From Sporomusa sphaeroides DSM 2875 (GTDB taxonomy: Bacteria > Bacillota > Negativicutes > Sporomusales > Sporomusaceae): a stretch of 64,000 nucleotides of DNA. Both the position numbers and the translations under genes were made by a program. The notes below the pieces were generated by a model. The model saw only the letters and a list, made by a program, of their open reading frames with translations, searched no databases and was not told where the DNA came from. The stretch covers positions 4,275,001 to 4,339,000 of the forward strand of contig NZ_CP146991.1 of NCBI RefSeq assembly GCF_001941975.2, written 5' to 3'. Positions 1-64,000 of this stretch are shown piece after piece. Position 1 is the first letter of the stretch. Each line of letters opens with the position of its first letter.

Positions 1-418
1 CGATGGAACGGAGTATCCACTCATTGGCCGGATGGAGCAAATCGACCGGGGGATTGACAGTACGACAGGCACGATTACCATCAAAGCCAGCTTTGACAAC
101 CCACAAAACTACTTGCTGCCAGGTATGTTCGCCCGGGTGGTCGCGCAGGAAGCTGTGCGGCAGGGGGCGTTGCTGATCCCGCAGAAAGCGGTCAAGGAAG
201 TGCTGGATAATGCCTTTGTCATTGTCGTAACCGACGATAACAAAGCCGAAAGCCGGCAAGTGAAGCTGGGCGACAGGATCGGCGATATGTGGCTGGTGGA
301 AGAAGGCCTTAGCGGCACAGACCGGATTGTTGTGGAGGGGATCGACAAGGTAAGGCAGGGCAATGCAATGCAGGTCACAATGATAGAGCCGGATGCACAA
401 ACTCCGGCCCGGCAATAG
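1..418 (+). CDS. RND efflux periplasmic adaptor (membrane fusion protein), C-terminal part
   Basis: The gene begins before the window. The frame is open from base 2 and about 138 residues are visible. They match the end of the HlyD/AcrA-type adaptor family: a beta-barrel region (DGTEYPLIGRMEQIDRGID near the start), then the membrane-proximal domain with PQKAV and a terminal VEGIDKVRQG. Such adaptors link the inner-membrane RND pump to an outer-membrane channel. The pump gene starts 13 bases downstream, so the two form one operon. No TolC-type channel gene follows, so the channel must be encoded upstream or elsewhere. The family call is firm. The substrate cannot be read from this fragment. 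Confidence 0.9.
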   Translation, partial: DGTEYPLIGRMEQIDRGIDSTTGTITIKASFDNPQNYLLPGMFARVVAQEAVRQGALLIPQKAVKEVLDNAFVIVVTDDNKAESRQVKLGDRIGDMWLVEEGLSGTDRIVVEGIDKVRQGNAMQVTMIEPDAQTPARQ

Positions 419-431
419 GGGGCGTTGGTAT

Positions 432-3400
432 ATGGCTGACTTTTTTATCAAGCGCCCGATCTTCGCCATCGTGTTGTCGATCATTATTACCTTATTGGGC
501 ACAACTGCCGCCTTTACCCTGCCGGTAGCGCAATACCCGCAGATTTCTCCGCCGACAATCTCAGTCAGTACCTCCTACCAGGGGGCAAATGCCGATGTTG
601 TCGATCAAACCGTGGCCCAGGTCATTGAAGAGCAAATCAACGGTGTTGAGGACATGGTATATATGTCTTCCACCAGTACCGACTCCGGCTCCTATTCGCT
701 GAGCATTCAATTTGAGACCGAAAAAGACTCGGATACGGCGGCGGTACAAGCCCAGAACCGTGTAGCGCAAGCCACCGCCTCTTTGCCCGGTGCGGTGCAG
801 ACCGCCGGGGTTACGACCCGTAAAGCCTCGCAGGATATGTCACTGATTTTTACGCTCTGGTCGCCGACAGACAGTTATGATGCCAATTTCTTAAAAAACT
901 ATGGCAGTATTTATCTGATTGATGATATCAAACGGGTCAAGGGTGTCGGTGAAGTATCGGCCTTTGGCTCGGACTACAGCATGCGGATATGGCTGCAGCC
1001 GGAAAAAATGGCGCAGTTGGGGATCTCAGCCGGTGAAGTGACGACCGCGATTGAAGCGCAAAATGTGCAGGCCGCAGCCGGCGCTTTTGGTAAAATGCCG
1101 ACGCCGTCCGCGCAGCAGTTCCAGTATACGGCCAAGGTCAAAGGCCGCCTCACGAACGAGAAAGAGTTTGAAAATATTATTGTTCGTTCCCAGTCAGACG
1201 CTTCCTTCGTCCGTCTTAAGGATATTGCCCGGGTGGAGCTGGGCAGCAAAGAATATGATTTTAACAGTTTAATGAACGGTAAGGTGGCGGCCGGGTTTGC
1301 TGTTAAGCTGACCAGTGACGCCAATGCCCTGGAGACCATCGGCAAGGTAAAAACGGTGCTGGCTCAGGCCGCAAAGAATTTTCCCGGCGATATGGAATAC
1401 AAAATTGTTGTTGACAATACCGAGTTTGTGCGCGAATCCATGCAGGAGGTGGTTAAGACCTTTGCCGAGGCTCTGCTGCTGGTTTTGATTGTGGTGTTTA
1501 TTTTCCTGCAGAGCTGGCGGGCCACGCTGATTCCCCTGCTGGCCATTCCGGTATCCCTGCTGGGTACCTTTGCCGCCTTTAGCGTACTGGGCTTTACCAT
1601 TAATACGCTGACGTTGTTTGCGATGGTGCTGGCTATCGGGCTGGTTGTGGATGATGCGATTGTTGTCATTGAGGCTGTCGAATATCATATGCGCTATTCC
1701 GGGCTGTCCCCGCTGGACGCCACCAGACGGGCCATGAGCGAGGTATCGGGTCCGGTGGTCGCGATTGCGTTCGTATTGGCGTCAGTCTTTATTCCGGTGG
1801 CTTTTTTCGGCGGCACCACAGGGATTTTATACAAGCAATTTGCGTTAACCATTGTGGTGTCGATGGCCTTGTCGGCCGTTGTTGCCTTGTCATTGACACC
1901 GGCCCTGTGCGTGCTGCTGCTCAAGCCCCATGCGCCCCAGGCCCACAGTGGAACATTGGCCGGATTTTTCCGGGCTTTCAATCATTGGTTTGAACGCGGC
2001 ATTGCCCGGTATGGGCATGGGCTTGACCGGCTTATTCCTAAAGCCCGCCTGTGCCTGGTGCTGCTGGCCGTCTTACTCATCCTGACCGGCGGGTTGTATA
2101 AGGTGGTGCCGTCTTCCTTTGTGCCTGATGAGGATCAGGGCTTCTATATAACGTCCGTCACATTGCCGGAAGCGTCCAGCCTGAACCGGACGATTGAGGT
2201 GATGCGGCAATTTACCGGGCAGGTAAGTAGCCAGCCGGGGGTTCTTAACATCATGTCGTTATCAGGCATGGATATATTGGGGGGCGGCACCAAGACCAAT
2301 GCCGGAGCGATGTTTATTTCCCTGGCTCCCTGGGACGAGCGGCAAACACCTGAATTACAGGTAAAAGCCGAAATAAGCCGGACCCTGCTGAGCGGAGCCC
2401 AGTTTCCGGAAGGCTCGGTCGTTGCCTTTGCTCCCTCCGGTTTGCCGGGGCTGGGAATGGTCGGCGGCTTTACTTTGATGCTGGAGGACCGGAGCGGCGG
2501 TTCTTTAGCCGAGCTTGACAGCATGGCTCAGGCATTCGTGGCGGCGGCCCAAGAACGGCCGGAGATCGGCTCGATTACCTCTACTTTTAAAGCCAATACG
2601 CCCAGCTATGAATTTGAGGTCGACCGGGAAAAAGCGGAACAGCTGGGGGTGGCAGTTGATGATGTGTTTACTGCCTTGCAGGTATTTCTGGGCGGCGCCC
2701 AGGTCAATGATTTTAATAAATTTGGCCGGGCCTACAAGGTTACCGTCCAGGCCGAGCCGTCATTCCGCAGTGATGTGGAGGCAACACGCTATCTTTATGT
2801 AAAAAGCTCCAACAATACAATGGTGCCGCTCAATACTCTCCTCAAGCCGAAAAAACTGAATGCGCCAACAGTCATCACCCGGTTTAATGGGGTAAAGGCG
2901 GTTCAAATCAGCGGCACCCAGGCGGCAGGGTACAGCTCCGGCCAGGCCATGACGGCCCTGGAAACGGTGGCGGAGCAAACCTTAACCAATGGCTATACCT
3001 ATGAATGGTCCGGGCAAAGCCGGGAGGAAAAACTCTCCGGTTCCCGCGCCCTGGTTGTGTTTGGGATGGCTATCGTTTTTGTCTTTTTATGCCTGGCTGC
3101 TCTATATGAGAGCTGGAGCGTGCCCTTTGCCGTGCTGCTTTCTGTGCCAACCGGGGTCTTTGGCGCCTTCCTGTTTCAGTATGTGGGCAATTTGGAAAAC
3201 AGTGTATACATGCAGATTGGCTTGATAATGCTGATCGGGTTGGCGGCAAAAAATGCGATCCTGATTGTTGAGTTTGCCAAAGTCCGGGTCGACAAGGGCA
3301 TGAACCCGGTTAAGGCGGCTATTGAGGCGGCCCAAACTCGCCTGCGGCCAATTTTAATGACTTCACTGGCCTTTATTATCGGCTGCATCCCATTAGCGGT

Positions 3401-3575
3401 GGCGACAGGGGCTGGCGCCGGCGCCAGGAATTCTATGGGTACAGCCGTCGTAGGCGGAATGTTTACCGCGACCGTACTGGGCATATTCTTAATCCCGGTT
3501 CTGTTTGTTGTGGTCGAAACGCTCTCTCAAAAATGCGGCAGCAAGGGTTCTGATTCTTCCGCCGCAAAGGGATAA
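432..3575 (+). CDS. RND multidrug efflux pump, AcrB/HAE1 family
   Basis: This is a 1047-residue inner-membrane proton/drug antiporter. The start at 432 (MADFFIKRPIFA) is preferred over an in-frame ATG at 393 because it gives the standard family N-terminus and has a GGGGGCG ribosome site just upstream. Visible hallmarks are twelve expected membrane segments in two halves, the paired acidic residues of TM4 (VVDDAIVVIE near residue 405) and the relay lysine of TM10 (AAKNAILIVEF). The two large periplasmic loops between TM1/2 and TM7/8 are complete. Length agrees with AcrB (about 1045). It lies in one operon with the adaptor gene. Its presence supports a diderm cell envelope. Drug specificity is not predictable. 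Confidence 0.95.
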   Translation: MADFFIKRPIFAIVLSIIITLLGTTAAFTLPVAQYPQISPPTISVSTSYQGANADVVDQTVAQVIEEQINGVEDMVYMSSTSTDSGSYSLSIQFETEKDSDTAAVQAQNRVAQATASLPGAVQTAGVTTRKASQDMSLIFTLWSPTDSYDANFLKNYGSIYLIDDIKRVKGVGEVSAFGSDYSMRIWLQPEKMAQLGISAGEVTTAIEAQNVQAAAGAFGKMPTPSAQQFQYTAKVKGRLTNEKEFENIIVRSQSDASFVRLKDIARVELGSKEYDFNSLMNGKVAAGFAVKLTSDANALETIGKVKTVLAQAAKNFPGDMEYKIVVDNTEFVRESMQEVVKTFAEALLLVLIVVFIFLQSWRATLIPLLAIPVSLLGTFAAFSVLGFTINTLTLFAMVLAIGLVVDDAIVVIEAVEYHMRYSGLSPLDATRRAMSEVSGPVVAIAFVLASVFIPVAFFGGTTGILYKQFALTIVVSMALSAVVALSLTPALCVLLLKPHAPQAHSGTLAGFFRAFNHWFERGIARYGHGLDRLIPKARLCLVLLAVLLILTGGLYKVVPSSFVPDEDQGFYITSVTLPEASSLNRTIEVMRQFTGQVSSQPGVLNIMSLSGMDILGGGTKTNAGAMFISLAPWDERQTPELQVKAEISRTLLSGAQFPEGSVVAFAPSGLPGLGMVGGFTLMLEDRSGGSLAELDSMAQAFVAAAQERPEIGSITSTFKANTPSYEFEVDREKAEQLGVAVDDVFTALQVFLGGAQVNDFNKFGRAYKVTVQAEPSFRSDVEATRYLYVKSSNNTMVPLNTLLKPKKLNAPTVITRFNGVKAVQISGTQAAGYSSGQAMTALETVAEQTLTNGYTYEWSGQSREEKLSGSRALVVFGMAIVFVFLCLAALYESWSVPFAVLLSVPTGVFGAFLFQYVGNLENSVYMQIGLIMLIGLAAKNAILIVEFAKVRVDKGMNPVKAAIEAAQTRLRPILMTSLAFIIGCIPLAVATGAGAGARNSMGTAVVGGMFTATVLGIFLIPVLFVVVETLSQKCGSKGSDSSAAKG

Positions 3576-3607
3576 AAAACGCAAAACAGCCCCTCTTTTT
3601 TTGAATG

Positions 3608-3699
3608 AATTAAGTAAAAAGGAGCAGAGCGCTTCGCTCTACTCCTTTTTACTGTTTTAACCAGGAAGCTTCCAGAACCTGCTAACGGTCAATCAGCAG
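3608..3699 (+). repeat. 92-bp hairpin repeat, copy 1
   Basis: The first half is a long hairpin. AGTAAAAAGGAG pairs perfectly with CTCCTTTTTACT, and inside it AGAGCG pairs with CGCTCT around a 3-base loop. The second half is about 47 bases including the palindrome GGAAGCTTCC. A copy of about 95 per cent identity in the same orientation lies at 18722-18812. This copy sits 33 bases after the RND pump gene and probably also ends its transcript. It ends a few bases before the insertion sequence. Confidence 0.8.
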
Positions 3700-3715
3700 A
3701 AGCAACGGGACATTC

Positions 3716-5382
3716 AGAAACCACTGATATATCCATGTTTTTTAGCTTATCTGCATAAATAGCGGAGTTAATCTGTGATATGCTATAAAATTGGCTATTT
3801 GCTTCCAAAATACATGGTCACAAAAGGATAGTAGTGCTGCTATCCTTTTAAGATTCACGGCTAAGGCCGTTAATTTGGCTTGCATTGACATGCTTTTTAG
3901 ACCGTACCCTCGGGCACGATCTAATCCGTGGAAACGCTTCATTTCCCCATTTTTCCACTCATGACTGGCTCGTTTTTTGTACTTAAGCTTGAACTGAGTA
4001 GTCTTAGTCATTTGACTATGTTCATAATATTGAGCATTATGTTCACCGACGCCTAGTACTTTTTTCTTAACGTTTTTGCCTGCACATTCGAGTAGTTTGG
4101 GGCATTGAATACACTGTGATTTATCAAAATGATATTTATAAATGTTACTTCTATTTTTATATTTTTGATACACCTTTTTATAGGTGTTATTACCCATCTC
4201 ACAAAACCATTGATCACTGTCTTTATTGTAAGTAAATCTGCCCTCGTCTATTTTGTAGACGCAAGGATTTACTGGAATGATAGCTTTAACTGAATCGATT
4301 TGTAGGGTATCTAAAATTGTTTTTCGAAAATAAGCTTTATCTCCATACACCTCTTGTATGGTCAATCCACATGCTTTACTTCGCTGATAGAGTTCATCAA
4401 ATTTGCTACCATCTACATAGGCACCGTTATCAACTGTTACTGCGGTAATAATCCTCGCTTCTGGAATCATTGCAAATTCTACTTTATATCCGTAAAAACT
4501 GTCTGTTTGCGATTTGTACCCCACACGAGCATCTTTATCTACAAGTGACCGGATTCCTTTTTGCGCGATAAATTTAGGATCTTGTAATACTTCCTTTGCT
4601 TCGTTAACAGCTTTTTGGCTGCTGGGCAGAATGGAGAGATCTACATGGTTTTCCGCTTTACTGATTATGGTTTCTAAATATGTCTTCATAATCTGCTTCG
4701 CTTCGTTGTGGTCCTCTATGAGCTTGTAGTTAGGAACTTCGCCAATTAGCTCAGATGGGATTTCTCCGTTTTCTTCCTCAATAGCCTTTATGATTTTTCT
4801 GGCTAGATGCTTCATGATTCTTTCTGGTACTTTTTTTATTGTATTGGCATGGGTGTGAGTAGCGTCCATGCTCAGTCCGGTCCCTTTTATAATGCCTTTT
4901 TCTATACACTGGCGGACTACTTCCTGAATAATATCATCCACACTTGTTTCTTTTAATCGTTGTCTCCTAAACTTGGTAAGTAGACTGGCTTCTGGCAAAT
5001 CATCTTCGGGATTTAGTCCCAAAAACCACATATAGGCTAAGTTTAGTTTAGCTTCTTCAATGACTCTAACATCGGATAAGTTATATAGATATTGCAAAAT
5101 AAGTAACTTTGCTAGCATTTCCGGCTCTTTAGCAGGCCGCCCCAGGTGCTTACAGTATGAATCTTTCAGTAAATCGTTAATGAAACTAAAATCAACATGG
5201 GCTCCAATTGTCTTCAGAATATGGTCATTGGGAATTCTGTCATATAACACGCTATATATACTTAATTGGTGAGGCACATGTCTAAGCAAAGCAAATCCCT
5301 CTCCTTTCCGGCAAATATCTACAGTTATATTTTACCATAATAGAGGGATGTTGCTCTATTTATTGACTTTTTCAGTGGTTTC
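3716..5382 (-). mobile_element. IS1182-family insertion sequence
   Basis: The element is about 1.67 kb with a single transposase gene. Its ends carry a short inverted repeat: AGAAACCACTGA at the left (3716-3727) and TCAGTGGTTTC at the right (5372-5382). The 8-mer GGACATTC occurs directly outside both ends (3708-3715 and 5383-5390), which suggests a target-site duplication. Exact ends could be a base or two off because the left repeat has one extra A. Transposase and both ends are intact, so the element may still be active. Confidence 0.8.
3742..5289 (-). CDS. IS1182-family transposase
   Basis: The 515-residue protein has an N-terminal DUF772-type DNA-binding region (HLGRPAKEPEMLAKLLILQYLYNLSD) and a C-terminal DDE domain with SMDATHTHAN, VDNGAYVDGSKFDELY, GDKAYF and a terminal GLKSMSMQAKLTALAVNLKRI. 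There is a zinc-like CIQCPKLLEC motif before the last part. The start is a TTG codon downstream of a GGAGAGGG site. Its A+T content is higher than that of the flanking RND genes, as expected for an acquired element. No frameshift or stop interrupts it. Confidence 0.9.
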   Translation of the reverse strand: MLRHVPHQLSIYSVLYDRIPNDHILKTIGAHVDFSFINDLLKDSYCKHLGRPAKEPEMLAKLLILQYLYNLSDVRVIEEAKLNLAYMWFLGLNPEDDLPEASLLTKFRRQRLKETSVDDIIQEVVRQCIEKGIIKGTGLSMDATHTHANTIKKVPERIMKHLARKIIKAIEEENGEIPSELIGEVPNYKLIEDHNEAKQIMKTYLETIISKAENHVDLSILPSSQKAVNEAKEVLQDPKFIAQKGIRSLVDKDARVGYKSQTDSFYGYKVEFAMIPEARIITAVTVDNGAYVDGSKFDELYQRSKACGLTIQEVYGDKAYFRKTILDTLQIDSVKAIIPVNPCVYKIDEGRFTYNKDSDQWFCEMGNNTYKKVYQKYKNRSNIYKYHFDKSQCIQCPKLLECAGKNVKKKVLGVGEHNAQYYEHSQMTKTTQFKLKYKKRASHEWKNGEMKRFHGLDRARGYGLKSMSMQAKLTALAVNLKRIAALLSFCDHVFWKQIANFIAYHRLTPLFMQIS

Positions 5383-5451
5383 GGACATTCATTTTGCTTC
5401 CCTAATATTTATTCGGCATCCACGATAACTTGGACGATGGTGTTAATTGAC

Positions 5452-6219
5452 TTACAGCTTTTTCCCAATATAAAATACATATCCATAATACTGTTTGTAT
5501 TTTGAATATAAGGCTGCTTCACGCCTCATAAATACGATCATATCCTCGACAGTTTTATCTCCCGCATGTTTTTTCAAAAATTCCTCTTGCCGGGCTTTTT
5601 GAGGAATAAAATAATTGTCTATCCAACAGCATTCCGGCAACGTAAATGTGGAAACAGGAATATAACCCGTTTTTTGCATGATGGAAATGTTATGCGCTAT
5701 TGTGCCAATTTCAGGAACTGCAGCCACCCACCACTTCTCAATTTCAGCAGGACGTTCATCGGTAAACCACGACTCATAGGTTATGACAACATAACCATCT
5801 TTTTTAAGGAATTTCTTCCAATGATTCAAGCCTTTTTCAAACCCTATATTGGCAATAGCCCCCTCAGACCATATAAGGTCGAATTCATCATTTTGAAACG
5901 GCAAATTATCCATGGAACCGACTATACCTTTTATTCTGTTCTGTAAACCAAGTTTTTCGGCTGTTATGTTGAGCCTGTCAATCGAACCGGCGTAAAGATC
6001 GAGAGCAGTGATGGTTGCTTCTGTATTTTGTGCCAGCACCATTGTTTGCGCTCCTGTGCCGCAGCCTAAATCGGCAATTTTTGCTTTGCTTGATAGATTG
6101 CTGATAAAACTTAATGCCCTGATAGTTTCTTCAGGGCTGCCGGGTCCCTGTCGTTCAAGTTCTGTGAAAAATTCATTGATGAGTGCAAATTCAAATTCGC
6201 CGATTGTTATATCTTCCAT
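5452..6219 (-). CDS. class I SAM-dependent methyltransferase
   Basis: The 255-residue protein has the Rossmann methyltransferase core. Motif I is IADLGCGTGAQT near residue 52, an acidic ribose-binding residue follows in ITALDLYAGS, and motif IV is FDLIWSEGAIANIGF near residue 115. The substrate is not evident. The gene has its own AAGGAGC ribosome site. It is separated from the upstream small HTH gene (6358-6624) by a strong terminator, so the two are probably not co-transcribed. The family is firm and the function open. Confidence 0.85.
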   Translation of the reverse strand: MEDITIGEFEFALINEFFTELERQGPGSPEETIRALSFISNLSSKAKIADLGCGTGAQTMVLAQNTEATITALDLYAGSIDRLNITAEKLGLQNRIKGIVGSMDNLPFQNDEFDLIWSEGAIANIGFEKGLNHWKKFLKKDGYVVITYESWFTDERPAEIEKWWVAAVPEIGTIAHNISIMQKTGYIPVSTFTLPECCWIDNYFIPQKARQEEFLKKHAGDKTVEDMIVFMRREAALYSKYKQYYGYVFYIGKKL

Positions 6220-6306
6220 TATTCTTGCTCCTTATAGCTCATAATCATAATTCAAGTATATCCTGTTTTTTATATAAACGCTTCCTACTAAACAATACAG
6301 TAACAA

Positions 6307-6345
6307 AAAAGCGACATGGTACATTAGGTGTGCCATGTCGCTTTT
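6307..6345 (-). terminator. hairpin terminator after the CD3324-type gene
   Basis: A 13-bp perfect stem (AAAAGCGACATGG with CCATGTCGCTTTT) lies 12 bases after the stop of the minus-strand gene at 6358. The A-rich side supplies the U tract on the minus strand. Confidence 0.75.
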
Positions 6346-6357
6346 AGGGTTCAGCCA

Positions 6358-6624
6358 TTATTTCTCATTTTGAATAATCTTATACACCGTCTTTGGTGAT
6401 AAATAATAATCTGCTGCCAACTGCTCAACAGATATACCGTTTTTGTATTCATCGAAAATAGCCTTATTGCGCGTACTCAAAAAATTTCTGGTGTTTTTCA
6501 ACTCACCCCAGCTTTTTTTGTTTTCTACCTTCCGGGGGATATAAAGATATTCTCCGTCAATATATTCTTGTATTGCCGCAATCAATTTGTCAGGCAATAC
6601 ACAAATTGCATTTTTATAGCCCAT
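6358..6624 (-). CDS. CD3324-family small helix-turn-helix protein
   Basis: The 88-residue protein reads like the CD3324 family common in Firmicutes. The N-terminal part is VLPDKLIAAIQEYIDGEYLYIP, followed by KKSWGELKNTRNFLSTRN. The C-terminal helix-turn-helix is GISVEQLAADYYLSPKTVYKII. It is probably a DNA-binding protein of unknown target, related to Mor/KorB-like HTH proteins. It has an AGGAGG ribosome site. It is a single-gene unit with a terminator on its 3' side. Confidence 0.75.
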   Translation of the reverse strand: MGYKNAICVLPDKLIAAIQEYIDGEYLYIPRKVENKKSWGELKNTRNFLSTRNKAIFDEYKNGISVEQLAADYYLSPKTVYKIIQNEK

Positions 6625-6929
6625 TGTGCGCCTCCTATTATAGTAAAAAAATAGGATGGTGCAAGGACTATCTTTACTGGGAATTTATGCGATAGTCCTT
6701 GCGCCGCACAGTGCCGAGGTCAGTTTACCTTTGGTTATAAGTCACCGCTCCTTTCGCTTTCATCGATTTATTGTTCTTGTCTTCAATATGCTCTTAAATG
6801 TTTCATTTCGCTGACGGGCATTTAATTCTTGGCAACTTTCGATGAACCGACAGAAGGGGAACGGGCTTGCTGATATCTGTTTATGTCGAGAACCCCGTCC
6901 CTTTGACAGCCTAGGCCTGCCGGAGCTGT
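6625..6929. other. gene-free stretch with a hairpin
   Basis: No coding frame is convincing here. A 15-bp near-perfect hairpin with one G-T pair lies at 6658-6705 (GCAAGGACTATC with GATAGTCCTTGC) and could end transcripts coming from the DUF421 gene. At 6888-6900 the minus strand carries GGGACGGGGTT, a short motif that recurs inside the repeats at 9022 and 9251. Confidence 0.5.
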
Positions 6930-7883
6930 TTAGCTGCGATTGTAAGGCGATATGTGAATTTGATTATTGCCGTCTACGGAACTAAAGAAGATTGCTTGGG
7001 CAGTGGGGATGCCCCGGGCGTTGAGCTGAGCAGCAAGCCATTCTTCTGTCAGCTGGAGATCGTTTAGGGTCTGGCGGATAATCTTTCCCTCAATAATTAC
7101 CGGGTGGGCAATTCCGGCGCTAAGTGGCGCGACTCCCAGTTCCTGCAGGGTCGCAGGATTTTTTTGCGGTTTTTTGTAGACGGAAAGGCGGCCGTTGGCT
7201 TCAATGATTGCAATATCCACATCAGAAATATTAAAGATTCCTTCGCCCCTTAAAAACTCCAGAATATTTTCCAGGGAATCGTTGATTTTCCGGAGGTTCT
7301 TTTCCAGAAAGACGCCGTCCTTAATTACAATAACCGGCGCAAAGGTGATGAGCTTTTTGAATCTCTGGCTTTGCAGTGTAAGCCCGGCGACAATTCTTTG
7401 CAGAATACCGACAACCACAATGGCGAACGCCACATACCAATGGTTGATGTCAGGCTCGGCAATGTCTGCGCCTACCAAAGAGCCTAAGGCAAGAATAATC
7501 AAAAAATCAAAAACCGGCAGCTCGCCGACCAGGCGCCGTCCCATAAACAGGGCCACAAACAGTAACAGTGGGAAAATCGTAAAAATCCGTCCGGTGATGC
7601 TAAGTAGGTCATAGACTGTTTCCAGCAGCAGACACTCCTTCCCGGCCGCTGATTCTCTGAACCCCCGTGAAACGGGGGCCTGACCACCAGGCGACGCATT
7701 ACTTATGGAAGTAGTATCCCGCGTTCCGGAGATACTATACCGGACACCCTTGCCCCACGTATTGTTTTGCAGTGAGCAGAGCAGCCGCTGTTCTTCCGGA
7801 CTTAACCTGGTTAGTTGTCCCAGAAAAGGTTTATCTTCCACGCTCCAGAGAGCACGGTGCTGAAGCAGGATGCTTTCCTCCAT
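6930..7883 (-). CDS. DUF421 membrane protein (YetF/YcaP type) with an unrelated N-terminal extension
   Basis: The open frame codes for 317 residues, but only the part from about residue 86 (base 7628) resembles DUF421. That part has three membrane helices (IFTIFPLLLFVALFMGRRL, FDFLIILALGSLVGADIAE, YVAFAIVVVGILQRIVAGL) followed by the soluble domain with PVIVIKDGVFLEKNLRKIN. Residues 1-48 are the end of a jetD gene, and 49-85 are filler containing a CCCCCGTGAAACGGGGG hairpin. A GGAAGGAG site at 7637-7644 is followed by CTG codons but no ATG, GTG or TTG. The natural start may therefore have been lost, or a CTG near 7628 is used. DUF421 proteins are of unsettled function. Confidence 0.7.
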   Translation of the reverse strand: MEESILLQHRALWSVEDKPFLGQLTRLSPEEQRLLCSLQNNTWGKGVRYSISGTRDTTSISNASPGGQAPVSRGFRESAAGKECLLLETVYDLLSITGRIFTIFPLLLFVALFMGRRLVGELPVFDFLIILALGSLVGADIAEPDINHWYVAFAIVVVGILQRIVAGLTLQSQRFKKLITFAPVIVIKDGVFLEKNLRKINDSLENILEFLRGEGIFNISDVDIAIIEANGRLSVYKKPQKNPATLQELGVAPLSAGIAHPVIIEGKIIRQTLNDLQLTEEWLAAQLNARGIPTAQAIFFSSVDGNNQIHISPYNRS

Positions 7884-8048
7884 GAGCAGCGAACGTGTTT
7901 GCGGCAGGAAGCTTCGGACTTGATCCAGTATGGCAAACCCATGGGTATCGAGATCGCCCCAATAATAAATTTCTTTCCGCCGTTCAATAAACTTAGTGTC
8001 AATCCCGGGAATATCCAGTTGCCACAGGTATAACCCGCAACGGGGATT
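7740..8048 (-). pseudogene. jetD (Wadjet component D) remnant with internal deletion
   Basis: Reading the minus strand in the frame of the DUF421 gene gives NPRCGLYLWQLDIPGIDTKF, then IERRKEIYYWGDLDTHGF, then AILDQVRSFLPQTRSLLMEE and onward to NNTWGKGVR. These match JetD of the Wadjet plasmid-defence system: the DUF3322 motif LxIPGxDTKFIE, then the DUF2220 Toprim-like YWGDxDTHGFAIL and its C-terminal tail. In an intact protein these two motifs are far apart. Here they are adjacent, so a large internal segment is missing. There is no start codon, and the 5' end is replaced by a copied ImmA fragment. No jetA, jetB or jetC is present. Confidence 0.75.
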
Positions 8049-8151
8049 TGTGGTATGTTGGCAGCCCAGTCTGTAGTAAGTTTTAATGTTTTCCTGATAT
8101 GCCGGGCAACTTCAGCAACATTATCATGAATATTTGCCGATTGAACGAAAC
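8049..8151 (-). repeat. 103-bp copied fragment of the downstream ImmA-family gene
   Basis: This stretch matches 10624-10727 almost base for base. That is the segment of the ImmA gene coding for VQSANIHDNVAEVARHIRKT to the EHTTW region. The only difference seen is one missing base (TTGGC against TTCGGC) that shifts the frame. It abuts the jetD remnant on one side and unrelated DNA on the other. It is a non-functional fragment left by a recombination event. Confidence 0.85.
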
Positions 8152-8298
8152 CCATTAAAATCTGCATGCAAGGGTTTTGAATCAACTTCTTCACAAAGAG
8201 TCAAATAGCAATATCAACAATGGTACTATCGATAGAAAAGATATTAAAAAAACAGAAACGAGCAGCAAAATCACAATGTTTTCTGCTCGACTCGCTTT

Positions 8299-8587
8299 TT
8301 ATTTATAATACCGCATATCAGCAATAAAGTCATCTATAAACCCAACAAACGCTTGCGCATTGTCTAACTGTTGCTGCGCTTCGGCTTTGCTAACGATGTA
8401 AAAATCGTCATAGTCTGTTTTGTTTCTTACTCGAAAAGCATTCGCTATCATTTGATAATAGCACGCATCAATTTTTTTGCTGGCTATATAATGCTGATTA
8501 AAATAGCCAAGTATGCTCGAATGCTTCTTTGAGTCAAAACTTTCAGGATATACGATATTTAGCTAACTCTAACATCTCAGCTTGCAT
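8299..8587 (-). pseudogene. HEPN-domain (HepT-like, UPF0332 type) gene with internal deletion
   Basis: The start ATG at 8587 overlaps the end of the nucleotidyltransferase gene by 11 bases and gives MQAEMLELAKYRIS, then a stop. In another frame the sequence continues as PESFDSKKHSSILGYFNQHY, then MIANAFRVRNKTDYDDFY, and ends ADMRYYK. These match the beginning and the second half of HEPN proteins. The middle part (roughly 35-40 residues, usually with a SYYAIF motif) is missing. HEPN proteins paired with MNT nucleotidyltransferases are typically toxins (RNases). Here the toxin partner is broken while the antitoxin-type gene remains intact. Confidence 0.75.
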
Positions 8588-8933
8588 AGAATTCAACACC
8601 TTCGGTTTTTACATTCCGATAGAACGGCAGAAAAGGCACCCAATGATGGAAGTGCTCATAATTTTTATCAATAATTGACGGAAGCACTCCATATTTGATC
8701 GAAATGTCTGTAATAACTTCGGCAATCACGTTATTATATTGATTTAACTCGGAATCATTTAGGTCAACCAAGACCATTATGTCCATATCTGAATCTTCTT
8801 CTTGCTCTCCACGAGCATAGGAACCAAAAAGGATTACCTGACGAAGCTTGCTGCCAAAAATATCCTTCATACTATATACTATTTCATTCATAATAGCATT
8901 TACATATTCTCTTTTATCTTTAGCAACAGCCAC
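8577..8933 (-). CDS. MntA-type nucleotidyltransferase (antitoxin of an MNT/HEPN pair)
   Basis: The 118-residue protein has the minimal nucleotidyltransferase motif ILFGSYARGEQEEDSDMDIMV, where the GS, DxD and following residues form the catalytic site. The start is GTG at 8933 with an AGGAGGGG site. In characterised MntA/HepT systems this enzyme adds AMP to the HEPN toxin and neutralises it. The adjacent HEPN gene is deleted internally, so this gene is probably an orphan antitoxin. The usual length is about 100-140 residues, so the protein looks complete. Confidence 0.85.
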   Translation of the reverse strand: MAVAKDKREYVNAIMNEIVYSMKDIFGSKLRQVILFGSYARGEQEEDSDMDIMVLVDLNDSELNQYNNVIAEVITDISIKYGVLPSIIDKNYEHFHHWVPFLPFYRNVKTEGVEFYAS

Positions 8934-9021
8934 AGCCTGCCCCTCCTTATCCCTGAGTCTTATCTACACATTATCATTATATCCAAAGTAACGTCAAGTT
9001 AATTCTTTATAATAGCCACAA

Positions 9022-9397
9022 GGTGTCAGGAGGACGGGGTTAGGACACAACATGCTTTTTGATTGTTGTCAGCAACCCTCATCAGACTGTGCGAAAGCGG
9101 CGCTATAAATGGCCAAGAAACAAAAAAGTACCCTGGCTTTATTATTCATTTGTAAAACCAGAAACAGTGTTTTATTATAGCTTTCTCGCTTTAAATTTTC
9201 TTCGGTTCACGTTAAAATCCTCTACTCCCTGCTTTCTTCGTCTGGTGTCTGGTGTTAGGGGGACGGGGTTTGTGACACAACATGCTTTTGATTGTTGTCG
9301 GCAATCCCGTCAGACTGTGCGAAAGCGGCGCTGTAAATAGCCAAGAAACAAAAAAAAGTACCCTGGCTTTAAAAATCAGGCTACTCATTTGTAAAAC
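9022..9397. repeat. two imperfect direct repeats of about 140 bp
   Basis: Copy 1 is 9022-9158 and copy 2 is 9251-9397. Both run from GGTGT(C/T)AGG through GGACGGGGTT, ACACAACATGCTTTT, TCAGACTGTGCGAAAGCGGC, CCAAGAAACAAAAAA and GTACCCTGGCTTT to CATTTGTAAAAC, with scattered substitutions and a short insertion in copy 2. The 92 bases between them are A+T-rich. No credible protein is encoded. The whole 8988-9440 interval is otherwise gene-free. It may be a mobile or selfish repeat, or a duplicated non-coding RNA. Confidence 0.7.
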
Positions 9398-9440
9398 AAA
9401 ACGGTCTTTTTTATTAGCTTTTGCTGCAAAGCTCAGGATA

Positions 9441-9926
9441 TTACACAAACTTGACACCAAGTTTCTTTAGCATGGTAAAGGTATCAACAAAAGAAACAGA
9501 GAGAGCATTACAAGCATCAGGTATTTTTATCCTTTTCTTGCTGTTTATAGCCGGCATTTCAAGTGTTGTAACTATATCACCGTGGGCTGCCGCAAAGGCT
9601 ACAATCCAGGCGTCAGCAACAGTGGCAAACTCTGCTCTTGCCTGTGGCGTAAATCTTTCTTCGTCCGCAGCCCACTGCATAAGTTTTCTATATGCCTCTA
9701 TTGTTGTAGCGTCGGTAGTAGGGATAAACGAACAACCACAGGCTTTTATCCATTTTGCAAGCTCGTCATTTCCCTTAATTAGCTCAGCTTGTACACGATC
9801 AACGCATACAATATTATCAGCACCTACGTGGTTAACAATCTCGCCCCAAAACTTAGGTGCTAAATCAAAAGCGTAATACCTGCGATAGGCCTCAATAAGA
9901 ACATTGGTATCGATAACAAATCTCAT
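9441..9926 (-). CDS. DUF4411 / PIN-like domain protein (toxin-type ribonuclease)
   Basis: The 161-residue protein begins MRFVIDTNVLIEAYRRYYAF. The acidic DTN motif is the first PIN-domain metal ligand. Further conserved acids lie in the NDEL region and in ATVADAWIVAFAAAHGDIV. The start at 9926 lies just after the stop of the ImmA gene and uses its GAGGT as ribosome site, so the pair is translationally coupled. DUF4411 proteins are regularly paired with ImmA/IrrE peptidases and are thought to form toxin-antitoxin-like or defence modules. The nuclease activity itself is inferred. Confidence 0.8.
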   Translation of the reverse strand: MRFVIDTNVLIEAYRRYYAFDLAPKFWGEIVNHVGADNIVCVDRVQAELIKGNDELAKWIKACGCSFIPTTDATTIEAYRKLMQWAADEERFTPQARAEFATVADAWIVAFAAAHGDIVTTLEMPAINSKKRIKIPDACNALSVSFVDTFTMLKKLGVKFV

Positions 9927-9930
9927 CAGT

Positions 9931-11085
9931 TCATACCTCGTAACCGATAGAATTTGCAAACTCATCGAAGGTTTTCCCGCGGAGACCGGTTAACTGATAA
10001 GCTTCAGAATAAAGAAGAGAACCTTCCTTGGTTGCTAATATAACACTTTCGGCAAATCGCTTGCCGATACGGAATTTTTGATTAGCAAAAAAGTTCCCGC
10101 CACCGCTTTGAGCGGCTTTAGTTTTTCGCTCCTCAGCCTGGTAACGCTCATAGAAGCTAAAAAAAGCAGGTTTATCAATAAAGGCAAGATCTAAAGATCT
10201 GCGAGCAATAACGATTTCGCTAACCTTAAATTTACGGGCCATATGCTGAAAAATGTTATCCGTTTTTTCAGCCTGATCCCAGGCAACTTTGAACTCGTAT
10301 GCCGGTACTAAAAACTCGGCTGCTACCTGATCGCATTTGACTTCAATGAGGTCAGCAGACGGCAAAGAGCCACGGAGGTCAAATGCTGCACTGTAACCAA
10401 AGAATACATGGGCTAGTTCATGGGCAAGGGTAAACATTTGCGCAGCTTTACCATCGGCGCCGTTAATGAAGAGTAACGGGCTGTATTCATCAACTAGCAC
10501 AAAGCCCCTAAACTCCTGTGGATCAAGTTTGCGGTGCGTATTATTACCGACAATACCGTTAACCACGACAAGGATACCAATATCCTCGATTGTTTCACGC
10601 AAGAAGTTCAAGGCATCTGTCCATGTGGTATGTTCGGCAGCCCAGTCTGTAGTAAGTTTTAATGTTTTCCTGATATGCCGGGCAACTTCAGCAACATTAT
10701 CATGAATATTTGCCGATTGAACGAAACTTAGAGGGTCTGCTCCCCGTTCGATTAAATAATCTCTCAACCAGTTTTGCCTGGATTGCATTGTCTGAATTGT
10801 ATCTATCAAATTTACGCTAGCTTCATTGGGTTCCTGCTGAGAATCCAAAGTGCGATAAAGTGGTATAGGCAGCATTTCTTTCGGCGGCGCCTGCAGAAAG
10901 AAATAGCCAAATGGCGTATAGGTAAAAGCAGCAAAATCTTCAAGTTGTTTAAAGGATGGTTGATAGCTTTCTGCTAGCCATTGCTGCACTTTAGGAAATT
11001 TATGCTCAATTTCCGACATAGAACGACCCGATCTTTTAATAGCCCATTCCAACAAAACAGGTTTAATTGCCACTCTGACCACCAT
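9931..11085 (-). CDS. ImmA/IrrE-family metallopeptidase with N-terminal HTH-like domain
   Basis: The 384-residue protein starts at 11085 (MVVRVAIKPVLLEWAIKRSG) after a GGAGGGG site. An upstream in-frame ATG lacks a ribosome site. The N-terminal 80 residues resemble an XRE-type HTH (MSEIEHKFPKVQQWLAE). The central peptidase has the zinc motif HELAH in MFTLAHELAHVFFGYS near residue 240 and a conserved E in VKCDQVAAEFLVP. The family cleaves repressors or antitoxins. Its partner is the coupled DUF4411 gene. Part of this gene (10624-10727) is duplicated at 8049. Confidence 0.85.
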   Translation of the reverse strand: MVVRVAIKPVLLEWAIKRSGRSMSEIEHKFPKVQQWLAESYQPSFKQLEDFAAFTYTPFGYFFLQAPPKEMLPIPLYRTLDSQQEPNEASVNLIDTIQTMQSRQNWLRDYLIERGADPLSFVQSANIHDNVAEVARHIRKTLKLTTDWAAEHTTWTDALNFLRETIEDIGILVVVNGIVGNNTHRKLDPQEFRGFVLVDEYSPLLFINGADGKAAQMFTLAHELAHVFFGYSAAFDLRGSLPSADLIEVKCDQVAAEFLVPAYEFKVAWDQAEKTDNIFQHMARKFKVSEIVIARRSLDLAFIDKPAFFSFYERYQAEERKTKAAQSGGGNFFANQKFRIGKRFAESVILATKEGSLLYSEAYQLTGLRGKTFDEFANSIGYEV

Positions 11086-11270
11086 TTTGGCCCCTCCTTC
11101 CACATCATAGCTTGATAATGTAAAATATTTACTTTCAGCATACAAAAATCACTGTTACAAGTCAAGAATAATCTGACGCCTATAATGCCTTTGCCAATAT
11201 ATAATATGGTTAATTAAAAATAATGTGATTGCAGCGAGTTGCTTACCACTGACGCTTGATGCCCCTGACA

Positions 11271-12761
11271 TTATATCTTTTCTTTCAGTACTTCCTTCAA
11301 CAATTCCAACGCACTCTCCTCGTCAGGATTGTTAGTGCCAAGTTCGCCCCGGAAAGCGCGGGCCAGAATTGCTTTTTTCATATAGTCGATCTTATCAATG
11401 ACATTACAGAGTTCTTTGGCCTTCTGCTCGTTTGCCAAGAGGTTGTCGAGGATGCGGACGATTTCTTGTTGTTCTTGAATTGGCGGTATTGGAATCTCTA
11501 AATTTCTCGATTGGGTTATAGAAATGTTCGCTTGACCTACCACCCCTTTAGTTTCATTAATTACTTCATCAAGTGTTTCACCATTGATTAAACAATAAAA
11601 TAAATATTTAGCATCAACGTAATCTATCGGCCTAAAACGCACAATTGCTTGATTCATATTCCAAAATGGATAATTATTTGGTATTATTGCAATCTTTCTT
11701 AAAGGCGGACCAACAATATTCATTACGATATCATTAGGCTGAAGTATTGAAGATTTTAGTTTAGTCGTATGTGTACTTTCATTAATAAACTGAGACTTAT
11801 AATCGAAGTCTATTTTATTATTAACAATGTTATAAACTTTTAAAAACGGTATTTCACCTTCTGCCGATATATTTTCTGTTGGTGTATTACCACAAGTAAT
11901 CGTATCGCAAATCATTTTTGCTTTTAGTTTGATCCATCCATTATCAGATAAATTATCTTCAAGGCTCCATTTATCGAATAACTCACTTATGTCTTTTTTA
12001 TCCTTACCGTTCTTAGTAATAATAAGACGCTGTTCTTTTATTGTTTCATATATTTTATCTAATGTATCTATTTTGTTTTCTTCACGCCATTTCCTCGTCA
12101 ATTCCCCCGTAAACGCTTTATGCAGTATTGCCGATTTTCTGTTTTCAAAAGAGTCAAGGGCATGTTGTGCAAGCTCCTTGGCACGGTCTAACTTTTCGAA
12201 AAGCGATTCGATTATATCAACGATTCTTTGCTGCTCGGCGAGTGGGGGGAGGGCAAATGGCAGAGAATGCACCTTCTCTGCCGTAATGCCTTTTACAGTC
12301 GTTCCCGATGCCATGTTTTCAATCTCAGAAATCATTAGTGTGAAATAGCCCCATAAAAACAAAGAATTTATTGGTAGTTTCTTTTTAATAACTTTTAGAT
12401 CTTGATTTATGGCAACATCTACTGAAGCAATTGAGCTTTTTCCTGGTGAAATACGAGTTACAAGTATAACATCACCTGGTACAGCTAAAAAGGTAGAGCT
12501 ATTTTGAAATCCTAATTCGGTAATGCTATCTTCAGTTTGCATAAGATATCTATCCTTTATATCTTTGACTGAGGCCCACAATATCGAACCATTCCAAAAT
12601 TCCCTTACGGCTTTACTAGGCGTTCCCCCTCCTTGAAGAGACATAACTGCTCCGAGCCTCGTCCACACCCAATTTCCCGGCACGTCATATGGCTTATCCT
12701 CATCCTTAACCAGTGCCTGTTTCAGCAGTTCCTCAAGCGATAGCTTTTTCTTTTTCGCCAT
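11271..12761 (-). CDS. hsdS: type I restriction-modification specificity subunit HsdS
   Basis: The 496-residue protein has two target-recognition domains and two conserved helical spacers. The first domain starts PGNWVWTRLGAVMSLQGGG and is followed by LPPLAEQQRIVDIIESLFEK. The second starts near residue 275 (GWIKLKAKMICDTITCG) and ends with IPPIQEQQEIVRILDNLLAN. The two domains read the two halves of a bipartite DNA site. The gene overlaps hsdM by one base. Its recognition-domain DNA is richer in A+T than hsdM or hsdR, as is common for these variable subunits. The recognised sequence cannot be predicted. Confidence 0.95.
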   Translation of the reverse strand: MAKKKKLSLEELLKQALVKDEDKPYDVPGNWVWTRLGAVMSLQGGGTPSKAVREFWNGSILWASVKDIKDRYLMQTEDSITELGFQNSSTFLAVPGDVILVTRISPGKSSIASVDVAINQDLKVIKKKLPINSLFLWGYFTLMISEIENMASGTTVKGITAEKVHSLPFALPPLAEQQRIVDIIESLFEKLDRAKELAQHALDSFENRKSAILHKAFTGELTRKWREENKIDTLDKIYETIKEQRLIITKNGKDKKDISELFDKWSLEDNLSDNGWIKLKAKMICDTITCGNTPTENISAEGEIPFLKVYNIVNNKIDFDYKSQFINESTHTTKLKSSILQPNDIVMNIVGPPLRKIAIIPNNYPFWNMNQAIVRFRPIDYVDAKYLFYCLINGETLDEVINETKGVVGQANISITQSRNLEIPIPPIQEQQEIVRILDNLLANEQKAKELCNVIDKIDYMKKAILARAFRGELGTNNPDEESALELLKEVLKEKI

Positions 12762-14182
12762 TACTTGTCACCGCCCAGGCTTTTCAACTCTTTTACCACA
12801 CTCAAAATCAAATCCACTGCCTCTTCCAGTTGGGCAACCACTTCTTCGCCACTTTCTACCGGGTCTTGTAGATCCTCGTAATCAAGAACGCTGTCATCGC
12901 GGATTAAACCCAGGTCCAGGCTGTCGCCCTTTTCGGCTATTTGCTCCCTTGTGAACACACTCCAGCGCACATCCTGGATGGCCTTTCTATCTGGGGCAGT
13001 ATAGGCTTTGATGAAATCCTCAAAATGCTCCTCTTTTAAAGGTGTCGTCTTGCCGAAGCTCTGCATATTGGTGCGCATATCATAAATCCATACCTCTTTG
13101 GTATTGCCTTTGTCAGTTGTACCACGGGTAAAAAACAGCACATTGGTTTTAACACCCTGCGCATAGAAAATACCGGTAGGCAGCCGTAAAACGGTATGCA
13201 GGTTACATTTGTCCATGAGGTCAGCGCGGATTTTGGCCCCATCACCATCGGTAAACAGCACGTTGTCTGGCAATACCACCGCTGCTCTGGCCTGATTGTT
13301 GGCTTTCAGCGACCGGTAGATATGCTGTAAAAAGTTCAATTGCTTGTTGGAACTGGGATAGGTCAAGTCATCACGGGTGGCACGCTCACCGCCTTTTTTC
13401 GTTCCGAACGGCGGATTGGTCAGTACCACATCAAAGCCTTTCATGCTCTTACCTGCATTGGACAAGGTATCACCTAAGACAATCTCCCCTTCGATATCGT
13501 GCAGCATAGCGTTCATAAGCGCTAGTCGGTGTGTATCATGCACCAGCTCGCAGCCTGTGAAGGCTTTCTTCTGCTGAAACTCAATCTTCTCCACTGAACC
13601 CAAGCCAAATAGGTTGTCAGTTTGTTCTTTGATATGCTTGTCTGCAGCAATCATAAAGCCGAAAGTACCGCAGGCCGGGTCGTTGCAGAGCTCGCCGGCT
13701 TTGGGGTCGATGAGTTTTACCATGATGTCAATTAAGACGCGCGGCGTGAAATACTGCCCCGCCCCTGATTTTTTCTCGTTGGCGTTCTTCTTTAAAAGGC
13801 CTTCATACAGGTTTCCCAGGCCTTCTTCCTTAGCCGAATACCAGTCAAGTTCATCAATGGATTTTATGATCTTTTCCAGGTTCTTTGGTTCATCAATATT
13901 GGATCTGGCACCAGAATAGATTTCTCTGATTCTGCCGGTACTTTCATTACCTAGGTGGCTTAACAGAGCATTATAATATTTCAATAACTCCGTACCTTGT
14001 TTTTTCGCCAGGATATTCCACCGATACTCCTCGGGAATTGGGTCATCGGTTCCGGTTTCTTTGGCCATTTTGAGAAATAAAATATAAGTAAGCTCGGTAA
14101 CATACTGATGATAGGTAATCCCGTCATCTCTAAGTACATTACAGAGATTCCACAGCTTTGCTACGATTTCTTGATTTGTCAC
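12761..14182 (-). CDS. hsdM: type I restriction-modification DNA methyltransferase HsdM
   Basis: The 473-residue N6-adenine methyltransferase has an N-terminal HsdM_N helical domain (TNQEIVAKLWNLCNVLRDDG) and the catalytic domain with SAM motif I DPACGTFGFMIAADKH and catalytic motif IV DVVLTNPPFGTKKGG. It forms the M2S methylase with HsdS and the R2M2S restriction complex with HsdR. It is the middle gene of the operon hsdR-hsdM-hsdS, 3 bases after hsdR. All motifs are intact. Confidence 0.96.
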   Translation of the reverse strand: MTNQEIVAKLWNLCNVLRDDGITYHQYVTELTYILFLKMAKETGTDDPIPEEYRWNILAKKQGTELLKYYNALLSHLGNESTGRIREIYSGARSNIDEPKNLEKIIKSIDELDWYSAKEEGLGNLYEGLLKKNANEKKSGAGQYFTPRVLIDIMVKLIDPKAGELCNDPACGTFGFMIAADKHIKEQTDNLFGLGSVEKIEFQQKKAFTGCELVHDTHRLALMNAMLHDIEGEIVLGDTLSNAGKSMKGFDVVLTNPPFGTKKGGERATRDDLTYPSSNKQLNFLQHIYRSLKANNQARAAVVLPDNVLFTDGDGAKIRADLMDKCNLHTVLRLPTGIFYAQGVKTNVLFFTRGTTDKGNTKEVWIYDMRTNMQSFGKTTPLKEEHFEDFIKAYTAPDRKAIQDVRWSVFTREQIAEKGDSLDLGLIRDDSVLDYEDLQDPVESGEEVVAQLEEAVDLILSVVKELKSLGGDK

Positions 14183-14185
14183 TTG

Positions 14186-17100
14186 TTAGGCGCTCCAATC
14201 TTCATATAGATAGTCATTGAGTTCTGCGATGATTTGCTCTAGCTTGTTGCCAAATATTTTATTAATAACCTTATAGCCCCCCTTAGATTTGAAAGCGCCG
14301 GTTTCAAAGGTTTCCGGCTCCAAAATGCTTTCGTGCAAAAGGTGGTTTTCAATTCTGCCCAGCCAGTCTAACTCCATTTTACTAAAGTTGTGGTTTTTCT
14401 TGAGCTTAGTAACGGCGTTCTTTATCCGTTGTTCATGGCTGATAAGCGGCGAGCCAAGAGCCTGCTGACGGATAAAGGTAATAATGTCTGCGGCTATATC
14501 CTCATTGCTGACCTCTCGCCAGGCCGAGTTTAACTGTACCTCAGTAAACTGGTTGCGGTCAAGCTCAAGTCGTAAGCTTTTTAACGTATCACGGGTAAGC
14601 TCCTTGGGTCTTGTGCAGACAATGGTAAGGGCGGCAATCTTGTCCTTATTATCGACAATGAAGCGTTTGAATTCCTCCAAATAGTCTTCCGGCTTTTGGG
14701 CATTGCCGTAGCCGCGGGTATGATAGACCAGTTCGTCTTCCTTGAAAGAAACGACGACCGGTCTTGCCGGATTATAGCTGCCTTCATTGAGTAATTCAAA
14801 CAGTCGTTTATTGTTTTCGATATACGCTGCGGCTTTATTTACCGGCAGCGACTGCAATGTGGCAATAAACTGGTCCGGATTTTTACCGTCAGCCAGATCA
14901 ATAAAGTGTTCCAGTATATTGCCGCTTACTTTTCTTTTAGCCCGTTGCAGCTTGGCAATAATAAGATCAATCTGGTTTTTCTTTTGTGCTTCTGCCGGTA
15001 GTGTTGCCAACCCATTGATCAGATCTTCAAAAGAGGCTGCTGCATTGGCTACGACCGGTTTCATTGTGTTCACTGGTTCTAAAGACTCATAAACACCCAC
15101 AGGGTCAAATATCTCAAAATGGGTTTTGCCGATATCCGGGCAAAGGCGGGTTGCCCGTCCCAGCATTTGCTCAAACAGAATCCGCGATTTCACCCGGCGC
15201 ATAAAGACAAGGGTGGCAATTTCGGGAATGTCTATACCGGTTGTTAAGAGGTCAACCGTAACCACCAGGTTGGGATATTTTTCATTTTTGTATTTTTTGA
15301 TGGCTTCTAACACTTTCTTTTTGTTGCCGCCGCCGACTGAACCGGTGATTTTCATTATAGCGTCATTATCTACGCCATAATCCTCATAGATCTCTTTCAG
15401 CAGCTTGACAACAAGGTCGGCATGCGCATCATCGACAGCATAGATAAGTGTTTTGCCCTGGCCGTCCGGATTGATATATTTTGCGATTTCTTGCAGTACA
15501 GTCCGGTTAAACGGCTCGGTTATGACTTTTCTATTAAAACTCTCAATGTCAAACTTGAGTTCGTCTTCCAGTTCGTCGTTATTGGTAATCTCGCCGGTAA
15601 CGGGGTCATAGATGGCAACAATGTCCCCTTTTTTATAGCAGATGCCATCAATAGACAGCTTGGTTTTCAGGTTATGCGGGGCATCATGGTCAACCAAGTA
15701 GCCCTCAATGACGGCTTCCCGATAGGAGTAGTTGAATACCGGCTTGCCGAAGATTTCGGTGGTATGCAGCGCAGGCGTTGCCGTAAGCGCAATTTTAACG
15801 GCATCAAAGTAGTCGATCACTGTTCTGTATTTGCTGATATAGTCCTCTTGATTTCTGTAGAGAAGCTCATCTTCACCCATTTCTTTATCCAGAATATAGC
15901 CCCGATGCGCCTCATCAACAATAATAAGGTCATAATCCGAAACGGCCGGCATTGTTTCACCATCATTATAGAGAATCCGCTTTACAAGGCTTTGAACGGT
16001 GGCAACATGAATCTTGGTTTCTCTGTCAATCTCTTTATCGTCAAGTCCTTTAATGTTATAGATTTCATCAAGGGTCATTAAATCTTCGAGCTTTACTTCT
16101 TTAAATACGTCCTGGGCCTGTTCTCCCAAGGCCGACCGGTCGACCAAAAACAATACTCGTTTAAAGCGGTCGGCTTTAATAAGCCGGTAAATCATCCCTA
16201 AAATAGTTCGTGTCTTGCCTGTACCTGTAGCCATGGACAGCAGCACCGTCTGCTTGCCATCCAGCACGGCCTGCTCAGCGGCTTTAATGGCCCTAATCTG
16301 ATAGTCCCTCAAATTAAGACCGTCTTTATCGGTTAATAGGTCATAACTCGTGTGTTGCAAATCCTGATTGGCTTTATCAATATCCTGGGCAAATAACTCC
16401 ATTACGCCTTGGGGACTGACCCAGCCTTGCAATGCTTTGGCTATATTGGTCGATTTCCGGGCATCTAAAAACCAAATGCCAGACTTGGTTTCCAGTTGTT
16501 TTAAATATTTTCGGCCATTGGTGGCAAAAAGGAAGGGAGCTTTATATTCTCCCCACCGGCCAAGCAGATAGTCTGCGTGTTCGGCTTTAATGTTTTTCGC
16601 ATAATCTTTGCATTGATAATCAATGACGGCAGGAATGTCGGCAAAATGCCGCTTGGCCTCTACGACCCCTACTAGTTGTGTGCCAACAAATAAGGCATAA
16701 TCCACATAGCCGTTGCCGCCAACAGTTGAGTCAGTCGGCCATTCTGCGATGGCTAAATTTCTCCCCTTCTGCGGCCTTGTTCCTTGCGAATACCGGATAG
16801 TGAGGGTGTCAGCCTCCCAGCCGACTTTTCTTAGCTGCTCATCAATGAGATAGCGGGTTTCTTTTTCCGACAGATTGATCTTCTCGGCTGTCGAATGGCT
16901 TCTTTTTCTCCGATCGGCAAGAGAAACTGCCAGTTCATTAGCAGTAGTCTTGCTGATAGTTTCAGTAAGTTTTTGAATTTTTTCTTCTTGCTGTTTTATT
17001 ACTGTGTTAAAATCAATATTTTTACTTGTATCTTCAGGCATAGCAAAACCAGCAGGCTCATAATTCCAATCCCCATAGGTCTGCATAAACCAGACACCAA

Positions 17101-17443
17101 GTTTATAGGCAAACCCGGTTAATATGGAGGCTTGTTCTATTGACTCATAGCCATCATGGGCGGCTTTATTACGAGCCACTCTAAGAGCATAGAGAATATT
17201 GTCAATATCTTTGGGCAAGAGACCTTCATTTTTGAGTATCTTAATTCGATTGGCATGGGTATTATCCATCTGGGGTTCAGCTAAGTTATCCAGGGTGAAA
17301 ATTAGCCGGACTATGGTCTCGGCAAATAAGCCTAATTTGATCAGGCAAGAACTGGAGTCTGTGTAGATATACTTTTCCGCCATCAAGCCAATAGAAGCTA
17401 GTAAGGACCATCGCTCTTCTAGAAATGAAAAATTAGATTTCAA
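14186..17443 (-). CDS. hsdR: type I restriction endonuclease subunit HsdR
   Basis: The 1085-residue protein starts with a DUF4145-type helical domain (residues 1-130, ending VARNKAAHDGYES). An HSDR_N nuclease domain follows with the PD-(D/E)xK residues in DYALFVGTQLVGVVEAKRHF. Next comes a DEAD-type translocase with Walker A SMATGTGKTRT and Walker B IIVDEAHRGY, then an EcoEI-type C-terminal domain that binds HsdM. The arrangement fits the EcoEI/type IB-like family. It cuts unmethylated foreign DNA after ATP-driven translocation. No frame damage is visible, so the system is probably active. Confidence 0.95.
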   Translation of the reverse strand: MKSNFSFLEERWSLLASIGLMAEKYIYTDSSSCLIKLGLFAETIVRLIFTLDNLAEPQMDNTHANRIKILKNEGLLPKDIDNILYALRVARNKAAHDGYESIEQASILTGFAYKLGVWFMQTYGDWNYEPAGFAMPEDTSKNIDFNTVIKQQEEKIQKLTETISKTTANELAVSLADRRKRSHSTAEKINLSEKETRYLIDEQLRKVGWEADTLTIRYSQGTRPQKGRNLAIAEWPTDSTVGGNGYVDYALFVGTQLVGVVEAKRHFADIPAVIDYQCKDYAKNIKAEHADYLLGRWGEYKAPFLFATNGRKYLKQLETKSGIWFLDARKSTNIAKALQGWVSPQGVMELFAQDIDKANQDLQHTSYDLLTDKDGLNLRDYQIRAIKAAEQAVLDGKQTVLLSMATGTGKTRTILGMIYRLIKADRFKRVLFLVDRSALGEQAQDVFKEVKLEDLMTLDEIYNIKGLDDKEIDRETKIHVATVQSLVKRILYNDGETMPAVSDYDLIIVDEAHRGYILDKEMGEDELLYRNQEDYISKYRTVIDYFDAVKIALTATPALHTTEIFGKPVFNYSYREAVIEGYLVDHDAPHNLKTKLSIDGICYKKGDIVAIYDPVTGEITNNDELEDELKFDIESFNRKVITEPFNRTVLQEIAKYINPDGQGKTLIYAVDDAHADLVVKLLKEIYEDYGVDNDAIMKITGSVGGGNKKKVLEAIKKYKNEKYPNLVVTVDLLTTGIDIPEIATLVFMRRVKSRILFEQMLGRATRLCPDIGKTHFEIFDPVGVYESLEPVNTMKPVVANAAASFEDLINGLATLPAEAQKKNQIDLIIAKLQRAKRKVSGNILEHFIDLADGKNPDQFIATLQSLPVNKAAAYIENNKRLFELLNEGSYNPARPVVVSFKEDELVYHTRGYGNAQKPEDYLEEFKRFIVDNKDKIAALTIVCTRPKELTRDTLKSLRLELDRNQFTEVQLNSAWREVSNEDIAADIITFIRQQALGSPLISHEQRIKNAVTKLKKNHNFSKMELDWLGRIENHLLHESILEPETFETGAFKSKGGYKVINKIFGNKLEQIIAELNDYLYEDWSA

Positions 17444-17517
17444 AAAGTCGACCTCCTGTGCCTTGATAAATACCGCTAACCTTTAATCACTTGCAGGTCT
17501 TATGTGACCCATACCCT

Positions 17518-18423
17518 CTACCCTTCTACAAAATAATCAGAATCAATCCGTTTAATCTCATATATAGTCTCGGTAGTCACGCCAACACCATAATCAATCA
17601 TCAACTGTGCTAATTGAGTTCCGTCAATTAATACGATCCGGTTACCTATTCTGGTGGCTACATCGCGGGCTGTTGCGGTAAAAGCGGAAGTAGTAATAAA
17701 GATTCCTTTATGAGCACCCTTCAGTTGCAAGGCCCCAATAAATCCTTGAATATCAGGACTCCTAACAGAATTCTTCCACCGTTTAGCCTGCACATAAATG
17801 ACATCCAGGCCTAAGCGGTCTTCTTTTATTATCCCATCGATCCCTTCATCACCGGACTTGCCAACTACCTGCGCGGCATCTTCCCGTGAACCGCCGTACC
17901 CCATCTTCAGTAGCAAATCCAGGACTAAGTGTTCAAAGAATTTTGGTGACTGGTCGGCGATTTGCTGTAATAGTTCATCAGCTAACGCATTTCTCAATTC
18001 CTGATAATAGTTATGAAGCATTTCCCGTGGCGTTTTGTCATTATTATCATCCGGTATAGACTGGTCATCCTTGGGCCGGACTTGCTGTTTAAATTCCCTA
18101 AACTCAGGAAATTGGCTCAATATGCACATATCAATGCGGGGAGGTTTTTGTAGTAGCAGGGTCCGCCCCCGTTCGGTAATACGGAATTGTCCGGATGCTA
18201 TCGCTTCAATAAGCAGTGCTTTTTTTAAATATGTTCGGGCCCAACCAAGGCGATTATAAAAGATAGACTGTAAACCAGACGGCAATTGGCGGGTACGTTC
18301 CTCTTCATCCAGTTGCATTTGGTCTGCTAATACCTGATGAAGCTCTTTTAGCGAATGCACGTTACCATCAGCTAACCGCTGCAAAAAAGGCAGCATAATG
18401 TCTTTATAGGTTGGCATAGTCAT
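17518..18423 (-). CDS. mrr: Mrr-type restriction endonuclease
   Basis: The 301-residue protein has an N-terminal Mrr_N winged-helix domain (residues 1-100) and a C-terminal Mrr catalytic domain. The nuclease residues are in GKSGDEGIDGIIKEDRLG and VIYVQAKRW, the D...QxK form typical of Mrr. This family cuts methylated DNA. The start has a GGAGG site 9 bases upstream. It lies 74 bases upstream of hsdR on the same strand. Together with hsdRMS it makes a restriction cluster attacking both unmodified and modified DNA. Confidence 0.92.
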   Translation of the reverse strand: MTMPTYKDIMLPFLQRLADGNVHSLKELHQVLADQMQLDEEERTRQLPSGLQSIFYNRLGWARTYLKKALLIEAIASGQFRITERGRTLLLQKPPRIDMCILSQFPEFREFKQQVRPKDDQSIPDDNNDKTPREMLHNYYQELRNALADELLQQIADQSPKFFEHLVLDLLLKMGYGGSREDAAQVVGKSGDEGIDGIIKEDRLGLDVIYVQAKRWKNSVRSPDIQGFIGALQLKGAHKGIFITTSAFTATARDVATRIGNRIVLIDGTQLAQLMIDYGVGVTTETIYEIKRIDSDYFVEG

Positions 18424-18721
18424 AGCAAAAAACCTCCAGGATTCCTACAAAAGTCAAGTTTTAAAAGAGACTTTAAGCAAAAGGTCTCACACCGCAATGA
18501 ACATAATTAAAGAAGCTACAAAATAGTTGTATTGTTTATCATTTTATATTCCCGTAAGAAGACAAAAAACCTGCCAACTTACGTTTGCCTTCGCCAAATT
18601 TGCCTTTGAAAAAGCAAGGGGACATTCAACTTACTTCTTTGAAATTTTATTTGACCTACAGCAGTAAATTCCGGCCATTAATTCCTTAAAAAGAATACAA
18701 GTTTTTACATTATATACGGGA
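18424..18721. other. gene-free stretch upstream of mrr
   Basis: About 300 A+T-rich bases without a credible gene. It contains GGGGACATTCAACTTACTTC at 18619-18638. The first ten bases resemble the GGGACATTC found just outside the left end of the insertion sequence. The promoter of mrr is presumably here but no clear boxes stand out. Confidence 0.4.
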
Positions 18722-18812
18722 AATTAAGTAAAAAGGAGCAAGCGCTTCGCTCTACTCCTTTTCACTGTTTTAACCAGGAAGCTTCCAGAACCTGCTAACG
18801 GCCAATCAGTAG
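18722..18812 (+). repeat. 92-bp hairpin repeat, copy 2
   Basis: Second copy of the repeat at 3608-3699, same orientation, with one deleted base and three substitutions. The outer stem is kept with one mismatch. The conserved right half (GTTTTAACCAGGAAGCTTCC onward) is nearly identical, so conservation is not limited to the hairpin. Confidence 0.8.
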
Positions 18813-18888
18813 GATATTATTATCAAAACAGCGAATGTACTTTAACAGTGTTTCATACTATCACAAGTTGAAAGGAATACCTGCTGTC

Positions 18889-19149
18889 ATGTTGAAATTA
18901 CTGTTAACTTTGCTGTCCAATAAGCAACTGCATACTCTTGCCTATATACTCACAGCACTTGGCCCCAATAAATCGCTTACACTGGCAACCAGCTGTTTCC
19001 GGCTGTTCGTCCAGCTGCCAAAGAGCAAGATATTTTCCTGTCTCTCACTCCTGCTCCGGCCCCAGTATTTCCAGGATGCTATTACCCTGCTGCTGCTAAC
19101 CTTATTTTCGCCATCTGCCAGAAGGCATATTTATTCCCCACGCCGCTAG
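18889..19149 (+). CDS. possible small hydrophobic protein
   Basis: The frame from 18889 gives about 86 residues, rich in leucine (start MLKLLLTLLSNKQLHTLAYI, end SARRHIYSPRR). An AAAGGA lies 12 bases before the ATG. A typical terminator on the same strand follows 56 bases after the stop, which is the main reason to list it. I do not recognise the protein. It could equally be non-coding sequence inside a transcript. Confidence 0.25.
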   Translation: MLKLLLTLLSNKQLHTLAYILTALGPNKSLTLATSCFRLFVQLPKSKIFSCLSLLLRPQYFQDAITLLLLTLFSPSARRHIYSPRR

Positions 19150-19204
19150 GCAATAGGGCATTGCAAACTCCGTATCGTCTATAATAACGAAATCTGCTTA
19201 TACT

Positions 19205-19230
19205 ATCTGGCATATGCCGGATTTTTTTTT
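19205..19230 (+). terminator. intrinsic terminator
   Basis: ATCTGGC and GCCGGAT pair around a 4-base loop and are followed directly by nine T. It ends a plus-strand transcript from the 18.8-19.15 kb interval and insulates the XRE gene. Confidence 0.75.
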
Positions 19231-19309
19231 GCTCCGGCCCTGTACTCTACGGTTCGTTTATTGATAGTATCCGCGATATCCTCTAAACTTAAATTCGGAG
19301 GTGCTGCTA

Positions 19310-19894
19310 ATGGATTGCGATAAAATCGGCAAGTTACTCTATGACCTGCGAAAAGAAAAAAATATGACCCAAAAACAATTGGCTGACTTAATGAACATCA
19401 GTGATAAAACAATCAGCAAATGGGAGCGTGGTCTTGGCTGTCCGGACGTTTCGCTGCTCCCGGAGCTGTCGCAAATACTGGGAGTCAATATTGAGGATAT
19501 TCTGGCAGGCAAGCTTGATTTAAATGAAGCTATGGGAGGAAATATGAAAAACCTCAAATTTTTTGTCTGCCCGCAATGCAATAATCTCCTGACAGCAACA
19601 GGGGATGCCAATATCTCCTGCTGTGGCAAGAAATTAGAAGCCTTGTCTGCAGCAAAGGCAAATGAGAGTCATGTATTAACAATAGAACCGGTGGAAGATG
19701 AACTGTATGTTTCGGCTGCCCACGAAATGAAAAAAGAGCATTATATATCTTTTGTCGCTTATGTCACAGGCGATAGAGCTGTTATTGTAAAACAGTACCC
19801 TGAGTGGAATATGCAATTCCGGTTCCATAAGTCAGGACATGGCAAGCTCTACTTTCATTGTTCAAATCATGGGCTGTTTTATCAATTGATTTAA
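19310..19894 (+). CDS. XRE-family transcriptional regulator
   Basis: The 195-residue protein starts at ATG 19310, 7 bases after a GGAGGT site. Residues 1-60 form a Cro/cI helix-turn-helix (KNMTQKQLADLMNISDKTIS). The rest has a four-cysteine zinc-ribbon-like segment (FVCPQCNNLLTATGDANISC, then CGKK) and a desulfoferrodoxin-like C-terminal region (ISFVAYVTGDRAVIVKQYPE). This architecture is found in regulators of Clostridia and Negativicutes. Its targets are unknown, and it is transcribed alone. Confidence 0.85.
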   Translation: MDCDKIGKLLYDLRKEKNMTQKQLADLMNISDKTISKWERGLGCPDVSLLPELSQILGVNIEDILAGKLDLNEAMGGNMKNLKFFVCPQCNNLLTATGDANISCCGKKLEALSAAKANESHVLTIEPVEDELYVSAAHEMKKEHYISFVAYVTGDRAVIVKQYPEWNMQFRFHKSGHGKLYFHCSNHGLFYQLI

Positions 19895-19923
19895 GTGTGT
19901 AAAATTAAGTGTGTAAAAATTAA

Positions 19924-19977
19924 AGGAGACAGACTTGCTATGCCATTTGTGCCCGCAAATCTGTCTCCTGTCTTTTT
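19924..19977 (+). terminator. terminator after the XRE regulator
   Basis: GGAGACAGA with TCTGTCTCC plus TTGC with GCAA form a stem of about 13 bp with one mismatch, followed by TGTCTTTTTAG, 30 bases after the stop codon. Confidence 0.75.
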
Positions 19978-20089
19978 AGCCTGTCCCACTTGCTCACCCA
20001 GCAGGCAACCCCTCCAGACTGTCTCTATCGCTCAGGCCCAGCCCTGCTGTTGCTGTATCGGAACGACAGCTGCCGGCTATTATCAGAGA

Positions 20090-21130
20090 TTAATCTGTTC
20101 TATGAATATTGCCGAGAGAGACTCCGGGCGACTTATAGCGCCTAAAATATTTGGTATGAGACAGTGCCGACAATAACGCCGCCAGTGGTTTTATCCGTAA
20201 AACATGATGCAATAGCCGGTACATCAGTGCCACACTGCTCAGGATATATACATATTGTATCAAGAACCAAATGCTCCCTGGCAGCTGGCCGATGAAACTC
20301 CAGCCAAGGTTACCGGAAATCCAGAAATAAACAGGAATTGTTCCAATATAATTATAGAGAAACAAGGTAAAAGGACTAACCTGAATCGCCTGTTGGGGGC
20401 AGAAATTCATACAGGCCATGCAGCTGTCACAGGAGTAAGTCCAATAGGGCTTATTCCCAAGCATCTGTATCGATTGCTTGGGACAAATCTGTTTACACAA
20501 ACTGCAGCCATTGCACTTGTCAGAGGCAAAGAACAATTTAGCTAACAGCATCTGACCAATTATTAAATAGCCGAAAGAAACACCGGCCAGTAAAACGCCG
20601 AGTACCAAAGGAATAAAGCCATTATAAAAAGAGCGCCCTAATGCAATTGTCTGAGCAAGCCTTTTTACTTTTTGCTCTCCTCTATCGACGATAACCTTAA
20701 CATTTTTATCACTTAATCCCCAATGCAGGGCTGTCCAGTTAGAGGGCATGTCGATAGCGGCAACTCCTCTTACTTTGTATCCCCGAAGCCACAATAGCAC
20801 AGCGATAAGATATCCTGCCGTTCCCTCCATTCCAGGTAATGACAATCCTAGTATCCTTGTACCCGCCCGCGTTGGCAGCAGTACAGCATGGACACCATTA
20901 CCCGCTGGCAGCCGGAATATATATTTTATCATTAACCAGGGAGCGGTAAAACCATGTGTAGGATAGCTGAATACCAATAAATCATTATCTCCGACAGTAA
21001 CCGTTGCCTGTTGTTCTCTTATCTGATGAAGCCCGGTGTGTATCCCCTCCATTGATTCGGAAAACCATTTGGCAACCTTATAGGAGTTTCCTGTTCCAGA
21101 CATAAAAAATGCCGTTATCCTGGCATACAA
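20090..21130 (-). CDS. EFR1-type flavodoxin/ferredoxin membrane protein
   Basis: The 346-residue protein combines a flavodoxin-like N-terminal domain (FFMSGTGNSYKVAKWFSE, FMN phosphate-binding loop) with two 4Fe-4S motifs (CNGCSLCKQICP near residue 210 and CDSCMACMNFCP near 235). Hydrophobic helices lie before and after the iron-sulfur part. This is the EFR1 family of fused electron carriers. The flanking membrane segments suggest it works at the membrane. The electron donor and acceptor are not evident. It lies downstream of the phosphopantetheinyl transferase gene, separated by 54 bases. Confidence 0.8.
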   Translation of the reverse strand: MYARITAFFMSGTGNSYKVAKWFSESMEGIHTGLHQIREQQATVTVGDNDLLVFSYPTHGFTAPWLMIKYIFRLPAGNGVHAVLLPTRAGTRILGLSLPGMEGTAGYLIAVLLWLRGYKVRGVAAIDMPSNWTALHWGLSDKNVKVIVDRGEQKVKRLAQTIALGRSFYNGFIPLVLGVLLAGVSFGYLIIGQMLLAKLFFASDKCNGCSLCKQICPKQSIQMLGNKPYWTYSCDSCMACMNFCPQQAIQVSPFTLFLYNYIGTIPVYFWISGNLGWSFIGQLPGSIWFLIQYVYILSSVALMYRLLHHVLRIKPLAALLSALSHTKYFRRYKSPGVSLGNIHRTD

Positions 21131-21184
21131 CTTATCACCTCACTAACTTTCTATATACTAGGATCAGTTCATGTAACTTTTAGC

Positions 21185-21871
21185 CTATACCAGCAGCTGT
21201 TCAAAATAAGTTATCGTAACATATTCCGGCGCCGGGGGTAAAACAGTTTCCCCCAGCGCGCATACGGCTATCCGGTAATTTGGTTCCGGTTTATATTCCC
21301 GAAACCTGCCGCCGCTCCGGCGGCCGTCTGTCAGACATTCAAGCAGACCATCACCTGTTGTTCTTAGCGTAAGGGAAGATGGCTCGATGCTCAGACCTTT
21401 GCCCACTGCCTTAACAAAACTCTCTTTTAATGTCCAGATACGAAAAAAATAGTCAACCGCAGCCTCGTGCTCCAACTGCTGATAATAAACAAACTCTTCC
21501 GGCGAAAGCACCATCGCCGCCACAGCAAGGTCCAGCGTCCTTTGCACCTGCTCCACATCTATCCCTACCGGAACGTTAGCAAAGGCGCCGACTACCCAGC
21601 AACCGGAATGCGAGATATTAAAATGAAAATCCGGTGCAAAAGACAAATAGGGTTTACCGTACTGATTGGTTGAAAAATGAATCTCTTGGTTTTCAATATG
21701 AAGCAAATCGGCGATTGTTTTTCTAACCAGCAGTTCGCCGCACACACTTCGCAGCCTATCTGCCGGCTGACGCAAATCTCCAATCCTGTTTGCCCTTTCC
21801 CGGCATAGTAAAGGCAGAAAGGGACGATAGTCATCTGCCTTCAGATCCAGCTTTAGCGCCAATACTTTCAT
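21185..21871 (-). CDS. 4'-phosphopantetheinyl transferase, Sfp type
   Basis: The 228-residue enzyme moves phosphopantetheine from CoA to a carrier-protein serine. The hallmark motifs are FNISHSGCWVVGAFANVPVG, then GIDVEQV (magnesium-binding D and E) and WTLKESFVKAVGKGLSIEP. Sfp-type enzymes usually serve peptide or polyketide synthases, but none lies in the window. It follows the large regulator gene by about 40 bases on the same strand, so the regulator, this gene and perhaps EFR1 may be one transcript. Confidence 0.9.
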   Translation of the reverse strand: MKVLALKLDLKADDYRPFLPLLCRERANRIGDLRQPADRLRSVCGELLVRKTIADLLHIENQEIHFSTNQYGKPYLSFAPDFHFNISHSGCWVVGAFANVPVGIDVEQVQRTLDLAVAAMVLSPEEFVYYQQLEHEAAVDYFFRIWTLKESFVKAVGKGLSIEPSSLTLRTTGDGLLECLTDGRRSGGRFREYKPEPNYRIAVCALGETVLPPAPEYVTITYFEQLLV

Positions 21872-21909
21872 CTGCGATACTCCTTAACCACCTTCTAATC
21901 AAAGGTTCG

Positions 21910-24900
21910 CTACTGCATCAGATTCCGGTACAAATCATGAAGCTGCGTCGATGGCCTGAGACCGAGCTCTTTCTGCAAAATAGCCTCCGCCTTCTGATAT
22001 TGCCTGATTGCCGCCGTACGGCTGCCCTGACCGGCATACGCCTTCATCAGCAAGGCATGCGTTTCTTCCGCAAAAGGATCTTCTTCCGCCACAATCTGCA
22101 AATGGGTTATTGCTTGCCCATACGAGCTCAGCTCCAGGTAGTGACGCGCCAGGCTCATCCGGATTTCGGCATATAGCCGCTTTAGCTTCTCCCGGCTGTG
22201 GAGCAGCCAGCAATAATCCAGGGCTGTCAGATAATCCCCCCGGTAAAGCGCCACCGCCTGTTCCAGACAGGCCTCGCGTTCTTTCGGGGAAGTCTCCTTG
22301 CGCAGCCCGGTGGCTGCAAGTTCCTCAAACCGCTGCGTATCACGGCACACACTGTCCGGTCGCAGGCTGTAGCGCTTGCCGCTATAACAAAGAATATCCG
22401 GACAACCTGCCTTGCTTAGCAGCTTCCGCAGACGATGCAGCGTAACATGAAAAATATTGGCAGCGTTTTCCGCATCCATATCCGGCCATAAGTCCTCCTG
22501 TATCCGCTCCCGGTCGACCGGTTCCCCCTTGTGAATCAGATAAGCCAAAAGGTCCTGCGTTTTGGCGGTGCGCCAGCCGGTTTTGCCCAGTTCCACGCCC
22601 TGCAGCAGAACCTTAAAACCACCCAGCATGTTGACCTGCAGCAAAACGGCAGGCAGTTCCGCATAACTTGCCCCCGGCACCGCCGGAATACCCAGGCGCC
22701 GGGCCGCCAAACGCGCCGGCTGTGAAACCGCCGCAGCGGCGTCACCGGTTAAGCCTGTGATGAGAGCAATGGCCTGATCACCGCGGATTTCGGCCAGCGG
22801 CGCGATGACCCGCAAACGGACTTCCGGATCGTTGTGCCCGGCCAGGCGTGTAAGCAGCGACAAAGCCTGTTCCCCCTTGCGCACCAGAATGCGCTGAACA
22901 AACGTGACTTCCGTTCCGCTGGTCAATCCGATTTCCAATACCGGCTGCAACATCTCATAATGGGTCAGGAAAAGCTGCTGGCATTGAATCCGCGCAGCCA
23001 GTGCCAGCGCTCTTTGAGCATAAGCCTCAGCTCCCGCGGCTTCTCCCTCGACTGCGCACAGCCAGGACTGAAAAGCGCAGGCATGAGCAAGCCCTTTGTT
23101 AAAACCTATCTCTGTTAAAGCCTCAATTGCGGCGGCGAGCATCTCCTTGCCTTTCGCCATACTCCCGGTCTGCACAAAGACCGTCGCGCCGACCGCACGG
23201 CACACTGCCAGGGCAAGCCCTGCCTGCGGCTCCGCGATGGCTAACGCCGCTTCCGTTTTGAGACGCGCCTCTGACAATCGCCCCTGCAAATCCAGGGACA
23301 GCCCCCAAAAAACCAAATTCAAGGCCCGGAAAAAATGCTCGCCGTTATGCTCCTGCAAAAGCCGGTTTGCTTTTTCATGACATTGTTCAGCCAATTGCCA
23401 TTCCTGCCGGTCGGTATGCAAACCGGCCAGTTGCAGGTATGCCGAGGGCAAAGCTTCGGCAAGCCCGAGATTTTCCTTAATGGCAATATTACGCCTGGCA
23501 TACTCCAGTGCCTTCTCCAGTTCTCCCCAGTCCTGGTAGATGCTCGCAATGCTGTCCTGTGCGTAATAACCGGGCAAAACCCGCTCCGGCAGCAGGCTGG
23601 CTCCTTGCTGATACTGGTGCAGTGCTTTCGGATATTCGCCCTGCATATAGTAGATATTGCCCAGCCCCTCCAGCAGATGGGCCATTAAATAATTGTTGCC
23701 GCTGCTCCGGGCAGAGGCGAACGCTTCCAGCAGAACAGCTTCCGCCTCCTGCAGCCGGCCAAGCACCAGCAGAATCAGTGATTTTTCCATCGGCAAATCA
23801 AACCGCTGCGCTCTTTGTTCAGGCGGTATCTGGTCAACGACCTGTTCGAGCAGTTCCAGGCTTTGGCTGAAAAGTCCGCGGCAGCGCCATATCCGGGCCT
23901 GCAGCAAACGGCTCTCAGTCAAACCGCCCTGATTCCCCTGCGCAGCAAAACTTGTCTCCAGGCCATCCAGCCACTCTTCCGCTTCCTCCAGACACCCTTT
24001 GTACACTTCAACTGTCGCCCGGAGATAACGCAGCCAGGGATCGCGCTTCAGCCTTTGCCTGTCCAGGCTGTCAAGCCACCGGGACACTGTATGCCAAAGC
24101 CCCTGACCAAGCGCCCGGAGGCCGGCCTCCCTAACCGTATCACATAATATTTCCATATCCCCGGCAGCCCGGAAATATTCCACTGCAGCGTTTAGCTCCC
24201 CGCTTTGCAGGGCAAGCTTACCGGCCTTACACTGCCAGAGCGGACGCTCCTCCCCTAACCGCTCCAGCAAAAATTCCCGCAAAAGCTGATGGTAACGGTA
24301 TGCTTCCTCCGGGCATTCCAGCCGGCTGAGCAGCAGTTCCCTTTTATGCAACACCTTTAGCAGCCGGTGCGAATCGTCCCGCTCCAGCAGCCGGTCACAG
24401 GCTTCGGCGGTGATGACATCCAATACCGAAATGGTTTGCATAAAATCGACCAGTTCTGCCGGCTGCCGGGCCAACACTTCCTCTGCCAGGTAACCGTGCA
24501 AATCGGCCTCTTCTCCTGCCAGCAGGCTGAGTTCGGAGCCTTCTTTATACATATTGGCCGCAAACGTTACAGCCACCGGCCAGCCGTTGAGCCTGCGAAC
24601 CAGAGCTTCCCGCTCCGGCGACAGGCAGCCGGGACCCCTGACCGGCAAAAACGCCTGTACTTCTTCGTCTGTGAATCGCAGCTGTTCAGCCCCTACGGTG
24701 AGCAGTCCGGCTGTGTCCCGCAAGCGGTAGGCATTAAACGGCGGCAGGGTGCGGCCGGCAATCATAACCTGGATATGCTCCGGCAGATGCAGCAGCAAAT
24801 CTTCTACAAACTGATGTACAAAAGAGTTGGTAATCACATGGTAATCATCCAAAGCCACCAGGAGCGGAACCATTTCATACCGTGACAGTTCCCGGACAAA

Positions 24901-25239
24901 GGCGGTAACAAACAGCCGCTGCCGGCCCGCTGCTCCGCCGCCAAGCAAGGGCAGCACCTGGGCGCCGAAACCGGCCAGCGCCTGCTCCAGGCTTGCTGCC
25001 AGATAACGCAGAAATACCACCGGATCATTGTCATATACGTCCAATTGACACCAGGCCAGCTTCCGGTCCATTGCTTTCGCTGCCTGCAGCATGGCCACCG
25101 TCTTGCCGTAACCGGCAGGCGCTGTTAAAAACGCAACCTGGCACCCGTCTGTTCCGGCAATTCTATCGGCGATTCTCGGTCTGTCCAGCATGCCGCCGCG
25201 CTGCGGCGGCATGATTTTGGCAAGCAGCAATTCGTCCAT
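21910..25239 (-). CDS. large STAND-ATPase regulator with TPR, HEAT-like and BTAD domains
   Basis: The 1109-residue protein is built in order as follows. A MalT-like NTPase has Walker A LTAPAGYGKTVAM near residue 40 and the acidic LLVALDDYH near 130. A winged region and long TPR superhelix follow (about 330-820), then two short HEAT-like units near residues 820-870 (HNDPEVRLRVIAPLAEIRGD). An OmpR-type winged helix comes next (KTQDLLAYLIHKGEPVDRER), then a bacterial transcriptional activation domain (BTAD, about 990-1109). This is an activator of the SARP/MalT kind, normally triggered by a ligand. It lies next to the PPTase gene and diverges from csgG, both possible targets. Confidence 0.85.
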   Translation of the reverse strand: MDELLLAKIMPPQRGGMLDRPRIADRIAGTDGCQVAFLTAPAGYGKTVAMLQAAKAMDRKLAWCQLDVYDNDPVVFLRYLAASLEQALAGFGAQVLPLLGGGAAGRQRLFVTAFVRELSRYEMVPLLVALDDYHVITNSFVHQFVEDLLLHLPEHIQVMIAGRTLPPFNAYRLRDTAGLLTVGAEQLRFTDEEVQAFLPVRGPGCLSPEREALVRRLNGWPVAVTFAANMYKEGSELSLLAGEEADLHGYLAEEVLARQPAELVDFMQTISVLDVITAEACDRLLERDDSHRLLKVLHKRELLLSRLECPEEAYRYHQLLREFLLERLGEERPLWQCKAGKLALQSGELNAAVEYFRAAGDMEILCDTVREAGLRALGQGLWHTVSRWLDSLDRQRLKRDPWLRYLRATVEVYKGCLEEAEEWLDGLETSFAAQGNQGGLTESRLLQARIWRCRGLFSQSLELLEQVVDQIPPEQRAQRFDLPMEKSLILLVLGRLQEAEAVLLEAFASARSSGNNYLMAHLLEGLGNIYYMQGEYPKALHQYQQGASLLPERVLPGYYAQDSIASIYQDWGELEKALEYARRNIAIKENLGLAEALPSAYLQLAGLHTDRQEWQLAEQCHEKANRLLQEHNGEHFFRALNLVFWGLSLDLQGRLSEARLKTEAALAIAEPQAGLALAVCRAVGATVFVQTGSMAKGKEMLAAAIEALTEIGFNKGLAHACAFQSWLCAVEGEAAGAEAYAQRALALAARIQCQQLFLTHYEMLQPVLEIGLTSGTEVTFVQRILVRKGEQALSLLTRLAGHNDPEVRLRVIAPLAEIRGDQAIALITGLTGDAAAAVSQPARLAARRLGIPAVPGASYAELPAVLLQVNMLGGFKVLLQGVELGKTGWRTAKTQDLLAYLIHKGEPVDRERIQEDLWPDMDAENAANIFHVTLHRLRKLLSKAGCPDILCYSGKRYSLRPDSVCRDTQRFEELAATGLRKETSPKEREACLEQAVALYRGDYLTALDYCWLLHSREKLKRLYAEIRMSLARHYLELSSYGQAITHLQIVAEEDPFAEETHALLMKAYAGQGSRTAAIRQYQKAEAILQKELGLRPSTQLHDLYRNLMQ

Positions 25240-25423
25240 GGCTCTCTCCCCCCGCTGTTGCGTATTTATTGTATATTTTAATTTTTCAGCACAGGCTGTA
25301 ATTCCTTTATTTTCCTTAAAAAAATTCGTTATAATAGCGCTTTACTCATCTATAAATTCCGGTTTTGTTAATTTTTTGGTAAGAGTGCCGCTGGTATACT
25401 AAATGAAAGGAGGTCATTCTATC

Positions 25424-26356
25424 GTGCAAAACAATATATTCAGAGCATTAACGCTCACGGTATCTGTTTTAATCGCGTTTATTTTCAGCACAGTACCGCA
25501 AACGGCAGCGGCGGCGGCAGCCGGCGGTCTGCGCTACACAGTCACGGTTTCCCAGTTTGAAAACCGGGCCGGCTGGTCTGGTCAATGGGATGTCGGCGAT
25601 GCCTGGGGCCTGGTGCTTACCGACGTTCTCAATCAAAGCGGTCGGTTTATTGTCCTTGGCGAGAAAGATATGCGCCAGGAAGCGCTGATCGAACAGGATT
25701 TCGCCAGTTCCGGACGGACTGCGCAAGGCGGCAAAACTCCCGTAACCGGCCAGATGACGCCTGCCCAGATACTGATCAAGGGTGCTATCACGCATATACA
25801 GGACACCGGTAAATCCGGCGGCGGTATTTCGGTTCGCGGTATATCGCTGGGAGGCAGCGGCGGCAAGGCGGAGGTAAATATCACGATGTATATGGTTGAC
25901 TCCACCACCGGCCAGGTGCTGGCTTCCACCAATGTTATCGGGAAATCCTCCAGCAGCGGCCTCGGGGTCGGCTATCATGGTCCAGGCTGGTCCGGCACCT
26001 ATGCCAACTTCCAAAAGAGCAATGTCGGCAAAGCCATTCAAGACGCGGTAGCCCAGGGCTCCCAATGGATGATTGCACAATTGCCCAATGTCCCCTGGAC
26101 AGGCACGGTTTTCAGAGTGAATGGCGACAATATTTATATCAATCGCGGCAGCCGTGAAGGCGTGGTGGTCGGTCAGACCTTCGCGGTCGGCCATGCTGAT
26201 ATCATTCGGGATCCTGACACCGGCGAAGTTCTCGAGGAAATGGTAAATGAAGTAGCCCGCATTCGAGTTGTTTCCATTAAAGAAAAGCTGGCAGTCTGCC
26301 AGGTAATCAGCGGCAACCCGGGAGCCATTGCCGTAAACATGAAAATTCAGCCCTAA
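25424..26356 (+). CDS. CsgG-family protein
   Basis: The 310-residue protein starts at GTG 25424, 9 bases after a GGAGGT site. The ATG at 25403 overlaps that site. It has a signal peptide ending near TAAAAAAGG. The CsgG domain covers about residues 40-220 (YTVTVSQFENRAGW, VLTDVLNQSGRFIVLGEKDM, AQILIKGAITHIQDT). The C-terminal part (VFRVNGDNIYINRGSREGVV) resembles FlgT-type domains. CsgG-type proteins form or serve outer-membrane secretion pores. No lipobox cysteine is seen, unlike curli CsgG, and no curli genes are near. The gene supports the presence of an outer membrane. Confidence 0.85.
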   Translation: MQNNIFRALTLTVSVLIAFIFSTVPQTAAAAAAGGLRYTVTVSQFENRAGWSGQWDVGDAWGLVLTDVLNQSGRFIVLGEKDMRQEALIEQDFASSGRTAQGGKTPVTGQMTPAQILIKGAITHIQDTGKSGGGISVRGISLGGSGGKAEVNITMYMVDSTTGQVLASTNVIGKSSSSGLGVGYHGPGWSGTYANFQKSNVGKAIQDAVAQGSQWMIAQLPNVPWTGTVFRVNGDNIYINRGSREGVVVGQTFAVGHADIIRDPDTGEVLEEMVNEVARIRVVSIKEKLAVCQVISGNPGAIAVNMKIQP

Positions 26357-26382
26357 CCGGGCCAACCGCCACAAACATATTA

Positions 26383-26424
26383 AGAGTCCGCCCTGAAAGC
26401 ATGCAGCTTTTAGGGCGGACTCGA
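26383..26424. terminator. bidirectional terminator between csgG and the ABC-F gene
   Basis: GAGTCCGCCCT pairs with AGGGCGGACTC, extended by AAAGC/GCTTT, between two convergent genes. T-rich runs are weak on both sides. Confidence 0.6.
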
Positions 26425-26457
26425 GTTCTTAATCTTTGGTATATATAACGCGGCAGC

Positions 26458-27936
26458 TTACAGTTCAACCGTCTTTGTTGCAATGTTGTTGCAAAATGCA
26501 GTGTCATGCTCCACAAACAGAATTGTTGGTGCATATTCAAACAGCAATGCTTCTATCTGCATGCGCGAAATGACATCGATAAAATTAAGGGGTTCATCCC
26601 AGATGTGCAAATGAGCTTGCTCACACAGGCTCCTGGCAATCAGCACCTTTTTCTTTTGCCCGCCACTAAAATCTGACATATCTTTTTCAAATTGAACTCT
26701 GGAAAAATCAAGTTTTCTCAAAATAGCCTTAAACAGGCTTTCATCAATATTGTTAGCTGCGGCATAATCGCTTAAGCTGCCGCTAAGGTGAGCGGTATCC
26801 TGCGAAACATAGGATATTTTAAGCTGGCTTGCTTTGCTGAAAGTGCCTGTATAAGTGAGGTCAGCTCCGCAAATCAGCTTGATAAGACTTGATTTGCCTG
26901 AACCGTTTTTACCACAAAGCGCTAAACGGTCACCCCGCTCAATGGTAAAACTTACATTTTCACACGCTGTTTTTTCGCCATAGAAGATGGCTACATTGCT
27001 AAATTCTACAAAACGGTCTGCATGAAAGTTCAGTTGGGAAATTTTAAGTCTCTCAGAGCTTTCTATATTTTTGAGCAGCCTGGACTTGTCCTCAATAGCG
27101 GCTTGTTGTCTGGCTTCGATGGCTTTAGAGCGTTTCATCATTTTGGCAGACTTGTGTCCAATATAACCTTTATCGGGTTTTATCCCCGAATTTCTGGTAC
27201 CGAACTTTGTTGTCTCCACATTATCCGACCAGCCGGCGGTGCGTTTTGCGGCAGCTGACAGGCGGGTAATATCTTTTCGCAGTTTTTCGTTTTCCGCAAG
27301 CTCAAAATTGTCCTGCAGCCTTTTATTCTCCCACCAAGACGAAAAATTCCCTTTTTGGATTTCAATATTGGTTTTGTTAATCGAAAGGATATGATCAATA
27401 CAATTATCAAGAAAGGCCCGGTCATGAGACACTAAAATGAAACCATGCTTAGTTCTAAGATAATCACTGACAAGTTTTCTGGCCTGCATATCCAGGTGGT
27501 TTGTCGGTTCATCAATCAGCAGGAAGCTATTTTCCTTAAGGAACAAGGTGGCAAGCAATACCTTGGTTTGCTCCCCATGGGAAAGTGTGGCAAACGGACG
27601 GTATAAAACCTCCTCTGCAACTTGCAGCAAAGACAGTTCACGCATAACCTGCCACTGAAGATAGTCCGGATAAACGGTCTCAATTACATCAATGGTGTAC
27701 TCTTCCGGGTTAGTTACAGCAAAAGGAAAATACTCAAAATTGACTTGGGCTGAAATAGTGCCACGGTATTCATATTTGCCGGTAAGCAAGTTTAGAAAAG
27801 TAGTTTTTCCTCTGCCATTTCTCCCGGTGAAACCCAGTTTCCAGTCTGTATCAAGTTGAAAACTGACATTTTCAAAGATGTTATCATAACTGCCATCATA
27901 GCCAAAGGTCAGATTGGTAACGTTTATTAAAGACAT
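26458..27936 (-). CDS. Lsa-type ABC-F ribosomal protection protein
   Basis: The 492-residue protein has two ABC ATPase domains and no membrane segments. Domain 1 has Walker A GRNGRGKTTF, signature LSHGEQTKV and Walker B FLLIDEPTNHLD. Domain 2 has GKNGSGKSSL, FSGGQKKKVLIA and LHIWDEPLNF. The basic linker between them (about residues 200-290) is the antibiotic-resistance domain that reaches into the ribosome. The N-terminus (MSLINVTNLTFGYDGSYDNI) is typical of the Lsa group, which protects against lincosamides, pleuromutilins and streptogramin A. The gene has a leader peptide and attenuator upstream, the usual regulation in this family. Substrate range is inferred from family. Confidence 0.9.
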   Translation of the reverse strand: MSLINVTNLTFGYDGSYDNIFENVSFQLDTDWKLGFTGRNGRGKTTFLNLLTGKYEYRGTISAQVNFEYFPFAVTNPEEYTIDVIETVYPDYLQWQVMRELSLLQVAEEVLYRPFATLSHGEQTKVLLATLFLKENSFLLIDEPTNHLDMQARKLVSDYLRTKHGFILVSHDRAFLDNCIDHILSINKTNIEIQKGNFSSWWENKRLQDNFELAENEKLRKDITRLSAAAKRTAGWSDNVETTKFGTRNSGIKPDKGYIGHKSAKMMKRSKAIEARQQAAIEDKSRLLKNIESSERLKISQLNFHADRFVEFSNVAIFYGEKTACENVSFTIERGDRLALCGKNGSGKSSLIKLICGADLTYTGTFSKASQLKISYVSQDTAHLSGSLSDYAAANNIDESLFKAILRKLDFSRVQFEKDMSDFSGGQKKKVLIARSLCEQAHLHIWDEPLNFIDVISRMQIEALLFEYAPTILFVEHDTAFCNNIATKTVEL

Positions 27937-27961
27937 AATTATCCTCCCGCATAAAATAATA

Positions 27962-28140
27962 GAGCTGCAAGAAAGTCAATTCTTGCAGCTCACACATACA
28001 GCAAAGCCAAGCCCGGTCACGGGCATGACGAGGATATTGTCTGAGTGAAAAGAATAAGTAACTTTCTTGCATAAGCATAACAAAACAGGCAGCATTTTCC
28101 GCTCCCGTAATTTTATTATGCAATGTAACAGCAAGAAAGA
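27962..28140 (-). promoter_or_regulatory. four-segment attenuator upstream of the ABC-F gene
   Basis: Four segments alternate on the minus strand. S1 is CTTTCTTGC (28139-28131), S2 is GCAAGAAAG (28070-28062), S3 is GAGCTGCAAGAA (27991-27980) and S4 is TTCTTGCAGCTC (27973-27962). S3 and S4 form a perfect 12-bp hairpin with a 6-base loop followed by TATTATTTTAT, a plausible terminator. S1 can pair with S2 or S3, and S2 can pair with CTTTCTTGC of S4. S2 lies inside the leader peptide, so a drug-stalled ribosome masking S2 would let S1 take S3 and open the terminator. Confidence 0.7.
27976..28095 (-). CDS. 39-residue leader peptide of the ABC-F gene
   Basis: The frame begins with ATG 28095 after a GGGAGCGG site (MLPVLLCLCKKVTYSF) and ends CVSCKN. 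Its TGA stop (27976-27978) falls in the loop of the terminator hairpin. Codons 9-11 (Cys-Lys-Lys) coincide with attenuator segment S2. This layout, in which ribosome position decides which hairpin forms, fits drug-sensing leader peptides of ABC-F and erm genes. It is too short for standard gene calling. A function beyond regulation is unlikely. Confidence 0.6.
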   Translation of the reverse strand: MLPVLLCLCKKVTYSFHSDNILVMPVTGLGFAVCVSCKN

Positions 28141-28234
28141 TTACATCTCTTCAACTCCAATCATTTTAGTTATACCTATAATATCATTCTGCCTGACAAA
28201 GTTCAATAATCAAAACCTGCCAAAGATGCTGCTA

Positions 28235-28822
28235 TCACTCAGGCTTTGTCTGGCAGTAACCGTCTACCACAACACTAAGCTCTCCCGTAGTGGGGTTGAA
28301 CATCAGTCCGTGGACAGGTACGTCTTGCGGAATAAGAGGATTGCTGCGAATCTTAAATACTGCTTCTTCGACGTTTTCCAGAGGATGATGAAAATGATCC
28401 ACCCAGTTCTCCATTTCCTTTTGAATCATCTTGATGGCATCTGCCGATATGCCTCTGTCTAACATCTTCTTAATAAGTTTCTGCGAATCAGTAGCTGCCA
28501 GGCCACAATCCAAGTGACCAATCACGACAATCTCTTTTACCCCGAGTTCAAAGATGCTTATTACTAAACTTCTGATAGTGGCTTCAAAGGGACCGGTTAT
28601 AGAATTCCCCGCATTTTTTATGACTTTTGCCTGGCCGCGCGATATCCCCATTGCCGGCTCCAAAAACTCTACCAGCCTGGTATCCATACAGGTGAAAATC
28701 GCCAGTTGGCGTGAAGGCAATTTATCGGGGGCAGGAGGCAAGTCTACATACTTTTCCGCTTGATTTGCAGCAACAAAATTTTTATTGGCCTGAAGGATTT
28801 GTGCAAGTATATTATTCATCAT
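28235..28822 (-). CDS. beta-class carbonic anhydrase
   Basis: The 195-residue enzyme interconverts CO2 and bicarbonate. Zinc ligands are visible in CMDTRL (Cys with the catalytic Asp-Arg pair) and HLDCG (His and Cys), with GNSITGPFEATIRSLVIS between them. The spacing fits the compact (type II, Rv1284-like) bacterial beta class. It is transcribed alone. Bicarbonate supply for carboxylation is the usual role in anaerobes of this type. Confidence 0.92.
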   Translation of the reverse strand: MMNNILAQILQANKNFVAANQAEKYVDLPPAPDKLPSRQLAIFTCMDTRLVEFLEPAMGISRGQAKVIKNAGNSITGPFEATIRSLVISIFELGVKEIVVIGHLDCGLAATDSQKLIKKMLDRGISADAIKMIQKEMENWVDHFHHPLENVEEAVFKIRSNPLIPQDVPVHGLMFNPTTGELSVVVDGYCQTKPE

Positions 28823-28883
28823 AGTTCCCCCGCTTAGCGCGATCTCACCTCAGCCCTCAATATAGGGGGGTTGAGGGTATTTT

Positions 28884-29126
28884 TTACAATTTTTCAATTT
28901 TAACAAAGGCCTCATCCATTGCTTCATCAATGCCGCGCTTCATCGCCGTACCAATCCCTGGCACACCAATGGACGTCACTTTGTTGTTGCCTTTGCCTAA
29001 TACTTGGAACGTAGTTACCTTATCATTTGCTTTTGAAAATACTTTATATCGAAGTTTTACTTCGCTCTTGGTAGACGTTGAAAAAAAGGTGACATGTCTT
29101 GAATTAATAAAATGAAGAATTTCCAT
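28884..29126 (-). CDS. small protein of unknown function
   Basis: The 80-residue protein (MEILHFINSRHVTFFSTSTK to DEAMDEAFVKIEKL) is not recognised. It looks soluble, with a beta-rich first half and a helix at the end (GTAMKRGIDEAMDEAFVKIE). The ribosome site is weak. A good sigma-A promoter, TTTACT-N17-TACGAT, lies at 29145-29173 on the minus strand, about 20 bases before the start, which supports a real gene. It could also be the tail of a shortened gene. Confidence 0.55.
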   Translation of the reverse strand: MEILHFINSRHVTFFSTSTKSEVKLRYKVFSKANDKVTTFQVLGKGNNKVTSIGVPGIGTAMKRGIDEAMDEAFVKIEKL

Positions 29127-29144
29127 ATATATAATCCGTAGAAT

Positions 29145-29173
29145 ATCGTACCATAATATGTAAGAGAAGTAAA
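29145..29173 (-). promoter_or_regulatory. sigma-A promoter of the 80-residue gene
   Basis: Minus strand TTTACT (29173-29168), 17-base spacer, TACGAT (29150-29145). The predicted transcript starts about 12 bases before the ATG. Confidence 0.5.
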
Positions 29174-29230
29174 TTGCTACTTACTGCAAAAATTTTTCTA
29201 TAAAAGTCTCCGGTATTCAAACATACAAAG

Positions 29231-29270
29231 AAATGACCCCAACCAAGCCCATGGCAAGGTTAAGGTCATT
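29231..29270 (-). terminator. terminator after the MFS gene
   Basis: AATGACC with GGTCATT and AACC with GGTT form an interrupted stem 7 bases after the MFS stop codon. Confidence 0.55.
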
Positions 29271-29276
29271 CGGGCA

Positions 29277-30491
29277 CTAATTCAGACCGGCACGCTTACT
29301 GGTAACCTGATACAACACCCCTACTGCGATCAGCAGCACACCTGTTACCCACAGAATCGAACCAATGGACACAATATCTGCAAGTGGTCCGAAAAACAGT
29401 ATGGCCATAGGCATGGCACTGCCTGTGACGATTTGGATCAGAGAAAATACCCGCCCCATCATGGCAGCTTCCACATTCTCCTGAATTAACACCGTTTGCG
29501 CGGTCGACATTATCGGCAAAAAGAAACCTGCTATCCCCATAATGAGCAGATATACAGTAAAGTTACTGGTAATCCCCACTAACGCAAACGTAACACCGAA
29601 GCCTGCCAGACAAATGGCAACAGTCCGGATTTTATCCTTAAATTCACCTCGCAGGGAGACAAAAACCCCGCCAAGCAAAGAGCCAATCGTCCAAACCATT
29701 TCATTGGCGGTCAATCGCCAAACATCACCGCCAAAACTGCGCTCCACCAATAAAGGCGTCAACACTGCCGCCGGTGTGAAGAGAAAAAAGGAGACACCAA
29801 AACAGATGATTACCCGCCGCAATAGCCTGTGACTCATAACATAATCTATCCCTTGGCGCAATTCAGCGAAAACAGTCGCAGGTTCCGCAATTGCAGCAAC
29901 CTTTTCGATACGAATAAAGCTAAGCACCGCAATGGCTAAGGAGGCGGTGATCACATCTATCAGGAAAGCCCAGAAAATCCCTACAGACCCGAGCACGATT
30001 CCGCCCACCGCAGGCGAAAGCAGCAGCAACACAGAATTGAGGGTCTGATTGATGCCCTGCACTTTAGTCAGTTTATCCCTGGGTACAATCTGCGGATACA
30101 GGGCACTGGCGGCAGGCATTTGAATCCCGGCGCCGATTGAGCGGATAAGAGAAACTGCCAGCAGCAATTCCATACTTTGATACCCGGAAAAAAAGGCGAT
30201 TGCCATCCCCAGCGTAGCCAGGGCAATGAAACCGTCTGCCAGCATAATGAGATATTTGCGATTATAACGGTCGGCCCACACGCCGGCCCACAGCGAAATC
30301 AGAACCTGCGGCAATAATGCGCAGAGGGTAAAAAGCATGACCCATTTACCGGATGAGGTTTGCAGAGTGATATACCAGATAATTGAGAAACTAACTACAG
30401 AAGAGCCAAAAAGGGATATATTCTGGCTGATTAAAAATAAAGCTATCTTCTTCCAGGAAGAATTCCCGTCAGGCAATTGTTTCGTATTCAT
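29277..30491 (-). CDS. MFS efflux transporter (macrolide-efflux/DHA3-like)
   Basis: The 404-residue protein starts at ATG 30491 (MNTKQLPDGNSSWKKIALFL) with a GGAAGG site. A longer in-frame start lacks one. It has twelve predicted membrane helices and the loop motif GVWADRYNRKYLIMLADGF between TM2 and TM3, typical of the MefA-like DHA3 family. Such proteins export macrolides or other drugs by proton antiport. A 44-residue reading frame with its own promoter lies upstream and may act as a leader (30593-30727). The family is firm and the substrate is unknown. Confidence 0.88.
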   Translation of the reverse strand: MNTKQLPDGNSSWKKIALFLISQNISLFGSSVVSFSIIWYITLQTSSGKWVMLFTLCALLPQVLISLWAGVWADRYNRKYLIMLADGFIALATLGMAIAFFSGYQSMELLLAVSLIRSIGAGIQMPAASALYPQIVPRDKLTKVQGINQTLNSVLLLLSPAVGGIVLGSVGIFWAFLIDVITASLAIAVLSFIRIEKVAAIAEPATVFAELRQGIDYVMSHRLLRRVIICFGVSFFLFTPAAVLTPLLVERSFGGDVWRLTANEMVWTIGSLLGGVFVSLRGEFKDKIRTVAICLAGFGVTFALVGITSNFTVYLLIMGIAGFFLPIMSTAQTVLIQENVEAAMMGRVFSLIQIVTGSAMPMAILFFGPLADIVSIGSILWVTGVLLIAVGVLYQVTSKRAGLN

Positions 30492-30592
30492 AAAATCGTC
30501 CTTCCGCATATATCGGGAAAAGGACACAAAAAAGACGCTAGATGACACTACCGCCTTTTACCAATACTAATCCTGTTATAATATCAAAAAGG

Positions 30593-30727
30593 TTAGTAAT
30601 AAAGATGTGCCGTCCCCGGATTTATATAATTCTGTTGGTTAACATGGGCAAACCTATCCCTATAGACAGACGCTGTAACGAAAGCCATATTGACTGTTGC
30701 CATTTGCATTCCGGCAAAGCTCCACAT
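30593..30727 (-). CDS. 44-residue upstream reading frame, possible leader of the MFS gene
   Basis: The frame begins MWSFAGMQMATVNMAFVTAS and ends GTAHLYY. It has a strong GGAGGTG site 7 bases before the ATG and a good promoter just upstream, so it is probably translated. It is methionine-rich at the start and shows no known domain. The 101 bases between it and the MFS start contain pairing segments (ACTAACC with GGATTAGT, and AAAAGGCG with CGTCTTTT followed by TT) that could form an attenuator. It may be a regulatory leader or an independent small protein. Confidence 0.5.
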   Translation of the reverse strand: MWSFAGMQMATVNMAFVTASVYRDRFAHVNQQNYINPGTAHLYY

Positions 30728-30757
30728 CTTTACACACCTCCAAACAAATTTAAACTT

Positions 30758-30786
30758 ATTGTACTTTACTTCCTGCGAAAAAGCAA
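30758..30786 (-). promoter_or_regulatory. sigma-A promoter upstream of the 44-residue frame and MFS gene
   Basis: Minus strand TTGCTT (30786-30781), 17-base spacer, TACAAT (30763-30758). It directs transcription into the small frame and then the MFS gene. Confidence 0.6.
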
Positions 30787-30873
30787 GAATGCTTCACTTT
30801 CCCAATCCTTCACAAAAGCAATATCCTGTGACTGGCATTGATGACACACCGGGTGCTTTTCGCCCCGCACTCT

Positions 30874-31188
30874 TTAACCAATCAACTTCAAGCCGACAGC
30901 AGAGCCAAGCACAACGGCAATAGCAATAATCCTCGATACATTTCTGGGTTCACCATATACCAGCATTCCCAATATTGCTCCTCCTGAAGCGCCAATACCT
31001 GTCCACACCGCATAGGCTGTTCCCATCGGCAGGGATTTCATCGCAAGTGCCAGAAAGAAAAAGCTTAAGCCAAAGCCGGCGAACAGCAGGGCAACAGCCT
31101 GCCAGTTGCGGTCTTTGTGCAGTTTGTTAATCATAGCAACACCCATCATCTCAAAGATGCCTGCCAGTATTAAGAACAGCCAATCCAT
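30874..31188 (-). CDS. SMR-family transporter, second subunit (guanidine exporter type)
   Basis: The 104-residue protein has four membrane helices and the SMR signature: AGIFEMMGVAMINKL with the coupling Glu near residue 13, and MGTAYAVWTGIGASGG. It begins one base after the stop of the first SMR gene, with GAGGTG at the end of that gene as ribosome site. Paired SMR genes under a guanidine-I riboswitch encode guanidinium/proton antiporters (Gdx group). This subunit probably pairs with the first as a heterodimer. Confidence 0.9.
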   Translation of the reverse strand: MDWLFLILAGIFEMMGVAMINKLHKDRNWQAVALLFAGFGLSFFFLALAMKSLPMGTAYAVWTGIGASGGAILGMLVYGEPRNVSRIIAIAVVLGSAVGLKLIG

Positions 31189-31189
31189 A

Positions 31190-31525
31190 TTATATCACCT
31201 CCTGCTCTTGCTGATTGCTCAGCATTTTAAGACTAACAACACCGCCCAACAGGAGTATAATCAAGGCAAGCTTAGCAGGGACGACAGGTGCATCAAATAA
31301 TAGAATCTCTGCCAATACGGTTCCGGCTGTGCCAAGTCCGACAAAAACAGCATATACCGTTCCCACGGCAATATCGCGGCCAGCCATAATCATCAGATAA
31401 AAGCTAACGATTATGGCAATTAACGTTCCGCCCCATTCCAATGTACCCTCCGCATGCTTCAGTCCGATTACCCAGCCCACTTCAAAAAAAGCAGCAATAA
31501 AAACCGATATCCAGGTTCTGTTCAT
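31190..31525 (-). CDS. SMR-family transporter, first subunit (guanidine exporter type)
   Basis: The 111-residue protein starts at ATG 31525 (MNRTWISVFIAAFFEVGWVI) with GGAGGT 7 bases upstream. Four membrane helices are visible, with the essential Glu in AAFFEVGWVIGLKHAEG and the motif VGTVYAVFVGLGTAGT. The GWVIGLKHA and GTAG pattern fits the SugE/Gdx branch rather than polyaromatic-drug EmrE. It lies directly downstream of the guanidine-I riboswitch, so expression should rise with guanidine. Confidence 0.92.
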   Translation of the reverse strand: MNRTWISVFIAAFFEVGWVIGLKHAEGTLEWGGTLIAIIVSFYLMIMAGRDIAVGTVYAVFVGLGTAGTVLAEILLFDAPVVPAKLALIILLLGGVVSLKMLSNQQEQEVI

Positions 31526-31572
31526 ATCCTTACCTCCAGCTTTAGTATTACCAAATAACAAACAGGAAAAGC

Positions 31573-31690
31573 AAAGCCCGGGAAATAGCTGCCAATGCGG
31601 CTATTCTCCCGGGCTTTTATCCCTCCGTGGTACAGTCTCTAGACTGCGTTTTCTCTCGGACCAGACCAGCGAACTGCGGAACCCTAGAAA
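31573..31690 (-). ncRNA. guanidine-I (ykkC) riboswitch
   Basis: Minus strand reads CTAGGGTTCCGC (31687-31676), then GGTCTGGTCCGAGAGAAAAC, then ACGGAGGGATAAAAGCCCGG. These are the conserved ykkC/guanidine-I elements. The 3' end is a terminator stem, GCCCGGGAGAATAGC with GCTATTTCCCGGGC (31576-31614), sharing bases with the aptamer core. Guanidine binding should block this terminator and switch on the SMR pair. The motif order and wording match the class closely. Confidence 0.93.
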
Positions 31691-31713
31691 ACAAGTTATT
31701 ATATTGAATATAT

Positions 31714-31741
31714 ATTATGCACAGTTGGCCGGAATTGTCAA
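31714..31741 (-). promoter_or_regulatory. promoter of the riboswitch-SMR transcript
   Basis: Minus strand TTGACA (31741-31736), 16-base spacer, CATAAT (31719-31714), about 20 bases upstream of the conserved CTAGGGTTCC. Confidence 0.7.
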
Positions 31742-31868
31742 GATGTTCTCATTTGGCCTGCCATCATCTTGGGCCTTTGCTGCAAAGTCCTACATTATTA
31801 TTGTGCTTTATGGTATAGTAATTTTATTAAAGAGAATGTAACCTAACAAATGGAAAGGATGAAGGGTC

Positions 31869-31910
31869 ATGTGTTGCGGTGTAGCTGTGGTAGATAGATT
31901 ATCTCTTTGA
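31869..31910 (+). CDS. possible 13-residue leader of the lincosamide nucleotidyltransferase gene
   Basis: ATG 31869 follows GGAAAGGATGAAGG and encodes MCCGVAVVDRLSL, ending 32 bases before the start of the transferase gene. Short leaders ahead of drug-resistance genes often control them. No clear alternative hairpins were found here, so this is only a candidate. Confidence 0.3.
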   Translation: MCCGVAVVDRLSL

Positions 31911-31942
31911 TAAGTGACTTAATGACAAGGAGAGAAAAAAAT

Positions 31943-32746
31943 ATGCTATTACAAGAACAACTGATTATGAAAGTAAAAGAACTAGGCGGCCAAACACCTG
32001 GCGTGAATGCCATTATGATGTATGGTTCCTTTACGCAAGGCTCTGGCGACGCCTTTTCCGATATTGAATTTTATATTTTTATCGAGGATGAAAGTTATAA
32101 AAGCTTCAGTTCAAAAGCATGGGTTGCCGGTATATGTCCCTTCTATATCCATCTGGTTAATGAATTCGGCACAGAAGTATTTATTTTCGAAAACTTAGTC
32201 AGAGGTGAATTTCACTTTCTGCCGGTAACAGACATGCCTATTATCGAAACCTTTGCTGCTGTAGGCTTTTTTCCGGATGTAAACGCGATGTGTCTGTATG
32301 ACAAAAACAATACATTAAAACAACATCTTAGTGTGTTAAAAAACAGTATGATTGAGAGAAATTCTGCAGAAAGTATAGAATCTGTCATCAATAACTATTT
32401 CAATGCAATCCTATTTGGAATCAATGTTTTAAAAAGGGGAGAGACCGCTCGTTCCCTTGAATGCCTTTGGTATGTGCAGAAGTATTATTTACAATTAATT
32501 CGTCTGGAAGAAAATACAACAGACCACTGGGTAAATCCAACCAAATGCCTGGAAGCTGAAATATCGGCAGCAAATTATCAGCGTTATCAAAAATGCACAA
32601 GTGACCTTAACGAGAATAATTTGCGTTCGGCTTATAAAGAATTGTTATTTGCTGCCAGAGAAGTGGTGGGAAAGCTCTCAGCCCGCTACAGCTTTAATTA
32701 TGACTATGAACTATTTCAACGTCTGATTGACTATATTGAGGTCTGA
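31943..32746 (+). CDS. lincosamide nucleotidyltransferase, Lnu(B)/Lnu(F)-like
   Basis: The 267-residue protein starts at ATG 31943 after AAGGAGAG. The nucleotidyltransferase motif is MMYGSFTQGSGDAFSDIEFYIF near residue 25 (GS and DxE catalytic residues). It continues with VNEFGTEVFIFENLVRGEFHF, also typical of the LinB/LnuF branch. The C-terminal half is a helical domain. These enzymes add AMP to lincomycin or clindamycin. Together with the ABC-F gene at 26.5 kb, the strain would have two mechanisms against the same drug class. Activity needs testing because distant family members can have other substrates. Confidence 0.8.
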   Translation: MLLQEQLIMKVKELGGQTPGVNAIMMYGSFTQGSGDAFSDIEFYIFIEDESYKSFSSKAWVAGICPFYIHLVNEFGTEVFIFENLVRGEFHFLPVTDMPIIETFAAVGFFPDVNAMCLYDKNNTLKQHLSVLKNSMIERNSAESIESVINNYFNAILFGINVLKRGETARSLECLWYVQKYYLQLIRLEENTTDHWVNPTKCLEAEISAANYQRYQKCTSDLNENNLRSAYKELLFAAREVVGKLSARYSFNYDYELFQRLIDYIEV

Positions 32747-32748
32747 CA

Positions 32749-32865
32749 TCACGCCAGCCCTTCCCCGGCAACTTCTATATTCAGTTCGCGCAGGATACGC
32801 GGCAAATCACGTATCAGTTCTTCTAACTCTTCCGGCGTCAGGTCTATATCTGGTTGTTCCTTCAT
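32749..32865 (-). CDS. 38-residue acidic small protein
   Basis: The minus-strand frame encodes a charged helical peptide starting MKEQPDIDLTPEELEELIRD and ending EVAGEGLA. The codon pattern and the coherent LTPEELEELIRDLP helix look like a real protein rather than chance. A GGAG lies about 13 bases upstream and a closer GAG at 5, so the ribosome site is mediocre. No family recognised. It is convergent with the lincosamide transferase gene, 2 bases apart. Confidence 0.45.
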   Translation of the reverse strand: MKEQPDIDLTPEELEELIRDLPRILRELNIEVAGEGLA

Positions 32866-33007
32866 TGTCACTCTATACTCCTATACTCTAAATTTTGCTT
32901 ATAAGATTGTATTATTGTCTCATGCCAAAATTAGCTTGTCAAGAAATTCCTAGTAGCAATGTCCTGTTTTTATAGTACTAAGGTCCTATAACTCAAGAGT
33001 CTTTATC

Positions 33008-33036
33008 TTTACAAAAATGCCAAAATAATGTAGAAT
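33008..33036 (+). promoter_or_regulatory. sigma-A promoter upstream of the chemoreceptor
   Basis: TTTACA (33008-33013), 17-base spacer, TAGAAT (33031-33036). The predicted start near 33043 gives a leader of about 140 bases before the chemoreceptor gene. Confidence 0.6.
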
Positions 33037-33074
33037 ATTGTCATAGAGGAATAATTTATGCAGCATTCTATGGC

Positions 33075-33114
33075 AAAGAGGCCTTCGACAATTATTGTGC
33101 GAAGGCCTTTGTTT
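33075..33114 (+). terminator. hairpin in the chemoreceptor leader
   Basis: AAAGAGGCCTTCG faces CGAAGGCCTTT around a 12-base loop, followed by GTTTATC. It lies about 35 bases after the predicted transcript start and before the chemoreceptor gene. It could stop transcription early or end a small RNA. A 22-codon frame (ATG 33058, after AGAGGAA) runs across the hairpin. Confidence 0.5.
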
Positions 33115-33185
33115 ATCAGGGGAAGAGGGTGATAGGTAATTGATTTTTTTACAAATTGCTTATGGACAAATGGGGAGGGAAAATA

Positions 33186-35165
33186 ATGAAATTAAAAACT
33201 AAACTAACACTGCTATTTTCGTTACTAACCATAGGCATTTTAGCAGTATCAACCTTTTCCGGATATCAATTCACAAAAGAACAGCTCACGGCAGGCATTC
33301 AGGAAGAACTGAAAGCCAACGTCCACTCACACGTAAACAGCTTTGACGGTTGGCTGCTAAGCAAAGCTAAAATGCTGGAAATTACGGCCGGTACCATTCA
33401 CAGCGCAATTGGTGACGGCGAGATAACAGCACCCATGTTAGCCGGGTATAAAACAGTGGATAAAGAATTGTCCGATATGTATTTTGGCACAACTGACGGC
33501 AAGATGGTGGATGGCAGCGGCTGGATTCCTCCGGCTGATTACGATCCGCGCACCCGTACCTGGTATAAAGCAGCTGCCGCACAAGGGAAACTTGTTTTCT
33601 CCGAACCGTATCTGGATGCGGTAACTAAGCAAATGGCAGTATCGGTGGCTATGCCGATCAAAAACTCTGCCGGACAAGTTCGCGGTATTATTGCGGAAGA
33701 TATATTGTTGAATACACTGGTTGATAATGTAAAAGATATTAAATTATACGGGGAAGGCTTTGCGTTTTTACTTGACGCCAAAGGCGTATTGCTGGCTCAT
33801 CCTGACCCGGAGCTAATGTCAAAAAACGTTCTTGAGACAGATAAGCTGAAGAATATGACAGCTGTATTCAAAGAAGTTCTGGGACGCGAGCAGGGCTTGA
33901 CCACCTACCGTGATCAAGGGAAAGACTTTTTCCTGGTTCATGAGAGGATACCGGCAACAGGCTGGATTTTAGCAATCAGTGTGCCGCAGGAACTGGTTTT
34001 CAAGCCATTGGCTAAGTTATCCATGATATTTGCGGTAATTGCCCTGGTTTGTGTAATCATTGTAACTATTATTACCTTTATTGTGGCTAAACGCATAACC
34101 AAACCCATTGAAAATCTGGCCGCTCAAGTCAACCTGGTTGCCGCAGGTGATCTTACGAAACCGGCCGTTGTTGAAGGCCGGGACGAAATTGCCGACCTGG
34201 CGGCAAGCTTCAATACGATGCTTGCCAACCTTCATAAATTGATTTTGCAAGTACATACCAGTGCCGAACAGGTGGCAGCTTCTTCGGAAGAATTGACTGC
34301 CAGCTCACTGGAATCGGCTCAGGCCTCCAACCAAGTGGCCGGCTCGGTTGCAGATATTGCCCAAGGGGCTCATCTACAGCGAAATGCCGTAACAGAAACG
34401 GCTGCTGCGGTGGAAAAAATGTCAGTTAGCATCCAAACGGCAATCAGCGATGCTGCGCAAACTGTGACTAAGTCATCGCAGGCTGCGGATAAAGCCCAGA
34501 TTAGTGGCATTTCCATCAGCAAGGCTGTTGAGCAGATGGCACTTATTGAGCAGACCGTAAATAATTCGGCCAAGGTAGTCACTAACTTAGGCGAGCGGTC
34601 AAAAGAAATCGGTCAAATTGTAGATACCATATCGGGAATAGCCGGGCAGACCAATCTGCTGGCGCTGAATGCCGCCATCGAAGCGGCGCGTGCCGGTGAA
34701 CAAGGCCGCGGCTTTGCGGTGGTGGCCGAAGAAGTCCGCAAACTGGCTGAACAATCGCAGGATGCGGCCAAAAAGATCGCCAACCTTATCGGGGAAATTC
34801 AGCAAGATACGGCTATGGCTGTTGCCTCGATGGACGATGGGACGCGCGAAGTGGGATTGGGAGCCAAAGTAGTCAATGAGGCTGGCCAGGCCTTCCGGGA
34901 AATCGCAGAATTAGTGCTGCAGGTATCCGGGCAAGTGACGCAAATCTCTTCTGCCATGCAGGTTGTGGCTAACGGTAATCAGCAGATTGTATCATCGGTA
35001 AAAACCATAGATGAGCTGAGCAACAAGGCCTCAGTTGAAGCTGAGACAGTATCGGCGGCCACCGAAGAACAATCGGCCTCGATAGAGGAAATTGCTTCCG
35101 CCAGCCAGAATCTTGCCACCCTGGCGCAACAGCTGCAGGAAACTGTCAATCACTTCCGTATTTAG
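33186..35165 (+). CDS. methyl-accepting chemotaxis protein with Cache sensor
   Basis: The 659-residue receptor starts at ATG 33186 after GGGAGGG. TM1 spans residues 8-28. A double-Cache extracellular sensor follows (about 35-275), with [18 protein letters not shown] and [22 protein letters not shown]2 is near 280-305, HAMP near 305-360, and the cytoplasmic coiled-coil signalling domain runs to the end. The hairpin tip is [20 protein letters not shown], which contacts CheA/CheW. The Cache motif DPRTRTWY is typical of amino-acid or organic-acid sensors. It sits beside the tricarboxylate locus, so an organic-acid ligand is possible but unproven. Confidence 0.95.
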
Positions 35166-35175
35166 GCAAAATAAA

Positions 35176-35215
35176 GACGACTTTTGCGGTATCAACCGCA
35201 AAAGTCGTTTTTTTA
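35176..35215. terminator. terminator of the chemoreceptor gene
   Basis: A perfect 14-bp stem (ACGACTTTTGCGGT with ACCGCAAAAGTCGT, loop ATCA) is followed by seven T. It lies 12 bases after the stop codon. Confidence 0.9.
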
Positions 35216-35277
35216 TTCTACCGGAAAATAAACTTTCCTTCGGACACCGGGACAAGGGACCTGTCCCCGCGTCCCTT

Positions 35278-36825
35278 CTACACAATCGGGCGCCTGATTA
35301 CGTCCAATACGGTGCCGTCACGGTATTCCACTATGGCGACAATTTCATCACTCATTTTCAGCGGCGCCGGTTTGCCGCCAAGCTCATAGGCCATATCGCG
35401 AAGCTCTTCAATTGCCATCAGCGGCAACCCCGAATGCTTCAGATTTTCCTGCAGGTCCTGACGCTTGGGATTCACTGCCACACCGCGGTCGGTGACAATT
35501 ATGTCTACAGTCTCACCGGGTGTGGAAACAGTTTGGACAGCGTCGGTGACCATCGGCAGGCGTCCTCTTAAAAGCGGTGCACAGATAATGGTGCACTTTG
35601 CACCGGCAGAGGCATCCAGATGGCCGCCGAGAGCCCCCATCATAATACCGTTGGAGTCGGTCATTACATTGACGTTAAAATGAATGTCCACTTCGGTGGC
35701 GCCAAGCACTACATAGTCCAGCTTGTTTACCATCGGTCCCTTATTCCAGGGATTGGCATAGAAGGTGCAGTCATATTCCTGATGCCTAGGGTTGTCACGC
35801 AGTGATTGGATGGTGCGGGCATCAAAACTCTGCACATCAAACAAAGTTTTAATCAGGCCTTCGTCCAGCAAATCGCAAAACGAGCCAACTATACCGCCAA
35901 TAGCAAAGTTTGCCGCCACTTGCTCTCTCAGCATAACCTCTCTTAGGTATTTGCCGGCAGCCACCGTGGCCGCGCCTGCCCCCAGCTGCATACCAAAGCC
36001 TTCTTTGAAATAGCCTGCATGCTCGATTACTTTCGCGGCCAGTTTGGCAAGATGCAGGTCGCGGGGATTGGAGGTAACCCGCAATGCGCCTGTTGAAATT
36101 CCTTTCGGGTCACCGATGCAATCCACTTTTACAATATAATCAACCTGATATTGCGGAATACTTACCGGACAAAGCGGATGCTCTACCAGATTATCGGTTA
36201 TGGCCACCACCGTATCGGCCATACGGCTGTCCACCATGGCATACCCCATCGAGCCACAGGCCGCAGAACCGTGAACGCCGTTGATGTTGCCATAGGTGTC
36301 ACAGACAGGCGCGCCAATAAAGGCAACGTCAATCTTCAGTTCCCCGCTCTCCATCGCCCGTACCCGACCGCCATGCGAACGCAGGATGGTCGGCCTTGCC
36401 ATGTGATTTGTTGTCAGAAAGTGTCCCAGCTTATTTCGCAGTCCGCTGGTTTCAGTAGCAATAAGGACTCCTTGCTGAAAAAACGGGATCAATTCGTCAT
36501 TGGTATCTAAAAAAGAGCTTGGCGCCAGGGTCAGCCCCTTAATCCCCTTGCGGGCAATCGCGGCAATAACCGCATTCATCACATAGTCGCCGTTGCGGAA
36601 ATGATGATGAAACGAAATGGTCATACCATCTTTTAAGCCGGCGGCCTCAATGGCTTCCTCAATAGAGTTCAGCAGTTTATTTTCACCCGGATATACTGCC
36701 TTAAGCTTTGCTCCTGCCTTGCGCGCGCCTGCCGGCGGCCGGGTTGCAAAAGCTCCCGCATAGCCTTTTACTTGCTTGTAGCCTTGAATGTCAGCCGGAA
36801 TTTCCCTGCCTGCTGCATTAATCAT
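35278..36825 (-). CDS. citF: citrate lyase alpha subunit (citrate CoA-transferase)
   Basis: The 515-residue protein matches CitF throughout: YKQVKGYAGAFATRPPAGAR near the start, TISFHHHFRNGDYVMN near residue 70, and GSAACGSMGYAMVDSRMADT near 190. It swaps the acetyl group on the acyl-carrier subunit for citrate, releasing acetate. It is the last gene of citD-citE-citF, overlapping citE by one base. The usual helpers citC (ligase), citX and citG (prosthetic group) are absent here and must be elsewhere for an active lyase. Confidence 0.95.
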   Translation of the reverse strand: MINAAGREIPADIQGYKQVKGYAGAFATRPPAGARKAGAKLKAVYPGENKLLNSIEEAIEAAGLKDGMTISFHHHFRNGDYVMNAVIAAIARKGIKGLTLAPSSFLDTNDELIPFFQQGVLIATETSGLRNKLGHFLTTNHMARPTILRSHGGRVRAMESGELKIDVAFIGAPVCDTYGNINGVHGSAACGSMGYAMVDSRMADTVVAITDNLVEHPLCPVSIPQYQVDYIVKVDCIGDPKGISTGALRVTSNPRDLHLAKLAAKVIEHAGYFKEGFGMQLGAGAATVAAGKYLREVMLREQVAANFAIGGIVGSFCDLLDEGLIKTLFDVQSFDARTIQSLRDNPRHQEYDCTFYANPWNKGPMVNKLDYVVLGATEVDIHFNVNVMTDSNGIMMGALGGHLDASAGAKCTIICAPLLRGRLPMVTDAVQTVSTPGETVDIIVTDRGVAVNPKRQDLQENLKHSGLPLMAIEELRDMAYELGGKPAPLKMSDEIVAIVEYRDGTVLDVIRRPIV

Positions 36826-37733
36826 CAGGTGCCCTCCTTACGGTAAATGCCGGCAGCACAGGCATTTGCCAATACTCTTTCTGCTCTTATCACCATAGGC
36901 ATATCAATCATTTTTCCATCTAAAGTGATAACACCGGAATTCCTGGCTAAGGCGTCCTCAAAAACCGTCAGCACTCTCTGGGCATACTCCACTTCTTTCA
37001 GCGAAGGGGTGAATACCTTGTGGATAATATCGATTTGGCGGGGGTTGATGCAGGATTTACCGTCAAAGCCCAATTCTTTGACCAGCATTACTTCATTAAT
37101 CAAGGTTTCTTCATCCCGCAAATCGGAAAATACCGAATCAATTGCCTGAATCCCGGCTTCCCTTGCGGCAAAGACAATCATGCTTCTGGCGACAAAGAGT
37201 TCCCTGCCGCCGGTAAAGCTGTTTCCCCGGGTTTTTTCTGTCTTAATCGCAGCCGCAAAATCTTCGCCGCCAATGGCAATTGCGATCATTCGCGGGCTGG
37301 CGGAGGCGATTTCATAAGCATTGCGCAGCCCCTTGGGACTTTCAATCGAAACCATAAGCTTAATGCTTCCGGCTTCAAAGCCATGCTCGGCCTCTGCCTT
37401 GGTAATAATGGCATCAATATTCTTAATCTCATCCCCGCTTTCCCCTTTAGGCAAGCGAATATAATCCGGCTTGGCCGGCAACAGGTATTCGAGATCATCA
37501 TATCCCCAGGGAGTGCTGATGTGATTAATGCGTACCCCGATTTCACAGGAAAACTTCAGTCTTGTTAACGCATGATAGACAAGCTCCCGGGCACTGTCCT
37601 TTTCCGCAACAGCCACAGAGTCCTCAACATCGAAGATTACGCTATCGGCTCCGTATATTGCCGCATTCTGCAGCAGTCCCGGATTATTTCCGGCTGCATA
37701 CATAACGGTCCGCCGAAGTCTTTCCTTCACCAT
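36825..37733 (-). CDS. citE: citrate lyase beta subunit (citryl-ACP lyase)
   Basis: The 302-residue TIM-barrel enzyme of the HpcH/HpaI superfamily splits citryl-ACP into oxaloacetate and acetyl-ACP. It starts MVKERLRRTVMYAAGNNPGL. Substrate and magnesium residues are seen in VIFDVEDSVAVAEKDSARE, EIGVRINHISTPWGYDDLE and IRLPKGESGDEI. It follows citD by one base and overlaps citF by one base, so translation is coupled. Length is normal. Confidence 0.95.
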   Translation of the reverse strand: MVKERLRRTVMYAAGNNPGLLQNAAIYGADSVIFDVEDSVAVAEKDSARELVYHALTRLKFSCEIGVRINHISTPWGYDDLEYLLPAKPDYIRLPKGESGDEIKNIDAIITKAEAEHGFEAGSIKLMVSIESPKGLRNAYEIASASPRMIAIAIGGEDFAAAIKTEKTRGNSFTGGRELFVARSMIVFAAREAGIQAIDSVFSDLRDEETLINEVMLVKELGFDGKSCINPRQIDIIHKVFTPSLKEVEYAQRVLTVFEDALARNSGVITLDGKMIDMPMVIRAERVLANACAAGIYRKEGT

Positions 37734-37734
37734 G

Positions 37735-38019
37735 TCAGAATCCCCCCTGTCCCAGCGATCTCTTAACAGCCGTTTTAACCCTTGCTTCGATCGTATAGTC
37801 TAAAGCGCCTTTTTCATTGGCATGGATAACCGCGTCCTGTATCCCCTGCGCCTCTAGTATTTTTATGATCAGATTCCTGATGTGTTCCCCATATTGCTGC
37901 ATAGTTGGCGTAGTTAACTCTACTTGTATACCGGTGCCTGCTGCCGCTGGAGCCAGTATGATAAGAATATCCGACGATTCAACCGTACCTGCCTGCGCCG
38001 GTTTTAACAGCCTGACCAT
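37735..38019 (-). CDS. citD: citrate lyase acyl carrier protein (gamma subunit)
   Basis: The 94-residue protein starts at ATG 38019 (MVRLLKPAQAGTVESSDILI) after a GGGGG site. The serine in GTVESSD is where the phosphoribosyl-dephospho-CoA arm is attached, and KGALDYTIEARVKTAV is the family's conserved C-terminal part. It is the first gene of the citDEF operon, reading away from the LysR regulator. Confidence 0.93.
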   Translation of the reverse strand: MVRLLKPAQAGTVESSDILIILAPAAAGTGIQVELTTPTMQQYGEHIRNLIIKILEAQGIQDAVIHANEKGALDYTIEARVKTAVKRSLGQGGF

Positions 38020-38131
38020 AAACAATCCCCCTTCCTAAGGTAAAGCCATCACTGTCATCTATATCCGCACCATAATTTCCTATAAAAACCAGGCCGGAAG
38101 ACAACAGGTATGAAAAATTCAAATATAATAA

Positions 38132-38148
38132 AAGATAATCGGTATCTT
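38132..38148. promoter_or_regulatory. candidate LysR-type operator in the citD/LysR intergenic region
   Basis: AAGATA-N5-TATCTT is a perfect interrupted palindrome. It lies about 92 bases before the LysR start and 113 before citD, the usual place for a LysR regulatory site controlling both directions. Confidence 0.5.
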
Positions 38149-38239
38149 GTATACTTTGTTCTCATAGAGGAAATAATTGTTGCCGACTCGAATAACAATT
38201 ACAATTCAGGATTCATAATAACACCCAAGGAGAAACGCT

Positions 38240-39109
38240 ATGGATGAACGCGACTGGCTTATCCTGCATATCCTGTATGAAAAGAGAAATATTACGAAAA
38301 CAGGACAGACGCTTTTCATTTCCCAGCCGGCGCTTACCACCCGCCTGCGCCAGATCGAGGACGAAGTAGGAGCAAAGCTAATCTATCGTTCAGGCAAGGG
38401 TATCCATTTCACGCCCCAGGGTGAGTATCTTGCCAAGAGTTCCAAAGAAATGCTGACCCGGATACAGGAAATTAAAGACCGAATTACCAATATGCATGAA
38501 GGCGTCAGAGGAACCTTGCGCATTGCGGCAACCCACTATATGACAAAGTATAAACTGCCGCGTCTTTTGAAACTGTTTAAGACAAACTATCCGCAAATGG
38601 AATTTAAGGTAAATACCGTCTGGAGCAAAGAAGTGCTGAATCTGGTCAACACCCAGGAAGCCCATATCGGCTTTATGCGGGGAGAATATTCCTGGCCGGA
38701 CGAAAGAAAACTATTGTTTGAAGAGACTATGTGCATTGCCTCCAAAGAACCGGTTGTAATCCAGTCCCTGCCGAAGCTCCCCAGAATAAGCTATCGTACT
38801 GATGAATCGGTACAACTATTAATTGATAGCTGGTGGCGGGAAAACTTTACCGTTCCTCCTTCTATCAGCATGGAAGTAGACCGTCTGGATACCTGCAAGG
38901 ATATGGTGGAAAATGGCCATGGCTATGCCATAATGGGGAGCATGATATTGCATAAGACAGACGACGTATATAAAATTGTCATCAGGGATAAGAATAATCA
39001 GCCCGTTATGCGCAGAACCTGGATGATTTATCAAAAAGAATCGTTATCCATCAATGCCGTCAGGGCATTTGTCGATTTTTCCGATACCATTGATTATTTA
39101 GAGCTCTAG
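38240..39109 (+). CDS. LysR-family regulator of the tricarboxylate locus
   Basis: The 289-residue protein has an N-terminal winged helix-turn-helix (TKTGQTLFISQPALTTRLRQ) and a periplasmic-binding-like effector domain (from about residue 90, RGTLRIAATHYMTKYKLPRL). It starts after AAGGAG. It is divergent from citDEF and convergent with the RraA/aconitase/TctABC operon. It probably senses a tricarboxylate or breakdown product and controls citDEF. The sensing assignment is inferred from position only. Confidence 0.88.
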   Translation: MDERDWLILHILYEKRNITKTGQTLFISQPALTTRLRQIEDEVGAKLIYRSGKGIHFTPQGEYLAKSSKEMLTRIQEIKDRITNMHEGVRGTLRIAATHYMTKYKLPRLLKLFKTNYPQMEFKVNTVWSKEVLNLVNTQEAHIGFMRGEYSWPDERKLLFEETMCIASKEPVVIQSLPKLPRISYRTDESVQLLIDSWWRENFTVPPSISMEVDRLDTCKDMVENGHGYAIMGSMILHKTDDVYKIVIRDKNNQPVMRRTWMIYQKESLSINAVRAFVDFSDTIDYLEL

Positions 39110-39112
39110 CAG

Positions 39113-39142
39113 CACCCCTTGCATGGTTCCATGCAAGGGGTG
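39113..39142. terminator. bidirectional terminator between the LysR and RraA genes
   Basis: CACCCCTTGCATGG and CCATGCAAGGGGTG form a 14-bp perfect stem with a 2-base loop between two convergent genes. Confidence 0.8.
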
Positions 39143-39148
39143 TTACGC

Positions 39149-39778
39149 TTATTTACCCCTGCCTGCGGCAACAAGGTGATTGATATACTCCATTGCCGAC
39201 CGGGCATCCACTAAAACACGCCTGGCACGTTCTTCGTCGCTCGCCAGTTTTTTCCGGGCTGCCGCCAGGACAGCCGCCGCCTCCCCCTGCGGCACAGCAA
39301 CAACACCATCTGCATCCCCGCTGATTATGTCGCCGGGATGCACTATAGCATGGCCACAGGCTATGGGGACATTAATTGCACCGGCTCCGATTTTCTGGCT
39401 GCAGGCAACAGTTGTTCCGGTGCAGAAAACGGGAAAATTCAGCGCTTTGATGCTTTGCACATCACGAATCGTGCCATAGGCCACTACGCCGCCCAACCCA
39501 AGCGCCTGCACCAAACCGATAACAAAATCGCCGGCAACCGCCCGATAAGCATAATTCCCCGAATCAATCACCAGAATATCGCCTGGCCGGGCTTCCTTCA
39601 TCGCCGCCAGCACCATCATATTATCACCGGCCGGCATTTTGACGGTAATCGCCCTGCCGCAGATTTTGTACTCCTCTTTCAGGGGTTTGACCACAGGGTC
39701 GAAATTATGCAGTCCTTGCATAGCATCAGATATGCAGGTAGTCGGTAACCTCCCGAATTCCTCAATGACTTGCCGCAT
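39149..39778 (-). CDS. RraA-family aldolase / oxaloacetate decarboxylase
   Basis: The 209-residue protein has the RraA-like fold: CISDAMQGLHNFDPVVKPL, MPAGDNMMVLAAMKEARPGD, VAYGTIRDVQSIKALNFPVF (the conserved GxxRD) and HPGDIISGDADGVVAVPQG. Relatives cleave 4-hydroxy-4-methyl-2-oxoglutarate or 4-carboxy-4-hydroxy-2-oxoadipate and commonly decarboxylate oxaloacetate. In this operon, decarboxylation of the oxaloacetate released by citrate lyase to pyruvate is the simplest role, though inferred. True RraA (RNase E regulator) is unlikely given the neighbours. Confidence 0.85.
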   Translation of the reverse strand: MRQVIEEFGRLPTTCISDAMQGLHNFDPVVKPLKEEYKICGRAITVKMPAGDNMMVLAAMKEARPGDILVIDSGNYAYRAVAGDFVIGLVQALGLGGVVAYGTIRDVQSIKALNFPVFCTGTTVACSQKIGAGAINVPIACGHAIVHPGDIISGDADGVVAVPQGEAAAVLAAARKKLASDEERARRVLVDARSAMEYINHLVAAGRGK

Positions 39779-39808
39779 GTTCGCCTCCTAAGCTGTCTGC
39801 CGCCCGGG

Positions 39809-40585
39809 CTAGAGCTTCAGAACAGCAGCCAGTGTCTTCATTTTACCCGTGTCTTCGTTGCAGAGCCGGCCATAATAGTGCTGCTTCAGTTCATACCAGT
39901 GGTATTCGAATTGGAGTGCCCGCAAAATCCCCGCCTCCGTCAGTCCCCCGGCTTCACCAGTGCCGGCAAACACCACTTTTCTGGTTTCAAAGCCGTCCAG
40001 CACTCCGTTCAACTGTTGCAAAAAAGGAACCGATGCGGCGGTAACCCCTCCGCCCACCAGGCAAAAGAGCGAATGACGCTTGGCTGTGGCAAATAAATTT
40101 TTCGCAATGTCGAGCACTTGCGGGGCATTAACATCAGCAACACCCAGTGCCTTCACCAAATCGGAACGCCCCAGTACAATACCGTTCAACCGGCAAATAT
40201 TTTCAGCCCTCAGTATCTGGTCAATTTTTTCATAGCCATCGGTTGTCTCGATATTGATAAATACGTTCATAGCCGCCAGTTCTTCAGCGGCATATTCAGT
40301 GCTAACCATAGCAAGATACTTCTCCAGCGCAAATTTGGATTCGATCATGGGCGCCATGACCGTGTCCACCCCGAACATTTTAGCCAGACGCAAATCTGTC
40401 AGCGCCTCGCAGCCGCCAAGCTTGATGGTAAGGCCAACACCGGCGCGGAGTGTAAGCTCCTTGGTGCGGGCGATTTCCTCAAGCCGGATTCCTTCGGCTT
40501 CCAGGCTGCACTTAACAGCTACAGCGCCATATTGCTGCCGTAAGATTTTGAGCAATTCCACCAGCTTTTTCTCCAGAGCATTCAT
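39809..40585 (-). CDS. HpcH/HpaI-family aldolase (CitE-like)
   Basis: The 258-residue TIM-barrel protein belongs to the HpcH/HpaI superfamily. Visible parts are AVKCSLEAEGIRLEEIARTK (substrate loop), GVDTVMAPMIESKFALEKYL (metal Glu) and NVFINIETTDGYEKIDQ. It is shorter than CitE and clearly a different paralogue from the one at 36825. The family splits or joins 2-oxo- or acyl-CoA compounds. It sits between aconitase and the RraA gene (15 and 30 bases apart), so it acts in the same pathway. The exact substrate cannot be read. Confidence 0.75.
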   Translation of the reverse strand: MNALEKKLVELLKILRQQYGAVAVKCSLEAEGIRLEEIARTKELTLRAGVGLTIKLGGCEALTDLRLAKMFGVDTVMAPMIESKFALEKYLAMVSTEYAAEELAAMNVFINIETTDGYEKIDQILRAENICRLNGIVLGRSDLVKALGVADVNAPQVLDIAKNLFATAKRHSLFCLVGGGVTAASVPFLQQLNGVLDGFETRKVVFAGTGEAGGLTEAGILRALQFEYHWYELKQHYYGRLCNEDTGKMKTLAAVLKL

Positions 40586-40600
40586 CCTATCCCGCCTTTT

Positions 40601-42565
40601 TCAGCCGCTTGCCGTGTCTGCGGCAGTGTGTGTTTGGCTGTTTTGATTTTTGGCCTTTACCTGATTTAGGCGGCCGCCTGCTTTTATCGAGTCCAGATCG
40701 GCCTGGCAAAGCGGGGAAGAAACAGCAATAGCCACAGCCTTGGTCTCGTTTCTGACAATGATCTGCTGTCCTTCGGTTAAAACCGCGGTATCAAGCGTCA
40801 GCCAATCCCCCTGGCTGATGTTGTCAAAGTCATCGCCATTTACAAAAGTCAGCGGCAAGAGCCCCCAGTTTACCAGATTCGCCAAATGCAGCCGGGCAAA
40901 ACTCCTGGCAATCACCGCTTTAACCCCGAGATACCTTGGCACCATTACCGCCTGCTCCCGGCTTGAACCCTGACCATAGTTGAAGCCGCCGACAATCAGT
41001 CCGCCGCCCGCTTTGGCGGCACGCTCGGCAAAGGTATCATCCACCACTTTGAAAGCATGCTTGGCAAGCTCCGGGATATTGGAACGAATCGGCAAATAGA
41101 GAGCCCCGGCCGGACAGATGTGGTCGGTGGTGATATCGTCCCCGACTTTCACCAGCACTTCACCGCCGGTAACATCCGGCAGAGCCGGCATTGGCGGAAT
41201 CGGCCTGAGATTAGGCCCGCGCCGGATAACGATGTTTTCCGGTTCAGCCGCCGGCGGCTGGAACATATCGCGGTCATCGACAAATACTGCCGGCATTTCA
41301 TACGTAAACGGCGTCGGCTTCAAATCGCGGGGATCGGTGATGACACCGGTTAACGCCGATGCGGCCGCTGTCTCGGGTGCGACCAAATATACCTTGTCAG
41401 AGGCCGTACCACTGCGTCCGACAAAATTACGGGGAGTTGTCCGCAGAGAAACGCCGTTGCTCTGGGGGGCAAAGCCGCAGCCATTACAGCCCCCGCAAAC
41501 AGGTTCAAAAATACGCACACCGGCAGACAGGATTTTATCATGTGCGCCCCTGGCAATACTTTCCCGCACCACAGTGCGGGTTGCAGGGTACAAGCCGGCA
41601 TCTACATCTCGGTGAATGGGCTTGCCGCCTAACATATGAGCAATAGACAGCACATCCTGCAGTGATGTATTGGTGCAGCTGCCCAGCATTACCTGGTCAA
41701 CCTTGACCCCGGCCGCTTCCCGTACCGGCACAACCTTGTCCGGCTGATGCGGCAGGGCAATCAGCGGTTCAAGCTGTGATAAGTCAATCTCGATGACTTC
41801 ATCATAAACAGCGTCACTATCCGCCTGCAGCGGCACCCACTGCTCCTCCCGGTGATAGGCCCGCAGCCACCGGCGGGTATTTTCATCACTGGGAAATACT
41901 GATGTGGTTGCGCCGGTTTCCTGACCCATATTGGTAATCGTGGATCTTTCCGCAACATTGAGGGTGGCGATTCCAGGCCCGGTATACTCAAAAACCTTGC
42001 CAACACCGCCCTGTATGGAAACACGGCGCAGCAATTCAAGAATAATATTTTTTGCCGATACAAAGGGCGGCAGCTTGCCGGTAAGACGCACATTGACAAT
42101 CTTAGGCATTGTCAGATACAGCGGTTCGCCTGCCATGGTCATGGCTCCGTCAAACCCGCCTACGCCAACAGAAAACATGCCAATGCCACCGGCGGCAACG
42201 GTATGCGAATCGGCTCCAATCAGGGTTTTGCCAGGCACTCCCCAGTGTTCCAGGTGCAATTGGTGGCAAATGCCGCTGCCTGGGCGGGAGCAAATAACTC
42301 CCAGCTTGGCGGTTATGTCTTGCAAAAAGCGATGATCATCCGAGTTTTTGTAATCGGCCTGAATCATATTGTGGTCAATATAATGGACAGCCAGTTCAAC
42401 CTTAACCCTCGTCAGCCCCATAGCCTCAAGTACCAGGTAGGACATAACTCCGTTTACATCATGGGACAGTGTCTGATGAGCACGTATGCCGATACGCTGC
42501 CCCCTGATCATTTGCCCGTCCGCCAGCGATTGACCAATTAACTTTTCCGTAAGCGTCAGCCCCAC
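40601..42565 (-). CDS. acnA: aconitate hydratase
   Basis: The 654-residue iron-sulfur enzyme is of the monomeric aconitase type found in anaerobes. GTG 42565 is chosen as start (MGLTLTEKLIGQSLADG) because a GGAGGGG site lies just upstream. An ATG at 42580 is alternative. Cluster cysteines are in MLGSCTNTSLQDVL and CGGCNGCGF. Active-site HTVAAGGIGMFSVGVGGFDG and the C-terminal swivel domain (NYGQGSSREQAVMVPRYLG) are intact. It converts citrate, cis-aconitate and isocitrate. In a transporter-lyase operon it would feed isocitrate or aconitate into citrate lyase. Confidence 0.9.
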   Translation of the reverse strand: MGLTLTEKLIGQSLADGQMIRGQRIGIRAHQTLSHDVNGVMSYLVLEAMGLTRVKVELAVHYIDHNMIQADYKNSDDHRFLQDITAKLGVICSRPGSGICHQLHLEHWGVPGKTLIGADSHTVAAGGIGMFSVGVGGFDGAMTMAGEPLYLTMPKIVNVRLTGKLPPFVSAKNIILELLRRVSIQGGVGKVFEYTGPGIATLNVAERSTITNMGQETGATTSVFPSDENTRRWLRAYHREEQWVPLQADSDAVYDEVIEIDLSQLEPLIALPHQPDKVVPVREAAGVKVDQVMLGSCTNTSLQDVLSIAHMLGGKPIHRDVDAGLYPATRTVVRESIARGAHDKILSAGVRIFEPVCGGCNGCGFAPQSNGVSLRTTPRNFVGRSGTASDKVYLVAPETAAASALTGVITDPRDLKPTPFTYEMPAVFVDDRDMFQPPAAEPENIVIRRGPNLRPIPPMPALPDVTGGEVLVKVGDDITTDHICPAGALYLPIRSNIPELAKHAFKVVDDTFAERAAKAGGGLIVGGFNYGQGSSREQAVMVPRYLGVKAVIARSFARLHLANLVNWGLLPLTFVNGDDFDNISQGDWLTLDTAVLTEGQQIIVRNETKAVAIAVSSPLCQADLDSIKAGGRLNQVKAKNQNSQTHTAADTASG

Positions 42566-42667
42566 CGTTACCCCTCCCATAGCCTCTGTCTTTTAACACA
42601 AATGCGGTATTGGCAAATTGGCCGCAGGTTCTCAACATGTATGACCAACTGCTTGGTTGAAAATTAT

Positions 42668-44197
42668 TTAGGCTTCTTCTACAACTACCTTTTTGCCCCT
42701 GAGCTTCATAACGGCAGGCACCATGACCCACAGGGCGGCAATAACCAGAAAAGCTAGTGAAACCGGATCTTTGACAAACATGGAATAATCACCGTTATAC
42801 AGGTTCATGGCCCGACGCAGATTATTCTCAATCATTGGCCCCAGAATCAGGGACAGGACAATCGGCGCGATAGGATAATCATTTTTAGCCAGATAATAAG
42901 CCGCCAGACCACTGCCAATCATCAGCAGCAGGTTGAATACACTGACCTGTACGGCGTAAACACCAAATACCGAAATAGCAACAATCCCGGGAATCAGATA
43001 TTTGGGCGGTGTCTCAATTACCTTGGCAAAAACTTTAACCAACGGCAGATTTAAAATCAGCAGCATAACATTGCCGACAATCATACTGGCAATCAAACCC
43101 CAGGCAACTTGCGGATGATCCTGAAACAACAGCGGCCCGGGGGTAATATTAAACATAATGAGCGCCCCCATTAGGACGGCGGTGGTCCCTGTGCCGGGTA
43201 TTCCCAGCGTTAAGAGCGGAATCATGGCTCCCCCGGCAGCTCCGTTATTGGCAGCTTCCGGCGCAGCCACTCCTTCAATCGCCCCTTTACCGAAGTTCGC
43301 TCTATTTTTGCTCAGTTTCTTCTCTACCGTATATACCATAAAGGAAGACAACGTAGCCCCGCAGCCAGGCACCAACCCCTGAAAAAATCCTAACAGCGAA
43401 CCGCGGAGGATGGGGACAGTACTGTCTTTCAAGTCCTGCTTGGTCGGCATTACCCTGCCGACTTTAATCGCCTCACCTTTTGCATAGTCATTGGTTAAGA
43501 TGGTTTTAAATACCTCGCCCAGCGCAAACATGCCTACTGCCAGTGTCAGAAATTCGATACCGGAATAAAGTTCCGAAAAACCAAAAGTAAGCCGGGCAAC
43601 GCCGGATATGGGATCAACCCCCACTGTAGCCAAGATTAAACCAAAGACGGTCATCATAAAGGCTTTGATCTGCGACTTGCCGGCCAGGCTGCTCAAGGCG
43701 CAAAGCCCCAGAATCATCAGGGAAAATTGACCGGCAGGACTAAACTTAAGGGCAAGTTCCGCGAGCGGAACAGCCATAAAGACAAGCCCGATGCAGGCAA
43801 TCACCCCGGCCACAAACGAAGCAATGGCGCAAATCGCCAGGGCCGGGCCGGCCCGGCCCTGTTTCGCCATCTGATAGCCGTCCAAAGTCGTGCAGACCGA
43901 GGAGTTCTCACCCGGCGTATTGATCAAAATGGCGGTCGTCGACCCGCCGTACATTGCCCCATAATATACGCCTGCCAGTAAGATTATAGAGCTGGTGGCA
44001 GCTTGTTCCGGCGGCAGCCCGCTTGTCAGCGTTGCGGTAACCGGGATAAGGAGAGCAACACCGCTAATCGGGCCGATTCCCGGCAGCACGCCCACCAGCG
44101 TCCCAATCAGACAGCCGAAAAATGCGAAAAATATATTAGTGGGTTCTAAGGCTATTGCGAGACCTTGAAAAAGAAATTGTAACGCTTCCACTTCCAT
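42668..44197 (-). CDS. tctA: tripartite tricarboxylate transporter, large membrane subunit
   Basis: The 509-residue protein has about twelve membrane helices and the TctA signatures GTLVGVLPGIGPISGVALLI and YYGAMYGGSTTAILINTPGE near residues 35-130, plus TLGIPGTGTTAVLMGALIMF in the second half. It is the sodium- or proton-driven permease of the TTT family. It follows tctB by 6 bases and lies about 100 bases upstream of the aconitase gene. Confidence 0.95.
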   Translation of the reverse strand: MEVEALQFLFQGLAIALEPTNIFFAFFGCLIGTLVGVLPGIGPISGVALLIPVTATLTSGLPPEQAATSSIILLAGVYYGAMYGGSTTAILINTPGENSSVCTTLDGYQMAKQGRAGPALAICAIASFVAGVIACIGLVFMAVPLAELALKFSPAGQFSLMILGLCALSSLAGKSQIKAFMMTVFGLILATVGVDPISGVARLTFGFSELYSGIEFLTLAVGMFALGEVFKTILTNDYAKGEAIKVGRVMPTKQDLKDSTVPILRGSLLGFFQGLVPGCGATLSSFMVYTVEKKLSKNRANFGKGAIEGVAAPEAANNGAAGGAMIPLLTLGIPGTGTTAVLMGALIMFNITPGPLLFQDHPQVAWGLIASMIVGNVMLLILNLPLVKVFAKVIETPPKYLIPGIVAISVFGVYAVQVSVFNLLLMIGSGLAAYYLAKNDYPIAPIVLSLILGPMIENNLRRAMNLYNGDYSMFVKDPVSLAFLVIAALWVMVPAVMKLRGKKVVVEEA

Positions 44198-44203
44198 CCC
44201 TCC

Positions 44204-44647
44204 TTAAAAAGGCAGCGGCGGTAATACGCCCAGGAATATTTCCACATAAAAATAGTAAATGCCGCCGGAAAATAGGGCTGCAATAATTGCTGAATGCAGG
44301 TATTTCCCTTTTTCCATAGTTTGAAAACCAGCGAACAGGAACAAAAAAGTAGAAATAACATAGCCAAGCGGCTCAATCAACAGTGCGTACAGCAGCAGTG
44401 AAATAAGAATGATAAAAAACTTCTTATACTCAAGCTGCTCTTGTTTATCAGGGGTTTTTGACCGGAGTGCCGCAATAAGATTCACCGTACTAAGAATAAC
44501 GAGAATTACCGCCAAAAAGCTGGGGAGGGCCTTCGGTCCGATAGCAATCCCCACATTGGATACTGTTAATGTTTCTGCATACAGATACAGTGCGACACCT
44601 AAAACTATGAAAAGGATACTTACATAGCGGTCAAACGCTTTATTCAC
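44204..44647 (-). CDS. tctB: tripartite tricarboxylate transporter, small membrane subunit
   Basis: The 147-residue protein has four hydrophobic helices, as expected for TctB (VSILFIVLGVALYLYAETLT, then GPKALPSFLAVILVILSTVN). GTG 44647 is preferred because the GTG at 44659 overlaps the AAGGAAGG site. It is poorly conserved in sequence, so the call rests on size, helices and its place between tctC and tctA. Confidence 0.88.
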   Translation of the reverse strand: MNKAFDRYVSILFIVLGVALYLYAETLTVSNVGIAIGPKALPSFLAVILVILSTVNLIAALRSKTPDKQEQLEYKKFFIILISLLLYALLIEPLGYVISTFLFLFAGFQTMEKGKYLHSAIIAALFSGGIYYFYVEIFLGVLPPLPF

Positions 44648-44670
44648 AACGCACTTCACCTTCCTTTCTA

Positions 44671-44709
44671 AAAACAGGGAGAAGACGGTGCTCTTCTCCC
44701 TGTTTTTTT
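44671..44709. terminator. hairpin between tctC and tctB
   Basis: AACAGGGAGAAG pairs with CTTCTCCCTGTT, with T runs on both sides. Placed after the binding-protein gene, it would let tctC be made in excess over the membrane subunits. Confidence 0.75.
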
Positions 44710-44723
44710 ACATGACCGAAAAT

Positions 44724-45749
44724 TTATTTCGCCATGCCCATCTCTTTATAGATTTCGGTATACATAATCTGTTCGGCTTTAATATGGTCGTAGAAGCCTT
44801 TTGCATCTTTAAAAGTGTAAATAACCCCTTGCTTTTTCAGTTCGTCTTTCCATTCTTGCGTATTGCACAGTTCTGCTACCTTTTCTGCCCAGTATTTCTT
44901 GGCAGGCTCAGGTATATCTTTCCCGGCGAAAACTCCGCGCCAGTTAGTGGTAACAACATCAAAACCCTGTTCTTTATAGGTGGGAATATCTTTCATAACT
45001 TCATCTTCGGCAATTCTTACTGCCGATGAAACACCCAATACTCTTACCCTGCCGGCTTGAACATACTGTTTAATGGAAGATACGTCGGAGGTCAGCGCGT
45101 CGGCATTGCCGCCAAGCAGAGCTGTCAAGGCTTCGCCGCCGCCATCATAGGTATTGTATTTCATGCCTTTAATATCAACACCGGCTTTGCGTGCAATCAG
45201 GACTGAGTTAAGATGATCCCAGGTCCCGGGAGCACCGCCGCCGCAGAATTGTACACTCGCGGGATCAGCTTTAGCGGCATCATACAGTTCTTTTAAAGTT
45301 TTATACTTGGAATCCGCTCTGACGGCAATAACTCCGTAGTCTTCCTGCAATAATGCCACAGGATATACCTGTTCAGGACCAATCGGGCTGTTTCCGTCTT
45401 TCTTGATATAATTTAAGATAAAAGGAGTAGACGCGATCATTAATTTATGATCATTCTTTCCATCCTGGGTAGCAAACGCTACCGTGCCTGTAACCTGTCC
45501 GCCACCGGGTTTGTTCTCGACCAGTAGTGGCTGGGTAACAATTTTCTTTTGATCAAAGATTTTTGCCATAGTTCTCGCAACCATATCAAGCCCACCGCCT
45601 GCCCCTGCGACGGCCAGCAGTGTTACTTGCTTCTGCGGCGTCCAGGCTTTCTTGTCGTCAGGCGCTGCCGCTTGTTTGCTGCAGCCGGCCAAACTGATTA
45701 CCAGCACAATGGCGAGCAGCACTGATAATAGCTTTGATTTTGAAAACAT
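44724..45749 (-). CDS. tctC: tripartite tricarboxylate transporter, substrate-binding lipoprotein
   Basis: The 341-residue protein starts at ATG 45749 after GGGAG. It has a lipoprotein signal peptide (LLAIVLVISLAGCSKQ, lipobox LAGC), so it is anchored by its cysteine. The mature part is a Bug/TctC family binding protein (VTLLAVAGAGGGLDMVARTM, NKPGGGQVTGTVAFA, GGGAPGTWDHLNSVLIARKA). It catches the substrate for TctAB and is the first gene of the operon. Homologues bind many carboxylates, so citrate is likely from context but not certain. Confidence 0.93.
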   Translation of the reverse strand: MFSKSKLLSVLLAIVLVISLAGCSKQAAAPDDKKAWTPQKQVTLLAVAGAGGGLDMVARTMAKIFDQKKIVTQPLLVENKPGGGQVTGTVAFATQDGKNDHKLMIASTPFILNYIKKDGNSPIGPEQVYPVALLQEDYGVIAVRADSKYKTLKELYDAAKADPASVQFCGGGAPGTWDHLNSVLIARKAGVDIKGMKYNTYDGGGEALTALLGGNADALTSDVSSIKQYVQAGRVRVLGVSSAVRIAEDEVMKDIPTYKEQGFDVVTTNWRGVFAGKDIPEPAKKYWAEKVAELCNTQEWKDELKKQGVIYTFKDAKGFYDHIKAEQIMYTEIYKEMGMAK

Positions 45750-46175
45750 CTTTGCACACTCCCTTTTAATAATTGATACAAAACATTGCCAATAACTGTT
45801 GTATCCGCTCCCTTCCATCCCTCCTCTAATTTATTAAATATTCAGAACATTATTATGAAGGTGAGTCCGACGGTGTACATTATTGCCACCTATTCCAGGC
45901 AGCAAAGGTATCAGCTTTCCTTATAGGCTGTTATGCCGCAAAGTATAGCTGCTGGTATAATTATAACTAATTTTTGTAAGGATGCATAATTCAGATAAAA
46001 AATGGAAATCCATTCAAATATTAAATATCAGAATATTAAGAGAGCAAATCGAAACAAAAAAACGGCAACCGGGGAGTAGCCGGAGGCCGAGCTTTTGTTG
46101 CAAAATCCGTGTATGCAAACCAAATGTTTAAGCGCCCCTTCCTGCTGCGATTGCGCAGCGAAACGGCAAACATTT
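45750..46175. other. gene-free stretch between tctC and the small secreted protein
   Basis: About 425 bases, including the presumed tctC promoter. An interrupted G+C-rich hairpin followed by seven T on the minus strand (46052-46090) probably ends the transcript of the 46176 gene. No credible reading frame is seen. Confidence 0.4.
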
Positions 46176-46640
46176 TTATTTTACAAATTTTATATTGGTT
46201 GCTACGTTGTCTCCCGAGCCACCGTTTGTTCCGCGGGAAGTGACAATGATGGTGTTCGAAACACCCAGATAGGTTGACGGTATTTTATAAACAATCTCGT
46301 AACCGCCAACCATCCGTCCGCTGTCAGTAATAAAAAATTGTTTCTCAAAGAGTTGCGAATGCTTATACTGGGTTCCATTTACCTTGATAAAAGTCAGGTT
46401 CCAGTTTGGAATGCCGGTATAGATAACACTCATATACAGCTCCGGACCTGAGAATGAATAGTCGTGCATACTTCTGGGATAGTTAGCCGGCGTAAATTGC
46501 CATTGGTAGTTACAACTCTGAGCCGTAAAGGCGTGAATATCAACTTTGGTTAAGGCCGGAGCCGGGCCTGCCATTGCCACTGCTGAGCTCAAAAATACGG
46601 CCATACAAACCAGCAAAAGGAATACTACAGACTTTTTCAT
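46176..46640 (-). CDS. small secreted protein of unknown function
   Basis: The 154-residue protein has a clear signal peptide (MKKSVVFLLLVCMAVFLSSA, cleavage near AMA-GPAPA). The mature part of about 125 residues is beta-rich and aromatic (NYQWQFTPANYPRSMHDYSF, YMSVIYTGIPNWNLTFIKVN) and ends NIKFVK. The start has GGAGG 10 bases upstream. No family is recognised. The last codons recur at 50588-50610, suggesting a lost second copy there. Confidence 0.7.
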   Translation of the reverse strand: MKKSVVFLLLVCMAVFLSSAVAMAGPAPALTKVDIHAFTAQSCNYQWQFTPANYPRSMHDYSFSGPELYMSVIYTGIPNWNLTFIKVNGTQYKHSQLFEKQFFITDSGRMVGGYEIVYKIPSTYLGVSNTIIVTSRGTNGGSGDNVATNIKFVK

Positions 46641-46779
46641 ATAGCTGTCCTCCGTTATAGGAATGAATTGGGGAACTGTTCAAAGCTTCCTTGCAGGGAC
46701 ACGGGATTGGACAAGCCCCTGCTTCCCTATCGAAATATATTCCCAATAAAGCGCAGAAATCCTGCAACGCTTTAAGAAA

Positions 46780-46830
46780 ATACGCAAACCCCGATAATGG
46801 ATTATTTATTTCCACTATCGGGGCTTTGCT
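46780..46830. repeat. 51-bp palindromic repeat, copy 1
   Basis: CCCCGATAATGGA faces TCCACTATCGGGG with one mismatch, flanked by TACGCAA and CTTTGCT. It lies 46 bases after the malic enzyme frame on the minus strand and could end its transcript. A nearly identical copy is at 50628-50677. Confidence 0.8.
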
Positions 46831-46876
46831 TCAATCATACTCCTGCCGGCTAAGGGGTTACACTATACTTTTTCTA

Positions 46877-48103
46877 TCAGCCTAGTTTTACCCGCGCCGC
46901 AGTTTTTGCCCGCACTTCCTCCGGATCGACTTTAATCCTGGCCACACCTGTTTCCATAGCTGCCCGTGCCACCGCGGCGGCCACTGCCGGAGCTACCATT
47001 GGATTAAATACGTCAGGGACAATATAGTCCTCCCGCAATTCATTCTCAGGAATAATATTGGCGATAGCGTACGCTGCCGCAAGTTTCATCTCTTCGTTAA
47101 TCTGCCGGGCTCTTACGTCCAGGGCACCGCGGAATAGTCCCGGAAAAACCGATGAGTTGTTGACTTGGTTTGGTGCATCCGATCGGCCGGTTCCGGCTAC
47201 TCTTGCTCCGGCTGCTTTGGCGTCGGCATAGTAGGCTTCGGGGACTGGGTTAGCCATCGAAATAACAGTTGAATCCTTCGCCATACTGCCGATGATCTCC
47301 TTGGTAAATATACCGGGAGCAGAAACTCCGGCAAGGACATCCGCCCCTGCAGCGATCTACGCAAGGTTCCCTTGCAATTTATTCTTGTTGGTGTCTTTAG
47401 CCAATTCAGCCTGCACCCGGTTTAATCCAGGCATACCTTCATACAGCGCGCCGGCCATGTCCACCATAATAACGTTTTCTGCACCGGCGTTGAGCAGTAT
47501 CCTGCCGATAGCCGTTCCGGCAGCCCCAGCGCCGTTAACAACTATTTTCACGTTTTTTATATCTTTTTTAACAAATCTTAACGCACCGAGAATGCCAGCC
47601 AGAGCGGCGATCGCCGTACCATGCTGGTCGTCATGAAATACGGGGATATTCATTTCCTTTTTCAGAATATCCTCGATATCATAGCATTTAGGCGAAGAGA
47701 AGTCCTCGAGATTTATGCCTGCAAAGCTAGGTTCAAGCAGTTTTATTGTTTCAATAATTTTTGCTTGATCTTTCGTACCGAGACAAATAGGCACGGCATC
47801 CACATCGGCAAAGGTCTTATAAATTACACTTTTGCCTTCCATAACCGGCATGGCGGCTTCAGGCCCGATATCACCAAGACCGAGAACACGGGTACCGTCA
47901 GAAATAACAGCTATCATGTTGCCCCGGCAGGTATACTCAAAAGAAAGATCTTTGTTTAGTGCTATCTCCTTACAGGGTTCAGCAACCCCGGGAGTATAGG
48001 CAATACTGAGGTCATGCATATTCTTAAGCGGCATTTTACTGGCAACCTGCAATTTCCCCTGATGTTCTTTATGCGCATTTAAGGCTTCTTCTCTAATGTC
48101 CAT
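46877..48103 (-). pseudogene. NAD(P)-dependent malic enzyme interrupted by an in-frame amber codon
   Basis: Two open parts are in the same frame: 48103-47357 (248 residues from ATG 48103, MDIREEALNAHKEHQGKL, with GAGGGG ribosome site) and 47356-46877. A single TAG at 47357-47359 lies between KLQGNLA and IAAGADVLAGVSAP. Most homologues have Asp or Glu here, and GAG to TAG is one base change. Both halves have normal malic-enzyme motifs ([53 protein letters not shown]). Total length, about 408 codons, is normal. The enzyme would turn malate into pyruvate and CO2. It is either freshly inactivated or a sequencing error. Confidence 0.85.
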
Positions 48104-48264
48104 GTAATCCCCTCGTATTATAAAGTAGTAGTGATTAGAGCCCCTCTCCAAGGGCTATGTGCTACAATGTTTAAGGACACTGACCGGTTACCGTTTCGAC
48201 AAGGCAAAGCAACTTACAGCCGGCTCCAATAACTTACGAATGAGTCGCTGGGGTTGTATCCCTG

Positions 48265-49533
48265 CTATTTATTGATTAAAGGAACGGTTATGCTTCCCAT
48301 TGGCATAAGAATAATACGCGGCTGTGACATACCTAATGTATTCATAGCAATTTTCATTGCTTCTTCCATATCCTTGGCCGGTGTGAATAGTAACAGCCGG
48401 GCAAGTTCCGGCGGCATGGATGAAACTAGAATAAAGTGAGCTTTTTTCATTAACCGGGTAACCGCGAAGGCTTTATGTGCACCTATCTGAAAATCCGCCC
48501 TAACAGCAGTTTCCACTTGCTCAGGTGTCGTATATTGCTGCATAGTTTTCTCGTAGGTTGCCGATCCGGAACCGTCCGCACATTCTCCGAGAATAATCAC
48601 TACGCCGCCCTTCCGGACCGCGCACCAGGCATTATCCATTGTCTTCTGTAACTGATAGACATTAATATCCTTGGGGTAGCCGCCGCAAGAGGCAATGACT
48701 AAATCAGCTTCTTTCTCCACAGGCACCCCGTACACGTCATTTACAAACTCGCAACACTCCCGGTGGGCTTGAATATAGTCGCCTGCGAATACTCTTAAAA
48801 ATTCTTTTTTTTCGTTTAACACGACATTAATCAAAAAGGAGGGCCGGCACATTTCCGTACCTTCTACCTGATCATGATATATTGGGTTTCCCTCTAGTTT
48901 ACCGATTACAGCATTGGAATCCAGCATCAAACTATGATTTTTGCGAACAGTTTCATAGTAAGCGACACCCGGCAGCATGGCTTTGCGCCCGCCGCCGAAA
49001 CCAGCAAAAAAGTGATGTACGACACTGCCTGTACAAATAATGTGATCGGCTTCCACAACCTTGTTATTAAAATAAACGGGCGTTCCATAGGAAGTTGTCC
49101 CAAAATACCGGAACTGTCCTTCATCCCGGCAATCGCTGTTATACATCCTCACCCTTTGTGCCACAGCGCTACCAACTTCACCAACCATCTCTTCTTCAGT
49201 CATCAGCCGGTGCGTTCCCAGTGCGAACACAATCCACATATCCTTGTCCGGAATCCCTGCACTGTTAAGCTCATCAAGCAGTATTGGCATAAAAATATGG
49301 CTATTGGCTACCCTGGTAGTATCATTGACAATAAATACAACAGTTTCACCGGGCTTGACAATATCCCGTAACGGCTTACACCCGATCGGGTTACGAATTG
49401 CCTCTCGGACAGACTCTGCAGGGGCAGGCAAAACCGAACATTGTTTAATATATAATTCATCAGTTACTAACGAGTCGTCAATAGTGAAGTTGACTTTTCC
49501 TTTGCCATACTTATAAGTATAATCCTTTTGCAT
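48265..49533 (-). CDS. larA: LarA-family nickel-pincer racemase
   Basis: The 422-residue protein (ATG 49533, GGAG 10 bases upstream) belongs to the lactate racemase LarA family (DUF2088). The active-site region reads GSVVHHFFAGFGGGRKAMLP with the paired His and the Lys that holds the nickel-pincer cofactor, and then VRKNHS with the nickel-ligand His. LarA proteins racemise or epimerise 2-hydroxy acids. Beyond lactate, homologues act on malate and sugar acids. The cofactor genes larB, larC and larE are absent here. Its neighbours are a broken malic enzyme and a SucD fragment, so a malate or similar hydroxy acid is a reasonable guess. Confidence 0.85.
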   Translation of the reverse strand: MQKDYTYKYGKGKVNFTIDDSLVTDELYIKQCSVLPAPAESVREAIRNPIGCKPLRDIVKPGETVVFIVNDTTRVANSHIFMPILLDELNSAGIPDKDMWIVFALGTHRLMTEEEMVGEVGSAVAQRVRMYNSDCRDEGQFRYFGTTSYGTPVYFNNKVVEADHIICTGSVVHHFFAGFGGGRKAMLPGVAYYETVRKNHSLMLDSNAVIGKLEGNPIYHDQVEGTEMCRPSFLINVVLNEKKEFLRVFAGDYIQAHRECCEFVNDVYGVPVEKEADLVIASCGGYPKDINVYQLQKTMDNAWCAVRKGGVVIILGECADGSGSATYEKTMQQYTTPEQVETAVRADFQIGAHKAFAVTRLMKKAHFILVSSMPPELARLLLFTPAKDMEEAMKIAMNTLGMSQPRIILMPMGSITVPLINK

Positions 49534-49720
49534 ACTCAATACACTCCATACTTTTTATTTATAAGATTGCCCATGTAACCAGATTTTTGCCAATAGTCTC
49601 CGGGACATCGCCTTCCGCATTAGGTCAATCTTAATATACTTCAAACTACCGTTAAAGTGAATAAATTAGATGGATTTTATTCCAAATAACAATAATTATT
49701 GTAACCGGTGGACTAATAGA

Positions 49721-49918
49721 CTAACAAGGTATATAAAGAATTGTTGTTTTAATTGTCAGAACCAACAGCAAGAACAAAGACAGCATGGCAATACTTCGCT
49801 GGGTTCTAAGAAAATCGGCTTTAAAGTAATCCAGGGTCACTAAGAGGCATAAGTGGGCCGGCGAGAGTAGAATTACGACGAGCACCAACGTCAGTAACAC
49901 TACCAAAATATTTATCAT
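49721..49918 (-). CDS. small two-helix membrane protein
   Basis: The 65-residue protein starts at ATG 49918 (MINILVVLLTLVLVVILLSP) with a good AAAAGGAG site 6 bases upstream. A longer frame has no ribosome site. It has two membrane helices (residues 2-25 and about 42-62). No family is recognised. It stands alone between larA and the SucD fragment. Confidence 0.6.
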   Translation of the reverse strand: MINILVVLLTLVLVVILLSPAHLCLLVTLDYFKADFLRTQRSIAMLSLFLLLVLTIKTTILYIPC

Positions 49919-50032
49919 ACTGTTCTCCTTTTTTAGTTGCAGGTTTGAAGGCGTAATAATTGATACCGAATAAGCGAATAAGCCGCATAAAATAAATTTT
50001 CCTTTTATACGGCCTACGCTCAATCTGCTACC

Positions 50033-50566
50033 TTATAGAACTTGTTTTAACAGTTCGACGATCTCGTCCGGGCTGTCGGCAATATGCACACCGGCGGCCG
50101 TCAGAATATCTATCTTGGATTCAGCACTGCCCGCGCCATCCGCACCCACGATAGCGCCTGCATGACCCATTACTTTGCCTTTCGGCGCGTGTCTGCCGGC
50201 AATGTAGGCTATGACCGGCTTTTTCATGTGATTTTTTATATAACTGGCGGCAGTCTCTTCATCCGTTCCGCCAATCTCGCCAATTAAAACAACGGCCTCC
50301 GTTTGTTCGTCCTCTTCAAACATCGGCAGCAGCTTGACAAACGAGGTGCCGGGAATTACGTCACCGCCCACACCTACACAAGTAGACTGGCCGATACCGT
50401 TCTTGGTCATTTCATTCACCGTTTCATAGGAGTTTGTTGCACTGCGGGACATTAAGCCAACTGAACCCTCGCTGTAAATCCGGTGGTCCATAACGTAAGT
50501 TTCATCCGTCAATTTAACTGAAACCAAATAACGGAAAAAGGAGGTGGCGCAAAACGCTCTATGCAT
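50033..50566 (-). pseudogene. succinyl-CoA synthetase alpha (SucD) C-terminal fragment
   Basis: The reading frame holds only the second half of a SucD-type protein. It runs from about [20 protein letters not shown] through [40 protein letters not shown] and the phospho-histidine loop GKVMGHAGAIVGADGAGSAE. The N-terminal CoA-binding Rossmann domain (about 120 residues) is missing. The first 25 residues of the frame look random. No beta subunit (SucC) is adjacent. It is probably the remnant of a CoA ligase, perhaps acting on malate or succinate. Confidence 0.8.
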
Positions 50567-50587
50567 AGCAGCGTAAAATGGCCCCTC

Positions 50588-50677
50588 TTTTTTATTTTAC
50601 AAATTTTATAATTGTTTCCCCAAAGAGATACGCAAGCCCCGATAATGGATTATTATTTCCACTATCGGGGCTTTGCT
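50588..50677. repeat. palindromic repeat copy 2 with a tail of the small secreted gene
   Basis: 50628-50677 repeats 46780-46830 with three differences. Just beside it, 50588-50610 shares TTTTATTTTACAAATTTTAT with 46174-46193, the last codons (IKFVK and stop) of the small secreted gene. In this copy the body of that gene is absent, so it looks like the deleted remains of a duplicate cassette. Confidence 0.7.
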
Positions 50678-50685
50678 GGTTGCAA

Positions 50686-52125
50686 TTATTTTGCCAATAA
50701 TACCGCTATGGCTTCTTTGAGTGTATTTTGTTCACCGACATTGCCCGGAAAAATAATGAAAGGTATTTGCGGAAATTTACTTTCCGCGCCGGTTTTCCAT
50801 ACCGGTATGCCTGGCCGGATCTGGCCCAGCACATTTGCCTGCTTGATCTTCAGCGCTTTTGTCCCAATATCACTGGAAGTAATGCCGCCCTTGGCGACAA
50901 TGAAGGCCGGAGTCACCTGCAGCCTGCCAACCAGCGACTGGACGGCCTCCGATATTTTGACAGAACGGGCCAATGCGTCCTGGGGAGAATCATCTTCTAA
51001 TGACAACAGCCGCCGTTTGGTGTGGACAACTACGGTAGTGCCTTGGCGTAACAGTTCTTCTTCCTGCTTTACGACCGACGCAATTTCCGCCTGAAAACGC
51101 TCTTCATCCAGCACTAAGTCGGAATTGAACTCGATAACCTGTATTCCCGGCAAGGTTTTTAACTCTTCCAGTTGGCTTGTCGTCTTTTGCGTATGAGAGC
51201 CAACCACAACGATACCGCCGGCGGCGATATCGCCGGTTATCATATCCCGCCTGGTCAGCAGCGGCTTATCGGTGATTGCACCCAGCTCTTTGACAAAGCC
51301 GGCCGCTGTGCGGAACAGAAACTGTTTGCCCTGAGCCATTGCGCGGTAAAGCGCGATACAGAACACTTTTATATCACAGGCATCAATGGCATTGACAACT
51401 ACTTTGCCGAAATTGGTCATAGCCATGAGTTTGTCGGCAATCCCCTGAATATTTAGTGCCCGCAGCTCTTGCAGGGAAATGGCAACCACATTTTCTTTTT
51501 TGTAAAGTCCCCGGGATTTTTCTTCAATATAGGCGGATAAGTCCGATGATGTATAGCCAAAGGTCTTATCCTTGGCAAATTCAGTTTCCCCTGCCGGAAC
51601 CAGGGCATCACCATACTGAACATAGTGAATATTATCAATGGTAAACCGGCCGCCTTCTTTAAAATAAGGGCAGATGATTTCCCCGTCAACCTTTTTGCCT
51701 GTATGATGCTCCCATTGCTCCTGCAGCATCATGGTTTCCAGAGGATAATGCCCCCTGAGGGTCGAGTCGCTGCGGCTGACAATCAGATAATCCCGCCCCT
51801 GTTCACCGGCAACCCTGGCAATCATCGCCCCGATATCCCGGTGGGCTTTGCTTGTCTGCTCTTGGGTAAACCCGCGCGAGTTTGTCAAAATGTAAAATAC
51901 TTTGTTCTTTTCCTGAAAGCCCTGACTAACACTTTCATAAGTCCAATCGGTATATACCGAAATGTCGTGAACAGTTTGCGTACCTGTCGGATCATCATCC
52001 AGTACAATAATTTTGCGGGGGTCACCGGCAACAGCTTGTTGTAACAGCAACGCCACATGATTTTCATCGACCTTAGGATAGGACTTCAGCCGGTCAGCAC
52101 TCAGGTGTGGTAGTGATTTCATCAT
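50686..52125 (-). CDS. four-carbon acid sugar kinase family (DUF1537) protein
   Basis: The 479-residue protein matches the DUF1537 kinases that phosphorylate 4-carbon sugar acids (threonate, erythronate, 3-oxo-tetronate). The N-terminal substrate domain has KIIVLDDDPTGTQTVHDISV and LIVSRSDSTLRGHYPLETMM. The C-terminal nucleotide domain has TPAFIVAKGGITSSDIGTKA and ends IIFPGNVGEQNTLKEAIAVL. It is the last intact gene of the operon, 13 bases after the BKACE gene. The acid phosphorylated is unknown, and the neighbours differ from characterised DtnK/OtnK operons. Confidence 0.88.
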   Translation of the reverse strand: MMKSLPHLSADRLKSYPKVDENHVALLLQQAVAGDPRKIIVLDDDPTGTQTVHDISVYTDWTYESVSQGFQEKNKVFYILTNSRGFTQEQTSKAHRDIGAMIARVAGEQGRDYLIVSRSDSTLRGHYPLETMMLQEQWEHHTGKKVDGEIICPYFKEGGRFTIDNIHYVQYGDALVPAGETEFAKDKTFGYTSSDLSAYIEEKSRGLYKKENVVAISLQELRALNIQGIADKLMAMTNFGKVVVNAIDACDIKVFCIALYRAMAQGKQFLFRTAAGFVKELGAITDKPLLTRRDMITGDIAAGGIVVVGSHTQKTTSQLEELKTLPGIQVIEFNSDLVLDEERFQAEIASVVKQEEELLRQGTTVVVHTKRRLLSLEDDSPQDALARSVKISEAVQSLVGRLQVTPAFIVAKGGITSSDIGTKALKIKQANVLGQIRPGIPVWKTGAESKFPQIPFIIFPGNVGEQNTLKEAIAVLLAK

Positions 52126-52138
52126 TTCAACATCCTAT

Positions 52139-52942
52139 TCATCTGCTGAGTATATTGAAGTATTTTCTGGCCTCAGCAGGAGTCATCGGCTCTTTATCCA
52201 TGGCTTTGAGCAACCGGGCGGTTTTCTCCACCAGCGGTACATTGCTGTCAACAGTGGTATGAGCATCCAAATAGTTGCTATCTTCAAAACCAATTCTAAC
52301 CGTGCTGGCCCCCATGCCTAACGCGGCGGCAATAATGGAAAAATCCCGTCTGTTGGCATGGGTAATCCCCCACAGCGCCTCCGGCGGTATCATTTGAATC
52401 ATGGCAGCCAGTGCCTGCGGGGTAGCAGGCGCTTCGCCCTTATGCCCCAGAACGATGCTAAACAGCACCGGGGCACGAAAATCGTACTGCTCCATAAATT
52501 CCTTCATGGCAAAGATGTGGCCAATTTCAAAAACTTCCACTTCCGGTGTCTTGTTCATCCTTAATAATTCACCAATGCAGTATTCCACATCATCAAGCGG
52601 ATTGCAATATACAGCCTTCCCCAGATTGGTGGAGCCGACATTCAGAGAGCAGGCCTCGACAAGCTCCGAATACAGGGGAACACAGCGTTCCTGTATGGAA
52701 AGCCGGGAAACACCGCCTGTCGATACTTCAATGATGATATCCGAGTCTTTGCGGATCAACCGGAGTGTTTCCTCCAGGAGACTCATATCGGTAGTCAGGT
52801 TGCCGGCAGCATCACGGACATGCAAATGTACCATCGCAGCGCCGGCTTGCCAGCATTGTAAAACTTCTGCCGCAATGTTAGCGGGAACAATATGTTTATC
52901 CGTACTCGCTACCGGAGCAACGGAAATCATCACTTTATCCAT
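52139..52942 (-). CDS. BKACE-family beta-keto acid cleavage enzyme (DUF849)
   Basis: The 267-residue TIM-barrel protein belongs to the beta-keto acid cleavage enzymes, first known as 3-keto-5-aminohexanoate cleavage enzyme. Zinc ligands are in AGAAMVHLHVRDAAGNLT. Other conserved parts are IIIEVSTGG, ACSLNVGSTN and ASTVRIGFEDSNYLD, with the Arg and Asp of the active site. Such enzymes combine a beta-keto acid with acetyl-CoA to give acetoacetate and a new acyl-CoA. It overlaps the aldolase gene by 8 bases. Its pairing with a sugar-acid kinase suggests a 3-oxo sugar acid as substrate, which is inference. Confidence 0.88.
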   Translation of the reverse strand: MDKVMISVAPVASTDKHIVPANIAAEVLQCWQAGAAMVHLHVRDAAGNLTTDMSLLEETLRLIRKDSDIIIEVSTGGVSRLSIQERCVPLYSELVEACSLNVGSTNLGKAVYCNPLDDVEYCIGELLRMNKTPEVEVFEIGHIFAMKEFMEQYDFRAPVLFSIVLGHKGEAPATPQALAAMIQMIPPEALWGITHANRRDFSIIAAALGMGASTVRIGFEDSNYLDAHTTVDSNVPLVEKTARLLKAMDKEPMTPAEARKYFNILSR

Positions 52943-53786
52943 TATTGCCCTCCTTGTAGGAAAACGCTATATACTTTTTTACAATATCTTTTACATAGCC
53001 AATCTGGTTTAAGGAAACTTCGGAAAAATGAGGCTGTTGAGCTGCTAACAGTCCGGTTGTCTGTTGGACAGCATATACCGAGATTTCGGTATTGACATTG
53101 ATTTTGGCAATGCCCCGGGCGATACAGGCTAAGATATCCTGCTCCGGCAGCCCCGAGCCGCCGTGTAAAACCAGCGGCACGGCAATCAGCCTGTTAATTT
53201 GTTCCAATATATCAAGCCGCAGCAACGGTGCTGCCTGATATAACCCATGTACCGTCCCAATAGAAACAGCCAAAGCATCCACCTGTGTCATTTCCACAAA
53301 CTGTTTTGCCAGTGCAGGCTCGGTATATACCTGTACACTGGTTGCAGACCCTTCGTGGGAATGTTCACCGGCCGCCAGACACCCCAGTTCGGCTTCGACC
53401 GTTACACCGCAGGCATGAGCTACCCGGCAAACTGCCGCCGTATTCTTTACATTTTCCGCAAAGGGCAATTCCGAGCCATCATACATTACCGAGCCAAACC
53501 CTGCACGAATAGCGCGAAAAACAGTAGCTAAGTCACTGCAATGATCAAGATGCAGGCAAACAGGGGCGGCACTCCCCTCGCCTAGGCTTTTAGCAAGGGC
53601 ATAGGCCGTTTCCAGGGACATATTCTGCAGATACTTGGCGCCAAAGGCCAAAATAACCGGTTTCTGCGTTTCCGCTCCAGCATCAATGATGCCTTTGAAG
53701 GTTTCATAGTTATAGCCATTGAAAGAACCAACCGCATAATGATTGCGATAAGCGTCTTTAAGTATGTCTTGCAAATTCACCAGCAT
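52935..53786 (-). CDS. class II fructose-bisphosphate/tagatose-type aldolase
   Basis: The 283-residue zinc aldolase resembles the GatY/KbaY group. The catalytic Asp and a zinc His are in PVCLHLDHCSDLATVF, a further metal Glu is in TVEAELGCLAAGEHSHEG, and phosphate binding is in LVLHGGSGLPEQDI and KINVNTEISVYAVQ. It splits a phosphorylated keto compound to DHAP and an aldehyde. It is co-transcribed with a kinase that could make its substrate. The true substrate is uncertain because FBA-like enzymes occur in many sugar-acid pathways. Confidence 0.88.
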   Translation of the reverse strand: MLVNLQDILKDAYRNHYAVGSFNGYNYETFKGIIDAGAETQKPVILAFGAKYLQNMSLETAYALAKSLGEGSAAPVCLHLDHCSDLATVFRAIRAGFGSVMYDGSELPFAENVKNTAAVCRVAHACGVTVEAELGCLAAGEHSHEGSATSVQVYTEPALAKQFVEMTQVDALAVSIGTVHGLYQAAPLLRLDILEQINRLIAVPLVLHGGSGLPEQDILACIARGIAKINVNTEISVYAVQQTTGLLAAQQPHFSEVSLNQIGYVKDIVKKYIAFSYKEGNNG

Positions 53787-53838
53787 GGTAAATGCCCCTT
53801 AGTGGGTTATCGGCACGGTTTTGCGCTCAGTCTCAGCT

Positions 53839-54555
53839 TTAACCGGTTACCTTTTCCCAATATTGATAATGAGTTTCCACTACTTCATTGATTTTAGTCC
53901 GGTCCTTTTCTTTGAGTACACGGACCATTTCTCTATGCATAAGCAGAAACTGCTGTGTTGCATTTTCATTAATAAATTTTTCGGTGGCTTTCAGCCTGGA
54001 TTTTTTGGTTATTTGATCAATATAGGAGCAGATTCCTTCTAATAACGCATTTTGCGTAATCGCGACAAGCACCATGTGAAAGGCCGTATCGGCTTCAAAT
54101 ATAGCATTGGCATCCATGTTTTCCTCAGCAATTTTCTGTTCCAGTGCCTCCATCGCCTGTTCGACTTTATGCACGGAATCCAAGTCCAGCTTTTCCATAG
54201 CCAATTGAAAAATGCCTGCATCAATTACTTTACGCAATTCCACAATTTGTTTGGCCGAATCCTTTTGTAAAATAATTCCGTACAAAACAGGGTAGAGCAT
54301 TTTGCTGTCAAAGCCTTGGTTTACAAAAGTTCCTTCCGCCCGCTTGATGGTAAGGACACCGTAGGCAACCAATATCTTTATTGCCTCACGCACAGAATTT
54401 CGCGCAACGCCCATGGATGCGCAAAGCTCATTTTCTGTTGGAATCTTGTCTCCGGGTTTCAACTGTTCATTAATAATCGCATTGGTAATATTGTCAACAA
54501 TCTGATCAACAACAGATTTTCCGCCTATTTCTTTTAAAAAAGTTTGCACCGGCAT
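53839..54555 (-). CDS. FadR-type GntR-family regulator
   Basis: The 238-residue protein has an N-terminal winged helix (PTENELCASMGVARNSVREA IKIL) and a C-terminal FCD all-helical domain (RKVIDAGIFQLAMEKLDLDS, then EADTAFHMVLVAITQNALLE). FCD proteins bind organic acids or sugar acids and repress catabolic operons. It sits inside the operon it probably controls, between the aldolase and DUF336 genes. A perfect palindrome of the FadR-family type lies before the first gene (56909-56927). A weaker one (GTATAACATCATAC) lies upstream of this gene near 54585. Confidence 0.9.
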   Translation of the reverse strand: MPVQTFLKEIGGKSVVDQIVDNITNAIINEQLKPGDKIPTENELCASMGVARNSVREAIKILVAYGVLTIKRAEGTFVNQGFDSKMLYPVLYGIILQKDSAKQIVELRKVIDAGIFQLAMEKLDLDSVHKVEQAMEALEQKIAEENMDANAIFEADTAFHMVLVAITQNALLEGICSYIDQITKKSRLKATEKFINENATQQFLLMHREMVRVLKEKDRTKINEVVETHYQYWEKVTG

Positions 54556-54699
54556 GTTGGACCCCCTGATGATATTTATTCTCTAAGTATAACATCATAC
54601 ATTGGCCCAAAACAATATAAGGCATCTTGCGGCACAATACTCTTTCACAGGCAAGCGGATTCAGATGGGGTTAAACCCCCACCTGAATCAAGTCTCCAT

Positions 54700-55116
54700 T
54701 TATAAAGTTGGCGCAGCGGCAGCAACCTTAGCGGCAATTTCTCCGTCCTCTTTCATACCGCCAATACCTACGGCGCCAATAACTTGCTGCCTGTCATTAA
54801 CAATAGGCACTCCGCCCGGCAATCCCACAAACTTTTCGTCGGAAAAGTAGGAAATATTAAGATTTTCCCGCTGTAGACGCTGTAAAAAATCGGCCGTGCT
54901 TACTCCCATCCTGGCAGCGGTATACGCTTTATTGGGAGTAAGGTTGATGGTTAACAATTTGGCTCCGTCCAGCTTGTGAAACAGAACCAGGAAGCCATCC
55001 TTATCACAAACCGCCACACTGAAAGGCTTCCTGCCATATTCTTGGGCAACAAGCTCTTCGGCGTAGTCTGCCACTTTTTTTGCCGTTGTCAAGGTGATAT
55101 TATCCAATATCTTCAA
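54700..55116 (-). CDS. GlcG/HbpS-like (DUF336) protein
   Basis: The 138-residue protein begins KILDNITLTTAKKVADYAEE and has FSVAVCDKDGFLVLFHKLDG and a glycine-rich FVGLPGGVPIVNDRQQVIGA end. This is the GlcG/HbpS/PduO-C fold, which binds heme or small ligands. Genes of this family often accompany glycolate, propanediol and sugar-acid operons. Here it lies between the transporter and regulator genes, so it may act as an accessory or ligand-binding protein in this pathway. Its exact role is unknown. Confidence 0.85.
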   Translation of the reverse strand: MKILDNITLTTAKKVADYAEELVAQEYGRKPFSVAVCDKDGFLVLFHKLDGAKLLTINLTPNKAYTAARMGVSTADFLQRLQRENLNISYFSDEKFVGLPGGVPIVNDRQQVIGAVGIGGMKEDGEIAAKVAAAAPTL

Positions 55117-55142
55117 CCCCTTCTTTAACTTCGCCAGCGTTG

Positions 55143-56114
55143 TTATTGCCGGGTGCTGCCGGCTTGAGCCATAGCCAATTCCTTTTTCTCTTCCTGCTCA
55201 CGCCAGTAGCTGGCCAACAGCGGACCGGTAAGATTGTGAGCCAGGTTAAATATCGCGGCAGGTATGAAGGCTAACGGGGCAAGATGGGCTAAGGCCAATG
55301 CCATCGCCAGTCCTCCATTTTCCATGCCGATTTCAAAACAAATAGCCTTAGCTTTGAAATGAGGCATTCCCACAGCACGTGCTGCCCAATAGCCGGTTGT
55401 AAGACCAAGTATATTATGCAGAAATACGGCAATTATGGAAATCACCGCAACCTGGGCCAGCGATCCGGCGCTGAGCGCAAAGCCTGAGCTTGTCGTAATG
55501 AAGATAGCGATAACCGAGACAATCGGAATGACCGGCATAATCCTGTCAACAAAATCCGAAGCAACGCCGCGAATAACAGCGCCTAAAAATACGGGTACCA
55601 GGACGATCTTCAAGATATCCAGCAAAATCTTTTCTGCATCAACCGGAACAAACGAGCCGACCAGAAAAGCGAACATAAAGGGAGTAATTAACGGAGCAAT
55701 GATGGTATTAATGGTAGATACTGTGATCGACAGCGCTGTATCCCCTTTAGCCAAAAATGTCATAACATTGCTGGCCACGCCGCTGGGACAACAACCTACC
55801 AGAATCAACCCGGCTGCCAAAACCGGCGGTAAACTAAGAACCTTGGTCAAAAATAACGCAATAAACGGCATGATGATATACCGCAAAACGATACCCCAAA
55901 AAACATCCTTAGGGCGTGAAAAAACCAGCTTAAAGTCATTTATTGATACGGTTAGTCCCATGCTCAACATTACGGCCATAATGCAGTAGGGTACATATTG
56001 GGATAACGGCTTAAACGGTTCAGGATTGTAATAGGCAGCAATAACACCTAAAATAATCCACACGGAAAAATACCTTGTAATAAACTTTACCATACTCCCC
56101 AATTTTTCCAGCAT
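55143..56114 (-). CDS. BASS-family sodium symporter
   Basis: The 323-residue protein has about ten membrane helices and the bile acid:sodium symporter family signature: AVMLSMGLTVSINDFKLVFS, LVGCCPSGVASNVMTFLAKG and AICFEIGMENGGLAMALALA. Bacterial members carry pantoate, 2-keto acids and similar organic acids with sodium. As the only transporter in the operon it should import the pathway substrate. It lies 26 bases upstream of the DUF336 gene. Confidence 0.92.
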   Translation of the reverse strand: MLEKLGSMVKFITRYFSVWIILGVIAAYYNPEPFKPLSQYVPYCIMAVMLSMGLTVSINDFKLVFSRPKDVFWGIVLRYIIMPFIALFLTKVLSLPPVLAAGLILVGCCPSGVASNVMTFLAKGDTALSITVSTINTIIAPLITPFMFAFLVGSFVPVDAEKILLDILKIVLVPVFLGAVIRGVASDFVDRIMPVIPIVSVIAIFITTSSGFALSAGSLAQVAVISIIAVFLHNILGLTTGYWAARAVGMPHFKAKAICFEIGMENGGLAMALALAHLAPLAFIPAAIFNLAHNLTGPLLASYWREQEEKKELAMAQAGSTRQ

Positions 56115-56218
56115 TATTTACGCTCCTTTACACCTTAATCAAACTGAGTTGCTTTTTGGTTAAGACTGAATTTATATTGCTTTGTACCTATTAATACAAG
56201 TTCCATTGCCAGTTCGCG

Positions 56219-56890
56219 TTATAATAAGCCTTTTTTTGCCAATGCTTCCTTGAGTGCAGCAGCCCCGAATCGCGGACTGGATAGCACCGGTTTCCCGCAT
56301 TTTTCATGGATATATTCTTCACAATAGGCCATTGAACCTTGGGCAAATAAAATCACGTCAACCCTATCGCTGATTTCCCCCGCATAGTTTGTCATCAGTT
56401 CTTTGAACTGTTTCTGATCAAGCCCGAAAGCACCGTCAACTAAAACATCAACCAATTCCACATGCTTATTCATTTCCCGCGCCACCCGTAAGATGGTATT
56501 TTTAGTGGGCGTCAGCGTTGTCGGCAAGGTAGCCATCACACCGATACGGACACCTTGCCGGACAGCTTCCCTGCACATGTCTTCATCGATACGCACAATA
56601 GGAATACCTGTATATTTGGCAATATCCTGGGCAGCATCCGCCACCTCCCCTACTGAGGAACAGATGTTGAGAATAGCGTCAGCCCCATCGCTTACTGCCT
56701 TCATATACATGCCGACAAGTCTGGCCGCCGGAGGTGCCGTAACATATCCGGCCTCCCGGACCTCTGCCAGAATTGACGGGTCCTGATTACTAATAATCTC
56801 CGTACCCTGCGGCAGTAACTGACGAACCTCCTTCTCCACCAATTCAATCAATTCCGGGGTAGTACTCGTATACACCAAAGCAACCTTCAT
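56219..56890 (-). CDS. aspartate/glutamate racemase family protein
   Basis: The 223-residue protein belongs to the Asp/Glu/hydantoin racemase superfamily. The first catalytic cysteine is in ADAILNICSSVGEVADAA near residue 80. The position of the second reads VILFAQGSMAYCEEY, so that Cys is not in its usual place. This suggests an isomerase, decarboxylase or a racemase with a one-cysteine mechanism. It is the first gene of the operon and carries the FadR-type palindrome in its promoter. The likely task is conversion of a stereoisomer on entry, by inference. Confidence 0.8.
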   Translation of the reverse strand: MKVALVYTSTTPELIELVEKEVRQLLPQGTEIISNQDPSILAEVREAGYVTAPPAARLVGMYMKAVSDGADAILNICSSVGEVADAAQDIAKYTGIPIVRIDEDMCREAVRQGVRIGVMATLPTTLTPTKNTILRVAREMNKHVELVDVLVDGAFGLDQKQFKELMTNYAGEISDRVDVILFAQGSMAYCEEYIHEKCGKPVLSSPRFGAAALKEALAKKGLL

Positions 56891-56908
56891 TATGATTCCT
56901 CCCTTTTA

Positions 56909-56927
56909 TAGTATGTAATACATACTA
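56909..56927. promoter_or_regulatory. candidate FadR/GntR operator
   Basis: TAGTATGTAATACATACTA is a perfect palindrome (9-bp arms, one central base), 18 bases upstream of the racemase gene. Its form (TATG...CATA) fits operators of FCD-type GntR proteins such as the one encoded at 53839. Confidence 0.75.
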
Positions 56928-57210
56928 CATCCTACATTTAACTGTTCACATTATCTCATATTTCTCTTTTAAAGTAAATAGCGACTTTTCAGATATTTCA
57001 ATCGGGTTAATTTTTAATAGATACCTTTAACATTTTTCATCATATTATAAGAAAAAAGAGTAAACTCAGCCAATCTGGCAGAATAAAAAAGAGTTACGCA
57101 AAATGAAAGGCTTTTTTACTTTATAAATAAATTTACTGCGCCCAAAAATTACAAATTTGTGCTAGAATATTCTTATTGAAAAAGTAGTGTTTAACTGGAG
57201 AAAATGAATC

Positions 57211-58113
57211 ATGCATTCAAAAAACGATAAAATGTATTTTTTCCTGGTGCTGACGGCTGTTTTATGGGGCGGCAATCCGGTTGCCGTTAAAAGCGTGCTT
57301 GGCGAAATAACCCCCATTATGACAGTTCTCTTCCGTTATATTGGCATCAGTGCCATTCTCTTAAGCATCATGTTCATAAAAGAAGGGCGGCATGCCCTGC
57401 CGCCCAAACATCAAATACTGCCCCTCATCCTGATGGGGATTACCGGCATTGTGCTAAACAATGGCCTTCAGTTTATCGGCTTGCAATACTCAACGGTTGT
57501 CAACTGCTCACTGGTAGCGGCAACAACCCCGGCAATAACCGCCATCCTGGCAGTACTATTTTTAAAAGAAACTATGAACAAAAAACAATGGCTGGGAATT
57601 TTTATATCACTGTTGGGAGTTGTTTACTTGGTAGCCCACGGCTCAATGGAAATTATTAAAAACCTGTCGTTTAATAAAGGCGACCTATTGTTCCTGGTCA
57701 GTCAGGCCTCCTGGGCAGTATATACCCTGCTTGGCCGGAGGGTAATGGAAGATGTGTCGCCAATGGGGGTAACGGCGTGGGCCGGGTTCAGCGGAGCAAT
57801 TTTTATGGGGATAGCCGCACTCTATGAAGGAGTGGCAGCACCGTCCAGACTGTCTTATGACACCCTGCTCTCATTAAGCTATATGATAATCGGCAGCGGT
57901 ATTTTAGCAATGAACTGGTGGAACACCGGGGTCAGAGTGGTAGGCGCTAACCGCGCCGCCATCTTCACAAATATAATCCCGCTAGCCGCAATGGCGCTGT
58001 CGGTAGTATTGCTTCACGAACATGTAGGCTGGCATGAAATTGCCGGCGGCATCTGGATAATCTTCGGGGTATATCTTACTACCAAGAAAACCCGGGCGGT
58101 ACGGACAGCATAA
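57211..58113 (+). CDS. DMT-family (EamA) transporter
   Basis: The 300-residue protein has ten membrane helices in two EamA repeats: residues 5-140 (LTAVLWGGNPVAVKSVLGEI and NNGLQFIGLQYSTVVNCSL) and 150-295 (SQASWAVYTLLGRRVMED, AIFTNIIPLAAMALSVVLL). EamA proteins export metabolites such as amino acids. It is divergent from the sugar-acid operon, with about 320 A+T-rich bases between that hold the FadR-type palindrome. Its substrate is unknown and it may not belong to the same regulon. Confidence 0.9.
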   Translation: MHSKNDKMYFFLVLTAVLWGGNPVAVKSVLGEITPIMTVLFRYIGISAILLSIMFIKEGRHALPPKHQILPLILMGITGIVLNNGLQFIGLQYSTVVNCSLVAATTPAITAILAVLFLKETMNKKQWLGIFISLLGVVYLVAHGSMEIIKNLSFNKGDLLFLVSQASWAVYTLLGRRVMEDVSPMGVTAWAGFSGAIFMGIAALYEGVAAPSRLSYDTLLSLSYMIIGSGILAMNWWNTGVRVVGANRAAIFTNIIPLAAMALSVVLLHEHVGWHEIAGGIWIIFGVYLTTKKTRAVRTA

Positions 58114-58177
58114 ACGTATCTTCCACGGTAAACCCCTACCTCTACTTGAAATTGGTAACCAATCACCTGTGACTAAT

Positions 58178-58213
58178 AAAACGGCTGAGAGTACATCTCT
58201 CAGCCGTTTTATT
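58178..58213. terminator. bidirectional terminator
   Basis: AAAACGGCTGAGAG pairs with CTCTCAGCCGTTTT (14 bp, 5-base loop) between two convergent genes, with T-rich ends on both strands. Confidence 0.85.
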
Positions 58214-58263
58214 GTCTGGCAAGGCACCAGCCGCCTGAACCTGCCAGATTCTTTAACACGGAA

Positions 58264-59094
58264 CTATATCTTCCTGGCAAGAATACAATTCACCGCATGG
58301 CGATGCGGAATTCCTGCCGAATCGCAGTCAATGATTTCTTCCCCACAGCGCAAAATCTCCCAGTCATGATAATACCCGGCCAAATCTCCCGACGAAAAGA
58401 AAAATTCATTCCTTTCCCAATCAGGTGCTAACTTAATGAATGGCTTTTCAACAAAAATAAGATGAGCGTTTAAGCCACCGGTCTTTGTATATTGTTTATA
58501 CTTATCAAAATGCTTTCGCCGCTCTGCCGGCGGCAAGAATTGGAGTGAGCCGTGAGAGTAAATCACATCATACTCTTCCGCCAGGTCATAGCCAATCATA
58601 TCAGCATGAATAACATTCACCGCATAACCTGACAACCGGCTATAGCGTTTAATCTTTTCCACACCGGGCGCGGAAAGCTCCAAGGCATCTACTTGCAAAC
58701 CGCATTTGGCAAAGTAGATGGCATCCCGGCCTTCACCGCTGCCAATATCCAGCAACCGTTTATTCGCTGTGTCGCCCTGCAAAATGTCGATAATTTGCCC
58801 GGCAAGCTCTGAAGGCTGTATTCCCCAATAGAAGTTCTCTTTCCGATACTCTCCGTCATACGGCCCTGCCTTGCCTGCAAGACTTTCTCCTGTCAGCAGG
58901 TAGTCAATGGACACGCCGAACAATCTTGCCAAAGGCGGGAGCAGCAGGGTATCCGGCAAGGCGTTGCCCTGCTCCCACTTGGAAATAGCTTGCGGCGTTA
59001 CCTTTAGTAAGTCGCCAACCTTTTCTTGGGTATAGCCTTTTTCTTTTCTCAGCAAGGCAATTCGCCGCCCTAGTTTACTATCATTATGAATCAT
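58264..59094 (-). CDS. XRE helix-turn-helix fused to a class I methyltransferase
   Basis: The 276-residue protein starts at ATG 59094 after AAGGGAAG. Residues 5-65 are a Cro/cI HTH (KGYTQEKVGDLLKVTPQAIS, RLFGVSIDYLLTG). From about 80 on there is a SAM methyltransferase (RLLDIGSGEGRDAIYFAKCG, motif I; YDVIYSHGSLQFLPPAERRK, motif IV). This architecture occurs in Firmicutes and resembles TehB-like enzymes fused to a regulator. It may modify a small molecule and sense it at the same time. Substrate and target promoter are unknown. Confidence 0.85.
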   Translation of the reverse strand: MIHNDSKLGRRIALLRKEKGYTQEKVGDLLKVTPQAISKWEQGNALPDTLLLPPLARLFGVSIDYLLTGESLAGKAGPYDGEYRKENFYWGIQPSELAGQIIDILQGDTANKRLLDIGSGEGRDAIYFAKCGLQVDALELSAPGVEKIKRYSRLSGYAVNVIHADMIGYDLAEEYDVIYSHGSLQFLPPAERRKHFDKYKQYTKTGGLNAHLIFVEKPFIKLAPDWERNEFFFSSGDLAGYYHDWEILRCGEEIIDCDSAGIPHRHAVNCILARKI

Positions 59095-59267
59095 AGTATC
59101 TTCCCTTTTTGAGTTGTTCAGTACTGACAATCTTATTGTAAGTTAACCAGCTTTCTTAGTCTAGCGAACTATAGTTGCAAATATCAAAAAAGGTTCAACT
59201 GGCAGTTGTTTTTTGCCGGCTTACATCTAACTGTTTCCCGGTATTTTTAATAAAATATAAAACTCAT

Positions 59268-59307
59268 TTAAAACATAGTTGAACTTTCAACTATGTTTTA
59301 ATATAAT
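59268..59307 (+). promoter_or_regulatory. MarR-type operator overlapping a sigma-A promoter
   Basis: TTAAAACATAGTTGAA (59268-59283) and TTCAACTATGTTTTAA (59286-59301) form a perfect 16-bp inverted repeat with a 2-base centre. It overlaps TTGAAC-N17-TATAAT (59279-59284 and 59302-59307). A second half-site TTCAACTATA lies near the transcript start. The TTGAA/TTCAA core is the common MarR-family operator, so the downstream MarR gene probably represses itself. Confidence 0.85.
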
Positions 59308-59357
59308 ACATATAGGTGAATGTTCAACTATATATGTACTGGAGGTGACTCCCTATA

Positions 59358-59804
59358 ATGAAACTGAATAACCACATCTTGCGGGAAATCGGAATGCTCT
59401 CCCGTTGTATTCATGCCATCAGCGACACTAAATTTAAAGAATTTAATTTGCAGAAAGGCCAATTCATTTTTCTGACAAGGGTATGCGAAAATCCTGGCAT
59501 TAATCAAATCGATTTATCCAATCTGTTAAAAGTAGATAAAACTACAACCACCAAAGCTATCCAAAAATTGATTGATACAGGCTATATCTACAAAACGAGA
59601 GATGCTCTTGATAAAAGAATGTGGCGATTGTATGCAGAGAAAAAAGGGGTAGAAATATACACACTGGTTATTGAAGAAGAAAATCGCAATATTGCCGTCT
59701 GCTTCACTAATTTCACTGAAGAAGAAAAAGAAGCCGTGCAACGGTTAGTAAAAAAAATGCGTGAAAACATCGAGAACGATTGGAAAATATTAAAAAATGT
59801 ATAG
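59358..59804 (+). CDS. MarR-family transcriptional regulator
   Basis: The 148-residue protein has the winged helix core of MarR. It starts MKLNNHILREIGMLSRCIHA. The DNA-binding helix reads GINQIDLSNLLKVDKTTTTK and the wing YKTRDALDKRMWRLYAEKKG, followed by the C-terminal dimer helix. It is preceded by a strong palindromic operator and TGGAGGTG ribosome site. It is the first gene of an operon with a GNAT acetyltransferase, which is probably its regulatory target. Confidence 0.93.
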   Translation: MKLNNHILREIGMLSRCIHAISDTKFKEFNLQKGQFIFLTRVCENPGINQIDLSNLLKVDKTTTTKAIQKLIDTGYIYKTRDALDKRMWRLYAEKKGVEIYTLVIEEENRNIAVCFTNFTEEEKEAVQRLVKKMRENIENDWKILKNV

Positions 59805-59816
59805 GAGTGTGCTCAT

Positions 59817-60323
59817 ATGATTAGAAAAGCCAATTCCGCAGATATACAGGAAATCATGAAAATTATCAGGGAAACCATTATTGAAATGCAGTCTTACGAC
59901 AATACTCAATGGGATGAAAACTATCCTCAGGAAAAGGACTTTGGGAAGGACATTCAAAAAGGTGATCTTTATGTAAGCGAACGAGACGGAAATCTAGTAG
60001 GTTTTGCCTGCATTAACAAAATTGAGCCTGCCGAATACAGTGGCTTACCCTGGTCCATGAAGGAAACGGCTATGGTTGTCCACCGTATGGCGGTAGCTAC
60101 AGCATATCGTAAAAGTGGAATTGGTACAGAGTTGATGAAATTTGCCGATGAATACGCATTAAAAAATGAGGTACGGTATTTAAAAACCGATACTTACTCT
60201 ATCAATACGAAGATGAATGCCCTGTTTGCAAAGTGCGGCTATAAATGGGTTGGTGAGATGAGCTTTCTCGATAAGAAAAAGCCTTTCTACTGCTATGAAA
60301 AAGTATTGGATATAGCCGAATAG
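59817..60323 (+). CDS. GNAT-family N-acetyltransferase
   Basis: The 168-residue protein has the GNAT fold: N-terminal IRKANSADIQEIMKIIRETI, and the acetyl-CoA loop MVVHRMAVATAYRKSGIGTE (RxxGxG-like) followed by YLKTDTYSINTKMNALFAKC. It starts 12 bases after the MarR stop, with AGGAG. The acceptor molecule is unknown. Control by the MarR protein suggests a detoxification or signalling role. Confidence 0.9.
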   Translation: MIRKANSADIQEIMKIIRETIIEMQSYDNTQWDENYPQEKDFGKDIQKGDLYVSERDGNLVGFACINKIEPAEYSGLPWSMKETAMVVHRMAVATAYRKSGIGTELMKFADEYALKNEVRYLKTDTYSINTKMNALFAKCGYKWVGEMSFLDKKKPFYCYEKVLDIAE

Positions 60324-60329
60324 GCTCCA

Positions 60330-61463
60330 CTACTCTAAAAAATCCATAATTTCCGGTTTATAGCCGTCAGGCAATTCTTCTTCATGTAAAAATGTGAAAC
60401 TATCGTCATTCAGTATTGGCATAAATATTTCGTACGGAATCATAGAAAACTCACAGGCATAATTGCTTGCTCCGAATAACATACCCGCTTTGCTGCTCAA
60501 ATTTAACCCTCTTGCAAACTTTGTGTAGTTGGAGCAATCATGCACAGCTGCATCCCAGTTTTCTTCAGCAGCTATTTTCATAAATTTCAAAGTTAATTCC
60601 CTGCTCCAAACGGGAGATATATAGCCATGCCGGGAGATATACATATTTTCCCCATAATAATTACCTATGTTATTCTCATTCAAATGTAATTCCGCACAAT
60701 TGATAAAATCCAGTTTCGTTTCAAAAATTGCTTGCTTTTTCTTGAAAAACACTTCGAAAAACTCGGGAGTCATTGGAGTTTCAATACCTACATGTTTAAT
60801 ATATTTTTTCGCCAGGCCAATATTTTTAATTACTTTGTCCGAACAATTAGAAGCACCTAAGTTGAAACGTATCTCATTAAGCCCGGCTTCACCTAATGCT
60901 TTCAGTGTTTCTTCTGTAGCTAACGTGCCATTTGTGTATAAATGCTGATAAATTTGAGCAGCACTGAATTTCTTTATAATCGGATAGTATTTTTCTATTT
61001 CCATAAAAGGCTCTAAATAAACGTAGGAAATGCCAGTGGGTTTTTGGTAAATGGAAAGCAGCAAATCAATATCCTTCTCGTAAAATTTTGTGCCGCCAAT
61101 TTCCCACAGGCCTTCGCCAACCGGATGAATGTCGTCCAGTTCGCCATAATTGTAACAGAACTTACATTCTAAATTACATGTGTTCGTTTTCCTAATTGCG
61201 CTCAGCCCGGTACCCAACAGACAAGAACGGCAGCCTTGGGGGAATTTGCTTTCATTTCCCACAAAAAGAGTTCTATTTTCTAAGGTTTGCAAGCCTCTGA
61301 TTTCCGACATCAGCATCTCATTTCGATGATCAATTGCTGCCTCAATTTGCGCAAAGGTAGCGTAAATGATTTCTTCATGCTTGATGCTAATTTCTTCTTC
61401 CTCAGACAATTGTGAAAAAAAATCAAACCATATCAACGCATCTTTCTTGGAAATTCTCATCAT
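60330..61463 (-). CDS. radical SAM protein of unknown function
   Basis: The 377-residue enzyme has the radical SAM cluster motif CNLECKFCYNYG near residue 97 and an upstream pair of cysteines (GCRSCLLGTG). The SAM/TIM-barrel features IRFNLGASNCSDKVIKNIG and GIETPMTP follow. An N-terminal helical segment of 70 residues has no evident match. The stop lies 7 bases from the convergent GNAT gene. The closest style is the radical SAM proteins that modify peptides or act as activating enzymes, but no partner peptide gene is seen nearby. Confidence 0.85.
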   Translation of the reverse strand: MMRISKKDALIWFDFFSQLSEEEEISIKHEEIIYATFAQIEAAIDHRNEMLMSEIRGLQTLENRTLFVGNESKFPQGCRSCLLGTGLSAIRKTNTCNLECKFCYNYGELDDIHPVGEGLWEIGGTKFYEKDIDLLLSIYQKPTGISYVYLEPFMEIEKYYPIIKKFSAAQIYQHLYTNGTLATEETLKALGEAGLNEIRFNLGASNCSDKVIKNIGLAKKYIKHVGIETPMTPEFFEVFFKKKQAIFETKLDFINCAELHLNENNIGNYYGENMYISRHGYISPVWSRELTLKFMKIAAEENWDAAVHDCSNYTKFARGLNLSSKAGMLFGASNYACEFSMIPYEIFMPILNDDSFTFLHEEELPDGYKPEIMDFLE

Positions 61464-61580
61464 GTATCCGCCTATCTAATTTAATACTTCACACGCTTCG
61501 CCAAGTGTGAATACAATCAAACTATAATATTTAAATTATACTGGGTTATGCCGCAGTTTTCAACAAGGTCACCGGGAATG

Positions 61581-62780
61581 TCAATGAGAACAGGAAATAA
61601 ACCGCTTTTCAGGCTGCGCTTTTTTCCCGCACCAAAGATAGTATAAGCCCATTGCCAAAAGAGCGACTCCGGCCATACTCATATATAGACCGCGAAAACC
61701 GAAGAAAGGAACCAACAGACCCAAAAAGAACGGCCCTAATCCCACCCCGATATCTGTAATGGCAAAAAAAGTCGATGTTGCCAGCCCCATGCGATGGTCT
61801 GGCGACGACTTAATGGCGACCGCCTGCCCGCTGGACAAAAAGGTGCCAAAACCAAGCCCGATGAACATTCCGGCCAGCAGAAGGATGAAATCCTGCCGCG
61901 CCAGGCTTAGTATAGCCAGGCCAATCGCAAAAAGAACAAAAGACGGATACAGCACAAACCCCTCTCCCTTTAAATCAAACCAGCGACCGGTTAGCGGCCT
62001 GGAAATCAGGATGGCTGCCGAATAAACGATAAAGAAGAAACTGCCTGCCTCTATTAAATTAATTTCTCTTGTGTAGGAGGCGATAAAACCGACAATTCCG
62101 GAATAGCATAAGCCGAGAATTGCCCCAATCGCCGAAATCGGCAGTGCTTTAAATTCAACGAAATTGCTCAATGTAAAGCGCTTCATATCCTCCAGCTGCG
62201 CCGCCGTTAACGCCGCTTCCGGCACCTTTAGCAAAAACGCCGCAATATAACAAGTGACCACCAGCAAAATACAGATACCTAAAATTGCGTTAAAGCTTAC
62301 CTGCTGGTTCAGATATATTCCTAAAAACGGGCCAAAAGCCGACGCCAGCGTACTGCTCATTGCGTAATAGCTGATACCTTCGCCGCGCCTTGCCCCCGGA
62401 ATAATGTTGGCGACAATGGTCCCGGTGGCGACTGTAGCCAGCCCAAAGCCTACTCCGTGCAAAAACCGGACAAAAAAGAGAAAGTGCAGATTGGTTGATT
62501 TAAAATATAACAAGGTGGCAATCAGATACACGGTCAAGCCTATATAAAGCATCTTTTGCCGTCCGACCAGCTCGACTGATTTTCCGCCGAAGAAACGGGC
62601 AAAAAGCGCCCCCACAATGAAAAGGCCTACCGCAAGACCGGCTTCACTCAAAGAGGCCTGCAGATTATCCACTGCGTAACCCGCGATTATAATCATCAGC
62701 AGAAAATACACCAGATATACGAGGAAGTTCACCAGCGCATTAAGCAAAAAATCCTTTGTCCATATTTGTGCCTTTGTCAT
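61581..62780 (-). CDS. MFS transporter (YwfA/DHA1-like)
   Basis: The 399-residue protein has twelve membrane helices. Loop 2-3 reads ARFFGGKSVELVGRQKMLYI. The helix 4-5 region FLHGVGFGLATVATGTIVAN has the antiporter-type motif C of drug-proton exporters (GPFLGIYLNQQVSFN). It is divergent from the LysR gene at 62909, which probably controls it. The substrate is not known. The short intergenic region (62781-62908) should hold their shared operator. Confidence 0.88.
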   Translation of the reverse strand: MTKAQIWTKDFLLNALVNFLVYLVYFLLMIIIAGYAVDNLQASLSEAGLAVGLFIVGALFARFFGGKSVELVGRQKMLYIGLTVYLIATLLYFKSTNLHFLFFVRFLHGVGFGLATVATGTIVANIIPGARRGEGISYYAMSSTLASAFGPFLGIYLNQQVSFNAILGICILLVVTCYIAAFLLKVPEAALTAAQLEDMKRFTLSNFVEFKALPISAIGAILGLCYSGIVGFIASYTREINLIEAGSFFFIVYSAAILISRPLTGRWFDLKGEGFVLYPSFVLFAIGLAILSLARQDFILLLAGMFIGLGFGTFLSSGQAVAIKSSPDHRMGLATSTFFAITDIGVGLGPFFLGLLVPFFGFRGLYMSMAGVALLAMGLYYLWCGKKAQPEKRFISCSH

Positions 62781-62908
62781 GTTTATCTCCTCTGTTAATG
62801 TATAGCAGTTCTTTCCGATGTGAGTAATTATAGCATTGAGGATTTATAATTAAAAAGATATAATTAACTATATATTCATTCCTCAAAAGCTATGAAAAGG
62901 TGATGCCT

Positions 62909-63814
62909 ATGGATTTGCTTCAATTAAGATACTTTCAGGTTGTTGCCCGGCTGGAAAATATAACGCGTTCCGCCGAAGAACTCCATATTGCCCAGCCTTC
63001 TCTCAGCAAAACCATTGCCCGTCTGGAGGAAAGCCTGGGTGTTCCCTTGTTTGAGCGTACAGGAAAACGAATCCGCCTCAACCTGTTTGGCGAAACTTTT
63101 CTGAAAAGGGTGGACCGGATCTTTAACGAACTGGAAAACGGGCAGCGTGATTTGGCAGACCTGGCCGGTCTAACAGACAGAAGCGTTACTGTCGGCGTCT
63201 CCTCCTCCCGTCTGCTGCAAAATTTTCTGAAAGAATATTTGACAGCTCATCCGGGCATTAAGTTCCGGCTTCGTCATATCACCAATCAACAGGAATTGCA
63301 AACGCAGCTTATAACCGGGAAAATAGACCTTAGTATATTTTTCTCGCCGATTGTACATCCGGAAATTCATTGCGAACCGCTGCTGGTTGAGGAGATTTTC
63401 CTGGCCGTTCCACCTAATCATCGCCTGGCTGAACGGACCAGCATACACCTGAAGGAGGCGGCCAACGAATCCTTTATCAGTGTTACCACCGATTTCGGCT
63501 TCCGGACCATTACAAATAATTTTTGCCTGCAGGCCGGTTTTACTCCCACGGTTGCATTTGAGATTGAAAGCATTGATGTAATAGCAAGCCTGGTCAATGC
63601 CGGACTGGGTGTAGCCTTTCTGCCTGCCTGCTGGTATCAGGAAGAAAGGCGGCAGAGCTCGCCGGTGAGCCTGCATATTGAAGCACCCTCCTGCCGGCGA
63701 ACCTTTTGGTTAGCCTGGAGGAAGGAGCGTTATCTGCCTGAAGCCATGCGTAATTTCAGCAAATCGGTCATTGAATATTTTTCATCCGCAAAATCAAAAT
63801 CCTTCCCTGATTGA
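62909..63814 (+). CDS. LysR-family transcriptional regulator
   Basis: The 301-residue protein starts at ATG 62909 (MDLLQLRYFQVVARLENITR), with AAAAGGTG about 7 bases upstream. Two earlier in-frame starts overlap that site. The HTH is SAEELHIAQPSLSKTIARLE. The substrate-binding domain runs from about residue 90 (DRSVTVGVSSSRLLQNFLKE) to the end. It is divergent from the MFS gene, so local regulation of that exporter is likely. Confidence 0.92.
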   Translation: MDLLQLRYFQVVARLENITRSAEELHIAQPSLSKTIARLEESLGVPLFERTGKRIRLNLFGETFLKRVDRIFNELENGQRDLADLAGLTDRSVTVGVSSSRLLQNFLKEYLTAHPGIKFRLRHITNQQELQTQLITGKIDLSIFFSPIVHPEIHCEPLLVEEIFLAVPPNHRLAERTSIHLKEAANESFISVTTDFGFRTITNNFCLQAGFTPTVAFEIESIDVIASLVNAGLGVAFLPACWYQEERRQSSPVSLHIEAPSCRRTFWLAWRKERYLPEAMRNFSKSVIEYFSSAKSKSFPD

Positions 63815-63965
63815 AGGGTCTGTATTTCATCCCGCAGTACATTGGCACGATTATCTCCTTATTAAACTCCGGCCTTCTTCTTGCTTTCAGGCAAAAGATC
63901 AGCGTTGTTTTCCCAGGGGGAATTATGGCATAATGTAATGACGCAGCAGCACAATGGAGGTTTAC

Positions 63966-64000
63966 ATGAAAATAATCGATTGGGAGGATTATGTACCCAA
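63966..64000 (+). CDS. start of a gene cut by the window end
   Basis: ATG 63966 follows AATGGAGGT 5 bases upstream and opens MKIIDWEDYVP, then the window ends. A possible promoter (TTGTTT, 18 bases, CATAAT) lies about 40 bases upstream. Too short to identify. Confidence 0.6.
   Translation, partial: MKIIDWEDYVP

Follow-up and report, generated by a model that had tools for sequence, protein, structure and literature searches.

Plant cell walls contain a rare sugar acid with a branched skeleton, aceric acid (3-C-carboxy-5-deoxy-L-xylose), which is part of side chain B of rhamnogalacturonan-II (RG-II). Its ketose form is a branched 3-oxo-tetronate, the type of substrate on which known DUF1537 kinases act. 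In the OtnI-OtnK-OtnC/LtnD pathway, threonate and erythronate are converted via a DUF1537 kinase to DHAP, and in the apionate pathway a 2-C-branched 3-oxo-tetronate is processed by the DUF1537 kinase OiaK (3-oxo-isoapionate kinase) and a RuBisCO-like decarboxylase. Aldolase-type microcompartments for fucose and rhamnose combine an AraD-family aldolase, an aldehyde dehydrogenase, PduL and BMC shell proteins.

RG-II is described in PMC12168206 as present across all plants. PMC10850190 and PMC5698469 describe BT1003 as the aceric acid hydrolase of RG-II, and PMC11739564 describes BT_0993, a GH2, as acting on Gal-beta-1,2-aceric acid. Among the papers covered by our literature searches, several deal with the hydrolase that releases aceric acid and none was found on the bacterial fate of the acid; no paper was found joining DUF1537 with BKACE, and one, a review, mentions DUF1537 with DUF849.

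Here we describe an operon of Sporomusa sphaeroides DSM 2875 that is probably part of the missing aceric-acid pathway, since its three-enzyme core also occurs in gut bacteria, next to genes of the enzyme family that releases this acid. The window, the whole stretch of DNA analysed, spans 64,000 nucleotides (NZ_CP146991.1, positions 4,275,001 to 4,339,000). Seven minus-strand open reading frames (ORFs) within 50686-56890, all scoring above the Pfam gathering thresholds, bear out the genes and gene order given in the initial annotation:

56219..56890, minus strand: protein of the Asp/Glu-racemase superfamily, proposed to isomerise aceric acid from aldose to ketose (PF01177, Asp_Glu_race, 55.1 bits)
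55143..56114, minus strand: BASS-family (SBF) transporter, proposed acid importer in Negativicutes (PF01758, 141.9 bits)
54700..55116, minus strand: HbpS-like/DUF336 protein, accessory (PF03928, 92.7 bits)
53839..54555, minus strand: FadR-type GntR/FCD regulator, presumed operon repressor (PF00392, 69.7 bits; PF07729, 56.4 bits)
52935..53786, minus strand: class II FBA-type aldolase, proposed to catalyse the final step to DHAP and acetaldehyde in Negativicutes (PF01116, 280.4 bits)
52139..52942, minus strand: Zn enzyme of the BKACE/DUF849 fold, proposed to decarboxylate the phosphorylated ketose, a beta-keto acid (PF05853, 209.2 bits)
50686..52125, minus strand: DUF1537 kinase, proposed for the aceric-acid ketose, a branched 3-oxo-tetronate (PF07005, 169.7 bits; PF17042, 120.1 bits)
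50636..50671, minus strand: inverted repeat GCCCCGATAGTGG ... CCATTATCGGGGC, plausible terminator directly 3' of the kinase gene (read from the sequence)
56950..57073, minus strand: weak promoter-like hexamers 5' of the racemase gene (promoter scan)

Intergenic spacing across the seven genes ranges from -8 to 144 bp, with an 8 bp overlap between the FBA and BKACE genes. The inverted repeat is absent from the terminator scan because its loop is longer than the scan range (3-8). The promoter and terminator scan of the region stayed at shuffle level: the 15 promoter-like sites compare with an expectation of 11.5 (sd 3.2) in shuffled sequence, a number not above chance. The nearest NCBIfam model to the BASS transporter is PanS (275.5 bits, cutoff 400). 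No PdxA-type or OtnC-type gene was seen among the ORFs of at least 80 amino acids in 46000-62000, ten of which were run through Pfam, in agreement with the initial annotation, which had distinguished this operon from known threonate and erythronate operons on these grounds.

Nine further Negativicutes genomes show the same gene order (67-90% identity), indicating that the operon is more than a chance arrangement; eight of these carry all seven genes, among them Sporomusa acidovorans, with truncated FBA and kinase genes, and the ninth has no FBA. The gene-neighbourhood search proposed in the initial annotation covered 42 BKACE-like loci; this count omits L030-L034, which duplicate genomes in the set, and L047-L108, which hold different DUF849 proteins with no more than 34% identity to the window protein, and includes two loci, L225 and L232, from genome G561. 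A racemase relative is present in 42/42 loci and a DUF1537 kinase in 34/42, fused to BKACE in one genome (L225, a 747 aa ORF), while FBA, in 9/42, was rejected as a core member, and with it the earlier view of FBA aldol cleavage as part of the set. FBA, the BASS transporter (10/42) and the HbpS-like/DUF336 protein (10/42) were seen in Negativicutes loci alone; a GntR/FCD regulator occurs in 25/42 loci and a TRAP transporter in 11/42. Five of the eight genomes without a local kinase have DUF1537 elsewhere (61-63% to the L224 kinase), and none was found at E<=1e-20 in three genomes carrying BKACE and racemase (G469, G531, G309). The three-enzyme core (racemase-like, DUF1537, BKACE-like) is firm, and the neighbourhoods point to RG-II and aceric acid.

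The racemase-like protein has the domain and fold of its superfamily (PF01177, 55.1 bits vs a cutoff of 31; AF2 model pLDDT 94.0, Z 21.3 to glutamate racemase 2ohg), but not the two catalytic cysteines of Asp/Glu/hydantoin racemases. C77 is invariant, and the second position, placed by weak sequence alignments to the allantoin racemases 5lfd and 3qvj, is Gln184 in 28/28 aligned relatives (alignment A3, 28 of 35 type I racemases); the cysteine aligned with it is presumably catalytic in racemase relatives. This speaks against the stereochemical adjustment that the initial annotation had assigned to the protein. Among the PDB matches listed from sequence and fold searches (50 fold entries), there was no sugar isomerase.

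The kinase contains both SBD_N and NBD_C domains (169.7 and 120.1 bits vs cutoffs of 25 and 28.3). It scores below the NCBIfam models for D-threonate kinase (70.6 bits vs 450), 3-oxo-tetronate kinase (26.5 vs 350) and the 3-oxo-isoapionate kinase OiaK (NF042436, 21.5 vs 700), and a PDB search with its sequence gave no match at E<=0.001.

The BKACE-like protein shares with Kce (2y7f) and other BKACE proteins the domain, the TIM barrel, the His-His-Glu Zn-ligand positions and the acidic and basic catalytic residues (Z 35.1, rmsd 1.8 over 263 residues); H39, H41 and E220, together with R216, D221 and E136, are invariant in 35/35 sequences (alignment A2, 35 of 41 operon-type BKACE sequences). It differs in its 28% identity to Kce, in its genomic partners, and in the set His167, Arg198 and Ser222, found in 35/35 operon-type sequences vs 0, 11 and 2 of 75 other DUF849 proteins (77 loci, 76 proteins obtained, one gapped at the counted positions). 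The position of Kce Tyr145, described as the catalytic Tyr of characterised BKACEs in PMC12871164, is Phe138 in 35/35; Phe is also common among the other DUF849 proteins (32/75), so that this exchange is not diagnostic, and we dropped it as proof of lost CoA chemistry. The CoA-contact positions are mixed: Arg198, which is kept, falls opposite Arg226, a CoA contact of BsfD (position counted on the alignment), whereas none of the operon-type letters listed for the BsfD Lys254 position, covering 33 of the 35 sequences, is Lys (Lys in 32/75 other DUF849 proteins), and the Gly that follows it is present in 71/75 of the others vs 5/35. For the acetyl-CoA-dependent step to acetoacetate proposed in the initial annotation we found no supporting evidence; PMC4922564 places two DUF849 groups outside BKACE, namely G6, reported as 'presenting decarboxylation activity', and G7. 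We propose that the protein may act as a decarboxylase, whose putative substrate would have no alpha hydrogen, which argues against Claisen (acetyl-CoA/acetoacetate) chemistry.

The FBA scores above TIGR00167 (248 bits, cutoff 215.6), and its alignments contain HLDH, GGSG and NVNTE, which we take to be the phosphate and metal motifs of class II aldolases. It falls below the fructose/tagatose bisphosphate equivalogs (TIGR01859, 248.1/343.05; TIGR01858, 214.7/443.55), and its best PDB relatives include the KbaY, AgaY and YdjI aldolases. Among 11 Clostridia genomes searched, no FBA relative above 48% was found, nor any above 44% over more than 200 residues. In one soil MAG, which has no FBA beside the core, a 56% relative lies at another site in the genome. 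In L217-L220, all with BMC matches, the core adjoins an AraD-family aldolase, an aldehyde dehydrogenase, PduL and BMC shell proteins, as in fucose and rhamnose microcompartments but linked to racemase, BKACE, DUF1537 and a TRAP transporter; L218 matches PRK15398 (aldehyde dehydrogenase, 640.8 bits vs 403), PduL (266 vs 209), PF00936 (102.2), PF06130 (255.5) and PF00171 (109.7).

Evidence on the substrate comes from the Lachnospiraceae, where a GH127 gene stands between the racemase and kinase genes in seven loci (L226-L229, L232, L235, L236); it lies between racemase and BKACE in L233 and adjoins the core in L221. For seven linked copies the sole NCBIfam match is NF049879, 'aceric acid hydrolase', nearly full length at about 711-771 bits (711.5 to 771.1), below its cutoff of 950 and with no other GH127 model matched for comparison. 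The nearest PDB chain to the L226 copy is 5mqo (472 bits vs 313 for the next), which we take to be BT1003. With neighbouring genes for GH42, GH2, GH29, GH43, alpha-L-rhamnosidase and GH140 apiosidase-like proteins (the last in L236 and L217/L266), these clusters resemble RG-II degradation loci such as that of B. thetaiotaomicron (BT1003, BT_0993), from which they differ by the added catabolic core, predicted to act on the released acid.

BKACE and GH127 occur together in 16/397 genomes (22 and 17 carriers, expected 0.94, Fisher 9e-23), and in a second family six of 19 genomes share both (seven carriers of each, p 0.0017). These Fisher tests take no account of phylogeny, and RG-II enzymes tend to be carried together: of 18 GH140 genomes, 15 also have BKACE. 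BKACE is present in 1/4 GH140 genomes without GH127 (p 0.06) and in 2/3 GH127 genomes without GH140 (p 0.0009), which, for these few genomes, favours GH127 over GH140 as its partner.

GH127 was not found at E<=1e-90 in 6/22 BKACE genomes of the Lachnospiraceae set, nor at E<=1e-60 in any of ten Negativicutes genomes with the operon, the window's included, so that the substrate assigned to the window rests on homology. Compared with GH127-linked or microcompartment copies having the same racemase type, the window proteins are 61-73% (racemase), 44-62% (kinase) and 40-59% (BKACE) identical. In the kinase tree, which omits L227 and L228, five of six GH127-adjacent loci (clade II) fall outside the window's clade and only L221 inside. 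Links of clade I (window-type) cores to GH127 comprise the adjacent gene of L221 and same-strand genes ~8 kb downstream in L042/L265 and ~12 kb upstream in L217/L266. Of the microcompartment genomes, G365 (460 bits) and G624 (416) match NF049879 only more weakly, G308 scores 429 bits, and G348 gave no match. In G388, GH127 lies beside a DUF1537 gene with one internal stop, and no BKACE match was found at E<=1e-55.

We propose, at a probability of roughly 0.55, that the operon lets bacteria which scavenge free aceric acid take it up and degrade it; we infer every reaction, their order and the substrate in this organism as follows. The BASS transporter would import free aceric acid, and the racemase-fold protein would turn the aldose into the ketose, 2-C-(1-hydroxyethyl)-3-oxo-tetronate. 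The DUF1537 kinase may then phosphorylate the CH2OH next to the ketone, a role suggested by relatives that act likewise on 3-oxo-tetronate and 3-oxo-isoapionate. Decarboxylation of the beta-keto acid by the BKACE-like Zn enzyme would yield a 5-deoxy-pentulose 1-phosphate, which the class II aldolase could split into DHAP and acetaldehyde. A core without a dehydrogenase fits aceric acid, since an aldose needs none. Of the earlier interpretation, our results support one unit that handles an acid by means of a transporter, a kinase and an aldolase and is distinct from the known threonate and erythronate operons; they do not support racemisation, the acetyl-CoA/acetoacetate step or FBA as a core component.

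The proposed route resembles OtnI-OtnK-OtnC/LtnD in using a DUF1537 kinase on a 3-oxo-tetronate-type acid and ending in DHAP, but no dehydrogenase, OtnI or OtnC was seen, and it has racemase-fold and BKACE-fold proteins and, in some loci, an aldolase. With the apionate pathway it would share a 2-C-branched 3-oxo-tetronate, a DUF1537 kinase and subsequent decarboxylation, here by a BKACE fold instead of a RuBisCO-like enzyme and with a kinase far from OiaK. The predicted last step, from 5-deoxy-ketopentose 1-phosphate to DHAP and acetaldehyde, is that of the DHAP shunt for 5-deoxyribose salvage, in which cleavage of 5-deoxyribulose 1-phosphate is a known aldolase reaction (PMC6079011); the route proposed here differs from that shunt in its carboxylated starting sugar and in its DUF1537 kinase, racemase-fold isomerase and FBA-type or AraD-family aldolase.

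A simple C4 acid (2- or 3-oxo-tetronate, which ascorbate could supply, for instance) would make the operon a convergent replacement of OtnI-OtnK-OtnC, in which the racemase-like protein interconverts 2-oxo and 3-oxo forms, DUF1537 serves as the kinase and the BKACE-like protein forms DHAP by decarboxylating 3-oxo-tetronate 4-phosphate. We consider this unlikely: an already oxidised acid needs no dehydrogenase, BASS and TRAP transporters suit free acids, and D-threonate and 3-oxo-tetronate kinases are the nearest kinase models, but those scores (70.6 and 26.5 bits) are far under the cutoffs, and GH127 inside the operons, its co-occurrence, and the aldolase and aldehyde-processing microcompartment that accompany the core are left unexplained. 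Another RG-II acid or oxidised apiose (apionate/isoapionate), handled by an OiaK-like kinase, is quite improbable. The GH140 overlap, the GH140 apiosidase-like genes and the weak match to the DUF1537-family OiaK model agree with it, yet apiose breakdown would need dehydrogenase steps that the core does not offer, the small GH140-only and GH127-only samples point the other way, and it is GH127, not GH140, that stands between core genes.

The route of the initial annotation, which takes a linear sugar acid through import, racemisation, phosphorylation and cleavage and has BKACE form acetoacetate with acetyl-CoA, seems very doubtful to us; the fold, the metal and catalytic residues except Tyr, and Arg198 are kept, but the racemase Gln, the Lys254 and Gly positions and the dispensable FBA all stand against it. 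Least probable is that RG-II specialists carry GH127 and the core for unrelated reasons, the core handling some other common plant acid: this would accommodate the Lachnospiraceae and Negativicutes genomes without GH127, but not the seven loci with GH127 between racemase and kinase, nor the recurrence of the association in a second family. A 5-keto-hexonate route (DUF1537, FBA, tartronate semialdehyde reductase, GntP) was also set aside; it fits other Negativicutes loci, where no BKACE relative was found and the kinases form a separate group.

The aceric-acid reading extends to a broader claim that we hold tentatively, at slightly less than even odds: that this is the first proposed bacterial route of aceric-acid catabolism, with known folds put to new uses in a one-cysteine racemase-fold aldose-ketose isomerase, a DUF1537 kinase that acts on a branched 3-oxo acid and a CoA-independent BKACE-fold decarboxylase, and that it supplies, in certain gut bacteria, a novel kind of microcompartment handling acetaldehyde from RG-II. 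If the aceric-acid reading is right, three enzymes would be named for an orphan sugar, an unassigned DUF849 group would be given an activity, with each step directly testable, and cross-feeding would explain why the core is present in some anaerobes without the hydrolase.

The interval 50686-56890 is filled by seven minus-strand genes (ORF listing and Pfam), the set described in the initial annotation, and its statement that PdxA-type and OtnC-type genes are absent held among the ORFs near the operon, where neither was seen. Intergenic gaps are, in transcription order, 104, 26, 144, 52, -8 and 13 bp, and an inverted repeat was read by eye 3' of the kinase stop. A divergent EamA transporter gene lies upstream; the downstream side holds a C-terminal succinyl-CoA ligase alpha subunit fragment and a LarA-family gene.

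50686-56890, minus strand: in transcription order, racemase-like protein, BASS transporter, DUF336 protein, FadR-type regulator, FBA-type (class II) aldolase, BKACE-like (DUF849) protein, DUF1537 kinase
50033-50566: succinyl-CoA ligase alpha subunit, C-terminal part only, matching profile positions 137-288 of 291; likely a fragment
48265-49539: LarA-family 2-hydroxyacid racemase; nearest models LarAH10 and LarAH6, scores under their cutoffs
46877-48151, minus strand: two ORFs whose translations jointly resemble one malic enzyme; possible frameshift
35278-45818: operon resembling, from translations only, citrate lyase subunits, an aconitase-like protein, a tripartite tricarboxylate transporter and a LysR regulator

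Judged by sequence, the operon is patchy, highly similar where found and sharply set off from other BKACEs (beta-keto acid cleavage enzymes), since BKACE orthologues at 81-89% occur in six genomes besides its own (60 genomes, own included) with the next best proteins at 37%, and among 300 genomes of the class (its own counted) the racemase occurs 10 times at 87-100%, with two further relatives at 40-41%. The genome also carries two BKACEs of the other, non-operon type. The same gene set occurs in nine further Negativicutes genomes. FBA is missing from the operon of soil MAG CTSoil_075 (L031/L171); that of Sporomusa acidovorans (L027/L032) may be decaying, as by tblastn its FBA lacks a middle stretch and its kinase the N-terminal half, with racemase, BASS and BKACE full-length. 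Another genome of the genus (G008) carries a lone kinase remnant (L168:9652-10791; 80% identical to the window kinase over residues 142 onwards), around which neither a racemase nor a BKACE of the core type was found.

Seven aligned orthologues served to scan named genome contigs; together with a scan of 397 genomes from the family of [Clostridium] citroniae (Lachnospiraceae), this extended the BKACE family down to 40% identity. In 42 loci picked for holding this BKACE-like gene, each covered over 6 to 21 kb and in some cases truncated by a contig end, a racemase-like protein is always present (36 window-type, six of a second type at ~34%), DUF1537 occurs in 34 and a regulator in 25; these counts make racemase-like protein, kinase and BKACE almost certainly the conserved functional core. 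Two of the eight kinase-less loci (L043, L045) reach a contig end within about 1 kb of BKACE; five of the eight genomes encode a kinase at another site (61-63% identical to the kinase of locus L224), and in the other three none was found at E<=1e-20. Genome G561 (L225) fuses kinase and BKACE in a single 747-residue ORF. FBA (9/42), BASS (10/42) and DUF336 (10/42) look like a Negativicutes addition; TRAP transporters occur in 11 of the 42 loci, GH127 in nine and microcompartment (BMC) shell genes in four. Beside the core in eight loci stands a small protein, read as cupin-like (e.g. L217:1737-2129, L035:9603-9956), a possible further candidate for an isomerase or a mutarotase.

GH127 lies between racemase and kinase in L226-L229, L232, L235 and L236, between racemase and BKACE in L233, and beside the core in L221. 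Pfam assigns GH127 to all four copies run (L226, L221, and L265 and L266, linked to L042 and L217), and an NCBIfam search brings in three more (L232, L236, L267); the sole NCBIfam match of all seven is NF049879, 'aceric acid hydrolase', nearly full length at 711-771 bits, under the cutoff of 950. The closest solved structure to the L226 copy is 5mqo (472 bits vs 313 for the next), which we take to be BT1003. Excerpts of published work describe BT1003 as the hydrolase of aceric acid (3-C-carboxy-5-deoxy-L-xylose) in rhamnogalacturonan-II (RG-II) (PMC10850190, PMC5698469). Genes around GH127 include GH42, GH2, GH29, GH43, alpha-L-rhamnosidase and apiosidase-like GH140; among GH2 enzymes, BT_0993 is described as active on Gal-beta-1,2-aceric acid (PMC11739564). 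Genome G460 carries on one strand, over ~30 kb, alpha-L-rhamnosidase, GH127, GH42, a two-component system and a sugar ABC transporter (both identified by reading), GH140, cupin, kinase, racemase, TRAP transporter, regulator, BKACE, AraD-family aldolase, aldehyde dehydrogenase (split over two ORFs) and microcompartment genes.

Across the 397 genomes, with kinship ignored, the BKACE-like gene (E<=1e-55) occurs in 22 and GH127 (E<=1e-90) in 17, with both in 16 vs 0.94 expected (Fisher 9.3e-23). The sole GH127 genome without a BKACE-like match, G388, carries a DUF1537 gene with one internal stop, 60% identical to that of L224, at a distance of ~0.9 kb from GH127. GH140 occurs in 18 genomes of this set, 15 of them with BKACE; in the few informative genomes, kinship again ignored, BKACE accompanies GH127 in two of three lacking GH140 (p 0.0009) and GH140 in one of four lacking GH127 (p 0.06). 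In a second family (uncultured Clostridiales G310, 19 genomes), BKACE occurs in seven, GH127 (E<=1e-150) in seven and both in six (p 0.0017, kinship ignored). For Lachnospiraceae, we put at about 0.8 the probability that the core is linked with RG-II and with the family of the aceric acid hydrolase.

The predicted racemase-like model (pLDDT 94.0) has a Glu/Asp racemase fold (Z 21.3). C77 is invariant, and weak alignments place Gln184 (28/28) where allantoin racemases have their second Cys; it can be argued that a protein with one acid/base residue would be better suited to interconverting aldose and ketose by proton transfer on one face than to two-base racemisation. The BKACE model (pLDDT 94.5) matches Kce at Z 35.1, and all 35 aligned BKACE-like sequences keep H39, H41, E220, E136, R216 and D221. 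H167, R198 and S222 mark the group (each 35/35, vs 0/75, 11/75 and 2/75 other DUF849 proteins), and a Gly present in 71/75 others remains in 5/35. The Kce Tyr position is Phe here, a change shared by BsfD, a member of DUF849 whose chemistry has changed (PMC12871164), but also by 32/75 other DUF849 proteins. Some DUF849 groups are reported to lack BKACE activity, and one of these to decarboxylate (PMC4922564).

The chemistry proposed for the core is as follows. Aceric acid is an aldose, and DUF1537 kinases phosphorylate 3-oxo-tetronate and 3-oxo-isoapionate, for both of which NCBIfam has named DUF1537-type kinase models. The ketose form of aceric acid, CH2OH-CO-C(OH)(COOH)-CHOH-CH3, is a beta-keto acid, namely a 3-oxo-tetronate bearing a 1-hydroxyethyl branch at C2. 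The kinase would place phosphate on its CH2OH; CO2 loss would follow, and then aldol cleavage to DHAP and acetaldehyde. A core without a dehydrogenase fits, because the aldose route needs none. The aldolase would be FBA in Negativicutes, the AraD-family protein in L217-L220 and elsewhere perhaps an FBA-type paralogue, such paralogues being present in each of 11 Clostridia genomes searched. Cleavage of 5-deoxyribulose 1-phosphate to DHAP and acetaldehyde is a known reaction, as an excerpt of PMC6079011 reports.

In L218 the aldehyde dehydrogenase matches PRK15398, presumably a EutE-type enzyme, and PduL is also present; an acetaldehyde product would account for a microcompartment with these two. 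Because the AraD-family proteins of L217, L219 and L220 score alike on MtnB, FucA and OtnC models (54-73 bits, all under cutoff), the AraD-family protein could instead be the decarboxylase and BKACE the C-C lyase, and the two steps may come in reverse order. The exact reactions as proposed are held tentatively, at slightly under even odds. Directly after the core, L217-L220 (e.g. L218:823-9016) hold a microcompartment locus, possibly of a BMC type not yet recognised: it encodes an AraD-family aldolase, an aldehyde dehydrogenase, PduL and several BMC proteins, one more protein reading as vertex-type. Behind these come a pyridine-nucleotide-disulphide oxidoreductase and an Fe-alcohol dehydrogenase (Pfam, L217).

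Other DUF1537 sets were seen. In other Negativicutes (L152-L157) the kinase accompanies an FBA-type aldolase, a GntP-type permease and a gene clustering with the L152 reductase, itself a tartronate semialdehyde reductase by an above-cutoff score; this suggests conversion of 5-keto-hexonate 6-phosphate to DHAP and tartronate semialdehyde. L165:6284-10486 has a racemase-like gene (34%), DUF1537 and FBA adjoining fructose-type PTS genes, without BKACE, and in L164 these PTS genes recur with the kinase as far as the contig end.

The kinase tree (47 rows) bears on whether the window core matches the GH127-linked ones: the window's kinase belongs to a clade made up of 25 core kinases and L170, separate from other Negativicutes kinases. 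The BKACE-free L170 set (L170:1966-7410) comprises a tartronate semialdehyde reductase-like gene, a GntP-type permease, a DUF1537 gene whose product is 63% identical to that of the window, a racemase-like gene and FBA. Five GH127-linked kinases (L226, L229, L232, L235, L236) sit outside the clade, so that the 'core' label needs two changes on the tree, a real weakness in equating the window with GH127-linked cores. It is offset by GH127-linked members of the window's clade: L221, where GH127 adjoins the core; L042 (Mediterraneibacter agrestimuris), where GH127 lies downstream together with a DUF5060/apiosidase-like gene and alpha-L-rhamnosidase; and L217, through the G460 stretch described above. 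To these come the uncultured Clostridia G307, G309 and G310, which have GH127 matches of 628-717 bits elsewhere in the genome, the G307 and G309 loci contributing no kinase row. Racemase identity between the window and GH127-linked or microcompartment copies of its type is 61-73%. On balance we lean towards the window operon acting on the same substrate as GH127-linked cores.

GH127 is absent at E<=1e-60 from all ten Negativicutes genomes with the operon, and absent or at most 323 bits in six genomes with a TRAP-and-cupin type core (L035, L037-L041); G308, G365 and G624 have weaker matches (416-460 bits), and searches of G348 and G531 gave none. The ten Negativicutes and the six TRAP-and-cupin genomes keep free-acid transporters (BASS or TRAP), as would be expected of scavengers.
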